DNA of 64,000 bases, taken from Colwellia sp. Its GTDB lineage: Bacteria; Pseudomonadota; Gammaproteobacteria; Enterobacterales; Alteromonadaceae. The DNA is taken from assembly GCF_013215345.1 (NCBI RefSeq), contig NZ_JABSOV010000011.1:19021-83020 (forward strand). Reading direction: 5' to 3'. The notes under the pieces are model-generated. The model saw nothing but the letters and a program-made list of their open reading frames with translations. It was not told the DNA's origin and did no database searches. This document shows positions 1-64,000 of this stretch, piece by piece (positions within the stretch are counted from its first letter, which is position 1; every line of letters begins with the position of its first letter). Made by a program: the position numbers and the translations under genes.

Positions 1-294
1 CCAATTTAGCGGGATTTTTATCTTGTTTTTCTCTAGTGAAAATTGCTGTTCAAAATACTGCTGGATATATAAATCGTAACTTTTATGCTCTGCTGAAAAG
101 TGAATTTGTTCCCGCTCAGCAATGGCATTTTCAATATCATGGGTGGTAAATTGATGGACTATTTCCAGGTGCTTAGTTTTGGCATTAACATTTAAGTCAG
201 TCACACCAAAGAAATAGGTGTGACCTGTAGCCGAAGCTACAAGTCCCATATAAAAGCTGATAGCAAGTAAGCACTTGGTCAACACTTTAAACAT
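1..294 (-). CDS. DUF6702-like exported protein (partial, 3' end outside window)
   Basis: The frame begins at ATG 294 and runs off the left edge, so only the first 98 codons are visible. It opens with a hydrophobic signal-like segment (MFKVLTKCLLAISFYMGLVA) followed by HTYFFGVTDLNVN and a KHLEIVHQF strand. This pattern fits the small exported DUF6702 family, which often accompanies an M1 peptidase in marine gammaproteobacteria. The start overlaps the stop of the upstream peptidase gene (TAATG), so the two are probably translationally coupled in one operon. The molecular role of DUF6702 is not known to me. The family call rests on recall of sequence style and neighbourhood. Confidence 0.6.
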   Translation of the reverse strand, partial: MFKVLTKCLLAISFYMGLVASATGHTYFFGVTDLNVNAKTKHLEIVHQFTTHDIENAIAEREQIHFSAEHKSYDLYIQQYFEQQFSLEKNKIKIPLNW

Positions 295-2663
295 TATTGT
301 CCTTCTTCTTTCTCATCTTCGATTTCTTCATCCGAGATATCTTTAAGTTTCTTATTATAATCACGCATCATATCTTTTTTCTTGGCTTTATAAAGCTCAA
401 AGCGAGATTGAATAGGGCGTGCGGGCCAGTAGTTATTATTTATGTTGACGTCAGCAGTTTGCCAATTAGCATCTAAGGCAATTTCAGTAATTTCTTTATC
501 ACGAATTAGCAGTTTAGATACTTTTTTGGTGTTTCTACGCCAGATTTCCGCTGGAATATAAAGATGCTCAGTAGTGCTGTCAGCATAAGTAATATCCAGT
601 AAAATTGGCATCACTAAACCACCGTGATTAGAAAAATCGATAACATAGAACTTACTATCATTCACCAATAACTCTTGTTGCCAAGGTTCTAAATCTTTAT
701 GAGCTTTATTGTATTTATTACGGTCGGCATTAGTGGCAGTAAACTTGTCATGTTCATTATAAAAGTCTAATAACTCAGGTTTGTCTTGCGTACGCACCCA
801 TTGGCCTTTATTACGTAAATCACTGATGAATTCCGGTTGCTCGTTATCTAGTGCACGCTCCCAAGCTTCTTCGATATCAGGATTTTGACTGTTTGGACGA
901 TACAAATAGACATTATCAATAGATAAATCAACGTGATCTGTAGTGTAGAACCAGCCGCGCCAGAACCAATCTAAATCAACCGCTGAAGCATCTTCCATAG
1001 TACGGAAAAAGTCTGCTGGCGTAGGTCGCTTGAACTTCCAGCGCTGAGCATATTCTTTAAAGGCAAAGTCAAATAATTCACGACCCATAATGGTTTCGCG
1101 TAAAATATTTAATGCCGTGGCGGGTTTGCCATAAGCGTTATTACCAAACTGTAAAATAGACTCTGAGTTAGTCATAATTGGTACTTGATTATTACTTTTC
1201 ATATAGCTAGTAATTTTGGCCGCATGACCACGGCGAGATGGGTAGCCTTCTTCCCAAGCTTGCTCAGCAAGGAATTGTAAAAAGGTATTCAAGCCCTCGT
1301 CCATCCAAGTCCATTGTCGTTCATCAGAATTAACAATCATTGGAAAGTAGTTGTGACCTACTTCATGAATAATAACGCCGATTAAGCCGTATTTAGTACG
1401 ACGGGAATAGGTTTTCTCACCGGTTTTTTTATCTAGAGTAGGACGTGGACCATTGAAAGTGATCATTGGATATTCCATGCCACCGACAGGACCGTTTACT
1501 GAAATAGAAACTGGGTAAGGGTAATCAAAGGTATATTTATTGTATTGCTCCATCGTATGGATAATAGCTTCAGTTGAATACTTTTCCCAAAGAGGATTAC
1601 CTTCGTTAGGGTAAAATGACATCGCCATAGTGTCACTGTTACCTTGCTGGTAACCTTGGGCATCCCAGATGAACTTTCGGCTAGAAGCAAAAGCAAAATC
1701 GCGAATGTTTTTGGCTTTAAAGTGCCATGTTTTTGTTTTGCTACTACGTGATTGTTCATTGGCTAACGCTTCTGCTGGCGTAATGATCAACACTGGCTTG
1801 TTAGCTGTTTTAGCTTGTTTTAAACGTTTGCGTTGAGTGCTTGTTAATACTTTACTTTCATTTTGTAAAACACCCGTAGCCGCAACAACATGGTCGGCAG
1901 GTACCGTAATTTTTACATCATAGTCACCAAATTCTAAAGTGAATTCACCACTGCCTAAAAATTGTTTATTTTGCCAGCCTATTGCATCGTAATAAGCAGC
2001 GGCTCTTGGGAACCAACTGGCAATTTCATAAAGGTAGTTATCATCTTCTTTAAAGTATTCATAACCTGAACGACCACCCAGTACTTTTTGTTCATGCAAT
2101 TGGTAATGCCAGTTAATATTTATCTCGACGCTTTTACCTGATCTTAATGGTTTAGGCAGATCAATGCGCATCATAGTGCCATTGATAATATAATGTAGTG
2201 GCTTACCATTACTTGCACTTACTTTGCTTATTTCATAACCGCCATCGAACTCAGGTGCTTCTACCAGAGAACGAAAGCCTCTAAAGCTAACTTTCTTTTT
2301 ACTAGGAGCAGTACTGGTCATTTTGTTAGCAGAATCACGTTTCATGCGATTTTGGTCTAGCTGTAACCATAAGTAGCGCAAGGTATCAGGAGAGTTATTC
2401 TGATAATCCATGGTTTGCGCGCCGGTTAAACGCTGGGTTTTGTCATCTAGGGCAATGGCAATGTCGTAATCAACTTGCTGCTGCCAATATTTATGGCCTG
2501 GTGCACCAGAAGCGGTACGGTAAATATTAGGAGTAGGTAATACCTCCTCTAATTGGCGGAACTTATCATCGAAGGGAGCTTTACTTGCTTGGCTATTTGC
2601 TGACAGTAGGCCAGAAAATGCCAGTACTAGGCCTATTAAGGCAGTAGACGTTGAATATTTCAT
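294..2663 (-). CDS. M1-family zinc metallopeptidase, exported
   Basis: About 789 residues from the ATG at 2663. A GTG at 2687 in the same frame would add eight residues before the signal peptide and is less likely. The N-terminus has a clear signal peptide. The catalytic domain carries GGMEYP (exopeptidase motif) and HEVGH at about residues 433-437, with the third zinc ligand Glu 456 in WMDEG. This is the HEXXH-X18-E arrangement of gluzincin M1 aminopeptidases. The C-terminus ends in a charged Lys/Glu-rich tail. It probably acts on peptides in the periplasm or at the surface. It heads a two-gene operon with the DUF6702-like protein. The substrate cannot be read from sequence. Confidence 0.9.
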   Translation of the reverse strand: MKYSTSTALIGLVLAFSGLLSANSQASKAPFDDKFRQLEEVLPTPNIYRTASGAPGHKYWQQQVDYDIAIALDDKTQRLTGAQTMDYQNNSPDTLRYLWLQLDQNRMKRDSANKMTSTAPSKKKVSFRGFRSLVEAPEFDGGYEISKVSASNGKPLHYIINGTMMRIDLPKPLRSGKSVEININWHYQLHEQKVLGGRSGYEYFKEDDNYLYEIASWFPRAAAYYDAIGWQNKQFLGSGEFTLEFGDYDVKITVPADHVVAATGVLQNESKVLTSTQRKRLKQAKTANKPVLIITPAEALANEQSRSSKTKTWHFKAKNIRDFAFASSRKFIWDAQGYQQGNSDTMAMSFYPNEGNPLWEKYSTEAIIHTMEQYNKYTFDYPYPVSISVNGPVGGMEYPMITFNGPRPTLDKKTGEKTYSRRTKYGLIGVIIHEVGHNYFPMIVNSDERQWTWMDEGLNTFLQFLAEQAWEEGYPSRRGHAAKITSYMKSNNQVPIMTNSESILQFGNNAYGKPATALNILRETIMGRELFDFAFKEYAQRWKFKRPTPADFFRTMEDASAVDLDWFWRGWFYTTDHVDLSIDNVYLYRPNSQNPDIEEAWERALDNEQPEFISDLRNKGQWVRTQDKPELLDFYNEHDKFTATNADRNKYNKAHKDLEPWQQELLVNDSKFYVIDFSNHGGLVMPILLDITYADSTTEHLYIPAEIWRRNTKKVSKLLIRDKEITEIALDANWQTADVNINNNYWPARPIQSRFELYKAKKKDMMRDYNKKLKDISDEEIEDEKEEGQ

Positions 2664-2825
2664 AATTTTCCAGTGTAGATTTAGCACACGTTTTTATAGA
2701 GTGTATACAATATTTAATACTGATCTGGCTTTTATATCACAATCAGCAACACCTTGTTACTTACAAAGAGTCATTTGCGATAAAAAGCTAATTAATTAGG
2801 ATAAATGGATAGAGGGTAATGAAGA

Positions 2826-3266
2826 TCAGACTTGAGTACAGTTTTTACAGCTGCCATGTGCTTCAACGATTTGATGACTGATGGTGAAACCATTGGCATC
2901 AGCCATAGTGCGCAAAGCTAAATCAAAGTTATTAGATTGTATTTCTTCAACATGGCCACATTGGTCGCAAATTAATAGTTGCACCGGGTGATTACATTCA
3001 CCGAAATGATGACACATGATAAAGGCATTAATGGACTCTATTTTATGCACAAAGCCCTGTTTAGATAAAAAATCTAAAGCACGATAAATGGTGGCTGGTT
3101 TAGCCGCAGCATCTAATTCTTTTAGTTCAGCTAATAGATCGTAGGCGCCAACAGCCCCTTGATGATTAGCCAATAGTAAAAAAACTTGTTCTCTTACTTT
3201 AGTAAAACGAGCGCCTTTTTTTTGGCAAACGAGTTGTGCTTGATGTAATAAAGATTCTGCCGTCAT
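2826..3266 (-). CDS. zur: Zinc uptake regulator Zur (Fur family)
   Basis: A 146-residue Fur-superfamily repressor. The N-terminal half is a winged helix (ARFTKVREQVFLLLANH and PATIYRALDFLSKQGFVHKI). The C-terminal half has MCHHFGECNHP and two Cys pairs (CDQCG and CKNC) for structural zinc. The early HH-containing loop, the short length and the CKNC tail fit Zur better than Fur, whose members usually carry an HHDH motif. It would repress zinc import genes when zinc is plentiful. It is divergent from nagX, with about 250 bp between them. No zinc-uptake genes are visible nearby. Confidence 0.85.
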   Translation of the reverse strand: MTAESLLHQAQLVCQKKGARFTKVREQVFLLLANHQGAVGAYDLLAELKELDAAAKPATIYRALDFLSKQGFVHKIESINAFIMCHHFGECNHPVQLLICDQCGHVEEIQSNNFDLALRTMADANGFTISHQIVEAHGSCKNCTQV

Positions 3267-3385
3267 GGTGCTATTCGGATATTTTTAGTCTAGGAGTTGA
3301 TTAGTTTTCCAGTGTAGCATAGCTCTTTATCAGGACGTAAATATTTTTAGCTTGGCCAATTCACTAGCTAGCATGGCTTGTTAGT

Positions 3386-3416
3386 GAATGGTTTATATCT
3401 TGGTTATAAACCATTC
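3386..3416. promoter_or_regulatory. Perfect stem-loop in the zur/nagX divergent region
   Basis: GAATGGTTTATA at 3386-3397 is mirrored by TATAAACCATTC at 3405-3416 around a 7-base loop. It lies between two divergent starts, so it is unlikely to be a terminator. It could be an operator or an mRNA leader structure; no known consensus matches. Confidence 0.35.
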
Positions 3417-3454
3417 GCCATTTATTTACCCTTACATTACAATGAGGTTCATTT

Positions 3455-3480
3455 GTCAAAAGACAGCGCTGTCTTTTGAC
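3455..3480. promoter_or_regulatory. NagR-like operator (26-bp perfect palindrome) upstream of nagX
   Basis: The left half GTCAAAAGACAGC is followed by its exact reverse complement, giving a 26-bp perfect palindrome centred on CG. The core AAAGACAGCGCTGTCTTT closely resembles the LacI-family NagR site described for N-acetylglucosamine genes in Alteromonadales (approximately AATGACARCGYTGTCATT, from memory). It lies about 34 bp before the nagX start, a sensible place for repression. No nagR gene is in the window. Confidence 0.65.
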
Positions 3481-3513
3481 CTTATTTGATGGTTAACCTG
3501 CTAGGAAATTAAC

Positions 3514-4590
3514 ATGACCCGTTATCTCGCGCTCGATGCTTTTAGAGGCATTACCATAGCTTTAATGATTTTAGTGAATACGCCGGGAACCTGGTCGCAT
3601 GTTTATGCGCCCTTATTACATGCAGAGTGGCATGGCGCTACACCAACGGATTTAGTCTTCCCATTTTTCTTATTCATCATTGGTTCTGCGATGTTCTTCT
3701 CTTTCAAAAAGAGTAACTTTGCTGCCAGCCCCGAGCAATTTAAACGAATTATTAAACGTGGTTTTATCATGTTTTTTATTGGCTTTATGTTAAATGTTAT
3801 TCCATTTACTACTAATATCGATGATTGGCGCATTATGGGAGTATTACAGCGTATAGGTATCGCGTATGCGGTAGCGGCTTGCTTAGTATTAATACTAAAT
3901 CGCAGTGGCATATTCATAGTGTCAGCGGTAATCTTATTAGCGTATTGGGCATTACTCTTGAGTGTTGGTGATGGGGCGTTAACCATTGACGGTAATATTA
4001 TTCGTCAGCTTGATTTAGCCGTACTTGGCGCTAACCATATGTATACTATGCGCGGTGTTGCTTTTGAGCCGGAAGGGTTATTAAGTACCATTCCTGCCAT
4101 TGTTAATATGCTGCTTGGTTTTGAACTAACGCGTTATTTAACCAGTATTAAAGATAAAAAAAGTAGTGTTATTAAGTTAACTCTTATTGGCGGCTTAGCC
4201 ATTGGCTTTGGTGCATTATGGAGTTTAGTTCTACCCATTAATAAGTCATTATGGACACCATCGTATGTGATTTATAGCACAGGTTTTGCTTGTCTATTAT
4301 TGGCAGCCTTTATCTGGTTAATTGATATCATGAAACAAGTTAAACTTGCTCAGCCTTTACTGGTCTATGGTACCAACCCATTATTTGTTTATGTATTGTC
4401 ATTCTTAGTGGTGACGCTATATTTCCACATAAATATTGGCGATAGCAATATGTATGCTTGGCTATATCAGCAGCTTAGTTCGGTATTACCAGCGAAATTA
4501 GCATCCTTTATTTTTGCTTTTTCACATGTGGCACTTTTCTGGTATGTGTCATTAAAGCTCTATCAACGCAAAATATTCATCAAAATTTAG
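3514..4590 (+). CDS. nagX: NagX-like membrane acyltransferase-family protein (DUF5009/HGSNAT type)
   Basis: A 358-residue polytopic membrane protein with about nine to ten hydrophobic segments. The N-terminal RYLALDAFRGITIALMILVN and the WHGATPTDLVFPFFLFIIGSAM stretch are hallmarks of the heparan-alpha-glucosaminide N-acetyltransferase-like/NagX family. In Shewanella and relatives, NagX is encoded with N-acetylglucosamine catabolism genes and was proposed to help GlcNAc-related transport or modification. AGGAA precedes the ATG with normal spacing. The NagR-like palindrome just upstream supports a GlcNAc-linked role. It stands alone here, and its biochemical activity is unproven. Confidence 0.75.
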   Translation: MTRYLALDAFRGITIALMILVNTPGTWSHVYAPLLHAEWHGATPTDLVFPFFLFIIGSAMFFSFKKSNFAASPEQFKRIIKRGFIMFFIGFMLNVIPFTTNIDDWRIMGVLQRIGIAYAVAACLVLILNRSGIFIVSAVILLAYWALLLSVGDGALTIDGNIIRQLDLAVLGANHMYTMRGVAFEPEGLLSTIPAIVNMLLGFELTRYLTSIKDKKSSVIKLTLIGGLAIGFGALWSLVLPINKSLWTPSYVIYSTGFACLLLAAFIWLIDIMKQVKLAQPLLVYGTNPLFVYVLSFLVVTLYFHINIGDSNMYAWLYQQLSSVLPAKLASFIFAFSHVALFWYVSLKLYQRKIFIKI

Positions 4591-4602
4591 TGACATTATC
4601 TT

Positions 4603-4641
4603 AGCCGTTAATTTCAACGTGAACTTCTTAAGTTAACGGCT
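4603..4641 (+). terminator. Weak stem-loop after nagX
   Basis: AGCCGTTAA (4603-4611) pairs with TTAACGGCT (4633-4641) across a long loop and is followed by AAAAG rather than a T run. It is a poor intrinsic terminator on the plus strand and could serve in mRNA processing. Confidence 0.3.
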
Positions 4642-4750
4642 TAAAAGACTATCAAAAAGCCTTGTTTTTGTTATGCTTAACTAATAAAGAATGATTGTTA
4701 ATTATTATTTATTAGCTAAGTAAAGTAAAAATAAGGAGTCTTTTCTACGA

Positions 4751-6106
4751 GTGAATAAAGCTAAACTCAGCCAAGATGAAAACTTGTCATTCAAAGTCAG
4801 TCATCAGCTATTGCCGCAAGATTATCAGCGTATCGATCTCTACTTCTCACTTCCGGTTGAAATGGGCATCAATCCTAGTACCCTCAACGAAGAAGAATTT
4901 TTTTACTCCAACATTAAAAGCCATAGTGCTTATTATGCGGATAAATTACACCTGCCGTTAGTCAGAAGCCGTTTTATTAGCCAAAATAAAGGTGAACAAA
5001 GCGATTACCGGCTAAACCTTAATTTATATTCTTACCAAGTAAAAAAGGCACTGGATGCCGATATCAAGCAAACATTAAAGCTAAAAACAGCGGAAGAATT
5101 TTATCCTGCGGCAATTGAGTTGGCAGAGCAAACGCAATCCTTGACCAAAAAATTACGACGTTATACTCCCTCCGATAACAAACTTATCTCTTTTTTTGAA
5201 AATGCCGACAACTATTTAAGCTGGCATATAGAGCAATCATTTTTAAAGTTATTAACGTTAGGGCCAAAGAGTTCTGAATTTACCCCTGAACGTGAGTTGC
5301 TGTTGAGTTTATGTAAAGGTGAAAATAGCTATCGCGTTGATAATAAATATAACTCTCAAGTTACCCTAGACGACGCTAACCGTATCACCAATAAAATGCG
5401 TTTATTACAACGGTTAATAGAGTATGGTGTGGTCTTTAAACGGCAAACCCGTTATTTGAACCTTAACTTAAAGCGATTAGTGCGTGGTGTGGTAACCGCA
5501 ATTATCATGGCTTTTGTTATGGTGTTGGTATTGAATGCTCGTTCGAATTTTACCGAAGTGACAGTGGCGTTAGTAGCCTTTCTTGGCCTTATTTATGGTT
5601 TACGAGAAACCTTTAAAGAGGACTTAACCAGTCTAATATGGCGTAAAATTCAAAAAGGCCGACCTAAATGGCAAAATCTATTTACCCATAGCGTCACCAA
5701 AAAGCGGGTTTTAAGTCAAATTCTGTGGCTAGAATATATCAGCAGTAAAGATTTGCCTAAGTCAGTGAATGCATTGTTTCAGCAGCGCAGACAGCAAAAC
5801 AAACAAGATGCGCAATTATTGCATTTTCGCTGTGATAACAAGGTTATGGCGAAAGAATTTTTACCGGGTTATGATGAAATTCAGCAACAAACCTTTTTTA
5901 ACTTAACGCCTTTTGTTCGTTTTTTGAAAAAAGGCGCAGGTCGACTATATAGTTTAGATGGCCAGAAAATTTCTAGCCAAGGGGTTGAGCGGCGTTATCA
6001 AATCAACCTTATATTACGTCATGTATATAAAGGCGAAGAATCATTGCAACGTTTTAAAATCACCTTGAATCGCTCAGCAATTGTCAATATCGAACCCATA
6101 GGCTAA
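4751..6106 (+). CDS. Unknown two-transmembrane protein
   Basis: A 451-residue protein starting at GTG 4751, with AAGGAG about 12 bases upstream. I do not recognise the family. The first ~240 residues are soluble and charged (FSLPVEMGINPSTLNEEEFFY, AYYADKLHLPLVRSRF). Two adjacent membrane segments follow at about residues 246-263 and 268-286, separated by a short loop. The C-terminal ~160 residues are again soluble and basic, ending in VNIEPIG. This is a hairpin-anchored architecture with both large domains on the same side, probably cytoplasmic. It is monocistronic. Its TAA stop is also the first bases of a repeat element, so the element abuts the gene end exactly. Confidence 0.75.
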   Translation: MNKAKLSQDENLSFKVSHQLLPQDYQRIDLYFSLPVEMGINPSTLNEEEFFYSNIKSHSAYYADKLHLPLVRSRFISQNKGEQSDYRLNLNLYSYQVKKALDADIKQTLKLKTAEEFYPAAIELAEQTQSLTKKLRRYTPSDNKLISFFENADNYLSWHIEQSFLKLLTLGPKSSEFTPERELLLSLCKGENSYRVDNKYNSQVTLDDANRITNKMRLLQRLIEYGVVFKRQTRYLNLNLKRLVRGVVTAIIMAFVMVLVLNARSNFTEVTVALVAFLGLIYGLRETFKEDLTSLIWRKIQKGRPKWQNLFTHSVTKKRVLSQILWLEYISSKDLPKSVNALFQQRRQQNKQDAQLLHFRCDNKVMAKEFLPGYDEIQQQTFFNLTPFVRFLKKGAGRLYSLDGQKISSQGVERRYQINLILRHVYKGEESLQRFKITLNRSAIVNIEPIG

Positions 6107-6370
6107 TACCAAGTCCATTAAGTTTGTTCCCACTCAGAGCTTGCCAGCGTTTTGAGAACAAATAGAACTTTTTTTGCATATAGTCACTCTATATGAAAGA
6201 AATTTTATGCGGTTATCGAATGGCTGGAAAACTCCCAAGGGCGAGTTTAAAAGGCTGACATGCTGCGTTATTGATTTTGATAAGGGAATAACCATTATCT
6301 ACAATCAATGCCTGGCCTCTGAGCCTTTTAACTCTCGCTGAATTGGAAGAAACTTATTGGAATTGGTATA
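6104..6370. repeat. Terminal-inverted-repeat element, family A, copy 1
   Basis: About 265 bp bounded by TAATACCAAGTCCATTAAGTT on the left and its imperfect complement (AACTTATTGGAATTGGTATA) on the right. Internally it folds back on itself: GAGTTTAAAAGGCT pairs imperfectly with AGCCTTTTAACTC, and TTGATT with AATCAA. It has no reading frame. Near copies lie at 8183-8450 and, partly diverged, at 49623-49891. It is best described as a MITE-like or REP-like non-coding element. Confidence 0.8.
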
Positions 6371-6489
6371 TAGTCACTTTAGCTAAGCAAAGGTAAATTT
6401 AAGCTGTTGCTATTAGCACTTATCTATTACTTGCTTTTATTGCTTGTTTTCCCTACAATACGCCTCCTTAATTCAGCCTGAACTTTTTG

Positions 6490-6545
6490 TTCCTTGCCTC
6501 AACTGGTGTTGGCTGAGCCAGACTATGAGGCTACAACCGTAAGGA
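6490..6545 (+). promoter_or_regulatory. S6:S18 ribosomal-protein leader (autoregulatory) of rpsF
   Basis: GCCTCA (6496-6501) pairs with TGAGGC (6526-6531), enclosing an inner CTGG/CCAG stem. CCG (6537-6539) follows just before the AAGGAG ribosome binding site. This matches the known rpsF leader, in which the S6:S18 complex binds a structure with a conserved CCG to repress its own operon. The recognition is by eye, without covariance scoring. Confidence 0.65.
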
Positions 6546-6552
6546 GCTCGTA

Positions 6553-6993
6553 ATGCGTCATTACGAAATCGTATTTATGGTTCACCCTGATCAGAGTGAA
6601 CAAGTGTCTGGTATGATCCAGCGCTACACAGACTTGATTAATGCTGCTGAAGGCAAAATCCACCGTCTTGAAGACTGGGGCCGTCGCCAATTAGCATACC
6701 CAATCAATAAACTACACAAAGCACACTATGTTCTTATGAACATTGAAGCGCCACAGTCAGTTATTGATGAGTTAGAAACAGCTTTCCGTTATAACGAAGT
6801 TGTTATTCGTAACATGATCATGCGTACTAAAGACGCGGTAACTGAAGCATCGCCTATGGCTGCTGCTAAAGATGACCGTCGTGACGATCGTCGTGATGAC
6901 CGTCGCGAAGTTAAGAAAGAAGTTACTACTGCGCCAGTTGAAGCTAAAGAAGTCTCTACAGAAGAGAAGTCTGAAGAAGCTGCTAGCGAATAA
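6553..6993 (+). CDS. rpsF: 30S ribosomal protein S6
   Basis: A 146-residue protein beginning [20 protein letters not shown], the typical S6 start, with the [20 protein letters not shown] core that pairs with S18. After about residue 108 there is a low-complexity tail of [12 protein letters not shown] repeats followed by a Lys/Glu-rich stretch. It is longer than the E. coli tail but similar in type. A strong AAGGAG lies nine bases before the ATG. It is the first gene of rpsF-priB-rpsR-rplI and is presumably controlled by the S6:S18 leader. Confidence 0.98.
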
Positions 6994-7003
6994 GTAATTT
7001 GTG

Positions 7004-7315
7004 ATGCTCTCGCAAGAGAATTGCCTAGTGTTGGTTGGTGAGGTAGTAAGAACACCAAAACAGTCAACTAGCCCAGCTGGTATTGCTCATAGTCAGTTTT
7101 CAATAGACCATAAGTCTATACAAAATGAAGCCGGCATGAATCGACAAGCATTTGTCAGAATACAAGTTGTTGCTACAGGTAAATTATCACACTTAACACG
7201 TGAATTAGTTGCTGGACAAAATGTAAAAGTGAGTGGTTTTATCAACCGCCACGAATCTAGAAACGGAAACCCGCTTTTAGTGTTACATGCCCAGCAAATT
7301 GAAATGATTAATTAG
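7004..7315 (+). CDS. priB: Primosomal replication protein PriB
   Basis: About 103 residues from ATG 7004 (an adjacent in-frame GTG at 7001 is an alternative). It is a single OB-fold: LVLVGEVVRTPKQSTSPAGI, AFVRIQVVATGKLSHL, VSGFINRHESRNGNPLLVLH. PriB binds single-stranded DNA and joins PriA and DnaT in restarting stalled forks. Its place between rpsF and rpsR is the conserved gammaproteobacterial arrangement. No strong Shine-Dalgarno sequence is visible, so translation is probably coupled to rpsF, whose stop lies about 10 bases upstream. Confidence 0.95.
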   Translation: MLSQENCLVLVGEVVRTPKQSTSPAGIAHSQFSIDHKSIQNEAGMNRQAFVRIQVVATGKLSHLTRELVAGQNVKVSGFINRHESRNGNPLLVLHAQQIEMIN

Positions 7316-7368
7316 GCTTTATTTACTAACGGAATCGTTATTTAAATAAAACCATATTGGAGAACTCC

Positions 7369-7596
7369 ATGTCTCGTTTTTTTAGACGCCGTAAGTTTTG
7401 TCGCTTCACAGCGGAAGGCGCAACTTCTATTGATTATAAAGATGTTGCTACTTTAAAAAACTATATCACTGAAAGTGGTAAAATTGTTCCTAGCCGTATC
7501 ACTGGTACTGCTGCTAAATATCAACGTCAATTAACTCGTGCGATCAAACGCGCTCGTTACTTGTCATTGTTACCATACACAGACTTACACAAGTAA
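7369..7596 (+). CDS. rpsR: 30S ribosomal protein S18
   Basis: 75 residues from ATG 7369 ([17 protein letters not shown]), exactly the usual length. It carries the conserved [20 protein letters not shown] and [12 protein letters not shown] segments. It binds S6 on the 30S platform. TTGGAGAACTCC precedes the start. It belongs to the rpsF operon. Confidence 0.98.
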
Positions 7597-7614
7597 GCTT
7601 AAAAGGGGTTTATT

Positions 7615-8067
7615 ATGGAAGTAATTCTTCTAGACAAAATCGCCAAATTAGGCGGCCTTGGTGACAAGGTATCTGTTAAATCAGGTTATGCACGTAACTA
7701 CTTATTACCACAAGGTAAAGCAGTATTTGCATCTGAAGCTAACGTTGAGCACTTTGAAGCTCGTCGTGCTGACATCGAAGCTAAATTAGCTGAAGTATTA
7801 GCCGCAGCTGAAGCTCGTGCAGCGAAAATTGTTGAGTTAGCTGAAGTTACTATCGCATCAAAATCTGGTGACGAAGGTAAATTATTCGGTTCTATTGGTA
7901 CTCGTGATATCGCTGATGCGATCACTGAAGCTGGCGTTGAAGTTGCTAAAGCTGAAGTACGTTTACCATTAGGTGCTATCCGCGAAACAGGTGAATTCGA
8001 AATCGTTATTCACTTACACACTGATGTTGATACTAGCATCAAAGTTGTAGTTATCGCTGAAGCATAA
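7615..8067 (+). CDS. rplI: 50S ribosomal protein L9
   Basis: A 150-residue L9. The N-terminal rRNA-binding domain reads [20 protein letters not shown] and [13 protein letters not shown], followed by the long Ala/Glu-rich connecting helix and a C-terminal domain with [22 protein letters not shown] precedes the ATG. It is the last gene of the ribosomal operon, and a strong terminator follows. Confidence 0.98.
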
Positions 8068-8110
8068 TAACTTTGTCATAGCGTTAAGCTATAGCGATTA
8101 AGTTATTAAT

Positions 8111-8149
8111 AAAAACACCGCACTCTCTTTGAGGTTGCGGTGTTTTTTT
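8111..8149 (+). terminator. Intrinsic terminator of the rpsF-rplI operon
   Basis: AACACCGCA and TGCGGTGTT form a GC-rich stem around a 13-base loop, followed by a run of seven T. It lies about 45 bp after the rplI stop. Confidence 0.9.
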
Positions 8150-8182
8150 ATGGCTATTTTTTACTCTTTAAGTCGGATAAAG

Positions 8183-8450
8183 TAATACCAATTTGACTAA
8201 GTTTGTTCCCACTCAGAGCTTGTCAGCGTTTTGAGAACAAATTGAATTTTTTTGCATATAGTCACTCTATATGAAAGAAATTCAGTGCGGTTATCTAATC
8301 GCTGAAAATCTCCCGCAGGGCGAGTTTAAAAGGCTTACATGCTACGTTATTGATTTTGACAATGGAATAACCATTCTCTTCAATCAATGCCTTGCCTCTA
8401 AGCCTTTTAACTCTCGCTGAGTGAGAAGAAACTTAATCAAAATGGTATAA
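8183..8450. repeat. Terminal-inverted-repeat element, family A, copy 2
   Basis: About 268 bp starting TAATACCAATTTGACTAAGT and ending with the imperfect complement ACTTAATCAAAATGGTATAA. It is very similar along its full length to the copy at 6104-6370, with scattered substitutions only. It has the same internal fold-back and no coding potential. It lies between the rplI terminator and a minus-strand terminator. Confidence 0.85.
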
Positions 8451-8454
8451 GTAT

Positions 8455-8636
8455 AAAAAAAGTTGGCGTCATTACAACGCCAACCAAAATGGAGCAGGAA
8501 AGTCGAATTAAATGCTCGCATTTTAACTAGTATTGAAACCACTTGATAACCTTACTAGAAAAACTATTAACGTGCTCAGCAACCAGGAAAAGCTGCTTAG
8601 CATGTTTGCTCGTGTAAATTAATTACGCTTGTTACC
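8455..8636 (-). ncRNA. Candidate small RNA (or small-peptide mRNA) under AraC-type control
   Basis: A minus-strand terminator (8462-8484) and an AraC-type direct repeat at 8671-8700, oriented toward it, bracket about 175 nt with no conventional gene. GGCAAACT about 19 bases beyond the repeat matches the position of the -10-like element seen at the other sites. The predicted RNA contains an AAATGC/GCATTT mini-hairpin (8510-8524) that recurs beside another orphan minus-strand terminator near 45.3 kb. It also holds a 26-codon hydrophobic frame, 8523-8603 (MLSSFSWLLSTLIVFLVRLS...), with no good ribosome binding site. Whether RNA or peptide matters is open. The transcript itself is inferred. Confidence 0.4.
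8462..8484 (-). terminator. Minus-strand intrinsic terminator of a small transcript
   Basis: GTTGGCGT (8462-8469) is complementary to ACGCCAAC (8477-8484). Read on the minus strand, the stem is followed directly by six T (8461-8456). No annotated-size gene precedes it on the minus strand, which implies a small RNA or a small open frame ending here. Confidence 0.75.
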
Positions 8637-8670
8637 TAGACAGTTTGCCGTGTAATGCCACCGAAATGTT

Positions 8671-8700
8671 ACACTTTTCTATCACATGTTGATACTTTTC
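8671..8700 (-). promoter_or_regulatory. AraC-type direct-repeat operator, site A
   Basis: On the minus strand GAAAAGTAT (8700-8692) and GAAAAGTGT (8679-8671) are repeated with 21-bp periodicity. The same pair occurs at 16953-16982, 20927-20956 and 25196-25225. Its orientation points toward the small minus-strand transcript, while the plus-strand halogenase gene starts about 170 bp away on the other side. TTACACGGC occurs on both flanks, pointing outward on each strand. Confidence 0.65.
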
Positions 8701-8872
8701 TGTTTGTTTTTACACGGCGACTTTTTCCGGTAAATTAGTGTTTAATCCAAGCTAATTACTTTGGTTTTATCGGTATTAATATCATCAGTTACAGTTGTTT
8801 TTTAAAGGCTTTATAGTAGAGTGTAGGTTAGTTTATTTCTTTATTCCGTCGTGGTTGGGTGTTAAAAACATT

Positions 8873-10384
8873 ATGTCTGGTGCAATTGAAAAAGTTGTTA
8901 TTGTTGGTGGTGGAACTACCGGTTGGATGGCTGCGGCAAGCTTATTAAAATATGCGACAGATAAAAATATTACCGTCACTTTAGTTGAGTCGCCAACCAT
9001 TAGTACCGTGGGTGTTGGTGAAGCGACTATTCCTAATATTGTCGATTTCAATCGTAACTTAGGCATTGATGAAGTTGAGCTGATCAAAGCAACTCAAGCG
9101 ACCTTTAAGTTAGGTATTGAGTTTGAAGATTGGTATAAAAAGGGAGAGCGATTTTTTCATCCTTTTGCCGATTACGGCTTGAAAGTCGATAATGTTGAGT
9201 TTCATCATTACCTTAACAAGCTCAATCAGCAAGGTACCAAAGTTGATTTAGAAGATTACAGCTTTGCTTGTGCGCTAGCCAAACAGGGAAAATTCGCCCA
9301 ACCTAACCCAAACCCGAGCAATCCACTTGCTGAATACTCATACGCTTATCATTTAGATGCAGTATTGTACGCTAAATTTCTCTGTGATTTTTCAGTGAAA
9401 AAAGGCGTTGAACATATTTTAGCCAACGTAACTGAAGTGAACTTAAATAACGACTCAGGTTTTATTGAATCACTGACTTTAGATGATGGTCGTCAGATCA
9501 ACGGAGATTTATTTATCGATTGCTCTGGTTTTAAAGGGCTGTTAATTGAAGGTGCTATGGGCATTGAACTGGACGATTTAAGCCAGTGGTTACCGTGTGA
9601 TAGTGCCGTAGCAGTGCAAACTACACTTGTGGGAAATCCTAACCCGTATACCCGAGCCATCGCAAAAGATTCAGGCTGGCAATGGCAAATACCATTACAA
9701 CATCGTATGGGCAATGGTTACATTTATAGCAGTAAATTTACCGATGATAATGCCGCGCAAGAGAGTTTACTTGCCAGTATTGACGGTAAAACCATCAATG
9801 AGGTACGCAAGTTTTCTTTGCCGGTAGGGCGACGTAAAGTTACTTGGCATAAAAACTGTTTTGCGTTGGGCTTGGCGGCTGGGTTTCTTGAGCCATTAGA
9901 GTCATTGGGAATTTCATTAATTCAAACGGGCATTGCTAAGTTATTAACCTTCTTTCCTGATAAATCGTTTAATAGTGCCGATATTGCCGAAGTAAACCGT
10001 TTACAAAATTGCGAGTTAGACCGCATTGTTGATTTTCTAGTGCTGCATTACAAACTCAGCGCCCGTGATGATACTGAGTTTTGGCGTTATTGCCAGAACA
10101 TGGCAATTCCCGATAGTTTAGCGCATAAAGTTGAGGTGTTTAAAAGCCAAGGACATGTGGTGATGCATGATCATGAATCTTTTGAACGCGCCAGTTGGTT
10201 GTCGATGTACCACGGCTTTAATGTGGTGCCACAGCGCTACGATGTGCGTATTCAAAATGTTGATGTGAGTGTTATTGAAGCTAAGTTGGCGCAAATGCGA
10301 AACTCAATGGCGGGCGCTGCTCAGCAGGCGATGTCGCATCAAGACTTTATCAGTAAACATTGCCGATCGCGGTGTGAACTATAG
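8873..10384 (+). CDS. Flavin-dependent tryptophan-halogenase-like protein (copy A)
   Basis: 503 residues from ATG 8873; upstream in-frame codons add only non-conserved sequence. The FAD site GGGTTGW is at residues 12-18. The catalytic-type lysine of flavin halogenases is present at Lys79 (ATFKLGIEFEDW), the same number as in PrnA. The WxWxIP motif (GWQWQIPLQHRMGNG) and FLEPLES follow. These residues normally guide HOCl or HOBr from flavin to the substrate, so the protein looks catalytically competent. Its real substrate is unknown, and free tryptophan is only the family name. It is convergent with two paralogues at 10465-13551. No Shine-Dalgarno sequence is evident. Confidence 0.85.
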   Translation: MSGAIEKVVIVGGGTTGWMAAASLLKYATDKNITVTLVESPTISTVGVGEATIPNIVDFNRNLGIDEVELIKATQATFKLGIEFEDWYKKGERFFHPFADYGLKVDNVEFHHYLNKLNQQGTKVDLEDYSFACALAKQGKFAQPNPNPSNPLAEYSYAYHLDAVLYAKFLCDFSVKKGVEHILANVTEVNLNNDSGFIESLTLDDGRQINGDLFIDCSGFKGLLIEGAMGIELDDLSQWLPCDSAVAVQTTLVGNPNPYTRAIAKDSGWQWQIPLQHRMGNGYIYSSKFTDDNAAQESLLASIDGKTINEVRKFSLPVGRRKVTWHKNCFALGLAAGFLEPLESLGISLIQTGIAKLLTFFPDKSFNSADIAEVNRLQNCELDRIVDFLVLHYKLSARDDTEFWRYCQNMAIPDSLAHKVEVFKSQGHVVMHDHESFERASWLSMYHGFNVVPQRYDVRIQNVDVSVIEAKLAQMRNSMAGAAQQAMSHQDFISKHCRSRCEL

Positions 10385-10416
10385 TTTTTTAGTGTACTTA
10401 TGCTATGGAATATAAA

Positions 10417-10454
10417 AGAAAACGCGCTGCTTAGTTGATAATTAGCGCGTTTTT
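10417..10454. terminator. Bidirectional terminator between convergent halogenase genes
   Basis: AAAACGCGCT (10419-10428) and AGCGCGTTTT (10444-10453) form a stem with A-rich and T-rich flanks on both strands. It can end both the plus-strand copy A transcript and the minus-strand copy B/C transcript. Confidence 0.85.
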
Positions 10455-10464
10455 AGTGTTAACT

Positions 10465-11982
10465 TTATTCAGGTGTGGGTGCTGGGCAGTATTTCTGTAA
10501 AAACTCATCATGGCTGGGCTGTTTTTTCACCACCTCAACAATGGCATTTTTACCAGCCGTTAAGCTCATCTTTAATTTTTTATAATCTAAAGCATCCACT
10601 GTTGGGTTATACCCAGCTGGCATTATACCCATGCCGTCAAATACCGCATACCAACTGGTGGGCTGAAATAACTCTTCAGCACCCGGTTTTAAGCCGCCAG
10701 CAACCTTGAAAAAATCAATGCGTTGTTGCAAACTTGTTGGAATAGCCATGTTTTGACAATAAAGCCAAAATTCGGTGTCATCGCGCTCAGTAGTGCAGTA
10801 ATGTAAAATCAAAAAGTCACGGATCTCTTCATAGTCAGCGCGCACGCGGCGATTTAATTCATTAACCAATGTTTGATTGCAGTTTTTGTCAGGAAACATA
10901 CGCACAAAAAAGGCCAGTGTTTTTGATACTAAATGAATCGCGGTCGACTCTAGGGGCTCAACAAAACCTTGCGCTAAACCTAACGCCAAACAGTTTTTAT
11001 TCCATGCTTGTTTGCGCATGCCCGTTACAAAAGGGATCACTTTTGGTTTGGTAAGCGGCTCACCTTCAATGTTGGCTAATAATGTCGCAATGGCTTCTTC
11101 GTCACTGCAATATTTATCACAAAAAACATAACCGTTGCCCGTTCTATGCTGGAGTGGTATGCGCCATGTCCAGCCAGCATCTTGCGCGCGTGACGTTGTA
11201 TAAGGAGTGATTTCGCCAGTATTTTTAGTTTGCACTGTTACCGCTCGGTTGCAGGGTAAATATTCAGACCAATCGTCATAACCTGTGTTCAAAATCCCCT
11301 CTATTAATAGCCCTTTAAAACCCGTGCAATCAATAAAGAAGTCGCCAGTTATTTGCTGACCATCTTTTAAGGTAATGTTATCAATAAAGCCGCTATCATT
11401 TTTGGCAACTGACTCTACATGACCTTCAATACGCTGTACGCCAATACTTTCTGAGAATTTACGCAGATATTGCCCCACTAATATCGCATCTAAATGCAAA
11501 GCATAATGGGCGCTTGCTAGTGGTGTACCCATCGCATTAAACGGTAAGAAAAAGCGGTTGTGATCAGACAGGACTGACTCAGGTGAGTGCGCCATTAACG
11601 GGGTTTTATCACCTTCTGCTTTTGACTTTAACCAACACTGATAAAAATCATGTCCATCAATTTCCTGCCCTAATACGCCGAAAGGATGAAAATAGGCATG
11701 ATCTTTTTTACGCCAATTTTCAAAGCGAATACCCCATTTAAAACTCGCTTGAGTGGCTTTAATAAATTCAGCTTCATCTATGCCTAAGCTACGAATGGTA
11801 TCAAGAAGCGGCGGTATAGTGGCTTCACCGACACCAATAATGCCGACTTCTTTAGACTCAACTAGCGTAATGTTAACATCGCTATCTTTAAATATATTAC
11901 CCAGTGTGGCGGCAGCTACCCAGCCAGCGGTTCCACCACCAACAATAACAAAATTTTTAATGGCATCTTGTGTGACTTGCAT
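10465..11982 (-). CDS. Flavin-dependent tryptophan-halogenase-like protein (copy B)
   Basis: A 505-residue paralogue of copy A. GGGTAGW (residues 15-21) binds FAD. Lys82 sits in ASFKWGIRFENW at the catalytic lysine position. GWTWRIPLQHRTGNG gives the WxWxIP motif, and FVEPLES is conserved. It lies 33 bp downstream of copy C on the same strand, so the two are probably cotranscribed. A GGAAA lies shortly before the ATG. A soluble, FAD/FADH2-dependent halogenase or related flavoprotein is likely. No flavin reductase partner gene is visible in the window. Confidence 0.85.
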   Translation of the reverse strand: MQVTQDAIKNFVIVGGGTAGWVAAATLGNIFKDSDVNITLVESKEVGIIGVGEATIPPLLDTIRSLGIDEAEFIKATQASFKWGIRFENWRKKDHAYFHPFGVLGQEIDGHDFYQCWLKSKAEGDKTPLMAHSPESVLSDHNRFFLPFNAMGTPLASAHYALHLDAILVGQYLRKFSESIGVQRIEGHVESVAKNDSGFIDNITLKDGQQITGDFFIDCTGFKGLLIEGILNTGYDDWSEYLPCNRAVTVQTKNTGEITPYTTSRAQDAGWTWRIPLQHRTGNGYVFCDKYCSDEEAIATLLANIEGEPLTKPKVIPFVTGMRKQAWNKNCLALGLAQGFVEPLESTAIHLVSKTLAFFVRMFPDKNCNQTLVNELNRRVRADYEEIRDFLILHYCTTERDDTEFWLYCQNMAIPTSLQQRIDFFKVAGGLKPGAEELFQPTSWYAVFDGMGIMPAGYNPTVDALDYKKLKMSLTAGKNAIVEVVKKQPSHDEFLQKYCPAPTPE

Positions 11983-12015
11983 ACGTTTTTCCAGTGATAG
12001 TAGGTTGGGTTTAAA

Positions 12016-13551
12016 TTAAAAATTGCTTTTATATTGGCAATGTAGCGTTAAAAACTCATGGTGACTTGGCGATTTATCGACTTGCGATTGCACCATCGTA
12101 CGCATTTTTTCTAGGTGTTCAGTTAAGTAATCAGCGTCCATCTTGTCTGCACGTTGATCATAACGGTCAGGCATAAAGTTAAAACCATTAAATATAGCTA
12201 ACCAACTATCACTACCAAATATTTCCCATGGGTAGCGCACGATAGTACCGTCTTGTTTGAATTTGTGCATTTTATCTTGCAAGGTTTTCGGGATATCCAT
12301 ATCACGATAATACTGCCACATAGGACTATCAGTGCGCTGGTTTATTTTATAATGCAAAATAATAAAGTCGCGTACTCGTTCATATTCTTGCGCATTAACC
12401 TCGTTAAAGCGTTCGACATCTTGCACATTATATTCAGGCAAGCTTTTATTAAAGGTTAATAATATTTTATCAATCGCGGTTTCAACTAAGGCAATGCTGG
12501 TGCTTTCTAATGGCTCTAAAAACCCTGAGGCTAAACCAACAGCAATACAGTTTTTATTCCATGCCTTTTTACGTCGACCTGGGGTAAAAGAAAAACTGCG
12601 TGGTTCATGCAGTAATTCACCATCAATATTGCTTAATAAGCTTGCTTTGGCGTCTTCATCGCTACTGTATTTACTGCTGTAAACATAACCATTGCCCATG
12701 CGATATTGTAATGGTATTTGCCATTGCCAACCGGCTTTTTGCGCTTGCGCTATGGTACAAGCTATTGGCGCTTGTGTGCTTCTACTTTGCACGGCAATGG
12801 CTCTGTCGCATAATAACCAGTGGCTCCAGTCGTCGTAACCTGTCTTTAATGCGCCTTCAATTAACAGCGCTTTAAAGCCCGAACAATCAATAAATAAATC
12901 CGCTGTTATATTGCGACCATCTTGAAAGGTTATGCTGTCGATGTCGCCCGTACCTTTGTTGATTTGAGCTTGCTCGATAAAGTTATCAACTATTTCTACC
13001 CCTTGTTTAACCGAGTAGTCTCGCATTAAATTGGCAAATAGTACGGCATCAAAATGTAAGGCCCAATCGAATACATCCAATTGACTTGTAGGCGTTTCTG
13101 CGGGAAAGAAGAATTTATTCTGCTGCGCTAAATTTACACCCAGCGAGTAATCACTTAAATCACTGGGGTGTTTTTTTTGTGCTTTAAGCCAGTAATGATG
13201 AAAAGGCACTTCTTTAGTTCCTTGACCAAATAAACCAAAGGGGTGAACAAAACTATTACCGTCACCTTGCCAGTCTTTAAATTCAATACCTAATTTACAA
13301 GTGGCATTGGTGGCTTTAATCACCTCTATATCGCTGAAACCGAGTTTTTTATAAAAACGGCGCAAGGTCGGAATAGTCGCTTCGCCGACTCCAATGGTAC
13401 CGAGTTGAGAGGATTCAACGACCGTGATTTTTGGCGTATGCTGGGGGAACTGTGTTTTAAAGTGATGACTCAGTGCTGCGGCTGTCATCCAGCCTGAAGT
13501 ACCGCCGCCAACAATGACCACAGATTTAACTAATTTAGAGCCAATATTCAT
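12016..13551 (-). CDS. Flavin-dependent tryptophan-halogenase-like protein (copy C)
   Basis: 511 residues from ATG 13551, chosen because AAGG lies seven bases before it; a GTG at 13572 without a binding site is the alternative. GGGTSGW gives the FAD site. The catalytic lysine is Lys86 in ATCKLGIEFKDW, where Cys replaces the Phe seen in the other two copies. GWQWQIPLQYRMGNG and FLEPLES are intact. The gene follows the TonB receptor on the same strand after a 230-bp gap that contains a terminator-like hairpin, so it may be expressed by read-through or from its own promoter. An ACACC/GGTGT inverted repeat lies near 13571-13590. Confidence 0.85.
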   Translation of the reverse strand: MNIGSKLVKSVVIVGGGTSGWMTAAALSHHFKTQFPQHTPKITVVESSQLGTIGVGEATIPTLRRFYKKLGFSDIEVIKATNATCKLGIEFKDWQGDGNSFVHPFGLFGQGTKEVPFHHYWLKAQKKHPSDLSDYSLGVNLAQQNKFFFPAETPTSQLDVFDWALHFDAVLFANLMRDYSVKQGVEIVDNFIEQAQINKGTGDIDSITFQDGRNITADLFIDCSGFKALLIEGALKTGYDDWSHWLLCDRAIAVQSRSTQAPIACTIAQAQKAGWQWQIPLQYRMGNGYVYSSKYSSDEDAKASLLSNIDGELLHEPRSFSFTPGRRKKAWNKNCIAVGLASGFLEPLESTSIALVETAIDKILLTFNKSLPEYNVQDVERFNEVNAQEYERVRDFIILHYKINQRTDSPMWQYYRDMDIPKTLQDKMHKFKQDGTIVRYPWEIFGSDSWLAIFNGFNFMPDRYDQRADKMDADYLTEHLEKMRTMVQSQVDKSPSHHEFLTLHCQYKSNF

Positions 13552-13680
13552 CAGATAACCTTGCTTTTTCACACCGATATCATGGTGTGTTTTGGGTGTT
13601 AAATTAAGTAATAAATCTATCAGGTAAGGTATGTAATTCTTGATTTAAAACAATATTAATTATTTAATAGTGATTAAAAA

Positions 13681-13713
13681 CAAAAAACGTCATAATTTCT
13701 TGTGACGTTTTTT
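13681..13713. terminator. Hairpin between the TonB receptor gene and halogenase C
   Basis: AAAAAACGTCA and TGACGTTTTTT form a stem flanked by A and T runs, working on either strand. For minus-strand transcription from the receptor gene it would reduce but perhaps not abolish read-through into the halogenase pair. Confidence 0.75.
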
Positions 13714-13781
13714 AATCAGTTTATATAAGCTAAGTAGCCTTAATAAAAGAACTACTTAGTAGAGCTTGTTTAACTTTTCAA

Positions 13782-16700
13782 TTAGAAAGTTACACGAGCA
13801 CCAACAGTCCAGCGCGCTTCATATTCGTTGCGGTACGCTTTTTGGTCTGAGAATTCAAGATAAGTCTGTTGAACTTCTTCCAAAATATTTGAACCAAATA
13901 CATAAATATCAGCATAGTCAGTTACTGAGTAAGTAGCACTGAAATCAAGTTGTGAATAAGTATCTTGATAAAGTGATTGACCGCCAACAGCACCTTGTGA
14001 GCCTTGCGTGATTAAACGCGGGCTACGAGAGTTCCATGCGAAACGTGTTGAGAACGACTCTTGCTCATACCATAAAACAAAGTTGTAAGTATCTTTTGAC
14101 ATGCCAACAAATGGTAAGTCACCGCCATTAACATCTTTGTTTTCTTGAGAACTATCAGTAAAAGTATAGTTAGCATCAATACCCATATTGTTAAGGAATG
14201 CAACATCCATAAAGTCACTAAAGGCAGCTTTAGCGCCTAATTCAAGACCGTTTACACTACCACCAGCGCCTTGTACTTGAGTAGTGAAAGGCCAAGGACC
14301 ACGTTTGATGCCATCTTCATCAGGCTCATCTACTAATATTTCACCGCCTTCGGTAAAGCTTTCGATATCAATGTTGAACGCTGAAACGAACATCATAGAA
14401 GCGTCGCCGTTATACCACTCAGCAGTTAGTGATAAGTTTTCTGAGCGCCATGGGTTCAAGCTTGGGTTACCCGTTAAGTTACCGTTAACTACGCGTAAAC
14501 AGTTACAGTCAGCATTAATTACTTTACCCACTGTTTTACCACCACCCCAACTTGCAAGATCTAACGACTGCATGTTTTTAGAGTAAGCACCACGGAAGAT
14601 AATATCATCAGTTGCAGCAACCGCTACGTTTAATGAAGGTAGGTAATCAGTGTAACTGCGATCAGTTACCGCATCACCAATATCAGGACCTAAACCAGAA
14701 TGTGGTAAGTTAGTACCTGTAAGGTTTTGCTTAACATAAAGGTCGGTTTCGATAACTTTTAAACCAAAGTTACCACTAACAATGCCTTGTTCGAAGTTAG
14801 CTTGTAAGAAATAAGTAAATTCGTTTAAACCTACATCGTAAGTTGCGCCACCATTTTCAGTACGTTGCACGTTACCAAAAGTATCTAGGTGGAATTGACG
14901 AGGATCACTAAAGTTACTTGGATCAATTGCCCACATGGTAGGAATACCTTGCACGCTACCAAAGTTAGAAATTTCGCTAACCGTAGTATGTTTATCTAAT
15001 GCCGTTGGCGCTAATAAAGTATAAGGAACCCAAGTACCTGCAGCAATCGTTTCGCCATCGTGTTCAGCATCTACTTCTAAGTATTCACCTGCAGCAGGGT
15101 TACCTTCACACGTTGATGTTGTATGGTATTGATCGACCGCTTTCCATTGCGCGATATCACAGCCATCACCAAAGGTAGAGGTATAAGTAAATTGGTCGTG
15201 ATCTACTTCACGTTCCATGTAACGAACACCAAAATCTACGCTAGTAATAAATGGCATATCATCAAATTCATAATTCCACTTAGTACTAAAAGTATTGATT
15301 TCAGCTCTATCGTCAGTATTACCTTCAGATGAGAATGCACCAACATGGTATGAATCTAAGTTACCCATGTAAGCGGCAACACTTTGCATACCTTGACCGC
15401 CGCCAACCATTTGATCGAAACCACTAAATACAGGGCTTTCACCTTGAGCATTGTAGCGAATTAAGAAATCAGCGTCAGCGATACCGCCGGGTGCGAATGT
15501 TCCGTAACAACCACCACTTTCACCAACAATTGTATCATCAGCACCACAGTTTTCTGTTTGGGTAAATTGACCAGGGCCTGTTACTAAACTTGTGTGATCG
15601 ATATTAAGCATATCGCCTTCACCGTAACCATGACGCATGCTTGACTCAGCACTTGCTCGTGTCATACGTACTTGACCTGTTAAGTTGCCGCCATTGTTGT
15701 AGTTTAATTCTAAGTTAAAGTTTTTCGAGGTTTCTTCGTTGTTGTTGACCTGAGTAAAGGTCTGCATACGCCAAGGTTTTAAGTTAAAGTCATTAACTGC
15801 GCCCCAAGCATTGCCTTCTTCATCGGTGAAAGTATCACCCGTCCAGCTATCGGCATTTGCTGGTAACGCATAGTCGTTAAATGAATGCCAACGGTTGTTT
15901 TGTGAGAAACCTTGACGGTTATTGAATCTGTCTTGGTTAGTGTAAAACGCATCAAATGTTAATTCGAAACCTTCACCTAATTCGGCTTGGAAAGAGAACT
16001 GGTAACCTTGACGTTCACGAGTTTCTTCTTTATTAAATGCAGCAAAACCTTGTGGTACTACGTGACGAACAGGGCCACTTTCTGGACCAGCTCCCCAAGT
16101 ATGACTGTTGTTTGCTGCGCCAATACCGCCATTTTCAGAGGTATCGAAGTAACCGTTATAATCGGTTGCTAACGTTACTTCTTGGGTAACGGCAGAAAAC
16201 AACACACCAAAACGGTCGCTGTTATAGCTTACTAAACCGTTTAAGTTTGGATCTACTTCTTGGCTAATAGAACCTTGAGTTACATCAGCACCAACGTTGA
16301 ATACCCAACCGCTGTCCATATCAAATGGGCGACGAGTATGTAAGTCAATTGAACCTGAAATGCCACCGGCAGTGCGGCTAGCTTCAGATGATTTATAAAC
16401 ATCAGCACCTGAAAATAATTGTGATGGTAAATCACCAAAGTTAGCACCTGATGAATCAATAGTGGTAGCACTTAAAAAGACTTCACCATTTAAAGTTGAG
16501 CCAACTTGAGGTAAACCACGTATAGCAATAGTACCACCTTCACCAGCGGTACGCTCTACTTGCACACCCGTAATACGTTGTAATGAATCAGCAATAGTAA
16601 CATCTGGTAACTTACCAATGTCTTCTGCAGCGATACCATCAACCTGTGAAGTTGCGAAACGTTTGCCGTTGATGCTGGCTTTAGTACTGCCACGGATACC

Positions 16701-16841
16701 AGATACTTGAATTACTTCAATATCGTCTTTATTTACTTCAGCAGCTTCTTCAGCGGCCATAGCATATGAGCTAACACCCGTTGAAAAAACTAGCGCAATA
16801 CTTGTTGATAACAAGCTCTTTTTAAAATTTTTATTTGGCAC
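13782..16841 (-). CDS. TonB-dependent receptor, Xanthomonas/Caulobacter oligosaccharide type
   Basis: 1019 residues starting at GTG 16841, supported by AAGGGTC upstream. A signal peptide ends near YAMAAEEA. A TonB-box-like DIEVIQVSGIRGS and a plug domain follow, with IADSLQRITGVQVERTAGEG and IAIRGLPQVGSTLNGEVFLS. The rest is a large beta-barrel ending in an aromatic residue (VGARVTF). The long plug signature and size match the TonB receptor class found in carbohydrate-utilisation loci of Xanthomonas and Caulobacter, rather than siderophore receptors. It would import an oligosaccharide, probably amino-sugar-containing given the neighbours. An AraC-type direct repeat lies 112 bp upstream in activating orientation. 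Confidence 0.9.
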   Translation of the reverse strand: MPNKNFKKSLLSTSIALVFSTGVSSYAMAAEEAAEVNKDDIEVIQVSGIRGSTKASINGKRFATSQVDGIAAEDIGKLPDVTIADSLQRITGVQVERTAGEGGTIAIRGLPQVGSTLNGEVFLSATTIDSSGANFGDLPSQLFSGADVYKSSEASRTAGGISGSIDLHTRRPFDMDSGWVFNVGADVTQGSISQEVDPNLNGLVSYNSDRFGVLFSAVTQEVTLATDYNGYFDTSENGGIGAANNSHTWGAGPESGPVRHVVPQGFAAFNKEETRERQGYQFSFQAELGEGFELTFDAFYTNQDRFNNRQGFSQNNRWHSFNDYALPANADSWTGDTFTDEEGNAWGAVNDFNLKPWRMQTFTQVNNNEETSKNFNLELNYNNGGNLTGQVRMTRASAESSMRHGYGEGDMLNIDHTSLVTGPGQFTQTENCGADDTIVGESGGCYGTFAPGGIADADFLIRYNAQGESPVFSGFDQMVGGGQGMQSVAAYMGNLDSYHVGAFSSEGNTDDRAEINTFSTKWNYEFDDMPFITSVDFGVRYMEREVDHDQFTYTSTFGDGCDIAQWKAVDQYHTTSTCEGNPAAGEYLEVDAEHDGETIAAGTWVPYTLLAPTALDKHTTVSEISNFGSVQGIPTMWAIDPSNFSDPRQFHLDTFGNVQRTENGGATYDVGLNEFTYFLQANFEQGIVSGNFGLKVIETDLYVKQNLTGTNLPHSGLGPDIGDAVTDRSYTDYLPSLNVAVAATDDIIFRGAYSKNMQSLDLASWGGGKTVGKVINADCNCLRVVNGNLTGNPSLNPWRSENLSLTAEWYNGDASMMFVSAFNIDIESFTEGGEILVDEPDEDGIKRGPWPFTTQVQGAGGSVNGLELGAKAAFSDFMDVAFLNNMGIDANYTFTDSSQENKDVNGGDLPFVGMSKDTYNFVLWYEQESFSTRFAWNSRSPRLITQGSQGAVGGQSLYQDTYSQLDFSATYSVTDYADIYVFGSNILEEVQQTYLEFSDQKAYRNEYEARWTVGARVTF

Positions 16842-16928
16842 GATAGACCCTTAACATGTTGTTTTTATTTATATATTTTAGTTATAGATTATTAGTTATA
16901 CTGCATATTATTTAAGCACTACCATTTT

Positions 16929-16982
16929 GACCTTTCCTTTAGTGCAATAGTGACACTTTTCTATTATATCTAGATACTTTCC
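16929..16982 (-). promoter_or_regulatory. AraC-type direct-repeat operator (site B) and promoter of the TonB receptor
   Basis: On the minus strand GGAAAGTAT (16982-16974) and GAAAAGTGT (16961-16953) repeat at 21 bp. After 18 bases comes AAGGTCAAAAT, equivalent to the CAAAAT -10-like element at sites C and D. The predicted transcript start leaves a leader of about 75 nt before the GTG. Confidence 0.65.
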
Positions 16983-17300
16983 TATCGTTTATCGAGTGCA
17001 AATGTCGAACGCTGTCATTTTTGTTAGACGAAAAAATAATAGCGGAATCCAGTTGTTACTTGTATATACAGATATAAATAGAGGGTGGTGATTAAGCGCC
17101 TAAGTGGAATAAAAAATAACGACTAACAAGAGGGCAACATGTGTAAGGTAAAACTTGTGGTCAATATTCAGTTTACTCGTAAAAAGGTTAAAAAATAACT
17201 CAACGGGATCAAAATATATGCCCATTATTTTTGTAATACGCTTACGAAAATTTCCCTCATGAGCTAAGAGTTTGCTTATTCTGTTGATAATAATAAGCGA

Positions 17301-17492
17301 GTGAAAATTATTGTTGCTGTAAGCATTGGGTGGTTAGGCGCGTATATTATTGGTGGTTATACTGCTGTGTTATGGAGCGATTCAATTCAAGGCATTATCT
17401 TGTTTGTTAGTTTTATTACACTCTTATTGATTTTATTGTCGGGCAGCGGCCTTTATTTATGGTTGAAATATACAATGAACACCCATAAATAG
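17301..17492 (+). pseudogene. Fragment of a sodium:solute symporter (SSS family)
   Basis: A 63-codon open stretch whose middle, IIGGYTAVLWSDSIQGIILF, resembles the GGxxAVxWTDxxQ helix signature of SSS (PutP/SGLT-type) symporters. Full members are about 500 residues, so this would be one or two helices only. The frame opens at GTG without a ribosome binding site and stops just before the araC gene. It is probably a remnant of a transporter gene that once belonged to the locus. It could instead be a chance membrane peptide, since only one motif supports the call. Confidence 0.45.
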
Positions 17493-17509
17493 TACCTAAA
17501 CAGAGCTGT

Positions 17510-18379
17510 TTATAAAGGCGATGGATTTTTAATGCTTTCTCTAAACTCGGTCGGGGTAATGCCTTTCACCATCAAAAAATGTCGATTAAAATTAGATGCA
17601 TTATTAAAACCGCACTGGTCGCATATTGCTGAAATTAAAGTATTAGTATTAATCAATAGTTTACAGGCTTTTCCTATGCGTAATTGGGTAATAAACTGAT
17701 TTAAGGTTTTTTCGGTACGTTGTTTGAAAAATCGATGAAAGTGATTGGTGCTCATATGAGCAATTAAAGCCAAATCATCAGCTCTAATCACATCAGTATA
17801 ATGTTGGTAGATATAAGTAATGACGTTATCGAGTTTATCGACTGAAATGTCTGTTTTATTACTAAAGGTAAAAAAACTGCTTGATAAAACTTGGTAATTT
17901 CTATCATTAGCCATCAACGTTAATAGTTGAAGTAAAAGGATATACCTTTCAATAGGCTCGGCACTTACCATCGCTTTGAATAATATTAAGGATTGTTTGG
18001 TTGTAGTAGGGCTATATTCAATTCCCCGTAACGACAGCGTTAACATTTTAGCTAATACGGCCAATTCAGGGTTTAACCTAACTAAGTTATCTAACCAGAT
18101 TGCAGGGATTTGTGCGACATAGATGATTAAATTCTTTTCATTATTTATTGGCTTCGCTTGCCAACTGTGCGGCAAGTTTGGACCAAGTAAGACAAGATCT
18201 GCTTGATTATAATAACTAACGTGATCGCCTATATGTTTTGAACCTTCGCTATTTAACGTTAAGCAAATCTCATATTCAGTATGGTAATGCCAATTAAACT
18301 CCTTTAACGGCAGCTCAAAAACATCAAAGCGCCAAGAGCAATTATCTGAAGGGATCATTTTGCCACATTTAGGCTTCAT
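17510..18379 (-). CDS. AraC-family regulator 1
   Basis: A 289-residue protein. The N-terminal cupin-type sensor domain carries FNWHYHTEYEICLTLNSEG and LLGPNLPHSW, typical of sugar-binding AraC sensors. The C-terminal ~100 residues form two helix-turn-helix units (ADDLALIAHMSTNHFHRFFK and ISAICDQCGFNNASNFNRHF) ending in ITPTEFRE. It is divergent from the deacetylase gene and strongly paralogous to the regulator at 20039-20896. One or both probably bind the 21-bp-spaced repeats of the locus. The effector is probably an amino-sugar oligosaccharide, by context only. Confidence 0.9.
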   Translation of the reverse strand: MKPKCGKMIPSDNCSWRFDVFELPLKEFNWHYHTEYEICLTLNSEGSKHIGDHVSYYNQADLVLLGPNLPHSWQAKPINNEKNLIIYVAQIPAIWLDNLVRLNPELAVLAKMLTLSLRGIEYSPTTTKQSLILFKAMVSAEPIERYILLLQLLTLMANDRNYQVLSSSFFTFSNKTDISVDKLDNVITYIYQHYTDVIRADDLALIAHMSTNHFHRFFKQRTEKTLNQFITQLRIGKACKLLINTNTLISAICDQCGFNNASNFNRHFLMVKGITPTEFRESIKNPSPL

Positions 18380-18570
18380 ATCGTTTCATCCTTTAAACAG
18401 TCTATCTTTTTATTTTGTCGAAAGAGTACCAATAAAGGTAAATATTTTCAGAATTAAATAGTTATAAGTTAAGAGTTAATCGTATTGAATAAAGTTATGT
18501 ATTTAGTCTTATGGATTGTTGCTAAATACAGATTTTGTATTTTCATAGGTAAGACAATTTTTTTGTGATA

Positions 18571-18600
18571 GAAAAACATTCACATTTGATTGATTTGTAT
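18571..18600 (+). promoter_or_regulatory. Diverged AraC-type direct repeat (site E) upstream of the deacetylase
   Basis: GAAAAACAT (18571-18579) and GATTTGTAT (18592-18600) are exactly 21 bp apart and preceded by GATA, like the clear sites. They match the consensus at 7 and 6 of 9 positions. It lies about 100 bp before the start. The weak match may reflect the paralogous regulator encoded divergently. Confidence 0.35.
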
Positions 18601-18702
18601 AACTTGTCGATATATTCCGTTCTAAGATAGTTGCGTTCTCTAATGTTGATTTTAGAACACTATGATTACCAATGTTTTTTAACGTAATTTTGAGGAATGG
18701 AA

Positions 18703-19977
18703 ATGAAAATTAAATCCCTAACTTGTGCTATCAGTTTTGCTTTATTAGCCAGTACTTTTGCTGAAGCTAATGATAGAACTATCTATCTTACTTTTGATGA
18801 TGGTCCTATGAATGCGACACCAGCATTAATCGATACATTGAATAACGCTAATATTAAGGCAACATTTTATGTTAATGCATGGCACTTAGACGGTATTGCG
18901 GATGAAAATGAAGATCAAGCGCTTACTGCGCTTACTTATGCTTTGAACTCAGGCCATGTTATCGGTAATCATAGTTATGATCATATGGTGCATAACTGTG
19001 TTGAGGATTTTGGTCCAACGAGTGGCGCTGATTGTAATGCGACAGGAAACCACCAAATTAATTCGTATCAAGATCCCGTGTACGATGCCTCCATGTTTGC
19101 AAAAAACTTAACCGTACTTGCTTCATATATCCCTTCTATTACAAGTTATCCAAATTATAAAGGCAGTGTTTTAGCTCGCTTGCCCTACACCAACGGTTGG
19201 CGCTCAAGTACAGAACTAAAAGGTGACGGTTTATGTGCAACCTCGGATGATTTCAAGCCATGGGAGCCAGGTTATGTTTGTGACCCTGAAAATCCATCAA
19301 ATAGCTCTGCTGCTGGTATTGCGGTATCTAACCTTTTAGCGAACAGTAATTATTTGATTCATGGTTGGGATGTTGATTGGGCTCCTGAAAACTGGGGAAT
19401 TCCGTTTCCTGCCAATAGCTTAACAGAAGCCGATGTGTTTTTAAGTTATGTGGATTCTGCGATTAACGCTTGCACACCAGTTAGCATTAATCCGGTAAAC
19501 TCTAAAACACAAAACTTCCCATGTGGAAATTCTTTGCATGCAGATAAAGTGATTATTCTTACCCATGATTTCTTATTTGAAGACGGTAAACGAGGTCAAG
19601 GTGCGACATTAAATCTCCCTAAACTCGCTGAATTTATAACGTTAGCCAAAAATGCAGGTTATACCTTTGATACTATGGATAATTATGCACCAGAATGGCT
19701 AGAAGGGAAAAGTTATGAATCAGGTGATTATGTAACCTATTTGAATCGTGTCTATAAAGCAGAAATTAGCCATACAGCACAGTCAGATTGGGCGCCTAAT
19801 GCAAGTTCTAATTTATGGCTGCAAAGCACGCCAAGTCAAGTTTGGACTAATAATATGCGTTACAATCATGGTGATATTGTTACTTATATGGGCAAAGATT
19901 ATTTAGTTATCTCTGAACATGTCTCCCAAACAGTTTGGGTGCCAGATGCTACACCAACGCTTTTTAGTGAATTATAA
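18703..19977 (+). CDS. Chitin-oligosaccharide deacetylase-like CE4 enzyme with two chitin-binding modules
   Basis: 424 residues from ATG 18703, where GAGG has correct spacing (an ATG at 18697 is too close). A signal peptide ends near FAEA. The CE4 (NodB) domain shows all catalytic motifs: TFDDGP, NHSYDH, RLPYTNGWR, DVDWAPENWG and ILTHD. Two tandem CBM5/12-like repeats follow (WLEGKSYESGDYVTYLNRVY and YNHGDIVTYMGKDY). Length and architecture match the secreted Vibrio chitin-oligosaccharide deacetylase, which removes one acetyl group from chitobiose to make an inducer disaccharide. It is exported, and its product could be the AraC effector. Confidence 0.88.
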   Translation: MKIKSLTCAISFALLASTFAEANDRTIYLTFDDGPMNATPALIDTLNNANIKATFYVNAWHLDGIADENEDQALTALTYALNSGHVIGNHSYDHMVHNCVEDFGPTSGADCNATGNHQINSYQDPVYDASMFAKNLTVLASYIPSITSYPNYKGSVLARLPYTNGWRSSTELKGDGLCATSDDFKPWEPGYVCDPENPSNSSAAGIAVSNLLANSNYLIHGWDVDWAPENWGIPFPANSLTEADVFLSYVDSAINACTPVSINPVNSKTQNFPCGNSLHADKVIILTHDFLFEDGKRGQGATLNLPKLAEFITLAKNAGYTFDTMDNYAPEWLEGKSYESGDYVTYLNRVYKAEISHTAQSDWAPNASSNLWLQSTPSQVWTNNMRYNHGDIVTYMGKDYLVISEHVSQTVWVPDATPTLFSEL

Positions 19978-19990
19978 ATAATATGATAAC

Positions 19991-20025
19991 TTATCTACTG
20001 TTAATTCTTCATTAATGGTGGATAA
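19991..20025. terminator. Hairpin between the convergent deacetylase and AraC 2 genes
   Basis: TTATCTACTGTTAAT pairs imperfectly with ATTAATGGTGGATAA across a five-base loop. There is no strong T run. It may act as a weak bidirectional terminator. Confidence 0.45.
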
Positions 20026-20038
20026 ATTTATCTGTCTG

Positions 20039-20896
20039 CTAACGATTAATATATAACTTACGAAACTGACTTGGTGTTAGTTCTTTAAACTGTAAGAAAC
20101 GCCGGTTGAAGTTAGAAATATTATTAAAACCACAGGTATCACTTATCGTAGTAACAGGCATTGTTGTATTAATGAGTAAAGAGCAAGCTTTACTAATGCG
20201 CAGTTGATTCACCAGTTCGGTGAAGGTTTGCTCAGTACGTTGTTTAATGAAGCGATGAAAGTGATTAGTGCTCATGTGTACTAATTGGGCAAGCACTTCT
20301 GCTTTTAGATTACTGGTGTAATGCTGATGTAAATGACGAATGATCTTATCGAGTTTATCAGTACTGGGATCTGAAGTAATGGCCACATTGTAACCTGAAC
20401 TCGATAATATTTGCGTATTGGTGTCAGTTGCCATCAGCTGTAAGATTTCTATTAAGCTAATAAAGCGTTGTGTCGGTGATGCTTTTGCCATCTTTTTAAA
20501 AATAGCAGTGACTTTTTTAGCGACGGTGGTGCTAAATTTTATCCCCCGTTGTGATAACTCTAATAAATGTTTTAGCGAGACTAAATCTGGCATGGCGGTA
20601 AGTTGTTCAAGCCAAAGCACTGGGATTTGTGCCACATAAACTTGTTGTGCTTTACCATCAAGTGCTTGGCTACTACACCAAGTATGCGGTAAATGAGGAC
20701 CGAAAAGGGTTAAATCAAAATCAGCATAGTTCTCAATATGGTCACCAACATACCTTTGACCATGGCTATTAAGTGTTAAAGCAATTTCATATTCAGGATG
20801 GTAGTGCCAGTTAAAGGGAATCTGCTCTAATTCATAAAGCCAATACCGCCAAGAAGAGTTTTCTGTTGGTAACACTTTTTCATACATTAATTTCAT
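20039..20896 (-). CDS. AraC-family regulator 2
   Basis: A 285-residue paralogue of the regulator at 17510-18379. The cupin segment is FNWHYHPEYEIALTLNSHG with LFGPHLPHTW. The DNA-binding half has KAEVLAQLVHMSTNHFHRF and ISDTCGFNNISNFNRRFLQF, ending ELTPSQFRK. It is divergent from the MFS transporter gene. A clear 21-bp direct repeat lies between them, 31 bp from its own start, so autoregulation is likely. With its paralogue it brackets the deacetylase gene. Confidence 0.9.
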   Translation of the reverse strand: MKLMYEKVLPTENSSWRYWLYELEQIPFNWHYHPEYEIALTLNSHGQRYVGDHIENYADFDLTLFGPHLPHTWCSSQALDGKAQQVYVAQIPVLWLEQLTAMPDLVSLKHLLELSQRGIKFSTTVAKKVTAIFKKMAKASPTQRFISLIEILQLMATDTNTQILSSSGYNVAITSDPSTDKLDKIIRHLHQHYTSNLKAEVLAQLVHMSTNHFHRFIKQRTEQTFTELVNQLRISKACSLLINTTMPVTTISDTCGFNNISNFNRRFLQFKELTPSQFRKLYINR

Positions 20897-20926
20897 ATTA
20901 TGTAGTTCTGCTTACCATGTTGAATA

Positions 20927-20984
20927 GAAAAGTATCATAGGATGGTTGAAAAGTGTAGCAATGGTTTTTTATTCACGGCAAAAT
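20927..20984 (+). promoter_or_regulatory. AraC-type direct-repeat operator (site C) and MFS promoter
   Basis: GAAAAGTAT (20927-20935) and GAAAAGTGT (20948-20956) repeat at 21 bp. ACGGCAAAATAAT begins 18 bases later, placing a CAAAAT -10-like hexamer at 20979. The geometry fits a class-II AraC activator whose proximal half-site abuts the -35 region. It lies in the araC 2/MFS divergent space. Confidence 0.7.
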
Positions 20985-21045
20985 AATTAAGTAATATTAT
21001 CTCTATGCTTAGGGGTAATTGATAATGAACATTAAGAGGTTAAAC

Positions 21046-22332
21046 ATGAAGAGTAATATAATCGCAGTGATTTTGGTTTTGGTGACCTTTTTTGCTATCT
21101 CATTTATCACTAATATTATTGGACCCTTATTTCCTTCTTTAGTAAAAGATTTTGACATCAGCTTAGCGGTTGCTGGCTTTTTACCGTTCTCCTTTTTTTC
21201 CGCTTATGGTGTAATGTCAATTCCTGCGGGTTTGTTGGTTGATAAGTTTAGCGAAAAACCGGTGTTGATTGGCGCATTTGTTATGTCAGCATTTGGCTCG
21301 TTATTGTTTGCACTTGTGCCAAGTTTTTTTATGGCGATGGCCTCATTGTTTTGCATTGGCACTGGCATGGCAATGTTACAAGTGGCGATTAACCCCTTAT
21401 TAAGAGTTTCAGCAGGAAAAGAGCATTTTGCTTTTTATTCTGTCTTAGCGCAGTTACTTTTTGGTGCGGCAGCGACCTTAAGTCCGCTGGTTTATAGTTA
21501 TTTAGTACAAGGTATGGCGGCAGGCGAAACATCAGGGCTTATTGGTTTGATGAACCATTTGGTGCCAAGCAATATGCCGTGGTTGTCTATGTATTGGGTT
21601 TTTGCTGCGGTGTCTGTGGTTATGTTAGTTTTTATTCTATTAATTAAACTGCCGAAAGTAACATTGACTGATGAAGAGTCAGTAGGGGGCTTAGCGATTT
21701 ATGCGCAGTTATTTAAAAACAAAACCGTTATTTTATTCTTCATCGGTATCGCTGCTTATGTTGGCACCGAACAAGGGGTTGCCAATGCAATTTCTCTTTT
21801 CTTAGAGCGTTATCATGGTTTGGATCCGTTAACCGTAGGCGCCAACACGGTCAGTGATTTCTGGTTGATGTTAACCTTAGGCTGCTTTTTAGGTTTGGCT
21901 TTATTGAAGGTTTTTGATAGCCGTTTAGTATTGAAAACATTCTCTCTAGGCGCATTTATTTCATTAACGTCTGCCTTATTTGGTAGCGCTGAGGTAGCAT
22001 TAATCGCTTTTCCGTTAGTGGGTTTTTTCTTGTCTATTATGTGGTCGGTTATCTTTTCGTTAGCACTCAATTCATTAGCTGATCATCATGGCTCATTTGC
22101 TGGGATTTTGTGTACGGGTATTGTTGGTGGCGGTTTAGCGACACCGTTAGTAGGGTTGTTGGCTGATTTAACCGGTGACTTACGTATGGGCATGATAGTG
22201 GTTTACATAACGTTAGCTTATATTTTTGCCATAGGTTTTTGGGCTAAGCCGTTAGTCAATAATAAAACTATTAACGTCTTTAAACGTGGCCAAAAAGCGG
22301 CCGATAATGCTAAGACGGCTGCTTCAAGCTAA
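21046..22332 (+). CDS. MFS sugar transporter (FHS/NagP-like)
   Basis: About 428 residues from ATG 21046 (AGAGG at good spacing); ATG 21025 is also possible. Twelve hydrophobic segments are visible. The GLLVDKFSEKPVLIGAF loop and AMLQVAINPLLRVSAG segment resemble the FucP-type (FHS) symporters to which NagP, the GlcNAc permease of Shewanella, belongs. A cytoplasmic basic tail (FKRGQKAADNAK) ends the protein. It sits between an AraC-controlled promoter and a GH20 gene 22 bp downstream, so it probably imports the monosaccharide or disaccharide released by that enzyme. Substrate identity is inferred from context. Confidence 0.8.
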   Translation: MKSNIIAVILVLVTFFAISFITNIIGPLFPSLVKDFDISLAVAGFLPFSFFSAYGVMSIPAGLLVDKFSEKPVLIGAFVMSAFGSLLFALVPSFFMAMASLFCIGTGMAMLQVAINPLLRVSAGKEHFAFYSVLAQLLFGAAATLSPLVYSYLVQGMAAGETSGLIGLMNHLVPSNMPWLSMYWVFAAVSVVMLVFILLIKLPKVTLTDEESVGGLAIYAQLFKNKTVILFFIGIAAYVGTEQGVANAISLFLERYHGLDPLTVGANTVSDFWLMLTLGCFLGLALLKVFDSRLVLKTFSLGAFISLTSALFGSAEVALIAFPLVGFFLSIMWSVIFSLALNSLADHHGSFAGILCTGIVGGGLATPLVGLLADLTGDLRMGMIVVYITLAYIFAIGFWAKPLVNNKTINVFKRGQKAADNAKTAASS

Positions 22333-22353
22333 TCAAAAAAGAGTATTAATTTA

Positions 22354-25068
22354 ATGAAAAATATCATCCCAGCCTCGGCGCTGAGTGCCATTGCTTTGCT
22401 ATTAACGGCCTGTAATGGGGAAATGGAACCGGCTAAAACCGAGCAGTTAAAAGTAGAAGCAATAGCTACAGAGTCACCATTAACGGCTCAGCAACAATTG
22501 ACTGCTTTAGCTGAAAATTTGCAGGTTAAGTATCATTTTTTAAGTAATATTGAAACTGATTGCCCAGATCGTCATGGTGAAGTGGTTAAATATTGTTACA
22601 GTGCAGAAATACACTTAAGTTTGTCAGAAAATAGCCCAAATTATTTTACTGAAAATGAAGATTGGCAAATAAATTTTTCACAAGTGTATCCAAGTTATGC
22701 CAGTGAAAGCAGTGATTTCAATTTACAGCATTTAAACGGTGATATTCACCAAATCACTGCTAAAGCTGGCTTTAGTGGTTTTACTGCTGGTGAAATCAAA
22801 AAAGTAAAACTTTGGGTGAAAAGCACGTTAATAACAGAGTCTGAATTGATGCCCAACTATTGGTTATCAGCGACTGACTTATCACCAGCAGTAATTGTTA
22901 GTACCAAAACTAGCATAGATGCTGATACGGGTTTGGAACTGCAGCCGTGGGTAGCTCCTTTTACTGATATAGTGAAACAAATAAAGTCATCGCCTGATGA
23001 TATTAACCAGTATGCTTCAACGTCGTGGTTATATGACAATGAACCTAATCACCTTGAGTTAGGTGCACAAGCGATTGATTTAGCGATTATTCCTACGCCT
23101 AACTCTTTGAAAGTCACCGATGCTAAGTTTCGTTTAGATCTATCTTCAGGTATTAATGTTTCATTAATAGGGCTCGAGACAAAAGATATTGCTGCCGCCA
23201 CTGAGCGTTTAAGTTTTCTAGGCATAAAAGAGAGTGAAACCGGTATAGCGATAAATATTGTACTAAACGATGATAAAAAGCCGGATTGGCGTGCTGGCCA
23301 TTATCAGTTGGAAGTTAATGGCCAAGGCATTGATATTAATGCCCAAGACAGTAGCGGCGCTTTTTATGCATTGCAAAGTATCGCCAGTTTACTTACTTTA
23401 GGTTCTACTACACTACCGTTAGTGAAAATAGATGACCAACCGCATTATGACTATCGTGGTCAACATGTTGATGTGGCGCGTAACTTTCATTCGAAAGCGT
23501 TTATGTTTGCGCTTATCAAACAAATGTCAGCTTATAAACTCAATAAATTACATCTACATTTAGCAGAAGATGAAGGCTGGCGCTTAGCCTTGCCAAGTTT
23601 GCCTGAATTAACCCAAGTGGGTAGTAAACGTTGTTTAGATTTGAGTGATAAAACCTGTTTACAACCACAGTTGGGCGGCGCAGGTGTAACAGATAGTGAC
23701 GGTTTTTATAGTGTCGAAGATTACCAAGAAATATTGCGCTTGGCGACCAAGCACTATATTCAAGTGATCCCATCGCTTGATATGCCAGGGCATTCTCGTG
23801 CGGCTATTAAAGCCATGGAAGCGCGGTATCACTATTATATGAAACAAGAAAATGAGTTAGAAGCTAAACGTTATTTATTATCCGATTTTGATGATAAAAC
23901 GCAATATAGTTCTATTCAAAATTATAATGATAATACCTTAAATATTTGCATGGAATCGACCTATGCTTTTGTTGATCGTGTGCTTGATGATTTAAAACTA
24001 ATGCATGAGCAAGCAGGACACCCACTCGCACTTTACCATATTGGCGCGGATGAAACCGCAGGTGCATGGCTTGAATCGCCGGTATGCCAAGCACTTATTG
24101 CCGATAAAACCAATGAATTTGGTGATGCCAAACACCTTGGCGCGCATTTTATTGAACGCGTATCTCATATAGTGACTGATAAGGGTATTGCTGTTGGCGG
24201 TTGGAATGATGGTTTGAAAGAAACTGCAGCGACTAAAATGCCAGAGGAGGTGTATTCGTATATTTGGGATACATTACCTGGGGGGGCTCATAGGCAAGTA
24301 AGTGAGCAAGCACATCGAAATTGGAATATTATTTTATCAACACCAGATGTTTTGTATTTTGATTTTCCTTATCAAATCGATCCAAAAGAGCGTGGTTATA
24401 ATTGGGCATCAAGACGGGTAACAACACGATCATTGTTTAATTTTATGCCTGATAACTTACCTATTCATGCAGAGTTTCGCCTTGATACTTTAGGTAAAGG
24501 CTTTACCAGTAATGATGAAGTACAACATGACCAAACGGGCAAAGTTATCCATCAGCCGTTACCTAAAGGTTTTACCGTTAAAGGTATTCAAGGGCAGTTA
24601 TGGAGTGAAACTGTGCGTAGTGATAATCAGGCTGAGTATATGATTTATCCAAGGCTACTGTCATTGGCGGAACGAGCTTGGCATCAAGCGGACTGGCAAG
24701 TGCCATATAATTATTCAGGGCAGGTTTTTACTAAAGAGACAGGCGTTTTTACTGAACAAGCAAAACAACAGCGCGATCAGCAGTGGTTAAATTTTTCACG
24801 AACGTTAGCGGAAAAAGAATTACCCAAGCTTGACCTTGCTGGTGTTTTTTATCGTCTGCCAACGGTTGGTGCTAAAGTTATTTCGGGTAAGCTTAATGCC
24901 AATGTTGCCCTTAAAGGCTTGCCAATAGAATATCGCCAGCTGGGAGAAAATCAAGCAGCTTGGTTGCCATATAAAATACCAGTTACCGTGACTTTACCCA
25001 TTGAAATACGTACTCGCACTACCGACAAAAAACGTGCTGGCCGCACCATGACATTGACGAAAAAGTAA
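22354..25068 (+). CDS. GH20 beta-N-acetylhexosaminidase (chitobiase), lipoprotein
   Basis: 904 residues. The signal ends in a lipobox (LLLTAC, Cys20), so the mature enzyme is membrane-anchored. In order it has a chitobiase N-terminal carbohydrate-binding domain (about 45-190), a GH20b domain (about 240-360), and the catalytic TIM barrel (about 365-780) with RGQHVDVARNFH and the Asp566-Glu567 pair in YHIGADETAGAW. A C-terminal CHB_HEX_C-like domain ends the protein. The Asp-Glu pair supports substrate-assisted hydrolysis of terminal GlcNAc. It follows the MFS gene by 22 bp, in the same operon. It would convert chitobiose-type sugars to GlcNAc outside or within the periplasm. Confidence 0.95.
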   Translation: MKNIIPASALSAIALLLTACNGEMEPAKTEQLKVEAIATESPLTAQQQLTALAENLQVKYHFLSNIETDCPDRHGEVVKYCYSAEIHLSLSENSPNYFTENEDWQINFSQVYPSYASESSDFNLQHLNGDIHQITAKAGFSGFTAGEIKKVKLWVKSTLITESELMPNYWLSATDLSPAVIVSTKTSIDADTGLELQPWVAPFTDIVKQIKSSPDDINQYASTSWLYDNEPNHLELGAQAIDLAIIPTPNSLKVTDAKFRLDLSSGINVSLIGLETKDIAAATERLSFLGIKESETGIAINIVLNDDKKPDWRAGHYQLEVNGQGIDINAQDSSGAFYALQSIASLLTLGSTTLPLVKIDDQPHYDYRGQHVDVARNFHSKAFMFALIKQMSAYKLNKLHLHLAEDEGWRLALPSLPELTQVGSKRCLDLSDKTCLQPQLGGAGVTDSDGFYSVEDYQEILRLATKHYIQVIPSLDMPGHSRAAIKAMEARYHYYMKQENELEAKRYLLSDFDDKTQYSSIQNYNDNTLNICMESTYAFVDRVLDDLKLMHEQAGHPLALYHIGADETAGAWLESPVCQALIADKTNEFGDAKHLGAHFIERVSHIVTDKGIAVGGWNDGLKETAATKMPEEVYSYIWDTLPGGAHRQVSEQAHRNWNIILSTPDVLYFDFPYQIDPKERGYNWASRRVTTRSLFNFMPDNLPIHAEFRLDTLGKGFTSNDEVQHDQTGKVIHQPLPKGFTVKGIQGQLWSETVRSDNQAEYMIYPRLLSLAERAWHQADWQVPYNYSGQVFTKETGVFTEQAKQQRDQQWLNFSRTLAEKELPKLDLAGVFYRLPTVGAKVISGKLNANVALKGLPIEYRQLGENQAAWLPYKIPVTVTLPIEIRTRTTDKKRAGRTMTLTKK

Positions 25069-25097
25069 AGCTTAGAATAAGCTCTTTAACGAAAAAT

Positions 25098-25132
25098 AAG
25101 CCGTAATAAATCTCTTACTTATTACGGCTTTA
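25098..25132 (+). terminator. Terminator after the GH20 gene
   Basis: AAGCCGTAATAA pairs with TTATTACGGCTT around a nine-base loop, followed by a short T-rich tract. It ends the MFS-GH20 operon. Confidence 0.7.
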
Positions 25133-25195
25133 TTGATCATGTTATTTATATTATCAATAATTTAGTTTGTATTCTAACGGACAAGAACTGTCAGT

Positions 25196-25253
25196 GAATA
25201 GTATTGATATTTGATAGGAAAGTATCTCAGTGTTTGTTTGTTTAAGGCAAAAT
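25196..25253 (+). promoter_or_regulatory. AraC-type direct-repeat operator (site D) and ROK kinase promoter
   Basis: GAATAGTAT (25196-25204) and GGAAAGTAT (25217-25225) are 21 bp apart. The proximal half lies in GATAGGAAAGTATC, identical over 14 bases to site B. AAGGCAAAATAGT begins 18 bases later, as at site C. The predicted start leaves a leader of about 75 nt. Confidence 0.65.
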
Positions 25254-25333
25254 AGTGTTATCAAATATTCCTAATAACAAGTAAAAAAGCTGATTTTTTC
25301 GACTTGTTATATTTTATAACGATACGGTTTTTT

Positions 25334-26260
25334 ATGAAACAGTCTTCCATTGTGGTCATCGATTTAGGTGGCACAAAAATTAATTATGGCCTTTATCGAG
25401 CGGGTCATATCGATATTAATATTGTTAAACCTTTTGATGCGACTTTAAGTGTTAAAGATTCAATACTTTTTATTAAATCCTGTATTGATGAAATAAAAGA
25501 CAGTGATAGTTGCGCTGTTGCTATTGGCGTGCCTAGCATTGTGGATGTAGAGCAAGGTATTGTTTTTAATGCAGTTAACATAAAGTCATGGCAAAAAGTA
25601 TATTTAAAAGATGAGCTTGAATCTTTGTTAGCGCTGCCTGTTTATGTTAATAACGATGTTAACTGTTTTGTGCAAGGTGAATACTCATTAACACACTCTC
25701 AGGGCTATCAAGATATCATTGGCCTATGCTTAGGTACGGGGGTGGGGGCTGGTATTATTTTACAAAATAAAGTTTATGCCGGTACTAATGGCTGTGCTGG
25801 TGAAGTTGGTGATTTTAGTTATTTGAATGGTAGTTTAGATGATTATTGTTCAGGTAAGTTTTTTAAAAATCACTACCTTGAGTGTGGTGCCGAATTAGCA
25901 AAGAAAGCTCGCGCAGGAGACAAACAAGCGTTAATTGCTTTTGAACAATTTGGTCAACATTTAGCCGTTGCTGTCAGCCACCTTTTGTTGATGTTAGATC
26001 CACAGCTCATTGTTATTGGTGGTTCTGTCGCTAAGTCCTTCGATCTCTTTATTGACTCGTTGTGGCAAAATCTTGCTGCTTTTCCTTATCAAAGTGTTAT
26101 TAAAAATTTAGTGATTGAACAAAGTCATCAAAAAAATAGTGCTTTGTTAGGAGCGGCTCAGCTTTATTTAGCAATGTTAAATTCAGCAAAGTTAACTATG
26201 TCTTCATCGTATGTTATAAACAATAACTCTGAAAAATTGGTGCTATCTGATTTATATTAA
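25334..26260 (+). CDS. ROK-family sugar kinase
   Basis: 308 residues from ATG 25334. IDLGGTKINYGLY is the phosphate-binding motif and NGCAGEVGDFSYLNG aligns with the ROK signature region. The usual zinc-binding CxCGxxGCxE cluster is missing, replaced by SLDDYCSGKF, so metal binding in this loop is probably lost. ROK kinases phosphorylate glucose, GlcNAc, ManNAc or fructose. With GH20 and MFS neighbours and an AraC-type site upstream, N-acetylglucosamine or glucosamine kinase is most likely. A repressor role is unlikely because there is no N-terminal helix-turn-helix. Confidence 0.82.
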   Translation: MKQSSIVVIDLGGTKINYGLYRAGHIDINIVKPFDATLSVKDSILFIKSCIDEIKDSDSCAVAIGVPSIVDVEQGIVFNAVNIKSWQKVYLKDELESLLALPVYVNNDVNCFVQGEYSLTHSQGYQDIIGLCLGTGVGAGIILQNKVYAGTNGCAGEVGDFSYLNGSLDDYCSGKFFKNHYLECGAELAKKARAGDKQALIAFEQFGQHLAVAVSHLLLMLDPQLIVIGGSVAKSFDLFIDSLWQNLAAFPYQSVIKNLVIEQSHQKNSALLGAAQLYLAMLNSAKLTMSSSYVINNNSEKLVLSDLY

Positions 26261-26329
26261 CTAAGTCGTTTTTGAGCTAAGTACGCCAAAATCAGCCATG
26301 ATAACGGTTGATAAAGACATTGTTCAGTA

Positions 26330-26358
26330 ACGTGTTGATAAGTATGCTGTTAACACGT
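26330..26358. promoter_or_regulatory. Inverted repeat upstream of the SMP-30-like gene
   Basis: ACGTGTT (26330-26336) and AACACGT (26352-26358) flank a 15-base spacer, about 63 bp before the start. It could be an operator or a weak hairpin. No known consensus is claimed. Confidence 0.35.
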
Positions 26359-26420
26359 GATATTATTTGCATAGAGCAGCACGTTCTCGCTTTTCAAGCG
26401 GGCGATAGAAAGAGAGCCAT

Positions 26421-27362
26421 ATGTTTACCAATACAGCAGTCCAAGCCGCTAAAAATAGCATCAAGCAGCTAACCTTAGCGACTATAATCGCCATAACAAC
26501 ACTTATGTCGGTAACCATGTCAGCACTTGCCAACAGTGTTCACTTATATCAAAGCAGTGATTGGGTCAGTGATGGTACTTTTACCCAAGGAATTGAAGGG
26601 CCTGCCGTGGCTAAAGATGGCAGCTTGTATGTGGTTAATTATCAAAAAGAAGGCACTATTGGCCGAGTAACGGCTAAAAACCAAGTGACGTTATTTACGG
26701 TATTAAAAAATGGCTCTGTCGGTAATGGTATTCGTTTTGATCAAGCTGGCAATATGTATATTGCTGATTATGTTAATCATAATGTTTTAGTGGTAAAAGT
26801 GGACAGTAACACGGCGCAAGTCTATGCACACTCCGCCAAAATGAACCAACCTAATGATATTGCCATTATGGGCAATGGTATCTTGTTTGCCAGTGATCCT
26901 AAATGGTCTGATAACAGCGGCCAGTTATGGCGAATTGGTAGCGATCGTCAAGTGCTTTTACTGGAAAAAAATATGGGTACTACTAATGGTATTGAAGTCA
27001 GTCCTGATAATAAAACCTTATACGTGAACGAAAGTGTGCAGCGTAATGTGTGGCAATATCAATTAGCAGCCGATGGCAGTATTAGTAACAAACGTTTATT
27101 GATTCGTTTTAAGGAGCACGGCATGGACGGTATGCGCACTGACAAACAAGGCAATTTATATATTGCTCGTTATGGTAAAGGGGTAATCGCTATTGTATCA
27201 CCACAAGGCAAGTTATTACGTGAAGTGAAACTCAAGGGGAAGTTCCCGACCAATGTTGCTTTTGGCGGTATTGATGGTAAAACGGTGTTTGTTACCCTGC
27301 AAAAACACGGTGCAATAGAAAAATTTACCAGTGAGTTTTCAGGAAGAAGTTTTAGTGAGTAA
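26421..27362 (+). CDS. Exported SMP-30/gluconolactonase-like beta-propeller protein
   Basis: A 313-residue protein with a long signal peptide (cleavage near ALA-NSV). The mature part is a run of beta-propeller blades with the SMP-30/LRE pattern: EGPAVAKDGSLYVVNY, NGIRFDQAGNMYIADY, MNQPNDIAIMGNGILFASDP, TTNGIEVSPDNKTLYVNES and DGMRTDKQGNLYIARY. These asparagine- and aspartate-containing turns bind the divalent cation in family lactonases. It would act on a sugar lactone in the periplasm. It ends the amino-sugar region and may be unrelated functionally. Confidence 0.82.
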   Translation: MFTNTAVQAAKNSIKQLTLATIIAITTLMSVTMSALANSVHLYQSSDWVSDGTFTQGIEGPAVAKDGSLYVVNYQKEGTIGRVTAKNQVTLFTVLKNGSVGNGIRFDQAGNMYIADYVNHNVLVVKVDSNTAQVYAHSAKMNQPNDIAIMGNGILFASDPKWSDNSGQLWRIGSDRQVLLLEKNMGTTNGIEVSPDNKTLYVNESVQRNVWQYQLAADGSISNKRLLIRFKEHGMDGMRTDKQGNLYIARYGKGVIAIVSPQGKLLREVKLKGKFPTNVAFGGIDGKTVFVTLQKHGAIEKFTSEFSGRSFSE

Positions 27363-27377
27363 GTCTCATTTTACTCA
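27355..27377 (+). terminator. Hairpin at the 3' end of the SMP-30-like gene
   Basis: GTGAGTAA and TTACTCAC form a stem overlapping the stop codon. The T run is poor, so termination is uncertain. Confidence 0.4.
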
Positions 27378-27416
27378 CAATAAGTACCATTACATTGCGG
27401 GTGTTTATTGTCTTCT

Positions 27417-27756
27417 TTACCAAGCACTGCCAGCCTGAATATAGAAAACATTATCGTCAGGGCCTTTGGCAATATCGATGCCAATATTAAAATCATAACG
27501 ACGTGCAATTAGGTATCTAAAACCTGCGCCCTTACTAACCCGGCTAGGGCTGGTGGAAAATTCATTGGTTGCTTTACCTATACCCGCAAAGGCATTTACT
27601 TCCCTGCGAAAGTTGATTTTATAGATTAACTCTAATTCAGACATAGCAACAGATTGACCTTGGTAACGTGCTGCTGAATACTTCGCATACTGATATTTGG
27701 TGTGGCATAGGGGGATAATCAACTATCACTATTAGCGTAACAAGGTTTTTCTTCAT
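27417..27756 (-). pseudogene. Remnant of a BamA/TamA-family outer-membrane protein
   Basis: The open part (27417-27722) encodes a C-terminal barrel piece: ARYQGQSVAMSELELIYKI, AGIGKATNEFS, GAGFRYLIARRYDFNIG and a terminal aromatic FYIQAGSAW. This matches the end of BamA/TamA-like bacterial surface antigen proteins, which are normally several hundred residues long. An ATG at 27756 begins a signal-like MKKNLVTLIVIV in another frame. The gene therefore seems to have lost its middle and kept both ends. It is surely non-functional. Confidence 0.75.
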
Positions 27757-28231
27757 CAAAAAAACTTATAAATAGGGGAGCTAGTTATAACGGTAAATAT
27801 ACCTTAATATTTTAGTAATCTATACCAAATGTTCCATTCTAGAAGGTGTCCTCAATTATTTTGTAATTGATTGCTAGAGAGTATCGCTTTAACATCGGCT
27901 ATTAAACAGGACTGATTGATAGTGTTATTGCTGAGTATTCAGAAAGCTTTAGTACTGGTGCCTCGTTAGCGATGCTCGGTTACTCATTTAACATAACCGT
28001 TTTTATTTAGCGTGCCTCTAGCTGTTATTAGAACAAATAAGTTCTGTTTTAAAAAAGATAGTTACCTTTAGTTTCAGTACTAAATTGTGAGCAGGATCCA
28101 CCTTATGGACCCTGAGTTAGTAACTTGCTATAACTTCGTTGTGATTGGCAATATAATGGCTTCAGTGCACCTGTGTTCTGCATATGCTATCTATCATAGG
28201 TGGGTAATTGCATTAATTCGAAAGGGTTACA
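27757..28231. other. Gene-free stretch, probably decayed sequence
   Basis: About 475 bp with no convincing frame, hairpin or repeat. A short plus-strand frame near 27925-28005 reads IAEYSESFSTGASLAMLGYS before a stop and might be a gene relic, but it matches nothing I know. Confidence 0.5.
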
Positions 28232-28906
28232 TTAGCTAAGTAACTTTAACTGTGCAGTTAACCCATCGTAGTTAGTAATAGCGGGGAAATCAGTAATAAC
28301 AGTCGCTGCTTTTTTACTGTCAGGGTTGGCAATGGCCAGTAAGTGCTTAATGCCGTACTGCTGAGCAGACTTGAGTATTTCGATACTATCATCAATAAAT
28401 AGTGTGCTATCACAATCAAAGCCATGTTTGTCTTGCAGGCGTTGCCATAATAACTGTGACTCTTTGCTGACGCCAAATTCATGGGTAGAGTATAAAGTAT
28501 CAAAGTATTGATCTAATTGAGTGCGTTCAATTTTAAGTGACAGAGCTTCTGGATGAGCATTGGTCACCATAACAATATCTTTACCACTGGCTCTTAGCGC
28601 TAATAAAAAATCTTTGGCGTCACTGCGTAATTGTATTAAATGTTGAATTTCGCGTTTGAGCTCTTTAATTGGCATTTGGGTTTGCTCAGACCAGTAATCG
28701 AGGCAATACCATTCAATCGTACCAACAACGGCTAAGTAATCAGCTTTTAATTTTACTTTTGCTGCCTCTAGCGAGATCGACATTTTTTCACTGTAACGTA
28801 ATGGCAGATGCTCTAGCCAAAAATGGTTATCAAAGTGTAAGTCTAAAATAGTACCGTCCATATCAATCAACACGGTAGAAATTTCTGACCAATTAATGTT
28901 TGCCAT
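28232..28906 (-). CDS. yrfG: GMP/IMP nucleotidase YrfG (HAD family)
   Basis: 224 residues from ATG 28906, where AAGGA has sensible spacing (an ATG at 28915 overlaps it). HAD motif I is LIDMDGTILD, motif II is MVTNAH, and motif III/IV is SLLFIDDS-like (STLFIDDSIEILKSA). Early LHFDNHFWLEHLP and the overall length match E. coli YrfG, a cytoplasmic purine 5'-nucleotidase. It is divergent from nudE, and the yrfG-nudE pairing is also seen in enterobacteria. Confidence 0.9.
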   Translation of the reverse strand: MANINWSEISTVLIDMDGTILDLHFDNHFWLEHLPLRYSEKMSISLEAAKVKLKADYLAVVGTIEWYCLDYWSEQTQMPIKELKREIQHLIQLRSDAKDFLLALRASGKDIVMVTNAHPEALSLKIERTQLDQYFDTLYSTHEFGVSKESQLLWQRLQDKHGFDCDSTLFIDDSIEILKSAQQYGIKHLLAIANPDSKKAATVITDFPAITNYDGLTAQLKLLS

Positions 28907-29031
28907 ATTGGCCATTCCTTAAAATAAATTGTAGAGCAATAAATATTAGCATTTTGCTATTCCAAAAGTATTGTTTATCGTGTCATTATAGTGATATCTA
29001 ATGAATAAAAATAACTTAAGTAGCTAGCTAT

Positions 29032-29583
29032 ATGGCTGATAACAATCAACTACCTATCATAACTAATCGTCGACAAGTGGCTAAAAGTGCCTTATTTGCT
29101 ATTGAGCAAGTAAACTTAACTTTTAGCAATGGTGAAGAAAGGCAATATGAGCGCATGATGGGCTCTGGTCGTGGTGCGGTGATGATAGTACCTATGCTTG
29201 ACGATGAAACATTATTATTAGTCAGAGAGTATTGTGCCGGCACCCATAGTTATTTATTAGGTTTCCCTAAAGGCCTTATAGACGAAGGCGAACTCCCTCA
29301 TCAGGCAGCAAATAGAGAGCTACAAGAAGAAATTGGTTATGGTAGTGAGCAGTTACAGCAAGTGACTGAACTTATGATGGCCCCAGCTTTTTTTAATGCA
29401 AAAATGACCATTTTTTTAGCTCAGCAGCTTTATAGTGCTGAGCTTGAAGGTGATGAGCCTGAGCCTTTACAAGTGGTATCTTGGCCAATTAAAGACTATA
29501 AAGAACTATTACAACAAACAGATTTTACCGAAGCACGCAGTATTGCAGCATTAATGTTGGTACGAGATTTTCTTGAAAATTAA
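29032..29583 (+). CDS. nudE: ADP compounds hydrolase NudE
   Basis: A 183-residue Nudix hydrolase. The Nudix box runs from GLIDEGELPHQAANRELQEE to IGY, matching GX5EX7REUXEEXGU, and the preceding LLGFPKG is typical of NudE. It hydrolyses ADP-ribose, NADH, Ap3A and similar ADP-linked compounds in the cytoplasm. It lies 57 bp before cysQ on the same strand, in a likely two-gene operon concerned with nucleotide clean-up. Confidence 0.92.
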   Translation: MADNNQLPIITNRRQVAKSALFAIEQVNLTFSNGEERQYERMMGSGRGAVMIVPMLDDETLLLVREYCAGTHSYLLGFPKGLIDEGELPHQAANRELQEEIGYGSEQLQQVTELMMAPAFFNAKMTIFLAQQLYSAELEGDEPEPLQVVSWPIKDYKELLQQTDFTEARSIAALMLVRDFLEN

Positions 29584-29640
29584 CTTTCAATGAACTGAAA
29601 ATCAATAATGTACTAAAGCAACGTTGAACGGGGTGTAAAG

Positions 29641-30462
29641 ATGAACCAAGATAAATTGCTAAACATTGCTTTAGAAAGTGCTAAAAAAGCTGGCGTAGAA
29701 GTAATGAAATATTATCGTCAGGGAAACTATACCGCAGAAATGAAAGCCGATGAAAGTCCGGTTACCAGTGCCGACATAGCAGCAAACGATATCCTCATGG
29801 ACCAGCTTAAAACACTGACACCTGATATTCCTATTATTTCAGAAGAAGTGGGGGCAGTGCCGTTCAGCGAACGCAAAGATTGGTCTCGTTATTGGTTACT
29901 CGACCCTATAGATGGAACCGGTGAATTTATTATTGGTAGTGGCGACTTTGCGGTAAACATCGCCTTAGTTGAAAATGGCTGGCCAACCCTTGGCGTTATT
30001 CACGCCCCTGATCATTGCCTGACTTATTATGGCCAAAAAAACCTTGGTGCTTTTAAAGATAATTGTCAGGCTAGTTATGCGATTCGTGTAGCCGAGTACC
30101 AAGAAAGTCGCCGTATTAAAGTCGCTATAAGTCGCCGTCAGCAACTGCAATTGATGGGGCAATATTTAAATGATGATTACGATTATGACTACGTTGCTTT
30201 GGGCAGTTGTTCATTAAAAAACTGTCTTATCGCTGAAGGCGGCGCTGACTGTTATTTGCGTATCGGCGTTACGGGTGAGTGGGATACCGGTGCTAGCCAG
30301 TGTATTTTAGAGCAAGCCGGCGGAGATATTATCGATAGTGAGTTTAATCCGCTAAGTTATAATAAGCGTGAAAGCTTACTTAACCCCGACTTTGTTAGTT
30401 TAGGCGCTAGAGATTTTCCTTGGCAAAATATTATTAAAGCCCATAGAAAAGTATATGAATAA
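29641..30462 (+). CDS. cysQ: 3'(2'),5'-bisphosphate nucleotidase CysQ
   Basis: 273 residues of the inositol-monophosphatase superfamily. Metal-binding motifs are ISEEVGAV, LLDPIDGTGEF and GEWDTGASQCILEQAGG. CysQ removes the 3' phosphate from PAP and PAPS made in sulfate assimilation, acting at the inner face of the membrane in E. coli. The start ATG follows AACGGGGTG. Length and motif order are normal. Confidence 0.93.
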   Translation: MNQDKLLNIALESAKKAGVEVMKYYRQGNYTAEMKADESPVTSADIAANDILMDQLKTLTPDIPIISEEVGAVPFSERKDWSRYWLLDPIDGTGEFIIGSGDFAVNIALVENGWPTLGVIHAPDHCLTYYGQKNLGAFKDNCQASYAIRVAEYQESRRIKVAISRRQQLQLMGQYLNDDYDYDYVALGSCSLKNCLIAEGGADCYLRIGVTGEWDTGASQCILEQAGGDIIDSEFNPLSYNKRESLLNPDFVSLGARDFPWQNIIKAHRKVYE

Positions 30463-30948
30463 CAGCGAGCTATGCCAGGTATATTGATCTGAAATAATAC
30501 TTGGCCTTTTATTCTGCACTTTAGTAAAGCGAAGTAGTTCGTTTTGCATAAGATTTATGCTAAATTAGCGTTATTAGTTGAAGTGAGCTTAGCGCAAACT
30601 TCCGGTACTACCGTCATTAGGTCATTAGGTCATTTGTTTTAGTTATGTTATCTAACGTATTAAAAAAACATATATCACACCACCAAGCTGGGCGTCGTCC
30701 TTGCTTCTTTAAAAGTATCGATCAAATCTAATTTTTTGGTGGATAGCCTCTGCTGTCAGCCAAAATATCACTTTGCTATTTTCCCGACCATTTTGCTATC
30801 TGCTACTTTTTCAGCGATTAGTTTAAGCTGTATATCTATCCTTACCGCTAAAGTTAATCGCTAGAATTCAAATCCATAAATATTCAATTAATATTATTTT
30901 TATTAATACTACTTAATTAAAACTATTCAATAAGTAAGAGGACATACC
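30463..30948. other. Gene-free stretch with a small tandem repeat
   Basis: About 485 bp without a gene. It holds three tandem copies of an 8-mer (GTCATTAG, GTCATTAG, GTCATTTG) at 30613-30636, then AT-rich sequence that probably contains the promoter of the DUF1338 gene. No other structure was recognised. Confidence 0.55.
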
Positions 30949-31749
30949 ATGGCAGCGCAAGTAACGGCACTTTTTAATGAGATCTGGCAACAATATCTTA
31001 GCGTAACTCCGTCAGCAAAAAAAATTCACCAATTATTAGGGAATGGCAATGATGTGATCAATGATCATGTAGCTTACCGTACCTTTAATCACCCTAAAAT
31101 TAACTTGGCACAACTAGCTAAAGGCCTTCTGGCTTTAGGTTACACCGAATGCGGACAATATGACTTTTCGTCAAAAAAATTGGATGCAAAACATTTTGAA
31201 CACCCTGACACTACTATGCCTAAGGTGTTTATTAGTGAACTACGTGTAGAAGATTTCTCCACTGAAGTACAACAGATTATCGCGGATTTGATTGCCCAGT
31301 TACCAGAAGATGTTAGTGAACGTGCTGATTTCCTTTATTCAGGCCGTCTTTGGGAAATAAGCTCAAAAGACTATGAGACCTTGTTAGATGTTAGTGAGTA
31401 TGCCGCATGGTTGGCAGCATGGGGTTACCGCGCTAATCACTTCACGGTTAGCATTAATCATTTAGACGGTTATGATGATATTGAAATAGTCAACTCAACA
31501 CTTAAAGAGGCCGGTTATGCACTTAATACCAATGGCGGAGAAATTAAAGGTGATGCAGTAGTGATGTTAGAGCAATCTTCGACATTAGCTGATAAAGCGC
31601 CAGTAGATTTTTCCGATAAAACTATGGAAATTCCAAGCTGTTTCTATGAGTTTGCCAAACGTTACCCACTTGCTAACGGCGAATTATATACGGGTTTTGT
31701 TGCTGCATCAGCAGATAAGATTTTTGATAGTACAAATGCTAAAGGTTAG
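30949..31749 (+). CDS. DUF1338 protein, 2-oxoadipate dioxygenase/decarboxylase-like
   Basis: A 266-residue single-domain DUF1338 protein. Conserved blocks include NDVINDHVAYRTFNHPKINL, HFEHPDTTMPKVFISEL, WGYRANHFTVSINHL and TMEIPSCFYEFAKRYP. In the characterised relative HglS, conserved His and Glu residues of these blocks hold iron(II) and the enzyme converts 2-oxoadipate to 2-hydroxyglutarate. The short form here may act on another 2-oxo acid. AAGAGGAC precedes the ATG. It is monocistronic with its own terminator. Confidence 0.85.
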   Translation: MAAQVTALFNEIWQQYLSVTPSAKKIHQLLGNGNDVINDHVAYRTFNHPKINLAQLAKGLLALGYTECGQYDFSSKKLDAKHFEHPDTTMPKVFISELRVEDFSTEVQQIIADLIAQLPEDVSERADFLYSGRLWEISSKDYETLLDVSEYAAWLAAWGYRANHFTVSINHLDGYDDIEIVNSTLKEAGYALNTNGGEIKGDAVVMLEQSSTLADKAPVDFSDKTMEIPSCFYEFAKRYPLANGELYTGFVAASADKIFDSTNAKG

Positions 31750-31803
31750 CTAAAGCTTATTCTCCTGGCTATTAAGCGTAGGAATCAAGCCGTAAAATTA
31801 TTA

Positions 31804-31831
31804 AGCCAGTGCTATGTCACTGGCTTTTTTA
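31804..31831 (+). terminator. Terminator of the DUF1338 gene
   Basis: AGCCAGTG and CACTGGCT form a stem with a six-base loop, followed by TTTTTT. Confidence 0.88.
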
Positions 31832-31892
31832 GTTATTATTAGTAACTGTTATTCGCAAGACTCATTAGTCTATTGATTAGTCATTGCCATTA

Positions 31893-32651
31893 TTATTCAA
31901 TTTGATATTTTCTTAAAATCGCCGCAATAACCCCTTGGTCTTTTAATTTTTTCAAGGCTTGGTTAAATTGAACCATAGTAATAGGGGCGTTTGGAGATAA
32001 GGCGGCTTGGATTTTGTGTTGACTAACGGTCAGCGCTAGTACTTTAAATATCTCAGCATTTTTGACTTGTTTTAATTGATAGTTTATCAAAATATCAGCA
32101 TCAACAAGAGCGTCAATTCTGTTGAGCTCTAAACGAATTAAATTCACATACAAGTTACTAACATCGTAGCGAGTAAAATGTTTTTTATCAAAAAATGGTT
32201 GTAAAGTAGGGTATTTATAACCGCGAATGGTACCAATAATCATACCTCTAAAATCGAGTATTTGTTGATATGTCTTAGGGTTATCAGCCCTAACGACCAT
32301 TTTATCTTTTTCAATAAAAAGTGTGTCACTCCATTGGAGCTTTTCACTATTGCTAAGCCAAGCCGGATTAGAGATTAAAACGAGATGAATAGTATTATTT
32401 TCTAAATAGCGCTCGATGCGTTTTCGTGGGGTTTTGATATAGGAGACACTAATATCTAATTCATCAGAAATTTCAGTAATTATATCTCTTATGATACCGT
32501 CATAGAGTTGTTCTGCTCTTTCAATGGCGTAGGGAGCAGCATCGTGGTCACCGTAGCCAATGATTAACTTAGTTTTACTGTCAGATAAAACTAATGTTGA
32601 GAAGAAAGCAAAAAAAAGGATAACCAGCTTAACTATTTTTAATATCATCAT
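31893..32651 (-). CDS. Periplasmic solute-binding-like protein (SBP family 3)
   Basis: About 252 residues from ATG 32651, with a signal peptide ending near LVLSDSK. The mature part has the polar-amino-acid binding protein layout: an early GYGDHDAAPYAI, a hinge WSDTLFIEKDKMVVRADNP, RGMIIGTIRGYKYPTLQPFF and a C-terminal FNQALKKLKDQGVIAAILRK. No ABC permease or ATPase lies beside it. It may be one of the orphan periplasmic sensors or binding proteins common in Alteromonadales. The ligand is unknown. Confidence 0.75.
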   Translation of the reverse strand: MMILKIVKLVILFFAFFSTLVLSDSKTKLIIGYGDHDAAPYAIERAEQLYDGIIRDIITEISDELDISVSYIKTPRKRIERYLENNTIHLVLISNPAWLSNSEKLQWSDTLFIEKDKMVVRADNPKTYQQILDFRGMIIGTIRGYKYPTLQPFFDKKHFTRYDVSNLYVNLIRLELNRIDALVDADILINYQLKQVKNAEIFKVLALTVSQHKIQAALSPNAPITMVQFNQALKKLKDQGVIAAILRKYQIE

Positions 32652-32738
32652 AATCAAGTTTACCCTTCCTCTAAGCTAACTAAGGCTTTTATTTAGTATA
32701 GACGAGCGAGTGTTATTGCTTGTTCATTTGAAATTTAA

Positions 32739-32978
32739 TTAGCTTTGCTCTTCTTCCATTCCTGCTTTGAATTGATCACTGGGTAATATATTGACACTTT
32801 CATGGAGCTCTGAATAAACCAATAGCGCACTACCTTGCTCAAGCTGCTTTTTTACTTGGGCAATCTTGGCTTGCTTACTAATATCCTCAGCACCATACTC
32901 AGTACCTTCACGTAAAATGAAGTCTTCAATAATAGCGGCTAAGGTTTCGTTTGATAGTTGTTCTAAGGGGATAATCAT
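32739..32978 (-). CDS. yheU: YheU family protein (UPF0270)
   Basis: A 79-residue protein beginning MIIPLEQLSNETLAAIIEDF with LREGTEYGAEDIS and ALLVYSELHESVNILP, characteristic of UPF0270. The function is unknown. AAGGAGT-like sequence (CTCCTTTATG on the minus strand) lies near the start. In E. coli it is close to yheS, which is also nearby here. Confidence 0.88.
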   Translation of the reverse strand: MIIPLEQLSNETLAAIIEDFILREGTEYGAEDISKQAKIAQVKKQLEQGSALLVYSELHESVNILPSDQFKAGMEEEQS

Positions 32979-33046
32979 AAAGGAGTTTTCAGAGCTTTAA
33001 ATAATGAACTGCTATTGTACCGCTCAATTGCACTATTGCTCTACAC

Positions 33047-33185
33047 TAATTTATTAAAGAATATACCTTTACACTATTCTTCATTTTTTAGTGATGACGG
33101 CGCTTGGTAAAAGTGCTGTATTCTTTTCTTGTTCATTCGTTGCGGCGGGAAAATTTGACTATAAAATACCAGAACGTGAAAGACT
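33047..33185 (-). pseudogene. Decayed duplicate of the flagellin 3' end
   Basis: About 135 bp on the minus strand align with the last 45 codons of the flagellin gene just upstream: AATGAACAAGAAAAGAATAC parallels AGTGAACAAGAACAGAATGC, and both share CTTTTAC and CATCACTAAAAAA. Small deletions and stop codons break the frame (for example ITKK followed by a shift). It shows that a second flagellin copy once lay in tandem and decayed. Confidence 0.75.
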
Positions 33186-33190
33186 TTTCT

Positions 33191-33230
33191 TAAGGCATCG
33201 CAATTAAGGCATCGCAATTAAGGCATCGCA
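33191..33230. repeat. Tandem 14-bp repeat
   Basis: TAAGGCATCGCAAT occurs in nearly three tandem copies (33191, 33205, 33219). It lies between the flagellin gene and its decayed duplicate, and marks a junction prone to slippage. Confidence 0.85.
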
Positions 33231-33246
33231 GATTGACGCTCAGTCG

Positions 33247-33933
33247 TTAGACTAATTTATTAAAGAGGATGCCTTTACGCTCTTCTTCATTTTTTTTAGT
33301 GATGATGGCACTTTGTAAAAGTACTGCATTCTGTTCTTGTTCACTGGTAGCGGCGGCAAAATCTGTATCTTCAATACGAGAACGCGAAGCACTGACATTG
33401 ATAATACTGGTTTGGTAGGTAGCTACTTGGCTAGCCAAAGCATTATTTTGGGCACCTAAAGCACTGGCACTTTCATTTACTTGTTGTGAGCTATCTTGAA
33501 GAATGGTTTGTGTTGTCGTCGGATCGCTTGCATCGAGACCACTGATAAAGTTGTCTTGCCCTAATACATCACTAGCTAGGGTGTTTATTTGTTCGGTGAT
33601 TTGGTCTAACTCACCTTGAATAGCATCACCAGCATAAAGGGGGTTACCTGATTGAATCGATAGCTCTTGTGCACGCAACAAGCCATCATTGATCGCAGAT
33701 AAAGCGCCAGCCTCAACATTATTAATATTGGCTTGGTCTTGTGCGTTAAAGCTCAGTTGTTGGTTTTGATTAATTTGACTGGTAAGTCGATTAGCAATTT
33801 GCAAGCCAGCAGCATCATCGGCGGCTTTATTAATGCGTTTTCCAGAGGCGAGTTTCTCAGCTTGCTGTTCTCTTTGCTGATTGAGTTTATCAATAAAGCT
33901 TAAAGTAGCGGGTGATTGATTTACCGACAACAT
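33247..33933 (-). CDS. Short orphan flagellin-like protein
   Basis: 228 residues with a good flagellin N-terminal domain (NQQREQQAEKLASGKRIN, DDAAGLQIANRLTSQINQ, ANINNVEAGALSAINDGL, RAQELSIQSGN). There is almost no variable middle. The C-terminal half (ASRSRIEDTDFAAATSEQEQ) starts typically but ends in a charged KKNEEERKGILFNKLV instead of the usual LPQSVLSLL-type tail that binds the filament core. It stands far from any flagellar gene in this window. It may be a minor or divergent filament or secreted protein, or a gene on its way out. Confidence 0.8.
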   Translation of the reverse strand: MLSVNQSPATLSFIDKLNQQREQQAEKLASGKRINKAADDAAGLQIANRLTSQINQNQQLSFNAQDQANINNVEAGALSAINDGLLRAQELSIQSGNPLYAGDAIQGELDQITEQINTLASDVLGQDNFISGLDASDPTTTQTILQDSSQQVNESASALGAQNNALASQVATYQTSIINVSASRSRIEDTDFAAATSEQEQNAVLLQSAIITKKNEEERKGILFNKLV

Positions 33934-34043
33934 AACTAGACCCCAATAGGCTAAATTTGAACCTCACTATTAACTAGTATAGCAATAGAGAGTTATTTAG
34001 CCTGTCTCAACAGGAAAGTCTAGCTGATATATAAGTAACTAGG

Positions 34044-34181
34044 TTAGTGCTTTTTACTATCGTCTTGAATATGCGTAAGAAAGTAATAAACATAATAAGC
34101 AGAGATAGCGAGAAGAATAGCTAAACCACCAAAAGCGAACATTACGACAGGATCGTTAGCTAACATTGATAATAAGTTCAT
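34044..34181 (-). CDS. DUF3149 small membrane protein
   Basis: A 45-residue frame (MNLLSMLANDPVVMFAFGGL then a hydrophobic helix AILLAISAYYVYYF and a charged tail HIQDDSKKH). The DPVV start, single membrane helix and length match DUF3149, a family of tiny inner-membrane proteins of unknown function. GGAG lies 7 bases before the ATG. It lies alone between the flagellin and Sel1 genes. Confidence 0.8.
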   Translation of the reverse strand: MNLLSMLANDPVVMFAFGGLAILLAISAYYVYYFLTHIQDDSKKH

Positions 34182-34259
34182 ATAGGGCTCCATAATTTAC
34201 TAAGTAATTCTTGATGTACTTAGTGTAATTAAGTCGCCCACTACCTATGCTGATTTAGA

Positions 34260-35036
34260 TCAATAGAAACGCTGTTTTTCCGCCATTTTTGCTTTGAGCT
34301 TTTGTTGCTCGAGAATATTGTTATAGATTTTATTCGCTTTATCTATGCTAAGTTCTATTTTTTTATAGGGTAAATCACGTTCATCCATTAATCGGCTTTT
34401 TTCTGCGTTTGGATAACCATTCCATGAGGCAATAGTATTCCAGACAAAAGACATTTCAGTGCTCTTTTCTACGCCTTTGCCTTCACTATAAAGTAAGGCC
34501 AAATTATATTGAGCAAGGGCATAGTTTTGGTTGGCGGCATTTTTATACCAACGAGATGCTTTAAAATTATCTTGTTTTACCCCCGTGCCGTCGGAATACA
34601 TAACGGCTAAGTTAAATTGTGCGCTCGCTAAACCTTTTTTAGCCGCTTTATGGGTCAATTCAAAAGCTTTTTTTATGTCTTGTTTAACGAACTTTCCTTC
34701 GGAGTAAAGTAATGCCAACTCAAATTGCGCATCTGGATAATTTTGTCCGGCTGCAAGTTGAAATAACTCGACTGCTTTCATACCATCTTTCGGCACAGAG
34801 TAGCCATTTTGATAAACCAAGGCCATTTGATATTGGGCTGGAGCATAACCTTCGATAACTAGCGGGCGAAATTGGGCAATGGCCGCTTTAAATTCACCAC
34901 GATTTAATTCATAAATACCTTGCTCAAGATCATTACCTTGACTAAAGGCAGAGAAACTAGCGAGTAAGATCATAGTTGGTAGTGTTTTTTTTACGCTAAA
35001 GTGTGTTTTGATAATTGCACGGGCTTTGGTGAGCAT
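34260..35036 (-). CDS. Exported Sel1-repeat (TPR-like) protein
   Basis: 258 residues with a signal-like N-terminus (TLPTMILLASFSAFSQGN). At least four Sel1-like repeats of about 36 residues follow: APAQYQMALVYQNGYSVPKD, PDAQFELALLYSEGKFVKQD, ASAQFNLAVMYSDGTGVKQD and ALAQYNLALLYSEGKGVEKS. A charged tail ends the protein. Such solenoids serve as periplasmic scaffolds for protein-protein contacts. The partner is unknown. AAGGAAAATTATG gives the start. Confidence 0.87.
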   Translation of the reverse strand: MLTKARAIIKTHFSVKKTLPTMILLASFSAFSQGNDLEQGIYELNRGEFKAAIAQFRPLVIEGYAPAQYQMALVYQNGYSVPKDGMKAVELFQLAAGQNYPDAQFELALLYSEGKFVKQDIKKAFELTHKAAKKGLASAQFNLAVMYSDGTGVKQDNFKASRWYKNAANQNYALAQYNLALLYSEGKGVEKSTEMSFVWNTIASWNGYPNAEKSRLMDERDLPYKKIELSIDKANKIYNNILEQQKLKAKMAEKQRFY

Positions 35037-35289
35037 AATTTTCCTTGGTCGGCTTAATTGCTATAAATAAGTGTAGCTTAGAACTTATGTGAGTTACATT
35101 AAAGAACTGTTTCAAGCGGTAACTTTTTTCAGCTATTGTTATAATTCATTTTTCTCACCTCTGCAGAAATTATCAATGAGGGGTTTATTGAGAGGGTTTA
35201 AACTCTCTTTAACTAGCTATATAAGTTTAGCGTTTGTCTTTTTTTATTTATCAGCGCGGGAACTTTAGTCACGGTTAACCATTACCGTA

Positions 35290-35751
35290 TGTCGGAATCT
35301 GCTTTACAGGAAACCTTACAAACATTCGACCTGGCAATAAAACTTCAAACTCAAAGCTTTAAAAAAACACTTAACTCCAGCCGCTTTGCGATTACAGCAG
35401 AAGAGCAGAAAGGATAAGTGGCAAGACTTTTCAGCCTATAAAAATGATACCGCGCTATTGGATGAACTGGAAAATTATCTTGCCATTGCCCCCTTAAGTA
35501 ATGCAGTGCACTTAGGCTTAAAAGGGGATGAAATCTGTATAGAAAGCAGGATTTTGACTATTGCAGATATATTTGAAGCGTTAACCGCCAGTGATAGGCC
35601 TTATAAAGAGGCTAAGTCGTTAAGCCAGAGCATTGCTATTCTTGATAATATGCGTAAAGCCAAGCATATCGATAATGACTTATTTGAATTGTTTTTAAGC
35701 TCGGGTGTCTATCTTGATTACGCGGACATTAACCAATATCTATCATCATAA
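35290..35751 (+). pseudogene. Remnant of an HD-GYP phosphodiesterase gene
   Basis: The end of the frame (35386-35751) is a clean HD-GYP C-terminus: ESRILTIADIFEALTASDRP, YKEAKSLSQSIAILDNM and DLFELFLSSGVYLDYADI. The catalytic HD pair and HHExxDGTGYP motif that should precede it are gone; LAIAPLSNAVHLGLKGDE is joined instead. An upstream ATG at 35290 opens SESALQETLQTFDLAIKLQT, resembling a sensor segment, which ends at a stop in another frame. Deletions have removed the active site, so it is not a functional cyclic-di-GMP phosphodiesterase. Confidence 0.75.
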
Positions 35752-35912
35752 CTGATGTTAGATATTGCTTAATGTAAAGTGGCTAAGTGCTCTGTTGTTT
35801 AGCAGGATAAGCTAAGAGCACTTCCCTTAAAGACAATTAATAGTCGAATAATTGCATAGTCGACTAGGTAACTATTCGGCTAGCTGATTATGAGAGTAGG
35901 TAGTTACCCACC

Positions 35913-37832
35913 TTAGACTGACATCATTTCTTCAATCTGCTCAGCAAGGTCAAGCCACTCCATTTCATTATCTTCAATATCGCTTTTCAATCTCCCTTGT
36001 GTTTTCAGTAAATCTGTCAATTCAACTTTGCGATCTGCTTGGTAAACCTCACTGTCGCTTAATAAAGCTTCTACCTTAGTTAACTCTTCCTGCCATTGAT
36101 GTATCTTTTTCTCTAACTTATCGGCTTCTTTACGCAGTGGCGCAGATTTTTTTCTTAGCTCAGCTTGTTGTTGGCGGAGTTGTTTTTTGTCTAAGCCTTT
36201 ATCACTGTTTTGTTGCTCACTTTTAATCGACTTTACCGCTTGTTTTTTATCATCATTAAGCCATTGTTGATAATCATCAATATCACCGCTAAAGTCACTA
36301 ACCTGGCCATTGGCAACCAGATAAAACTCATCAACACAGGATTCTAATAAAAACCTATCATGGGCAATTAATATAATAGCGCCTTCAAAATCCTGCAACG
36401 CCATCACTAATGCTTGACGCATTTCTAAATCGAGATGGTTGGTTGGCTCATCGAGTAGTAATAATTGTGGTTTTTCTAAAACGATTAATGCCAGTACTAA
36501 ACGTGCTTTTTCACCGCCCGACATGTTGGTAACCGGTTCAAGCGGTTGGTCACCGCTAAAGCCAAATTTACCTAAAAAAGTACGAGCTTGCGGCTCACCT
36601 AAGGCAGGCTTTGCACGCAAGATATGATCAACAGGACTCGATGCCATATGCAATTGCTCTAATTGGTGCTGAGAAAAATAACCAATTTTTAGCTCTTGTG
36701 CGCAATATCGCTCACCGTTAAGTAAAGCAATATCTCCGGCGAGAGATTTAATTAAGGTTGATTTACCCGCGCCATTTCGCCCTAATAAACCAATGCGACT
36801 ACCCGGTACTAACGTTAAACCTACATCATTTAAAATAGTGACTTGTTCACCATGATCCGATTTAGGGTAACCACACTGACTTTCTTTAAGTGATAATAGT
36901 GGGTAGGGCAAACTTTCCGGTTGTTCAAAGCTGAAAGTAAATTGACTATCAACATGAGCCGGCGCTAAATCAGGTAATTTCTCTAAGCGTTTTAATCGGC
37001 TTTGTGCTTGTTTGGCTTTACTGGCTTTGGCACGAAAACGATCAACAAAAGCGGTCAGATGGGCAGCCTCTTTTTGCTGCTTTTGATATTGTGCGTCTTG
37101 CTGCGCTAGATGTTCACGGCGTTGACGTTCAAAAGAGGTGTAGTTGCCGCTGTATAATTTTGCCTGTTGGTGCTCAATATGTAAAATTTGCCCAATAACC
37201 GTATCAAGAAAGTCTCTGTCATGTGAAATCAGTACTAGCGTACCAGTAAAACGCTTTAACCAGCGTTGTAGCCAAATAACAGCATCTAAATCTAAATGGT
37301 TGGTCGGTTCATCGAGTAATAATAAATCAGCACGAGATATTAGCGCTTGCGCTAAGTTTAAACGCATGCGCCAACCACCAGAAAAATCTTTTACTGGGTT
37401 AGCCAGTTGTGATTGCAAAAAACCTAAACCATGTAATAACTCACCAGCACGGGCAGGTAGGCTATAGCCGTTAATGGTATCAATTTGATTAATAATGGTG
37501 GCTTCAAGGTTACCGTTATCCATGATACGAGCTTGCTCTAAATCATGTTCTAACTGACGAAATTCTTTATCACCATCCATAACGTAATCAAGAGCGCTTC
37601 GCTCTAAAGACGGAGTTTCCTGTCTTACTGTCGCTATATCCCAGCTTGTTGGCATGGATAAATCACCAGCATCTGGGGTTAAATCACCCAAAAGTGCGGC
37701 GAAAAGAGACGATTTTCCACAGCCATTACTGCCTACTAAGCCAACTTTATGGTTAGGGTGAATAGTAAAGCTAGATGATTTTATTAGGTTTTTAGCCCCT
37801 CTATCTAAGCTTAGGTCTGTGGCTGTAATCAA
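35913..37832 (-). CDS. yheS: ABC-F ATPase YheS
   Basis: 639 residues, close to E. coli YheS. It has two ABC domains: GLVGSNGCGKSS with a downstream DFSGGWRMRLNLAQAL signature and LLLLDEPTNHLD, then GLLGRNGAGKST with MSGGEKARLVLALI and LLLLDEPTNHLD. The linker between them is the charged P-site tRNA interaction helix typical of ABC-F proteins. A coiled-coil tail (about residues 530-635) follows. There is no membrane domain; these proteins act on ribosomes. It starts at TTG 37832 after GAGGAA. Confidence 0.93.
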   Translation of the reverse strand: MITATDLSLDRGAKNLIKSSSFTIHPNHKVGLVGSNGCGKSSLFAALLGDLTPDAGDLSMPTSWDIATVRQETPSLERSALDYVMDGDKEFRQLEHDLEQARIMDNGNLEATIINQIDTINGYSLPARAGELLHGLGFLQSQLANPVKDFSGGWRMRLNLAQALISRADLLLLDEPTNHLDLDAVIWLQRWLKRFTGTLVLISHDRDFLDTVIGQILHIEHQQAKLYSGNYTSFERQRREHLAQQDAQYQKQQKEAAHLTAFVDRFRAKASKAKQAQSRLKRLEKLPDLAPAHVDSQFTFSFEQPESLPYPLLSLKESQCGYPKSDHGEQVTILNDVGLTLVPGSRIGLLGRNGAGKSTLIKSLAGDIALLNGERYCAQELKIGYFSQHQLEQLHMASSPVDHILRAKPALGEPQARTFLGKFGFSGDQPLEPVTNMSGGEKARLVLALIVLEKPQLLLLDEPTNHLDLEMRQALVMALQDFEGAIILIAHDRFLLESCVDEFYLVANGQVSDFSGDIDDYQQWLNDDKKQAVKSIKSEQQNSDKGLDKKQLRQQQAELRKKSAPLRKEADKLEKKIHQWQEELTKVEALLSDSEVYQADRKVELTDLLKTQGRLKSDIEDNEMEWLDLAEQIEEMMSV

Positions 37833-37976
37833 TGGTAATTCCTCGATAAAATGGCATAGCGTTGCTGGAAAAATACAAGCTAAAAAAATGCCTGTGCATT
37901 GTCGCTTTTCCTATGACCACTATTCAAGGTAAAATAGCGATAATTAACTATTTAGTTGTAGAAGAAGTAGGTAAAA

Positions 37977-38180
37977 ATGAACAAAGCCCTAAAAAAGAGA
38001 TTTATCGCTGGTGCAGTCTGTCCAAAATGTAAAGCTATGGATACCCTGGCACTGACCAAAGAAAATAACGTAGAAAAAGTAACGTGTGTTAGCTGTGGTG
38101 AACAAATGGTGCAAACGGAAGCACATGTCGAGAAGGTAGTTCGTCAACACGAGCAGGTAATTGGTGTTTTTAAACCTTGA
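37977..38180 (+). CDS. yheV: YheV family zinc-ribbon protein
   Basis: 67 residues with two Cys pairs, CPKCKAMDT and CVSCGEQ, forming a zinc ribbon, followed by a charged tail. Length and the KRFIAGAVCPKC start match YheV. It is divergent from yheS. The function is unknown. In E. coli it lies in the yheS-yheV-slyX-fkpA neighbourhood, largely kept here. Confidence 0.9.
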   Translation: MNKALKKRFIAGAVCPKCKAMDTLALTKENNVEKVTCVSCGEQMVQTEAHVEKVVRQHEQVIGVFKP

Positions 38181-38343
38181 TTACATGAACTTTATTGCGG
38201 TATGCCTTAATTAGTACATCGAAAGTACTCATTGATAGTCATCAACTCCGTGCTTTTTATTTCTAATGAAAGGTTTCTAATTAAATCGTACCGCTTCAAA
38301 TTACATTGTTAGCTATTTAATGAGTAATAGAGCTAGTATCGAA

Positions 38344-38607
38344 TTAGTAATGCGGTGGTGGTGGCTCAACGTCGTCTATATCATCTGATAAGCTACCAGC
38401 ATCTTTAAGACGATTAGCGACTAATTGAATTTGATGTTTCAGCTCTGAAATTTCATGCTGATGGGCGGCTAGCTCTTCACTTAGCTGTTCAATTACATCA
38501 TCTTGAAAAACGTTACGTGATTCTAAGGCGTCAACACGCTCTTCAAGCTGCTGAACATAGTTAGTTTTCGAGCTTTTAGCGGTTAGGGGGATTTCGGCAT
38601 TGGCCAT
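38344..38607 (-). CDS. slyX: SlyX coiled-coil protein
   Basis: 87 residues with a strong heptad pattern (VQQLEERVDALESRNVFQDD and ELAAHQHEISELKHQI) and a proline/tyrosine end PPPPHY, which is a SlyX hallmark. The function is unknown. Its start overlaps the end of the WD40 lipoprotein gene by 25 bp in a different frame, so it is translationally coupled to that gene. Confidence 0.9.
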   Translation of the reverse strand: MANAEIPLTAKSSKTNYVQQLEERVDALESRNVFQDDVIEQLSEELAAHQHEISELKHQIQLVANRLKDAGSLSDDIDDVEPPPPHY

Positions 38608-39572
38608 GATTCAACATATCCTGAGGAACTTATCGTTAATAGGTCGTTATTATCGCCAAATGCGACACTATACACAACAGCCCCGGTAGGTCTTTTTGCT
38701 TCTTTTGGTGTGACAAACCAATGTGCACGGCGTTTGCCTGTGGCAATATCCCAAACACTGACTTTTCTGCTCGCCGCGCCGGTGATCATGGTTTTGCCAT
38801 CGGATGAAAAACGCACAGTACTAAATACTTCATGGCGTTTTGTTCCTTGTAAGGTACTTATACGTTTACCTGTTTTTAAGTCCCATATATAAGCAGACTT
38901 CATACTGTCGGCGCTAAAGGCGTAACGGGCCTGCGCATCTAATGCTACTTTTGATACACGAGAGCTGTGATTAAATTGATAAACAACTTGTCCTGATTGA
39001 GTATCCCATACATAGGCGATGAAATCGTTACCTCCAGACATAGCCACACGGCCGTTGGGCAGCATATCAACGCTATTAACTTTTTCTTTATGGCCAAGAA
39101 ATTCTAAGCGTCTACCTGTATCAACGCTGACATGCACCACAGTACCGTTGCTTTTGCCAATAAGTAAGTAATCACCGCCATTACTTATGGCAATATCTCT
39201 AATGTTTGACTCACGTACTTGCCAGTAACCCTCTGACTTGCCATTTTTCAGGTTCCATAAGGCAAAGTTTTTTCTATTAGCGGTGAGAACATGACTAGAG
39301 TTGTCACTGATATCGATGGTGAGTACTAAATTATCACTGCTATTTTGCTCTTGTGCCCAGTTATAAATGCGTTCATTCTTGGTTAAATCCCAAACACTCA
39401 AACCATGGTGAATAGAAGAAATAACAGAGAATTTGGCATCTTTAGAAATATTGCCAGCATAGGAACCTTCAACAGACTGCTGCCAACGCTCTATTGGCGC
39501 TTGCGTTACAGGTTTGCAAGCCATGAGTGTCGTCAATAAGATGACTGGATAAATCCAATTACATTTTAACAA
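38583..39572 (-). CDS. WD40-repeat lipoprotein
   Basis: 329 residues starting at TTG 39572, with a lipobox (LTTLMAC) at about residues 13-19. The remainder is a beta-propeller with WD-like repeats: FSVISSIHHGLSVWDLTKNE, AISNGGDYLLIGKSNGTVVH, MSGGNDFIAYVWDTQSGQ, SADSMKSAYIWDLKTGKR and TGAASRKVSVWDIATGKR. It would sit at the inner or outer membrane and serve as a protein-binding platform. It is upstream of and overlaps slyX. The partner is unknown. Confidence 0.85.
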   Translation of the reverse strand: MLKCNWIYPVILLTTLMACKPVTQAPIERWQQSVEGSYAGNISKDAKFSVISSIHHGLSVWDLTKNERIYNWAQEQNSSDNLVLTIDISDNSSHVLTANRKNFALWNLKNGKSEGYWQVRESNIRDIAISNGGDYLLIGKSNGTVVHVSVDTGRRLEFLGHKEKVNSVDMLPNGRVAMSGGNDFIAYVWDTQSGQVVYQFNHSSRVSKVALDAQARYAFSADSMKSAYIWDLKTGKRISTLQGTKRHEVFSTVRFSSDGKTMITGAASRKVSVWDIATGKRRAHWFVTPKEAKRPTGAVVYSVAFGDNNDLLTISSSGYVESWPMPKSP

Positions 39573-39756
39573 AATATTAATACTTTTTTATTTGCGCATT
39601 TATCGTTAGTATAAGTTCTTTTTTGAAATTGTTTAGTGTTATCTTTTTAATCGTGGCTTTAGTAAAGCCTTAATGGCGCTATAAAAGATAAATTAAACAA
39701 TGAATAGCCGTAAATTGGGGGAATTCTCCAATTGTATTGTATAAATGGAGATATAA

Positions 39757-40533
39757 ATGAAATTGTTCAAGCCTACCCTAATAGCCCTTGCGTTAGTTGC
39801 CGTTGTTGGTTGTAACGAAAAAGCGGTTGAAGAAGTCAAAGCACCGGTACTAGACACTGAAGTGCAAAAACAAGCTTATGGCTTAGGTGCTTCAATTGGT
39901 ATGTACATGCAACGTAACTTAGAAGAGCATGACAAATTAGGTTTAACCTTAGATAAAGAGCTTATCGTACGCGGTTTTGTTGACAGCATTGACGGTAAAG
40001 CTGTTATCGAAAAAGAAGAAATCCAAGCTTTACTAATGAATCTTGATGCTAGCATGAAAGAAAAACAGCAAGCAGCAGCGATTGCCGCTTCTGAAGCTAG
40101 CCTAGCTGAAGGTGCTAAGTTTCTTGCCGATAACGCTAAAAAAGAAGGTGTGATAGTAACTGAATCTGGTATTCAATATGAAGTATTAACTGCTGGCGAA
40201 GGTGATACACCTGCGGCAACGGATACAGTAAAAGTGCATTACACAGGTACTTTCTTAAATGGTGAATCGTTTGATAGCTCATATGATGGCAAAGGCAAGC
40301 CAGTAGTATTCCCGCTTAACCGTGTAATCAAAGGTTGGACTGAAGGTGTACAGTTAATGAATGTCGGTGCTAAGTACAAATTCACTATCCCTTCAGATTT
40401 AGCATACGGTCCTAACGGTAACCCACCAAGCATTCCGGGTAACTCAGTACTACAATTTGAAATTGAATTATTAGAAATTCAAAAAGATGAAGTAGCACCA
40501 AAAGCAGATGGTCACGACCACGCAGCTCACTAG
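39757..40533 (+). CDS. fkpA: FKBP-type peptidyl-prolyl isomerase FkpA
   Basis: 258 residues. The leader ends in a lipobox-like VVGC, so the protein may be lipid-anchored, whereas E. coli FkpA is soluble. The N-terminal helical dimerisation domain (KQAYGLGASIGMYMQRNLEE) is followed by the FKBP domain with VKVHYTGTFLNGESFDSSY, NRVIKGWTEGVQLMNVG and YGPNGNPPSIPGNSVLQFEI. It catalyses proline isomerisation and acts as a periplasmic chaperone. A His-rich tail (DGHDHAAH) ends it and may bind metal. A strong terminator follows. Confidence 0.93.
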   Translation: MKLFKPTLIALALVAVVGCNEKAVEEVKAPVLDTEVQKQAYGLGASIGMYMQRNLEEHDKLGLTLDKELIVRGFVDSIDGKAVIEKEEIQALLMNLDASMKEKQQAAAIAASEASLAEGAKFLADNAKKEGVIVTESGIQYEVLTAGEGDTPAATDTVKVHYTGTFLNGESFDSSYDGKGKPVVFPLNRVIKGWTEGVQLMNVGAKYKFTIPSDLAYGPNGNPPSIPGNSVLQFEIELLEIQKDEVAPKADGHDHAAH

Positions 40534-40591
40534 TTAAAGTTTATGTGGGTTAAGCTGGTTTAGCTATTTACCTACTACTCGTTAAAAATAT

Positions 40592-40628
40592 AAAGCCACC
40601 AGTAATTATTTACTGGTGGCTTTTTTTG
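40592..40628 (+). terminator. Terminator of fkpA
   Basis: AAAGCCACCAGTAA and TTACTGGTGGCTTT form a 14-bp stem followed by a run of T. Confidence 0.92.
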
Positions 40629-40711
40629 TTTCCTGAGTACCTTATTGAAAGGCTATATTTAAAGCCAAATTTTGTAATTTGTTTTATAAGTAAGAATTCA
40701 ATTAGATTAAA

Positions 40712-40790
40712 TGTTCAAGAACAAGGCGTTTGATTGAGCAATAGCGGGCTATTGTGATTGAAAGCAACGATGTTATTGGATATTTAGTCT
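40712..40790. repeat. Family B repeat core, truncated
   Basis: A stretch with ACAAGGCGTTTGATTGAGCA, the palindrome CAATAGCGGGCTATTG, and GATTGAAAGCAACG. It matches the core of the element at 44046-44208 but lacks its TACCA ends. It lies just upstream of the glycosyltransferase gene. Confidence 0.65.
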
Positions 40791-40811
40791 ATTGAAATAT
40801 AATATAGCCCA

Positions 40812-42071
40812 ATGAAAAAACTTCTTATAATTGGCTATGTTTGGCCTGAGCCTAACTCTTCCGCGGCAGGTAGCCGTATGATGCAGTTAATCCACTTTTT
40901 CCATGGGCAAAGGTATCAGATTACCTTTGCCAGCCCAGCGCAACAAACTGAGCACATGGTTGATTTAAACGCCTTAAATATTACCATTGCCAACATTAAC
41001 CTTAATTGCACCAGCTTTGATGAATTTATTACTGACTTACAGCCAGATACAGTGATGTTTGATCGCTTTATGATGGAAGAGCAGTTTGGCTGGCGCGTCA
41101 GTGAGCATTGCCCTGATGCCCTGCGAATTTTAGATACCGAAGATTTGTTTTGCTTACGCAATGCCCGTCATCAATCCTATAAACAAAAACGAGCTATTAC
41201 GGATGAAGACTTGCTTATCAGTGATATGGCTAAACGTGAGGTAGCGTCGATATTTCGTTCTGATATCAGCTTAATGATCTCAAGTGTTGAAGTGGCATTA
41301 CTACAGCGCTTATTTAAAGTTGATGCCAGCCTAATTCACTATTGCCCGTTTATGTTGAGTGATGCACAGTTAACGCAAGAAAACCCTAGTTTTAAGCAAC
41401 GTAATGACTTTATGGTGATAGGTAATTTTCGCCATGCGCCTAATTGGGATGCGGTATTGTGGCTAAAACAGCAAATATGGCCACTTATTCGCAAACAATT
41501 ACCTGACGCTAAGCTAAATGTTTATGGCGCATATCCACCACCAAAAGCGACTGACTTACATGATGAAAAGTCAGGGTTTCTGGTTAAAGGTTGGGTTGAC
41601 GATGCGGTACTTGCCATGCAAACGGCTAAAGTGTGTTTAGCGCCACTGCGCTTTGGTGCTGGCATTAAAGGTAAGTTAGCAGAAGCTATGTATTGTGCTA
41701 CGCCAGCAGTTACCTCTGATATTGGTGCCGAAAGCATGCAAACAGAGCTAGCTTGGCCAGGGGCAATTGCCAATGAGCCACAAACAATAGCCGATGCCGC
41801 TGTAAAGCTTTATCAAGATGAACAAGCTTGGCAAGTTGCCAGTGATTTAGGTCAACAAAATGGCCAATTAATGTATCAACAAGAAAGAATTTTAGTGCAG
41901 TTAGCGGACTGTTTATTAAAGCTGGCCGCTAATCTTGAACAGCACAGGCAGCAAAATTTTATTGGTAGCATGTTAAATCATCACCACCATAAAAGTACCC
42001 AATATATGGCGCAATGGATTGATGTAAAAACTCAGTTGAAAGACTTAGTCGAAGGGCCTGAGGGAGAGTAA
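40812..42071 (+). CDS. Glycosyltransferase (GT4/GT-B-like)
   Basis: 419 residues. The N-terminus LLIIGYVWPEPNSSAAGSRM matches the opening of GT-B glycosyltransferases with a glycine/serine-rich loop. The C-terminal Rossmann half has FMVIGNFRHAPNWDAVLWLK, LNVYGAYPPPK, FLVKGWVDDAVLAMQTAKVC and LAPLRFGAGIKGKLAEAM with the downstream Glu-containing nucleotide-sugar motif (VTSDIGAES). It would transfer a sugar from a nucleotide donor. The acceptor is unknown, and no polysaccharide cluster surrounds it. It is monocistronic with its own terminator. Confidence 0.82.
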   Translation: MKKLLIIGYVWPEPNSSAAGSRMMQLIHFFHGQRYQITFASPAQQTEHMVDLNALNITIANINLNCTSFDEFITDLQPDTVMFDRFMMEEQFGWRVSEHCPDALRILDTEDLFCLRNARHQSYKQKRAITDEDLLISDMAKREVASIFRSDISLMISSVEVALLQRLFKVDASLIHYCPFMLSDAQLTQENPSFKQRNDFMVIGNFRHAPNWDAVLWLKQQIWPLIRKQLPDAKLNVYGAYPPPKATDLHDEKSGFLVKGWVDDAVLAMQTAKVCLAPLRFGAGIKGKLAEAMYCATPAVTSDIGAESMQTELAWPGAIANEPQTIADAAVKLYQDEQAWQVASDLGQQNGQLMYQQERILVQLADCLLKLAANLEQHRQQNFIGSMLNHHHHKSTQYMAQWIDVKTQLKDLVEGPEGE

Positions 42072-42100
42072 AGGGTTTTATAAGCAGACAGATATAAGAA

Positions 42101-42140
42101 AAAGGCTGTGATAAACCTATTAGGGTTTATCACAGCCTTT
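42101..42140 (+). terminator. Terminator of the glycosyltransferase gene
   Basis: AAAGGCTGTGATAAACC pairs with GGGTTTATCACAGCCTTT around a short loop. It is A-rich and T-rich on both flanks, so it could also serve the opposite strand. Confidence 0.88.
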
Positions 42141-42224
42141 ATGCATTATTTCTGTCGGGAAATTTTATTCTGACGCCGTTTATCTACGGCCATTACAGTT
42201 GCTTTAACATGGCGGCCTAAAGTC

Positions 42225-42701
42225 TTAATCAACAAAGATCTGCATTTCTTCACCAATTTGTTTGCGCATTTCCATTAATTTAACCGCTGAAGTATGCTGC
42301 TTTTTATCTGCTTCTGTTTTTGGTTGCCATTGCGGCACACTTTCTGATTGTCCATTTTGATCAACCGCGACCATGATAACAATACAGTGGGTAGTTAAAC
42401 GACGGTTTAATGATTTAGGGTCGCAAGCATTAACTTCTAAAGCAATATGCATTGACGAATTACCGGTATAAATAACTTTCGCTTCTACTTCCACTAAACT
42501 GCCAACATGAATAGGAGCAATAAAACGTATACCACCCGCATAAGCGGTAACACAGTAACGTCCACTCCAGCCGGCAGCACATGCATAAGCGGCTAAATCT
42601 ATCCATTTCATCACAGCACCACCATGCACCTTGCCACCAAAATTCACGTCTTGTGGTTCGGCTAAAAATCGTAAGGTAATGTCGCGTTGTGGTGTATTCA
42701 T
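42225..42701 (-). CDS. Acyl-CoA thioesterase (YciA-like hotdog protein)
   Basis: 158 residues from ATG 42701; upstream in-frame sequence is unconserved. A hotdog fold: LRFLAEPQDVNFGGKVHGGA, VMKWIDLAAYACAAGWSG, VTAYAGGIRFIAPIHVG and LVEVEAKVIYTGNSSMHIAL. The GGKVHGG-x-MKWIDxAA signature carries the catalytic Asp. It hydrolyses acyl-CoA esters in the cytoplasm. It is divergent from the NiSOD operon, and the Fur-type box lies in the shared upstream region, though nearer the other gene. Confidence 0.87.
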   Translation of the reverse strand: MNTPQRDITLRFLAEPQDVNFGGKVHGGAVMKWIDLAAYACAAGWSGRYCVTAYAGGIRFIAPIHVGSLVEVEAKVIYTGNSSMHIALEVNACDPKSLNRRLTTHCIVIMVAVDQNGQSESVPQWQPKTEADKKQHTSAVKLMEMRKQIGEEMQIFVD

Positions 42702-42824
42702 AAGTGTGCTCTTTATCGTTAATGGAGTTGTACAGGGTGGATCTGCAGCGGATAGCACAAAAATATAGTGTTCACTGTTAATTAGCAAATATTATCTTTA
42801 CAGAATCAAATAAAGCAAATAGAA

Positions 42825-42839
42825 TGAGAATTATTATCA
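42825..42839. promoter_or_regulatory. Fur box upstream of the NiSOD operon
   Basis: TGAGAATTATTATCA differs by one base from the 7-1-7 Fur consensus TGATAATNATTATCA. It lies 27 bp before the first gene of the operon, over the expected promoter. This implies repression under iron sufficiency. Confidence 0.7.
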
Positions 42840-42865
42840 TTTGTATTTAATTGTTTGGAAGGGTT

Positions 42866-43294
42866 ATGGAAGTCTGGCAAATATTACTTTTAAAGGGTAA
42901 CGATAGTTTTAATAAACAACAGCTACCACTAGCTGAGGACTATTATCACCAAGCGATAGAATGCTTAGAGCAGCAGTGGCAAGAAAATATTGAAGATAGT
43001 GAGCTATTAATGGCCTGGATCAGCGCTTTTCATAACTTAGCTGTTTTGTATGAAGAGCAAGATCAACCCAAAATGGCTTTTCGTTATTTACAAATACCCC
43101 ATCAACGTATGGCTGAGCTATCACAGCAAAGTCAATATAGCGAAGATTTACAGTCCATAGCCTTACTTTCAATGAAATTAACGTTAATGCCACTGTTAGC
43201 TTTTAGTAAAAAACACCCCGCATGCGATGATTGTTTATCATCGCTTAATAAAATGGCAATGGCCGTGAATGCCAGCCAACCGGTAATGCACTAA
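42866..43294 (+). CDS. TPR-like protein of the NiSOD operon
   Basis: 142 residues from ATG 42866 (MEVWQILLLKGNDSFNKQQL), preceded by GGAAGGG. TPR-like helices are seen in PLAEDYYHQAIECLEQQWQE and FHNLAVLYEEQDQPKMAFRY. A Cys pair (CDDC) sits near the C-terminus and could bind metal. It is first in an operon with a small His-rich peptide, sodN and sodX, so a role in nickel delivery or SodN assembly is plausible but unproven. Confidence 0.72.
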   Translation: MEVWQILLLKGNDSFNKQQLPLAEDYYHQAIECLEQQWQENIEDSELLMAWISAFHNLAVLYEEQDQPKMAFRYLQIPHQRMAELSQQSQYSEDLQSIALLSMKLTLMPLLAFSKKHPACDDCLSSLNKMAMAVNASQPVMH

Positions 43295-43319
43295 CTTACT
43301 GACTACTAAGGATAACGAC

Positions 43320-43502
43320 ATGAGAAGAACAGCTATTATATTTGCTCTGACGACATTACTATTAAGTAATCCATTATTCGCCCATCCCGGACATGATCAT
43401 AGCGCTCCTGGGGCTGGCTTAGTACATTTATTATGGTTAGTACCCGTTATTATCGCCGCAGTTGTTGTGGTATTCAAAGAAATTACCGCCACTAAAGGCT
43501 AA
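43320..43502 (+). CDS. Small His-rich membrane peptide, HupE-like start
   Basis: 60 residues: a signal peptide ending FA, then HPGHDHSAPGAGLVH and a single membrane helix (LLWLVPVIIAAVVVVF) with a short basic tail. HupE/UreJ nickel permeases also begin their mature part with HPG and clustered histidines, but they have five or six more helices. The operon position just before sodN suggests a nickel-binding accessory role. That is inference from the His cluster and context. The ATG follows AAGGATAACGAC. Confidence 0.65.
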   Translation: MRRTAIIFALTTLLLSNPLFAHPGHDHSAPGAGLVHLLWLVPVIIAAVVVVFKEITATKG

Positions 43503-43527
43503 GCCAAAATATAGGAAGGAGATGATG

Positions 43528-44031
43528 ATGCTTTATAACCTTATCGCTAAGTTGGACAAGAAATTAAACTTTCCCGTGGTGATGGCACACTGCGATATAC
43601 CTTGTAAAATCTACGATCCTATCAGTGCTCAAATTGCGGCATTAACTATGATCCGTATGGTCGATTTACTTAATGAATTAAAAGCTAAGCCATCACTAAC
43701 TTTAGATGAGCAAGCGCAGTTTTTACGACTAGTAAACCAAAAAGAAAAGCATGGTTTAAAAGTAAAAGAAGAAATAAACATAATATGGGGTGATTACATT
43801 AAAGCGCCACAATTAAGCCAATACCCAGAGTTGCATGACTTGGTGCACGGCATTATGCTCGCCAGCTCACAAGCAAAACAGCATATTAGTAGAGATGCTG
43901 CGCTGACGTTGTTGCAGCAAGTAAATCGCTTTGCGGAAATATTTTGGGCTACTAAGCAAGTGACTACCTTTACTGCCGTTTGTCCATATCCACCAGCAGA
44001 AGTACTGGTATACCCCAAGCTCCAACCTTAA
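43528..44031 (+). CDS. sodN: Nickel-containing superoxide dismutase
   Basis: 167 residues from the third of three consecutive ATGs (43522, 43525, 43528), which alone has GGAG at proper spacing. A 20-residue propeptide precedes HCDIPCKIYDP, the nickel hook in which the freed N-terminal His21 plus Cys22 and Cys26 bind nickel. The four-helix-bundle body (AALTMIRMVDLLNELKAK, VNQKEKHGLKVKEEINIIWGD) is normal. It dismutates superoxide. The operon also encodes the processing protease sodX, and a Fur box lies upstream. Confidence 0.96.
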   Translation: MLYNLIAKLDKKLNFPVVMAHCDIPCKIYDPISAQIAALTMIRMVDLLNELKAKPSLTLDEQAQFLRLVNQKEKHGLKVKEEINIIWGDYIKAPQLSQYPELHDLVHGIMLASSQAKQHISRDAALTLLQQVNRFAEIFWATKQVTTFTAVCPYPPAEVLVYPKLQP

Positions 44032-44045
44032 AGGCTTGATTGTTC

Positions 44046-44208
44046 TTATACCAGTTTCACTAAGTTTGTGATCTTGTTGTGCACAGAAAAAATAAATCAA
44101 AGCAAGGCGCTCGATTGACCAATAGCTGGCTATTGGGATTGAGAGCAACGCCGTCTTGGCGTATTTTACCCCGCACAAGTGGGCAATAATTTAATGAAAT
44201 TGGTATTA
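44046..44208. repeat. Family B terminal-inverted-repeat element between sodN and sodX
   Basis: About 163 bp with ends TTATACCAGTTTCACTAAG and the complement of TAATACCAATTTCATTAAA. Its core contains GCAAGGCGCTCGATTGACCA and the palindrome CAATAGCTGGCTATTG, shared with the stretch at 40712-40790. The ends are those of family A, but the core differs. It splits sodN from sodX without disrupting either. Confidence 0.8.
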
Positions 44209-44233
44209 GGCATACTTTTTATTAGGAGGCACT

Positions 44234-44530
44234 ATGTTCGGTTTTCATTTTTGCAAAGTTACTGGGGTGAGCATGTCACCTCGCATACCGGAAAACAGTT
44301 ATGTTTTTGTCGTACCTTGGCTGAAAATATTTAGTTTAAAAGAAGGTAGCCTACTTAAGGTGCTTCACCCTCGCTATGGTCATATTGTTAAGTCATTAGC
44401 GAAAGTGGATAGGAACGGCTTATTTTGGCTTAAAGGCCATCATAAAAGTAGTGTGCCCATTGAAAAGTTAGGCCCAGTGGGAAAGTCACAAATACAAGGC
44501 AAGGTCTTGTGGATATTCCCGCCTAAATAG
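44234..44530 (+). CDS. sodX: Nickel-type superoxide dismutase maturation protease
   Basis: 98 residues of the S26 (signal-peptidase-like) serine protease family. The catalytic Ser13 lies in VTGVSMSPRIPENSY and the general-base Lys53 in YGHIVKSLAKVD. The partner sodN requires removal of its 20-residue propeptide to expose the nickel-binding His. AGGAGG stands about 8 bases before the ATG, giving independent translation despite the repeat inserted upstream. No membrane anchor is evident. Confidence 0.92.
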   Translation: MFGFHFCKVTGVSMSPRIPENSYVFVVPWLKIFSLKEGSLLKVLHPRYGHIVKSLAKVDRNGLFWLKGHHKSSVPIEKLGPVGKSQIQGKVLWIFPPK

Positions 44531-44623
44531 CTGATAGGCTTTTTAACATGTATAGCCAGTGAGTAAACTGTCGTGGCTATACATAGGCTAAAAAATGGCT
44601 GTAGGTAGGAAGCTAATATGTGT

Positions 44624-45169
44624 TTACAGTAAGCTTAGCCCTTGCTTTAGTGACGCAGCTGCTTCTTTATAACCACTCTTGTCTAAATAACTACTAAAGC
44701 TGTTGATTAAACCCGGTACTTGCTCAGTAGACAAACCTAATTTTTCAAAAGCTGAATTGAGGTAATCCAAACTTTCGGCTTTTTTACCTGCTTCACCGGC
44801 ACTTGAAAATAATGAACTCAATGATGACTTCGATACTTTAGGCGCTTTATCTACATAACTTTGTGTATCTGGCACAGCTTTGCTGATTAAGGCAAAGTTT
44901 TCCGGTGTTAAATTATCTTGGGCAATTTTAAGTAGTGAGCCAAAACTTGCTGATACCGTCTCTTCCGAAAGATTTAATTGCTTGGCAGCATATTCGATCA
45001 TAGCATTAGTTTGAAATGGTACTCCGGCATCTTTGGCTGCGGCTTTAAGTTGCTCAGCCGAAGATTTAGTGATGCTTCCTAAATCAATGGCCATGGCCGG
45101 AAGTGAGGTTAAGCCAGCTAAACTTGTTAGGGCAACAGAGGCAGAAAGGCAGATAATTGATAATTTCAC
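44624..45169 (-). CDS. Exported DUF2780 protein
   Basis: About 181 residues from GTG 45169, which has GGAG six bases upstream; an ATG at 45181 lacks a binding site. A signal peptide ends near PAMA. The mature part is helical and matches DUF2780: VPFQTNAMIEYAAKQLNLSE, SFGSLLKIAQDNLTPENFAL and LGLSTEQVPGLINSFSSYLD. The function is unknown. It stands alone, convergent with sodX. Confidence 0.8.
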   Translation of the reverse strand: MKLSIICLSASVALTSLAGLTSLPAMAIDLGSITKSSAEQLKAAAKDAGVPFQTNAMIEYAAKQLNLSEETVSASFGSLLKIAQDNLTPENFALISKAVPDTQSYVDKAPKVSKSSLSSLFSSAGEAGKKAESLDYLNSAFEKLGLSTEQVPGLINSFSSYLDKSGYKEAAASLKQGLSLL

Positions 45170-45292
45170 GGTTAACTCCATGTTAATTTATTGTAATGAG
45201 TTACTTTAACATGCTTGAGGAAGTTTATTCGCGAAATTATTTAAAGGCAGATAAAAAACCATGCTTTTATAAAGGCGATGACTTTGCACAAA

Positions 45293-45370
45293 TAAAAAAG
45301 CCTTTCTCAAAGAGAAAGGCTTGAAATGCTCGCATTTTGGTCTTGTTAAACAAGATTCTTATTATTAATT
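45293..45370 (-). ncRNA. Candidate small structured RNA with terminator
   Basis: On the minus strand three stem-loops follow one another: TCTTGTTTAACAAGA (45361-45347), AAAATGCGAGCATTT (45338-45324), and a terminator of AGCCTTTCTC/GAGAAAGGCT with six T (to 45293). Very AT-rich DNA containing TAATAAT lies just upstream as a possible promoter. The middle hairpin is identical over 15 bases to one in the candidate RNA at 8455-8636. No protein frame fits. The expression is inferred. Confidence 0.35.
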
Positions 45371-45878
45371 TTTAGCTAGAATTTTTTTATTATTTTTATT
45401 AATTCTTAGCTTTATTTATTTTTATTTTTGTTCTTATTATTATTGTTTTTCTGTAGCGCAGGCATTTTATACCAAAGCATTTTTGCCACCGCAACAACTT
45501 TAGTAGAGCATAAGCACCACGATTTTTTTCGTACTAAACTGGTCGGACAAGTCAGTGCTGCTAAGCTATTGATTCAATATTCATTGGCAGAAATCAAGCG
45601 TAAATTAATACTTTTAAATAAAAGTTAAATAAATTGAACTTTTATTGTGTTGACGTGTTTTAAATTCGAACCTGGGTAAGTTTATTTTTCAGCAGTGTTG
45701 ATTTAGCGCATAGATCAAAAGCTAGGTCGGTGCTAAACTGCGCATCATAAAATACATTCGCGCTGTTGTGCTGCATAAGGCGGCTTCGCAAAGAGTTAAG
45801 GCAGTCCTTGCAAGTAAGTTATGGTTAAGTCATTAGCTAATTGCCAGGACAAAGCAAGACAATTAAGAGGAACTATTG
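45371..45878. other. Gene-poor region upstream of hemE
   Basis: About 500 bp. A TTG-initiated 66-codon plus-strand frame (45428-45628) has a hydrophobic low-complexity start and no ribosome binding site, so I do not count it as a gene. TTGACG followed by TAAATT near 45649-45670 might be a promoter for hemE, leaving a long leader. Confidence 0.4.
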
Positions 45879-46946
45879 GTGACAGAATTAAAAAATGATA
45901 CCTATTTACGTGCGTTATTAAAGCAACCAGTAGACTACACACCGGTATGGATGATGCGTCAAGCGGGTCGTTATTTACCTGAGTATCGTGAAGTACGTAA
46001 AAATGCCGGCGACTTTATGTCGGTATGTAAAAATGCTGAATTAGCATGTGAGGTAACTATTCAACCGCTACGTCGCTTTCCATTAGATGCGGCTATTTTG
46101 TTTAGTGATATTTTAACTATCCCTGATGCTATGGGTTTAGGTCTGTACTTTGAAACCGGTGAAGGTCCTAAATTTACTAACCCAATTACCTGTAAAGCTG
46201 ATGTCGATAAGATTGGCATTCCTGATCCTGAAGATGAATTAGGTTATGTAATGAATGCCGTGCGTACTATTCGAAAAGAGCTAAAGGGTGAAGTACCGCT
46301 TATTGGTTTTTCTGGTAGTCCATGGACTTTAGCGACTTACATGATTGAAGGTGGCAGTTCTAAAGCTTTCACTAAAATCAAAAAGATGATGTTTGCTGAG
46401 CCGCAAACCTTACATTTATTACTTGATAAGTTAGCTGATTCAGTTATTAGTTACCTAAATGCTCAAATTGCTGCGGGTGCGCAATCAGTGATGGTATTTG
46501 ATACTTGGGGCGGCGTATTATCTCCACGTGATTACAATGAATTCTCACTACAGTATATGGCGAAAATTGTTGATGGTTTAACCCGTCATAATGAAGGTCG
46601 TAAAGTGCCAGTAACCTTGTTTACTAAAAATGGTGGTATGTGGTTAGAGTCTATCGCAGCGACAGGTTGTGATGCAGTTGGTTTAGATTGGACTATTGAT
46701 ATTGAAAACGCCAAAGCGCGCGTTGGCGATAAAGTTGCTCTACAAGGCAATATGGACCCATCAATGTTATACGCACCCTTGCCACGTATTGAACAAGAAG
46801 TTTCAAAAATACTAGCCGGTTTTGGCGAAGGTGGTACTGGTCATGTATTCAACTTAGGCCACGGCATTCACCCTGATGTGAACCCAGATCATGCTGGACA
46901 CTTCATTGAATCAGTACACCGTTTAAGTAAGCCTTACCATAAGTAA
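45879..46946 (+). CDS. hemE: Uroporphyrinogen decarboxylase
   Basis: 355 residues from GTG 45879 ([20 protein letters not shown]), preceded by AAGAGG; a TTG three bases earlier is less likely. Signature motifs are [36 protein letters not shown] and [16 protein letters not shown], with catalytic Asp and Arg residues present. It converts uroporphyrinogen III to coproporphyrinogen III in haem synthesis. It is monocistronic with a strong terminator, and its length is normal. Confidence 0.97.
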
Positions 46947-46977
46947 GCCTAGCTTATTATAAAGAGTGTAAAAACAT

Positions 46978-47026
46978 AAAGCCGTGGTTAACTTATCCCC
47001 TAGATAAGCTAACCACGGCTTTTTTA
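46978..47026 (+). terminator. Terminator of hemE
   Basis: AAAGCCGTGGTTA pairs with TAACCACGGCTTT, with an inner CTTATC/GATAAG stem, followed by TTTTT. Confidence 0.92.
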
Positions 47027-47341
47027 TTGGCAATTTTAAATGAGGTTTTTGCCAAGCCCTTTAGTGACTCCTAAATACCCTCTCTCACTCTGTGCTGTTT
47101 TCATGCAACTAGCTAGTTGCTGCCCAAAAGTTTTGTCATTCATACTCTGTTACATTCTTTAAAAACAACCATCCTAAATTAAAATTCTTATTAATAATCA
47201 ATGGATTAATTGATTGTTTTCAGTTGTTAACCGCATCTCCTGCCATTAATTGGATAAAATAACGGCAAACTGTGCTTGTGTTGTAGTGTGTTGGTGATGT
47301 ATAACACTATTATCTTTTTGGTATTATTCAAGGAAACGGGC

Positions 47342-47719
47342 ATGACACCTCAATGGGATCCAGATAAACCGATATACCTGCAACTTTATCAGCAAGTCAT
47401 TACGCGCATATTAGATGGCTATATCAAGGAAGGGGAAGCGTTACCTTCAGTAAGGAAAGTAGCGGCTGAGTATCAGCTTAATCCAATTACTATTTCAAAG
47501 GCGTATCAGATGTTACAGGATGAAGCAGTGGTAGAAAAGCAACGTGGTAAGGGCCTATTTGTTATGCCTGGCGCACAAGAGTTAATGTTAGATAGAGAGC
47601 GTGATAGTTTTTTATCACATCAATGGCCTGAAATTCTAATGCAGATTTCACGACTAAAACTGTCAGCAGAGCAGTTACTGTCAGTTAATGTGAATAACCC
47701 AGTGGAGGGCAAGATATGA
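47342..47719 (+). CDS. GntR-family regulator (YtrA subfamily)
   Basis: 125 residues from ATG 47342. The N-terminal winged helix has PIYLQLYQQVITRILDGYIK and LPSVRKVAAEYQLNPITISK. A short helical tail replaces the usual large effector domain, which is typical of YtrA-type regulators of ABC export operons. The stop overlaps the ABC ATPase start by four bases (ATGA). It probably represses its own operon until an envelope-active compound or stress signal is sensed. Confidence 0.9.
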   Translation: MTPQWDPDKPIYLQLYQQVITRILDGYIKEGEALPSVRKVAAEYQLNPITISKAYQMLQDEAVVEKQRGKGLFVMPGAQELMLDRERDSFLSHQWPEILMQISRLKLSAEQLLSVNVNNPVEGKI

Positions 47720-48573
47720 GCTCACTCATTTCAATCTCAAATTTAAATAAATCATATGGCAGTAAAAAAGTATTGTCAGGGGTTAATTTATCGCTTAATG
47801 CAGGACAAATTGTTGGCTTAGTTGGCCCTAACGGTGCAGGGAAAACTACTTGCTTACAAGCCATATTAGGCTTGACCGACTTTGAAGGTGATATCAGTGT
47901 CTTAGGTCATCATCCGAGAAAAGATCGGGTTAGTATGCTTAAAGATGTTGCTTATATTGCCGATGTCGCTATTTTGCCAAAATGGTTAAAAGTGTCACAA
48001 GCGTTAAGTTATATGCAAGACATTCATCCAAACTTTGCCATTGAAAAGGCGCAAGCGTTTTTAGCTAAAACCAATATTAATATAAAAGACAAAGTAAAAG
48101 CCCTGTCTAAAGGCATGGTGGCGCAATTGCACTTAGCACTTATTTTAGCTATTGATGCCAAGGTGCTTATTTTGGATGAGCCTACCTTAGGCTTAGATAT
48201 TTTAACGCGTCGTCAGTTCTATAGTCACTTGTTGGAAGATTTTTATACTGAAGATAAGTGTATTGTCATTACTACCCATCAAATTGAAGAAATTGAACAT
48301 ATCTTAACGGATGTTGCTTTCATTCAAGAAGGTAAAATTGTACTGGCACAAAGTACTGAAGATATAAGACAGCGCTTTAACCTAGTATCGGTAACTAACG
48401 AGCAGCTACCACAAGCGGATGAACTTCAGCCGTTATTTAAAAATAGCATGATGGGTCTGACTACCATGTTATTTGATAATCAAGATAAAGCAACATTACA
48501 GGGCTTAGGTAAAGTGAGTGTACCTAGCTTAGCTGATGTTTTTGTTGGTGTAATGAATAAGGAGACTTGCTAA
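47716..48573 (+). CDS. ABC transporter ATP-binding protein
   Basis: 285 residues. Walker A is GPNGAGKTT, Walker B is VLILDEPTLGLD, and the switch His lies in ITTHQIEEIEHI. The signature motif is an altered LSKGMVAQLHLAL rather than LSGGQ, common in YtrB-like subunits. It would power the permease encoded next, whose start overlaps its stop (TAATG). Export of a drug or lipid-like molecule is likely; the substrate is unknown. Confidence 0.92.
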   Translation: MSSLISISNLNKSYGSKKVLSGVNLSLNAGQIVGLVGPNGAGKTTCLQAILGLTDFEGDISVLGHHPRKDRVSMLKDVAYIADVAILPKWLKVSQALSYMQDIHPNFAIEKAQAFLAKTNINIKDKVKALSKGMVAQLHLALILAIDAKVLILDEPTLGLDILTRRQFYSHLLEDFYTEDKCIVITTHQIEEIEHILTDVAFIQEGKIVLAQSTEDIRQRFNLVSVTNEQLPQADELQPLFKNSMMGLTTMLFDNQDKATLQGLGKVSVPSLADVFVGVMNKETC

Positions 48574-49478
48574 TGAATACTGCAATATTGAAAGCCTCAA
48601 TTAAAAAAGAGTTATGGGAATTCAACGGTATGTTGAAGTGGGTACCTATTAGTTTGGCTGGTGTGTTTATTTTCATCCCATTACTGAGCATGATTCTAAA
48701 TGGTATTGATATGCAAGCTGTATTCGAAGGACTTAAGCATGCTGCTCAAATTGAAAAGAATGATCATTTAAGTGAAATGTTCTTTGTTGGTGCCATTGCC
48801 TTATTTAGTCCGTTCATTGCCATTGGCTTTATTGTGCAAGTGTATTACTTTGTCACTTGTCTGTTTGATGAAAGGCGTGACCAATCGGTGATGTTCTGGC
48901 GCTCATTACCTGTTTCAGATGAGATGACCATTGCCAGTAAATTATTAACGGGTGCCGTTGTTATTCCAGTGATCTTTTTTGCTGCCGCGACCTTCTTAAT
49001 GGTACTGATGTTAGTACTTGCCATTGTAGCTTGTCTTATTTTGTCTGTGGGTTTTGACATCTCTTTATGGGGCACCCTTGCCAGCGCTAATATATTAAGT
49101 GGCGTCGGTTATATTTGGTTAACACTTTTACCTATGGCAATTTGGTTACTACCTTTGTATAGCTGGTTAATGTTGACATCTATATATGCTAATAAAGCAC
49201 CCTTCTTATGGGCGGTGTTACCTATTGTCGCGCTATTAGTGATTGAAACTATTGTTGTGCATTATTTGAACATTTCGCAACCTTTCTTTGGGCATTTCTT
49301 AATGGATTATTTCTCCTTGACACCAGACAACCTTGCCGGCATGGCGGGAGAGCAAGAGAAGTCGCGCTCGGTAGCATTAGAGTTGTTGATAGCACAAATC
49401 GACTACCGTACGGTATTAGTCTCAGCGGGATTATTGTTTACCACTTATTGGTTTAGGGTTAATAAACAAGAAAGTTAA
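48573..49478 (+). CDS. ABC-2-type transporter permease
   Basis: 301 residues from ATG 48573. Six or so hydrophobic segments are seen, including VPISLAGVFIFIPLLSMIL, FIAIGFIVQVYYFVTCLF, a long stretch AVVIPVIFFAAATFLMVLML and a final TVLVSAGLLFTTYWF. DERRDQSVMFWRSLPVSD is the conserved cytoplasmic coupling segment of ABC-2 exporters. It is the third gene of the GntR-ABC operon, followed by a terminator. Confidence 0.88.
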   Translation: MNTAILKASIKKELWEFNGMLKWVPISLAGVFIFIPLLSMILNGIDMQAVFEGLKHAAQIEKNDHLSEMFFVGAIALFSPFIAIGFIVQVYYFVTCLFDERRDQSVMFWRSLPVSDEMTIASKLLTGAVVIPVIFFAAATFLMVLMLVLAIVACLILSVGFDISLWGTLASANILSGVGYIWLTLLPMAIWLLPLYSWLMLTSIYANKAPFLWAVLPIVALLVIETIVVHYLNISQPFFGHFLMDYFSLTPDNLAGMAGEQEKSRSVALELLIAQIDYRTVLVSAGLLFTTYWFRVNKQES

Positions 49479-49536
49479 GCTGATGTTTTACAATAGGCTT
49501 TAGCTTAGTTAGATAACTAATAAGCGAATCAAAACG

Positions 49537-49573
49537 AAAAAAGCGATGTTTACTCAGTAAACATCGCTTTTTT
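49537..49573 (+). terminator. Terminator of the GntR-ABC operon
   Basis: AAAAAAGCGATGTTTACT pairs with a TAAACATCGCTTTTTT arm around a three-base loop, giving a nearly perfect hairpin. Confidence 0.92.
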
Positions 49574-49622
49574 GTTATGCAATTTTGCCAATTTACTAGC
49601 TTATGGGAGTTCTTGCTAATAA

Positions 49623-49891
49623 TAATACCAATTTGATTAAATTTCTTCCCAACTCAGAACTATGCTTGAGGTTCAATAACAAGGAAAATTCGTTTCGGTT
49701 TAGTCACTCTAAATCAAATGAATTTAACGAAGTTAGTGGGCATCAAGTAAGCTCCCAAGGGCGAGTTTAAAAGGCTTACACGCTGCGTTATTGATTTTGA
49801 GAAGGGAATAACCATTCTCTTCAATCAATGCCTTGCCTCTAAGCCTTTTACCTCTCGCTGAGTGGGAAAGAACTTAATCAACTTGATATAA
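49623..49891. repeat. Family A terminal-inverted-repeat element, mosaic copy
   Basis: About 269 bp from TAATACCAATTTGATTAAAT to ACTTAATCAACTTGATATAA. The right 60% (from GGGCGAGTTTAAAAGGCT onward) is nearly identical to the copies at 6104 and 8183. Most of the left inner part is different (for example TTGAGGTTCAATAACAAGG), so this copy is a mosaic. It has no coding potential. Confidence 0.8.
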
Positions 49892-49897
49892 GTCAAT

Positions 49898-49926
49898 AAA
49901 AAAGGTACTTAACAAGTACCTTTTTT
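49898..49926 (-). terminator. Terminator of metJ
   Basis: AAAAAGGTACTT and AAGTACCTTTTT form a hairpin with A and T runs on both sides, about 25 bp beyond the metJ stop. Confidence 0.85.
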
Positions 49927-49950
49927 ATATGTTAGCTTTATAAGAAATAG

Positions 49951-50280
49951 TTATTCTTCATCTACTTCATAAGCGCTAAAATCGGTAACACCTTTTGCTT
50001 CGAGTAAACGCCTGACACTGGCAGGTAATTTTTCATTGTTATCTTTTGCTAAATCCTCATCGTCAGGTAAGGGCTGACCAGTAAAAGCATGTAAAAACGC
50101 TTCACATAACAATTCACTATTAGTAGCATGGCGAAGGTTATTTACTTGACGTCTAGTGCGTTCATCCGTCAATACTTTTAACACGCGCAAAGGAATAGAA
50201 ACGGTAATTTTCTTTACTTGCTCGCTTTTTTTACCGTGTTCGGCATAGGGATTTATGTACTCTTCATTCCACTGAGCCAT
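49951..50280 (-). CDS. metJ: Methionine repressor MetJ
   Basis: 109 residues of the ribbon-helix-helix MetJ family: [40 protein letters not shown] and [20 protein letters not shown]. The KITVSIP strand reads the Met box, and the conserved helix binds S-adenosylmethionine. It is divergent from metB, with Met boxes between them, so it regulates both. AGGAAT lies before the ATG. Confidence 0.97.
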
Positions 50281-50359
50281 GGATATTCCTCTGTCTTGTT
50301 ATAACGTATACGATATTGTAATAGGGTAGATTTTACCTGCTGAAAAAAACCAGTCAAGT

Positions 50360-50439
50360 AGAAGTTTAGATGTCTAAAATTACTTGACCCAATTAATCAA
50401 AGTGTTTAGAGTTATAGACGTCCAAACATCTAAACGTAA
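50360..50439. promoter_or_regulatory. MetJ operator (Met boxes) between metJ and metB
   Basis: Four tandem 8-bp boxes run from 50408 to 50439: AGAGTTAT, AGACGTCC, AAACATCT, AAACGTAA (consensus AGACGTCT). Another good box, AGATGTCT, lies at 50368-50375. Tandem 8-bp spacing is how MetJ dimers bind cooperatively. The cluster controls the divergent metJ and metB promoters. Confidence 0.85.
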
Positions 50440-50530
50440 ACTTTGCTATTTTTCGGTGCAATGACCGATAAAATAAGTAAAAAATTAGTGCGCTTGCGTG
50501 CTTACTTAATCAATTAATGGAGACAACTAA

Positions 50531-51697
50531 ATGTCGATTGCTAAAACAAGTAATATCACTACTTCGGCAGTAAGAGCCGGTATAAATAGCGATCAGCACC
50601 ATGGCGCTGTGGTTGCTCCTATCCATTTATCCAGTACCTATTCATTAAAAGGCTTTAACGATAAGCGTCAATTTGACTACTCTCGCACCGGTAACCCAAC
50701 CCGAGCTACTTTTGCTGAAACCATTGCAAAACTAGAGCAAGGCAGTGTTGGCATAGTTACCAGTACCGGCATGGCAGCAGTACATTTAATTTGTCAGCTT
50801 TTATCAACGGATGACACAGTTGTTATTCCACATGATTGTTATGGTGGTAGTTTTAGATTATTTACCCATTTAGCTAAACGTGGTCAGTTCAAACTAATTG
50901 TTGTTGATCAAAATGATCAACAAGCATTGGCTAATGCTTTAGCCCACAAACCCAAATTAGTTTTACTTGAAAGCCCAAGCAATCCGTTATTACGCCTGGT
51001 CGATATTGAAGAAGTGAGCAAAGCGTGTCATGCAGCGGGTGCATTGGTGGCAGTTGATAACACTTTCTTATCGCCAGCATTGCAACAACCGTTAACCTTA
51101 GGCGCTGATATTGTTTTTCACTCAACCACTAAATATATTAACGGTCATAGCGATGTTGTTGGTGGTGTTTTAGTTACCAAAACTGCCGAGCTAGGTGAAA
51201 AACTTGCTTGGTGGGCAAACTGTATTGGTATTACCGGCAGTGCCTTTGATAGTTTCTTAGCATTACGCGGTTTAAAAACTTTACCAGTACGAATGAAGCA
51301 ACACCAAGAAAACGCCCTACAAGTAGCTGACTTTTTAAAGAACCATGATGCTATTGATGCGGTATATTTCCCCGGTTTTCCTGAGCATCCAGGTCATGAT
51401 ATTGCCAAAAAGCAGCAAACTGGCTATGGCGCTATGTTAAGTTTTGAAGTTAAAGGTGGTGTTGAAGCGGTTAAAAAGCTATTCGAAAATCTCGAGTTGT
51501 TCACTTTAGCGCAATCATTAGGTGGCGTTGAAAGTTTAATTAGTCACCCATCAACCATGACCCATGCGGGTATGGAGATAGCCGATCAGTTAGCCGCGGG
51601 CATTACTCAAGCTTTAGTACGGATATCCGTCGGTATTGAGGATATTAATGATATACTGGCCGATTTAGCCCATGGTTTAGCGCAAAGCCAAAGGTAA
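50531..51697 (+). CDS. metB: Cystathionine gamma-synthase
   Basis: 388 residues of the PLP-dependent Cys/Met metabolism family. FDYSRTGNPTRATF, GIVTSTGMAAVHLI and VAVDNTFLSPALQQPL precede the PLP lysine in HSTTKYINGHSDVVGG. It joins O-succinylhomoserine and cysteine to form cystathionine. It is upstream of metL in the same orientation, behind the Met boxes. Assignment as metB rather than metC or a lyase rests on the metJ-metB-metL order. Confidence 0.93.
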   Translation: MSIAKTSNITTSAVRAGINSDQHHGAVVAPIHLSSTYSLKGFNDKRQFDYSRTGNPTRATFAETIAKLEQGSVGIVTSTGMAAVHLICQLLSTDDTVVIPHDCYGGSFRLFTHLAKRGQFKLIVVDQNDQQALANALAHKPKLVLLESPSNPLLRLVDIEEVSKACHAAGALVAVDNTFLSPALQQPLTLGADIVFHSTTKYINGHSDVVGGVLVTKTAELGEKLAWWANCIGITGSAFDSFLALRGLKTLPVRMKQHQENALQVADFLKNHDAIDAVYFPGFPEHPGHDIAKKQQTGYGAMLSFEVKGGVEAVKKLFENLELFTLAQSLGGVESLISHPSTMTHAGMEIADQLAAGITQALVRISVGIEDINDILADLAHGLAQSQR

Positions 51698-51759
51698 TTT
51701 ATCACCCATTAACAAATAAACAATTGTGAAAATAAATTCGCAATTGAGTAGGCACAGAG

Positions 51760-54330
51760 ATGACACCCGCAAGTATTACGAAAAATAACGTTAACGAAAA
51801 GAAAGCAGTGCTAAGTAAAGATATTGTCGAGCATGAATTTATCGCTGACTTTACCACGGAAAATAAACTAGCTAAGCATGCTATTCAAGTACACAAATTT
51901 GGTGGTAGTTCTTTAGCCACAGCCAAATGTATTAAGCGTGTTGTTGAAATTATTCGTGAAAATTGTCAGTTAAACGATATTGTCGTGGTATCAGCTAATG
52001 GTAAAAATACCGATGGCTTATTTGCTATTTATTCTCTGGCCGAACAAGTAATCGCTACACCAGCTAAGCAAACTAGTGATCAGTTAAGCCAAGCTATCGC
52101 TGAGTTAGCTCAGCAGCAAGAACAGTTAATCACAGAATTATTAAATACCAACAACACCAAGCAATTATTACATCTGTTAAGTAAAGACATTGAGCAATTA
52201 ACTCGCTGGTTAGCGGGCGATATTGTTCAACATCACAATGATATTTTAGCCTTGGGTGAAGTATGGTCAGCAAGATTGCTATCCGCTTTACTTAATGAGC
52301 AAGTTTGTCCAAGTAATAGTATTGATGCGCGTGATTTTCTTGTTATCGATAATGAACAAAGCTGTGCGGTAGACTCCGCAATAAGTGCTGCGCAATTAAG
52401 ACAAAGGCGTCAGTTTGGTAAATTAGCGGTAATTACTGGTTATATCAGTAAAGATAGCCGTGGTAAGAGCTGTACCTTAGGGCGAAATGGCAGTGATTAC
52501 TCGGCCACTATAATTGCGGCTTTAGTCGCTGCGGGTAATGTGACCTTATGGACAGATGTTGATGGTATTTATAGTGCCGATCCTCGTGTCGTACCTAATG
52601 CTAGGAAATTACATCGCTTACCTAATGGTGTCGCCAAAGAATTAGGCCGTTTAGGTAACCCGGTTTTACATGCTAAAACATTATTGCCACTGATTAATCC
52701 TTTAAGTGAACATCATACCCACTTACATGTAGCTAGTAGCTTTGATGCACAAGTCGTTGGTACTGAAATTGGTAAGTTTGGCCAAATAGCCAAACAAGAG
52801 TTATCAGTCACTTATTTGAATGATTTATTGTTGGTGCAATCCGTGAGTTTTATCGGCGAGGCTGCGGCTAAAGCCAAGGCAGAGTTTTCACCTATTTGTA
52901 TAGATGATCAACAAGGCTTTATGGTCATCACGCAAGCACAACAAAAACCATTAAGTCAGTGGTTGGCAAGTCATGATGTTGATATCACTTTTAAGCCAGT
53001 GGCCATTATAGCCACTGTTGGCCATAAAGTAGCTGGACGTGGCGATATTAAAGCCCGTTTTAAACGTTCATTAAAAACAGCCAAACCATTAAATATAGTG
53101 GGCAGTGAGAATAACCATAGCGTGATTGCCATTTTACCAGAGCCTTGTTCGATTGAATTATTAAATACCGTTCATCACGACATGACCAAAGATGCTCGCC
53201 ATATTGGCTTAGTCGTTGCTGGTATGGGTAACATAGGTGAACGATTTTTAGAATTATTACCCGCGCAACTTAATAAAGTCTATGCCTTAGAAAACTTACA
53301 CCTAGTGGGATTACTCTCTTCGAAAAAAGCGTTAATTAATAATGATGGCATTGATGTCAACCAAGCAAGATCATTGTTTGCCCAAGATGCACAAAGTTAT
53401 GATGGAGAACAGCTTATTTCTTGGTTGAGTCATCATCCATACGATGAATTAATTGTGGTAGATATCACCCCTAGTGAAGATTTCAGCTTATTGTATGAAC
53501 AACTTTTTGCTTTAGGTATTCATGTTATCGGCGCTAATAAATGGGCCGCTTCAAGCAGTACCGAACATTATAATAACCTAGTCAATACTGCGGATAGTAA
53601 TAACAGCTTATGGTTAGGCAATACTACTGTCGGTGCCGGCTTACCAATTAATTACGCCATTGATGACTTGCGTCAAAGTGGTGATAGCATCAGTGAATTA
53701 TCCGGCATTTTTTCCGGTACGCTTTCTTGGTTATTTGAAACCTATGACGGCAGTTCAAAATTTTCAGAGCTGTTATTGAATGCTTTAGCCCAAGGTATTA
53801 CTGAACCTGACCCTAGAGAAGATTTATCAGGCAGAGATGTACAGCGTAAGTTATTGATTTTAGCTAGAAAATCAGGTTTTGAGTTGGACCTAGCAGACAT
53901 TGACTGTCAAAACTTAGTACCAGAAGCATTACAATCATTATCAACCAGGGACTTTTTAGCCCGAGCGGATGAACTAGATGATTACTTTGCTACGGCATTA
54001 AGTGATGCCAATGACAAAGGTGCTTGTATCCGTTATGTGGCCCGTTTTCAGCATAACGAAACTACAGGTACGAATAGCAAAGTTAAGACAAAAATTAGCG
54101 CAAAAGTTAGTTTGGAAGTATTGCCACAAAGTGATGCTTTTGCCAATTTAACGCCTTGTGATAATATTTTTCAAATCAATAGTCACTGGTATCAAGACAA
54201 TCCTTTAATTATACGTGGTCCGGGGGCAGGGCGAGATGTCACTGCTGGTGGATTGCATTCAGATCTTGTTAAGATTTGTCAGCAACTTGCTCACAAAAAA
54301 AATCAGGTAAAAATAAAAGGCATAAACTAA
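51760..54330 (+). CDS. metL: Bifunctional aspartokinase/homoserine dehydrogenase II
   Basis: 856 residues, somewhat longer than E. coli MetL because of an N-terminal extension of about 45 residues. The kinase domain opens with VHKFGGSSLATAKCI and has TLGRNGSDYSATI. The dehydrogenase half has GMGNIGERFLELL (NAD(P) binding), ANKWAAS and FSGTLSWLFETYDG. It carries out two steps from aspartate toward homoserine for methionine. It lies 62 bp after metB and is presumably repressed by MetJ with it. Confidence 0.95.
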   Translation: MTPASITKNNVNEKKAVLSKDIVEHEFIADFTTENKLAKHAIQVHKFGGSSLATAKCIKRVVEIIRENCQLNDIVVVSANGKNTDGLFAIYSLAEQVIATPAKQTSDQLSQAIAELAQQQEQLITELLNTNNTKQLLHLLSKDIEQLTRWLAGDIVQHHNDILALGEVWSARLLSALLNEQVCPSNSIDARDFLVIDNEQSCAVDSAISAAQLRQRRQFGKLAVITGYISKDSRGKSCTLGRNGSDYSATIIAALVAAGNVTLWTDVDGIYSADPRVVPNARKLHRLPNGVAKELGRLGNPVLHAKTLLPLINPLSEHHTHLHVASSFDAQVVGTEIGKFGQIAKQELSVTYLNDLLLVQSVSFIGEAAAKAKAEFSPICIDDQQGFMVITQAQQKPLSQWLASHDVDITFKPVAIIATVGHKVAGRGDIKARFKRSLKTAKPLNIVGSENNHSVIAILPEPCSIELLNTVHHDMTKDARHIGLVVAGMGNIGERFLELLPAQLNKVYALENLHLVGLLSSKKALINNDGIDVNQARSLFAQDAQSYDGEQLISWLSHHPYDELIVVDITPSEDFSLLYEQLFALGIHVIGANKWAASSSTEHYNNLVNTADSNNSLWLGNTTVGAGLPINYAIDDLRQSGDSISELSGIFSGTLSWLFETYDGSSKFSELLLNALAQGITEPDPREDLSGRDVQRKLLILARKSGFELDLADIDCQNLVPEALQSLSTRDFLARADELDDYFATALSDANDKGACIRYVARFQHNETTGTNSKVKTKISAKVSLEVLPQSDAFANLTPCDNIFQINSHWYQDNPLIIRGPGAGRDVTAGGLHSDLVKICQQLAHKKNQVKIKGIN

Positions 54331-54437
54331 GGGATTACTAAGGCATAGCTGCGGCTTATTACGGCGCTAATCGTGCCTGATTCCCTTATACCGGTATCAC
54401 ACTTTAGCTATTGCTCCAGATAAATCAATGATGATTA

Positions 54438-54481
54438 CTTTGATGAACATAATTAATAACTTAGTTAATTGTTCATCAAAG
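54438..54481. promoter_or_regulatory. Long inverted repeat upstream of the 459-residue unknown gene
   Basis: CTTTGATGAAC (54438-54448) and GTTCATCAAAG (54471-54481) are perfectly complementary, with inner AATTAA/TTAATT pairing. There is no T run. It ends 80 bp before the next start, so it may be an operator or leader structure rather than a terminator. Confidence 0.45.
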
Positions 54482-54560
54482 CAGCAGCCGCTTGTCTATC
54501 TGTTGCTTTTAGCTATTATTACTAGCATGATAGATATTATTTACTCCCTTCAGCGATACA

Positions 54561-55940
54561 ATGGCTAAAGATTCTCCGCACCAAACACACTACACTCGAC
54601 AAGTTCATCATTTGTTAGCAAAAGTCTATGGACGAAGTGCCGTTAAAGACTCTTTGTTAGATCGCGCTATCGGTTATTTTGAACAAGAAGAATTTCGTCC
54701 TTCCGATGATAAAACATCGACCGAAGAATCTCAGGTTGAACAAATGCAGCGTACTGAGCGCCATTCTAGTTTACTGTCGCTGGCACTCATTATTCTTGAG
54801 TTGGCCGAGGGCGATAGTTACGCTGAAAATAACCGTAAATCGGCACAATTTCTTGGCACACTGCAGTTAATCAGTGCTACCGAAGGAAAACGTGTCGCAG
54901 CAAGTAATGAGCAGAGTAAGTCAGTTTATAAAGCCGTATTATGTCTACGTTTACTGGACCGCTTAATTATCGATGGTCAGATGGTCGAACCTTATATCAC
55001 TAAATTTCTAAGCGGTATATCCCCTGAACAATATAGTGATTTTGTCAGTCATGATAATAAAGCTTACCATCGCTTTGTTGAGCAAGTGAAAATTCCATTG
55101 ATAATGGCGGCACTTATGCAAGATGTCGGTAACTACCATCCTAAAGCTCAAACTATCCTTGTTGGCGATAATGGTAAATTAGATGCCTTTCGTACCCTTG
55201 AGGTGAGACAACGAAAAGAGCTGCTACAAATTAATTATCGTGAAACGTTGAAATACCTTAATGAAGGTATTGGCATGCCAATTTTTATTGGTAATACCAA
55301 GGCCGAGCGTGAGCAATTTATTATCGATGAACAAGACAAATTATCCTTTATTAAACAGTTATTAAAAAGCAGTGTTAATCCTAAAAATACTATTGGTAAT
55401 ATCTTAAAAGTTCCACAAATTTATACCTCAATAATATTGTCAACTAAGGCAAGTTATAATTACAAATTACTGCCGAAAGTCTTTCAGGTGCTTAATAAAA
55501 ATGCTGAAGTCGGCGCTTGTGCACAAAGTGTCGTTAATGCCTTATATAAGATTACCGGCATGTTTCCCCAAGGCTTTGGTATTGTATACATGCCTTTAGG
55601 GGAGTTTGGTGACCAAGGTGATTGTTATGAATATGCCATTGTAAATAGACTTTATCCTGAAAAAACAGAGCAGCCGAATTGTCGAATGGCGACACGTAAA
55701 CTCACCTTTATTGGCTATGGTCAAAATGCTGTTATCAAAAATAAGAGTAACCTTTATTTCACCCAAACGGCTAAAAAGCTAGCAACCTTGAGTAAAGATC
55801 GTTTGAATGAAATATTAGAGTTACTAAGTTCAAATTCTCAGGAGCGTAAGGAATTAGATTTATTACCTCGCTGTTGGCATGCTAATGAATTTTTCTCATT
55901 AAAAGCACATCAAAACCTATGGAACAAAGCGGATTCATAG
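54561..55940 (+). CDS. Unknown protein with a degenerate HD-like segment
   Basis: 459 residues, cytoplasmic, with no signal peptide or membrane helix. I do not know the family. Residues 180-235 (IPLIMAALMQDVGNYHPKAQ, then TILVGDNGKLDAFRTLEVRQ) have the rhythm of an HD or HD-GYP domain, where the usual LLHDIG is replaced by LMQDVG and GKL-xxF-RTxE follows. The metal-binding His is absent, so it would be a non-catalytic relative. The C-terminal part contains GFGIVYMPLGEFGDQGDCYE. It lies just before a broken acyltransferase gene, probably in one operon. Confidence 0.7.
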   Translation: MAKDSPHQTHYTRQVHHLLAKVYGRSAVKDSLLDRAIGYFEQEEFRPSDDKTSTEESQVEQMQRTERHSSLLSLALIILELAEGDSYAENNRKSAQFLGTLQLISATEGKRVAASNEQSKSVYKAVLCLRLLDRLIIDGQMVEPYITKFLSGISPEQYSDFVSHDNKAYHRFVEQVKIPLIMAALMQDVGNYHPKAQTILVGDNGKLDAFRTLEVRQRKELLQINYRETLKYLNEGIGMPIFIGNTKAEREQFIIDEQDKLSFIKQLLKSSVNPKNTIGNILKVPQIYTSIILSTKASYNYKLLPKVFQVLNKNAEVGACAQSVVNALYKITGMFPQGFGIVYMPLGEFGDQGDCYEYAIVNRLYPEKTEQPNCRMATRKLTFIGYGQNAVIKNKSNLYFTQTAKKLATLSKDRLNEILELLSSNSQERKELDLLPRCWHANEFFSLKAHQNLWNKADS

Positions 55941-55989
55941 GATCCCCGAATAAGCGTTTACCTAAGACTTTTCAAAAGGAAGTGAATAA

Positions 55990-57116
55990 ATGACCGATGT
56001 AGTAAAAAGTAAACGTATCGCGGCAATAGATTGGATGCGCGGTTTTGTGATGATCATCATGGTGCTTGATCATGTTTCAATGGTTTATAACCGAAATCAT
56101 TTATCAACTGACTCCGCAGCCAATTATATACTAGGGACTCCGTTGCCCGCCTTCGAATTTTTTAGTCGTTGGATAAGGCATATTTGTGCGCCTGTTTTTG
56201 TTTTTCTGGCTGGTACCGCTTTAGCCATTAGTGTTGAGCGTAAGTTATCAAGGGGCTTTGACAGTAAAGGTATTGATAAAGATATTTTGATTCGCGGCGC
56301 TTTTATCGCTTTATTAGACCCAACCATTACTTCATTCTTCGCTGAAAACTGACTTTTCAAGTACTCTATGCCATTGGTGTTGCCATGATGTGCATGGCCT
56401 TTTTTAGGCGCCTATCAAGTACGCAATTATTGATTATTGCCATGGCGTGGATATTAGGTGGTAAATTAGTCACCGCGCAATTCTGGTTCGCTGGCGGTCA
56501 AGAGCAATCAATTATTGTCGGTTTGTTAATAGGTAAATATTTATCGGCAGACCTAAGTATCTCTTACGCGTTAGTACCTTGGTTATCAGTAATGATTTTG
56601 GGTTGGGTTTTTGGTCGTTATATTTTAGATTATGGCTATGGCAAGCTGGCTATTAGTCCGGCTAAGTTGCTTTTTCGCCTAGGCTTCGCTGCGTTAGCTG
56701 CTTTTGTTGCTATCCGTTATTTCAATGATTACGGCAATATGTTTCTATTAAAAGAAGATAACAGTTGGCAACAATGGTTACATGTTAGTAAATATCCACC
56801 TTCGGCAAGTTTTATCATGCTTGAGTTAGGACTTATGGCGGTTATTCTTGCGTTAATGATCAAAGTTGAGCAGCGTATTGGTATGCGCCCTAACGGTGTC
56901 TTACTGGTTTTTGGCCAAACGTCTATGATGTTTTATTTAGTACATCGAATTCTCTTAACTGGTAGCGGTACCTATGGCGGTATGAGAGATATAACAGACC
57001 TATCAGGTACTTATATAATAACTGGCGTTTTGCTACTTGCCTTATATCCATTTTGTTTGTGGTATCGAGGCTTTAAAGCTAAACACCCCAACTCTATTTG
57101 GTTAAAATATTTGTAA
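55990..57116 (+). pseudogene. DUF1624 acyltransferase-family membrane protein, frameshifted
   Basis: The first frame (55990-56352) begins KRIAAIDWMRGFVMIIMVLD and includes FSRWIRHICAPVFVFLAGTA, the heparan-alpha-glucosaminide N-acetyltransferase-like (DUF1624) pattern, then stops after SFFAEN. The second frame continues without loss as LTFQVLYAIGVAMMCMAF to the end at 57116, with the remaining membrane helices. One missing A in the AAAA run at 56345-56348 explains the break. Restored, the protein is about 375 residues. It is either a recent inactivation or a sequencing error in a homopolymer. Confidence 0.85.
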
Positions 57117-57128
57117 GTTAGCAGTACA

Positions 57129-57167
57129 AAAAAAGGCCGTCATAGTTATGCTATGACGGCCTTTTTA
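57129..57167. terminator. Bidirectional terminator between the acyltransferase and argE
   Basis: AAAAAGGCCGTCATAG and CTATGACGGCCTTTTT form a strong hairpin between convergent genes. Confidence 0.92.
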
Positions 57168-57195
57168 TTATCAACTTTTTATGAAGAGATAAATA

Positions 57196-58344
57196 TTACA
57201 AGCAGTAGTGCTGGATCATTTTGGTTAGTAATAGCTCGGTTTTTTCCACTTCACTATGAGCCAGGAATTCATTGGGCTGATGGGCTTGATCAATTGAGCC
57301 TGGACCAAGCACTATGGTTTGACAGCCTAGTTGCTGAATATAAGGCGCTTCGGTGGCGTAATTAACCGCACAACAACTATGGCCACTAATTTCTTCGGCA
57401 ATATCAACAAAAGTACTGGGTTTATTTTGCTCAAAGCTTGGTGAACTTGGGTGCATTTCAGCAAAGGTAATTCGACCAGGGTAAAGTTCAGCTAAAGGTT
57501 TTAATGCCTCACTCAACCAGTTGATCAATTCGTCATCACTCATGCCAGGTAAAGAGCGCAAATCAATATCTAGGTCACAGTGACCACAAATTCGATTGGC
57601 ATTATCGCCGCCAGAAATAGCCCCTAAGTTTAAAGTCGGCGCTGTTACATCAAAGGCTTTGTTTTCATAATTTAGGTGCAGCTTTTCTTTTAATTCAATT
57701 AACTGGCCAATCACTTTATGCATAATTTCTATAGCATTAACACCAAGGTTAGGTTTACTGGAATGGCCAGACTTTCCCTCAACGCTAATTCGGTGTGACA
57801 TGTGACCTTTATGCATAACAACGGGTACTAAATTAGTGGGCTCGCCGATAATGGCAACATCAGGTTTTATCGCTTGGCTTTTAGCAAAAAATCGAGCGCC
57901 AGCCATAGTGGTTTCTTCATCAGCAGTGGCAAGAATGTATAAAGGTTTTTTCAGTTGAGCAGCGGTTAAGTTTTTACAGACTTGCAAAATAAAGGCGAAA
58001 AATCCTTTCATATCACAAGTACCTAAACCGAAAAACTTATCATCTTGAATGACTACTTTATGTGGATCTGACTGCCAACGATTTTCATCAAAGGGTACAG
58101 TGTCACTGTGGCCTGCCAGTAATAATCCGCCTTCACCATTACCTAACTTAGCAAGTAAGTTAAATTTATTGTCAGTCTCAGGTACGGCTTGAATTTCAAT
58201 AGTAAAACCAAGTTGCTCAAACCAGGTGGCTAAGAGTTGGATTACCTCTTTATTGCCCTGATCCCAGCTTGGCTGTGTAGAGCTAATGGAAGGGCAAGCG
58301 ATTAACTGGCTTAAGCTTTGACTGAAATCAGGCAGTTGTATCAT
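57196..58344 (-). CDS. argE: Acetylornithine deacetylase
   Basis: 382 residues of the M20 metallohydrolase family. LLLAGHSDTVPFD and GTCDMKGFFAF carry zinc ligands, ATADEETTMAGARF gives the catalytic Glu, and HKGHMSHRISVEGKSGHSS opens the dimerisation domain. It removes the acetyl group from N-acetylornithine. It is divergent from argC with a shared regulatory region, the classic argE/argCBH arrangement. Confidence 0.95.
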   Translation of the reverse strand: MIQLPDFSQSLSQLIACPSISSTQPSWDQGNKEVIQLLATWFEQLGFTIEIQAVPETDNKFNLLAKLGNGEGGLLLAGHSDTVPFDENRWQSDPHKVVIQDDKFFGLGTCDMKGFFAFILQVCKNLTAAQLKKPLYILATADEETTMAGARFFAKSQAIKPDVAIIGEPTNLVPVVMHKGHMSHRISVEGKSGHSSKPNLGVNAIEIMHKVIGQLIELKEKLHLNYENKAFDVTAPTLNLGAISGGDNANRICGHCDLDIDLRSLPGMSDDELINWLSEALKPLAELYPGRITFAEMHPSSPSFEQNKPSTFVDIAEEISGHSCCAVNYATEAPYIQQLGCQTIVLGPGSIDQAHQPNEFLAHSEVEKTELLLTKMIQHYCL

Positions 58345-58350
58345 AAAGAA

Positions 58351-58402
58351 CCTATAAGTTTGAATAATTACTTAAATAGTTATGCTGATTGTTTGCATAA
58401 CT
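58351..58402. promoter_or_regulatory. Candidate ArgR region between argE and argC
   Basis: TTTGAATAATTACTTAAA near 58351 half-matches the ARG box (TGAATWWWWATTCA). A perfect inverted repeat AGTTATGC/GCATAACT spans 58378-58402. Control of both divergent promoters by ArgR is expected from other gammaproteobacteria; these matches are only moderate. Confidence 0.4.
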
Positions 58403-58466
58403 ACCCATGCGATGTTACCTTAGTTCTATAGTGTAAATAACCTGCTTTAATAAGGCTACTTCAAAA

Positions 58467-59519
58467 ATGACAAAGGCTATACCCGATTCGAATAACAGTA
58501 TGCAAAAAGTGGCGGTTATTGGCGCCAGTGGTTATGCAGGTGCAGAGCTTGTTGGCTTATTATGCAAACATAAGCAGACACAAATTTGTCATCTAGTTGT
58601 TTCTGAAAATAGTAGTTCAGAAGGTAAACTATTTAGTGACTTACATGGCCGATTTAAAGGTGTCTGCGATTTACCATTGCAAGCATTCTCGCCAGCATGG
58701 TTTGATCAAAATGTGGCAGATTTAGATGTAGTGTTTTTTGCTACCCCCCATGAGTTTAGTGCTGATTGGGCACAAGCCTTTGTCGACGCTGGCGTAAAGG
58801 TATTTGATCTTTCCGGTGGTTTTAGGTTAAAAGATGCTGCTGACTACCCTAAATATTATGGTTTCGAACATGCCAATACTGATGCTTTAGCTACTGCTAA
58901 GTATGGTTTAGCTGAATGGCAGCAAGAGGATATAGCCAGTACTAACTTAGTTGCTGTGCCGGGTTGTTACCCAACGGCAAGTTTGCTTTGTTTAAAGCCT
59001 TTGACCGTTAACAATTTAGTGCTAGAAAATTCATTGGTTGTGGTTAATGGTATTAGTGGTGTTACTGGTTCAGGGAGAAATGCCTCGTTAGCGACTAATT
59101 TTAATGAAGTCAGCTTAAAAGCATATAACGTATTACAGCACAGACATCAGCCTGAGATTTCCCAAGAAGCGGCAATTGAAGTGGTATTTAATCCGCATTT
59201 AGCGCCTTATAAAAGAGGGCTTTTAGCAACAGTGACCTTGAAAGTTAATGCTGGCGTTACTAATGCTCAAATACAACAAGCTTTTACACAGGCCTATAGT
59301 GATAAGCCATTAGTAAGATTAGTGACAAGTTGGCCAGAAATTGGCAATGTTGCTTATACACCCTTTGCCGATGTGCATTGGCAGTTTGATGAAGATAAGC
59401 AGGTTGTGGTGGTAAGTTGTGCCATTGATAACTTACTTAAAGGTGCAGCTTCGCAAGCAGTGCAATGTTTTAATATTTCACTTGGCTTGGCCAGTGAGTT
59501 TTCATTAATAAATGCTTAG
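58467..59519 (+). CDS. argC: N-acetyl-gamma-glutamyl-phosphate reductase
   Basis: 350 residues from ATG 58467; an ATG at 58500 would begin MQKVAVIGASGYAGAELVGL directly and is possible. The NADP site is VIGASGYAGAEL. The catalytic Cys lies in VAVPGCYPTASLL. HRHQPEIS and VTLKVNAGV are typical. It makes N-acetylglutamate semialdehyde, the third step of arginine synthesis. It is first in argCBFGH. Confidence 0.95.
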   Translation: MTKAIPDSNNSMQKVAVIGASGYAGAELVGLLCKHKQTQICHLVVSENSSSEGKLFSDLHGRFKGVCDLPLQAFSPAWFDQNVADLDVVFFATPHEFSADWAQAFVDAGVKVFDLSGGFRLKDAADYPKYYGFEHANTDALATAKYGLAEWQQEDIASTNLVAVPGCYPTASLLCLKPLTVNNLVLENSLVVVNGISGVTGSGRNASLATNFNEVSLKAYNVLQHRHQPEISQEAAIEVVFNPHLAPYKRGLLATVTLKVNAGVTNAQIQQAFTQAYSDKPLVRLVTSWPEIGNVAYTPFADVHWQFDEDKQVVVVSCAIDNLLKGAASQAVQCFNISLGLASEFSLINA

Positions 59520-59561
59520 AAAATTAAAAAAGATCGTATTTAGGTATAGAAAGGAATAGAG

Positions 59562-60368
59562 ATGAACAACCCTGAACTAAAGCCACAAGTTAAACCAAAG
59601 CTAAAACCCTTAGTGATTAAAATTGGCGGCGCAATTCTTGAAAAAGAATCAGCTCTTAATGCTTTACTCAGTGTGATAGCCACATTGAAAAATAAACAAG
59701 TGGTCTTGGTACATGGTGGTGGCTGTGTGGTTGACGAAATGTTGGCACAAGCGGGTTTTACCACAGAGAAAAAGCATGGCTTACGGGTTACGCCTAAAGA
59801 GCAAATAGCATTAATCAGTGGTGCTCTCGCGGGCACGGTTAATAAAGCTATTGTTGCTACGGCCAATAGTATGGATTTAGCCGCGGTCGGACTATCGTTA
59901 AATGATGGCGATATGATCTCTTGTACTTTATCCACGCAAGACTTAGGTCAAGTGGGTGTACCCAAAACCAATAGCAGTAAGTTATTAGACACTTTATTGA
60001 AAGCTAATTTTCTACCGGTAATTTCTTCAATCGGTGCACTAGATAACGGCGACTTAGTCAATGTCAATGCCGATGATGCCGCGGTGGCTATTTGTCAGCT
60101 ACTTAATGCCGAGCTATTGTTACTCACCGATGTGAATGGCGTTAAAGGCGCAGATGGCGAGTATTTATCATCACTTAACGCAGAGCAAGCTCAACAGCTT
60201 ATTGAGCAGGGTGTTATTGCCGGGGGTATGACGGCAAAAGTAAATGCTGCCTTGCATGCCGCGAAAGAATTACGACGAAGTATCGCGGTTGCCAGTTGGC
60301 AATCGCCTGAGCAAATTAGCCAATTACTTGATGGAAATGGCATTGGCACACAAATACAGCCAAATTAG
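59562..60368 (+). CDS. argB: Acetylglutamate kinase
   Basis: 268 residues of the amino-acid kinase fold. LVIKIGGAILEKE is the phosphate-binding Lys-Gly-Gly motif, VVLVHGGGCVVDEML binds acetylglutamate, and LLTDVNGVKG and IAGGMTAKVNAAL complete the nucleotide site. The N-terminal KPQVKPKLKP stretch is a short extra arm. It phosphorylates N-acetylglutamate. It lies 42 bp after argC. Confidence 0.95.
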   Translation: MNNPELKPQVKPKLKPLVIKIGGAILEKESALNALLSVIATLKNKQVVLVHGGGCVVDEMLAQAGFTTEKKHGLRVTPKEQIALISGALAGTVNKAIVATANSMDLAAVGLSLNDGDMISCTLSTQDLGQVGVPKTNSSKLLDTLLKANFLPVISSIGALDNGDLVNVNADDAAVAICQLLNAELLLLTDVNGVKGADGEYLSSLNAEQAQQLIEQGVIAGGMTAKVNAALHAAKELRRSIAVASWQSPEQISQLLDGNGIGTQIQPN

Positions 60369-60396
60369 CCTAAACGAAATATTGAGATAAAATCTT

Positions 60397-61338
60397 ATGT
60401 CGACAGATAACGCATTACAATCATTAAACAATTTTTTAGCTGATGACCAGCTAAACAAAGAACAAATATTAGCATTAATCGAGTTAGCCATTAATATCAA
60501 AAAACATCCTAGCGATTATAGCCAAGCATTAGCTGGCAAGTCAGTGGCGATGATTTTTGAAAAACCGTCATTAAGAACACATGTTAGCTTTGACATGGGC
60601 ATTAATAAGTTAGGTGGTCATTCGCTCTACTTAGGCCAACAAAATGGCAAGCTGGGTGAACGTGAGCGGGTTAGTGATTACGCAAAAAACTTATCCTGTT
60701 TTGCTGATCTTATCGTCGCTCGTGTTTTTAGTCATGATTCTATTAAAGGTTTAGCTGAACATGCCAGTATTCCGGTGATTAATGCTTTATGTGACGTTTA
60801 TCATCCATGCCAAGCACTTGCCGATTTTGTCACTTTAGCAGAAACCTACCCTGATTTAAGCCAAGTAAAATTGGCCTATGTCGGCGATGGCAACAATGTT
60901 TCAAATTCATTAATGATTATGGCAGCAATTTTAGGGGTAGATTTCACCTTAGTAGCTCCTGAAGGACATGAAGCGCAAGCAGATATCATTGAAAAAACCA
61001 AAAGACTAGCACAAGAGTCGGGCAGTAATTTACACCTTACCAATGATATAAACGCCATTGGTAAACAAGATGTCATTTATACCGATACTTGGATTTCCAT
61101 GGGTGATGAAGATGCCAGTAAAAAAGCTGAGGTTTTAGCCAAGTTTGCCCCATATCAAGTGAATCACGCTTTGATGGCAAAAGCACAGGCGAGCATGGTG
61201 CTGCACTGTCAACCGGCGCATTTAGAAGAAGAAATCACCACTGAATTATTTGATAGTGAATTATCGAAAGTATTTCAGCAAGCAGAAAACAGAATGTGGG
61301 CACAGAATGCCGTACTTGTCGCCTTGTTTACTAAGTAA
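60397..61338 (+). CDS. argF: Ornithine carbamoyltransferase (unusual active-site motifs)
   Basis: 313 residues. The carbamoyl-phosphate loop, usually STRTR, reads SLRTH (residues 58-62). The ornithine motif HCLP reads HCQP (270-273), followed by AHLEEE in place of the common xHRGxE. YHPCQALADF and YVGDGNNVSNSLM are normal. It would convert ornithine and carbamoyl phosphate to citrulline. The altered motifs could be lineage variation or could mean an acylated ornithine substrate. It lies 28 bp after argB. Confidence 0.88.
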   Translation: MSTDNALQSLNNFLADDQLNKEQILALIELAINIKKHPSDYSQALAGKSVAMIFEKPSLRTHVSFDMGINKLGGHSLYLGQQNGKLGERERVSDYAKNLSCFADLIVARVFSHDSIKGLAEHASIPVINALCDVYHPCQALADFVTLAETYPDLSQVKLAYVGDGNNVSNSLMIMAAILGVDFTLVAPEGHEAQADIIEKTKRLAQESGSNLHLTNDINAIGKQDVIYTDTWISMGDEDASKKAEVLAKFAPYQVNHALMAKAQASMVLHCQPAHLEEEITTELFDSELSKVFQQAENRMWAQNAVLVALFTK

Positions 61339-61420
61339 GCGCCGACAGGTAAAACAACAGATAACGAGTTAATTAAAGAAATTAACTAAACAAATTTTAA
61401 AAATTTAAGAGAGAATAAAA

Positions 61421-62698
61421 ATGGCCTTAATAAAGAAACAAATCAAAAAAGTAGTATTAGCGTATTCTGGTGGCTTAGATACCTCGGCTATCATTCCATG
61501 GTTAAAAGAAAACTACGATGGTTGTGAAGTTATCGCCTTTTGCGCCGATGTTGGCCAAGGTGATGAAGAGCTTGAAGGCGTAAAAGAAAAAGCCCTAGCC
61601 TCAGGTGCATCAGAATGTTACATAGTTGATCTTAAAGAAGAATACGTAAAAGAATATATTTACCCAATTTTAAAAACCGGCTCAGTGTATGAAGGACAAT
61701 ATTTATTAGGCACGTCAATGGCACGTCCTATCATTGCTAAAGCACATGTAGAGATTGCCCTGAAAGTTGGTGCTGATGCCCTTTGTCATGGTTGTACCGG
61801 TAAAGGTAATGACCAAGTACGTTTTGAGTCTTGTTTTGCTGCCCTAGCACCAGAGCTTACGGTAATTGCGCCATGGCGTGAGTGGGATATGGTTTCTCGT
61901 GAAGACTTATTAGATTATTTAGCTGAGCGTGATATTCCTTGTTCAGCGTCATTAACTAAAATTTATAGCCGTGATGCTAACGCTTGGCATATATCTCACG
62001 AAGGTGGCGAGTTAGAAGACCCATGGTGTGAGCCATCAAAAGAAGTATGGACCATGACGGTTGATCCAATGGATGCGCCAGATGTACCAGAAAAAGTACA
62101 ATTAAGTTTTCTTGAAGGTGAATTAGTTGCTATTGATGGTAAAGATTTCTCTGGAAATAGTGAGGCTGGTAGTGAAAAGGGTGCCGGCGCTTATGACGCC
62201 TTAATGTATCTAAATGATAAAGGTGCAGCACACGGTGTTGGCAGAATTGATATTGTTGAAAACCGTTTAGTAGGTATGAAATCACGTGGCTGTTATGAAA
62301 CACCAGGTGGCACCATTTTAATGGCTGCATACAAAGGTTTAGAAACATTAATCCTTGATAAAGAGTCACTTAAATATCGTGAATCTGTTGGTCTTGAATT
62401 CTCTCATGTTATTTATGATGGTCGTTGGTTTACACCACTTGCTAAAGCGCAGCTAGCTTCTGCAGCATCATTTGCTGAAAAACTAACCGGTGATGTAGTC
62501 GTTAAGTTATACAAAGGTATGGCGCAAGTGATTCAACGTCGTTCACCAAATAGTTTGTACTCTGAAGCGTTTGCTACCTTTGGTGCAGATGATGTTTACG
62601 ACCAAAAACATGCCGAAGGTTTCATCCGTTTATTCAGCTTATCAAGCAGAATTACCGCGTTGAGCCAAAACGGCAGCTTAAAAGATCTGGAGAAGTAG
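61421..62698 (+). CDS. argG: Argininosuccinate synthase
   Basis: 425 residues. The PP-loop [14 protein letters not shown] binds [16 protein letters not shown] and [20 protein letters not shown] follow. This is the short ArgG type common to most bacteria, not the longer E. coli form. It joins citrulline and aspartate. AGAGAG lies before the ATG. It lies 82 bp after argF and its stop is two bases before argH. Confidence 0.96.
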
Positions 62699-62700
62699 TT

Positions 62701-64000
62701 ATGGCTTTATGGGGTGGAAGGTTTAAAGAGAAAGCGAGTTTACAATTTAAGAAATTTAATGACTCGCTGCCGGTAGATTATCGCATGGCCGTACAAGATA
62801 TTGTTGGCTCAATTGCCTGGGCACAAGCGATTCATGAAGTAGGTGTATTAAACGATGATGAGTTAGTGCGTTTAACCGCAGCGCTCGAAGAGTTAAAAGC
62901 ATCTGTTGAAGAAAATCCTAAGCAAATTTTGTTATCTGATGCCGAAGATATTCATAGCTGGGTGGAAATTCAGTTAATCGAAAAAACCGGTGATTTAGGT
63001 AAGAAGCTCCATACTGGCCGTAGTCGTAATGATCAAGTAGCAACCGATTTAAAATTGTGGTGTAAAGAAACCGGCGGCGATTTATTGTTTGCCTTAGTGA
63101 ACTTACAGCAAGCGATGATGAATTTAGCTGAACGCGAAAAAGACACGGTATTACCTGGTTATACCCATTTACAGCGTGCGCAGCCTATTACTTTTGGTCA
63201 CTGGTGTTTAGCGTATGTAGAAATGTTTAATCGTGATATTGGCCGTCTAAAAGATGCGCTTTATCGCTTAGATGTTTCTCCGCTAGGCTCTGGCGCATTA
63301 GCGGGTACTGCGTACCCGATTGACAGAAATGCCTTGGCTAACCGTTTAGGTTTTAGAACCGCCACCTTAAACAGTCTTGATGCAGTTTCTGATCGAGATC
63401 ACGTTATTGAATTATTGGCATCAGCGAGTATTTCTATGATGCATTTATCACGTTTTGCTGAAGATTTAATTTTCTACAATTCAGGTGAAGCGGGTTTTGT
63501 TGAAATGAGTGATTTAGTTAGCTCTGGTTCTTCATTAATGCCGCAAAAGAAAAACCCGGATGCTTGTGAATTAATTCGTGGCAAAGCTGGTCGAGTTTTT
63601 GGTTCGCTTACCGGCATGTTAACTACAATGAAAGGTTTAGCGCTTGCCTATAACAAAGATATGCAAGAAGACAAAGAAGGTTTGTTTGACGCCCTTGATA
63701 CTTGGCAAGAATGTATGGAAATGGCGGTATTAGTCGCCGATGGTTTAAAAGTAAACCGTTCACGTACCCTTGCCGCAGCACAACAGGGTTATGCCAATGC
63801 CACTGAACTTGCCGATTACTTAGTAGGTAAAGATATTCCGTTCCGTGAAGCCCATCATATTGTTGGTGAAGTAGTACTAGCCGCAATTGATAAAGGTGTG
63901 CCGTTGGAAGATTTAACCATCAGTCAATTACAAGAGTTCAGCGATAAAATTGAACAAGATGTTTATCAACATCTTTCTATTGAGTCGACGCTTAATAAGC
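62701..64000 (+). CDS. argH: Argininosuccinate lyase (partial, 3' end outside window)
   Basis: It begins at ATG 62701 ([20 protein letters not shown]) and is open to the window edge, 433 codons. Signatures are [29 protein letters not shown] and the fumarase/aspartase motif [12 protein letters not shown]. It splits argininosuccinate into arginine and fumarate. In several marine gammaproteobacteria ArgH is fused to an ArgA-type acetyltransferase; the fusion, if present, would lie beyond 64000. The start is two bases after the argG stop, so it is coupled. Confidence 0.96.

Follow-up and report, generated by a model that had tools for sequence, protein, structure and literature searches.

Three flavin-dependent halogenases with a shared putative operator beside a TIGR01782 TonB-dependent receptor in an amino-sugar locus

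The flavin-dependent halogenases PrnA, RebH, PyrH and Thal use free tryptophan as substrate, and their genes are located in natural-product clusters. A different type is represented by BrvH of Brevundimonas BAL3 (PDB 6frl) and Xcc4156 of Xanthomonas campestris (PDB 6y1w), which halogenate indoles and not free tryptophan, prefer bromide, and feature an open active site for which larger substrates, perhaps peptides, have been proposed (PMC5945002, PMC7336383). In vitro, BrvH converts indole to bromoindole with a low activity of 2.5 mU/mg, and a second halogenase gene adjoins its own (PMC5945002). The lanthipeptide tryptophan halogenase MibH, 26% identical to Xcc4156 (PMC7336383), is cited in PMC5945002 as having an open pocket and as a precedent for peptide substrates. 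TonB receptors are not mentioned in the papers on this type of halogenase, that on BrvH included (PMC5945002, PMC7336383, PMC8269204), and our search of the open literature, with older Xanthomonas and Caulobacter receptor papers outside its scope, returned nothing on point about a link between halogenases and these receptors.

Here, we analyzed a stretch of 64,000 nucleotides (the window) from a marine-type bacterium in which three halogenase genes, A, B and C, lie next to such a receptor and to genes for the use of amino sugars. The features of the locus are listed below, G028 being the related genome used for comparison.

8670 to 8701, minus strand: AraC-type direct repeat AGAAAAGTATC-N10-AGAAAAGTGTA, upstream of halogenase A and inverted relative to the gene
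8873 to 10384, plus strand: halogenase A (PF04820, 503 aa), with K79, E343 and Leu at the position of the halide-site Thr
10465 to 11982, minus strand: halogenase B (PF04820, 505 aa), with K82
12016 to 13551, minus strand: halogenase C (PF04820), with K86, nearest to BrvH (52%); alternative start GTG at 13572
13681 to 13712, minus strand: hairpin with T-run between receptor and C, possibly a partial terminator, unlisted in the consensus scan
13782 to 16841, minus strand: TonB-dependent receptor, TIGR01782, 1019 aa, 82% identical to its G028 orthologue
16952 to 16983, minus strand: AraC-type direct repeat AGGAAAGTATC-N10-AGAAAAGTGTC, upstream of the receptor
17001 to 17019, minus strand: AATGACAGCGTTCGACATT, with an exact copy upstream of the G028 receptor
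17510 to 18379, minus strand: AraC-family regulator 1
18697 to 19977, plus strand: polysaccharide deacetylase (PF01522) with two CBM5/12, chitin-oligosaccharide deacetylase-like
20039 to 20896, minus strand: AraC-family regulator 2, a paralogue of regulator 1
20926 to 20957, plus strand: AraC-type direct repeat, between AraC regulator 2 and the MFS gene
21019 to 22332, plus strand: MFS sugar transporter, FucP/GluP-like
22354 to 25068, plus strand: GH20 beta-hexosaminidase with chitobiase domains
25195 to 25226, plus strand: weaker copy of the AraC-type repeat, upstream of the ROK gene
25304 to 26260, plus strand: ROK-family sugar kinase

The first-pass annotation had described three active-looking flavin halogenases, and its description holds as far as sequence can tell: the three genes are intact open reading frames whose products match PF04820 with 560 to 591 bits over the entire model in a profile search, and an alignment confirmed that all of them keep the motifs GGGTxGW, GVGEATIP, WxWxIP and EPLES together with the catalytic Lys at the positions originally given (79, 82 and 86; 87 in C when the codon before the ATG at 13551 is counted). 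To this we add that the residue after EPLES, which belongs to the halide site, is Leu instead of Thr in A and in its orthologue; of 183 aligned sequences, only 3 show this replacement. Selection maintains all three copies, as indicated by dN/dS values against G028 of 0.08 for A and 0.06 for B and by a pN/pS of 0.24 for C, whose synonymous sites are saturated. In each protein the FAD Rossmann motif comes right at the start, with no evident signal peptide before it, for which reason all three are taken to be cytoplasmic. Relatives of halogenase B are also encoded in 82 phage records (31 to 44% identity among the matches listed), many of them from cyanophages and two of them unannotated human-gut contigs.

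Our comparison with solved structures places A, B and C in a halogenase type whose structure is known and of which they are ordinary representatives. By sequence, their nearest relatives among those structures are BrvH, 9luq and Xcc4156, the second best being 9luq, the tryptophan halogenase of the marine gammaproteobacterium Pseudoalteromonas L11. The fold comparison was carried out with the AlphaFold model of halogenase A (pLDDT 92.7), which superimposes on BrvH and Xcc4156 with TM scores of 0.95 to 0.96 (0.96 for Xcc4156) and an rmsd of 1.4 Å, versus 0.88 to 0.91 for tryptophan halogenases. BrvH, the closest solved structure to all three, has every one of the motifs, a short lid loop and an open pocket, although its identity to A-C is about 40 to 52% and it differs from A, where Leu occupies the position of the halide-site Thr. 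Xcc4156 shares the fold and the open site but has Asn at the second halide position, and its bromination has been measured whereas A-C are known from sequence. PrnA, RebH, PyrH and Thal have the catalytic core in common with A-C but possess a long substrate lid. The long tryptophan-binding lid motif (the Trp4 motif of tryptophan halogenase groups A and B, defined in PMC8269204) is absent from A, B and C in the alignment, and the alignment over the loop suggests a short lid loop and an open pocket as in BrvH. The pocket residues ATIP, HPF, F437, S441 and W442 (numbering of A) are common to A, B, C and BrvH, and the same aromatic-binding residues occur in most of the 183 relatives, 161 of which have the Lys, both Trp and the Glu intact. 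The earlier expectation of a pocket unlike that of dedicated tryptophan halogenases is thus supported, by sequence for A-C and by the model for A: the pocket is of the BrvH/Xcc4156 kind.

What is new here is that the link between receptor and halogenase, initially noticed as simple adjacency, is systematic. The receptor of the window scores 469.6 bits against TIGR01782, whose curated cut-off is 310. The same genome harbors seven strong PF04820 genes in four loci, each adjoining a full-length TIGR01782 receptor, and two more TIGR01782 receptors without halogenase on contig C135. Of the 82 PF04820 halogenases in 21 relatives, 70 have a TIGR01782 receptor no farther than 5 kb away and 67 no farther than 4 kb, the latter a distance for which roughly 2 to 5% would be expected; the remaining 12 have no TIGR01782 receptor on the same contig, and several are located at contig ends. 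All 32 halogenases situated at most 500 bp from a receptor are on the receptor strand. The 14 relatives with a TIGR01782 match above the cut-off are exactly those with strong PF04820 genes, and in a thinner class-wide sample strong PF04820 genes were present in all three genomes with the receptor as opposed to 2 of 111 without it. Across Proteobacteria, receptor and halogenase are at most 3 kb apart in 66 of 80 named loci (from Caulobacter, Sphingomonas, Microbulbifer, Alteromonas, Massilia and others), and 45 of the 80 hold at least two halogenases; annotated plasmid records independently contain the same pairs. Seen from the receptor, 50 of 122 in the relatives (about 41%, fragments counted) are linked, and linkage requires 9 changes on the receptor tree versus 30.7 for shuffled labels. 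Linkage follows receptor lineage, which shows a stable partnership and is not proof of joint function, since the receptor and halogenase genes are physically joined.

The amino-sugar setting proposed at the outset was likewise recovered, with the PF01522 deacetylase with its CBM5/12 modules and GH20 accompanied by the MFS transporter, the ROK kinase and the two AraC regulators; an HGSNAT-type (NagX-like) protein was also confirmed in this chitin/GlcNAc locus. The other three halogenase loci of the genome have different surroundings: a beta-glucan locus with GH1, GH3 and GH94, an alpha-glucan locus with a pullulanase and a YgjK-type glucosidase, and a locus with glucokinase, a sugar transporter and FecR. 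The association is therefore independent of sugar type. The suggestion that the enzymes act on a glycan is not borne out, as the same enzymes occur at chitin, beta-glucan and alpha-glucan loci with their aromatic-binding pocket residues kept. A sugar is an unlikely substrate, since the receptors serve different sugars and a single chemistry would have to suit many of them. Elsewhere in the window we observed a WD40-repeat protein (bacterial beta-propeller; 38583 to 39572, minus strand), unrelated to the locus, and a short similar sequence that recurs between genes at 6213 to 6308 and 8295 to 8387 (minus strand) as well as in a relative (L044, 166 to 261), possibly a dispersed repeat.

Receptor, C and B follow one another on one strand, with about 33 bp between C and B, while A converges on B and has an upstream region of its own of 800 bp, behind a gene that we take from its sequence to encode ribosomal protein L9. 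By comparing upstream regions with G028 we found the AraC-type repeat, with the consensus AGAAAAGTATC-N10-AGAAAAGTGTM. Allowing at most one mismatch, it occurs three times in the 4.24-Mb genome, each time in this locus: once ahead of the receptor, once ahead of halogenase A and once ahead of the MFS gene. A control search of the same 4.24 Mb with the reversed pattern gave no hit. Because the receptor and A sites had contributed to the consensus that then scores them, the support that can count as independent is that of the MFS sites, of the sites in G028 and of the genome-wide rarity. G028 has two sites, one before the orthologous receptor, whose cassette contains C, B and A, and one before an MFS-GH20-ROK operon on another contig (83, 70 and 68% identical to the window proteins, respectively); the repeat is missing upstream of the G028 orthologue of A. 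A shared putative operator hence precedes member genes of the amino-sugar regulon in the window as well as in G028, and because the G028 sites are on different contigs, the halogenase cassette and the sugar operon would form one regulon even when separated. Co-regulation with the receptor, the point on which the first-pass annotation had staked its reading, is thereby predicted, the same repeat preceding halogenase A, the receptor and the MFS gene. The two AraC paralogues next to the receptor are the obvious candidate regulators, and AATGACAGCGTTCGACATT (17001 to 17019) looks like the site of a second regulator. Co-transcription of C and B with the receptor may be partial, given the T-tailed hairpin in the 230-bp gap between receptor and C; G028 has a hairpin of other sequence at the same place.

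When we inspected halogenase loci elsewhere, SapC (PF07277), Cupin_8 and DUF6445 emerged as recurrent neighbors, none of which is present in the window locus. In the 21 relatives, a TIGR01782 receptor or halogenase is no more than 5 kb away from 33 of 48 SapC genes, from 12 of 13 strong DUF6445 genes and from all 12 strong Cupin_8 genes (examples: SapC at L037:10260-10973 and L039:8443-9168; DUF6445 at L039:7690-8397, L097:11495-12250 and L120:5222-5926). In the DUF6445 alignment, H-x-D, a distal H and an R are invariant, presumably the residues of 2-oxoglutarate/Fe(II) oxygenases, and Cupin_8 keeps HxD and the distal H. A sequence comparison of DUF6445 with the PDB gave no credible match, and the SapC AlphaFold model (pLDDT 90) matched no PDB structure, nor was there a sequence match. 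These companions can occur alone, as seen in the relative G002, where a TIGR01782 receptor (C39:16241-19782) lacks a halogenase but lies 288 bp from a Cupin_8 gene. In addition, a dead halogenase copy is present in 16 foreign loci, often alphaproteobacterial ones, as the second halogenase of receptor operons with three or four (among them L101:11161, L099:11461, L126:11488, L064:11524, L114:10259, L088:3083, L089:11501, L132:6727 and L117:8385), and a further one is the second of two halogenases in the relative G039. The dead copies are full length but have lost the FAD motif and the Lys, usually also the Glu or part of WxWxIP; 15 of the 17 group in a single clade made up mostly of dead copies, and dN/dS for two pairs was 0.25 and 0.45. 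Such a conserved dead paralogue suggests a non-catalytic subunit and a halogenase set working as one unit.

Taking these results together, we propose, with a probability of roughly 0.55, that A-C are co-regulated and halogenate an aromatic target shared by these receptor systems. They would be FADH2-dependent enzymes of the BrvH/Xcc4156 type, accessory in the cytoplasm to one outer-membrane glycan receptor and controlled together with it by an AraC-type regulator, the inducer probably being chitin-derived amino sugars. Reduced FAD from a general reductase would react with O2 and a halide, bromide probably being preferred to chloride; the resulting hypohalous acid would then be passed by the catalytic Lys and Glu to an electron-rich aromatic ring in the open pocket. 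The target would not be a sugar but an aromatic group, most likely indole or phenol as part of a molecule bigger than free tryptophan. Counting against this proposal are the Leu at the halide site of A, the failure to find a PF01613 flavin reductase and the missing repeat before the G028 orthologue of A. Also weighing against it are the partial circularity of the consensus, the hairpin between receptor and C, and the negative outcomes, described below, for a target site in the receptors and for a precursor peptide. With regard to the reductase, the earlier observation that none is encoded nearby was right and, as far as the PF01613 family is concerned, extends to the whole assembly (95.5% complete).

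It is tentatively conceivable that the enzymes instead make a small halogenated aromatic, such as a bromoindole-like signal or antibiotic, released during feeding, the linkage reflecting co-induction with the nutrient. The co-regulation with sugar uptake and the bromoindole formed by BrvH in vitro (PMC5945002) would agree with this; however, the linkage concerns one receptor family, applies specifically to 50 of its 122 receptors counted and follows receptor lineage, no biosynthetic or export genes were found among the neighbors examined, and the weak activity of BrvH on indole argues against it. That the targets are aromatic groups on the imported glycan, for instance phenolic esters or aryl glycosides that are modified or detoxified, appears very doubtful: the sugar loci are indeed coupled to the receptor and carry glycoside hydrolases, but chitin and alpha-glucans have no typical aromatic group and their loci have the enzymes nonetheless, with the same pocket residues across sugar settings.

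We also consider it quite improbable that A-C are flavin oxidases or monooxygenases that have lost halogenation. In favor of the earlier suggestion of non-halogenating oxidases, A has lost its halide-site Thr, related operons contain fully dead copies and the assembly gave no PF01613 match; otherwise little speaks for it in the case of A-C, as their Lys, Glu and WxWxIP are intact, the Lys, both Trp and the Glu persist in most relatives as counted above, and the close relatives BrvH and Xcc4156 do brominate (PMC5945002, PMC7336383).

Within the preferred reading of an aromatic target shared by the receptor systems, a protein or peptide fits the open pocket and the JmjC-like partners. One version, which we regard as unlikely, is that the halogenases together with SapC, Cupin_8 and DUF6445, companion proteins known from loci elsewhere, constitute a cytoplasmic toolkit: prior to export, the receptor or a protein partner would be chemically modified on side chains, aromatic or otherwise, and the dead paralogues would serve to bind the substrate. 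A comparison of linked and unlinked receptors revealed no residue tracking the halogenases; as to a receptor-specific aromatic site, only the plug Tyr (VYKS) clearly differed, and it fails to track linkage in independent pairs. A RiPP halogenase system resembling MibH was rejected, since MibH belongs to a precursor peptide system whereas no precursor gene recurs near enzymes of the A-C type, and no small-ORF family recurs in more than three loci.

We think that the receptor partnership, the shared operator, the oxygenase companions and the dead paralogue are the interesting part of these systems, and with them the question of the substrate becomes testable. Linkage, operator and partner enzymes point to a place and time, namely at or near one receptor while the cells are induced by the glycan that matches it. 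Should the target prove to be a protein, bacteria would have a novel type of protein modification coupled to the uptake of nutrients.
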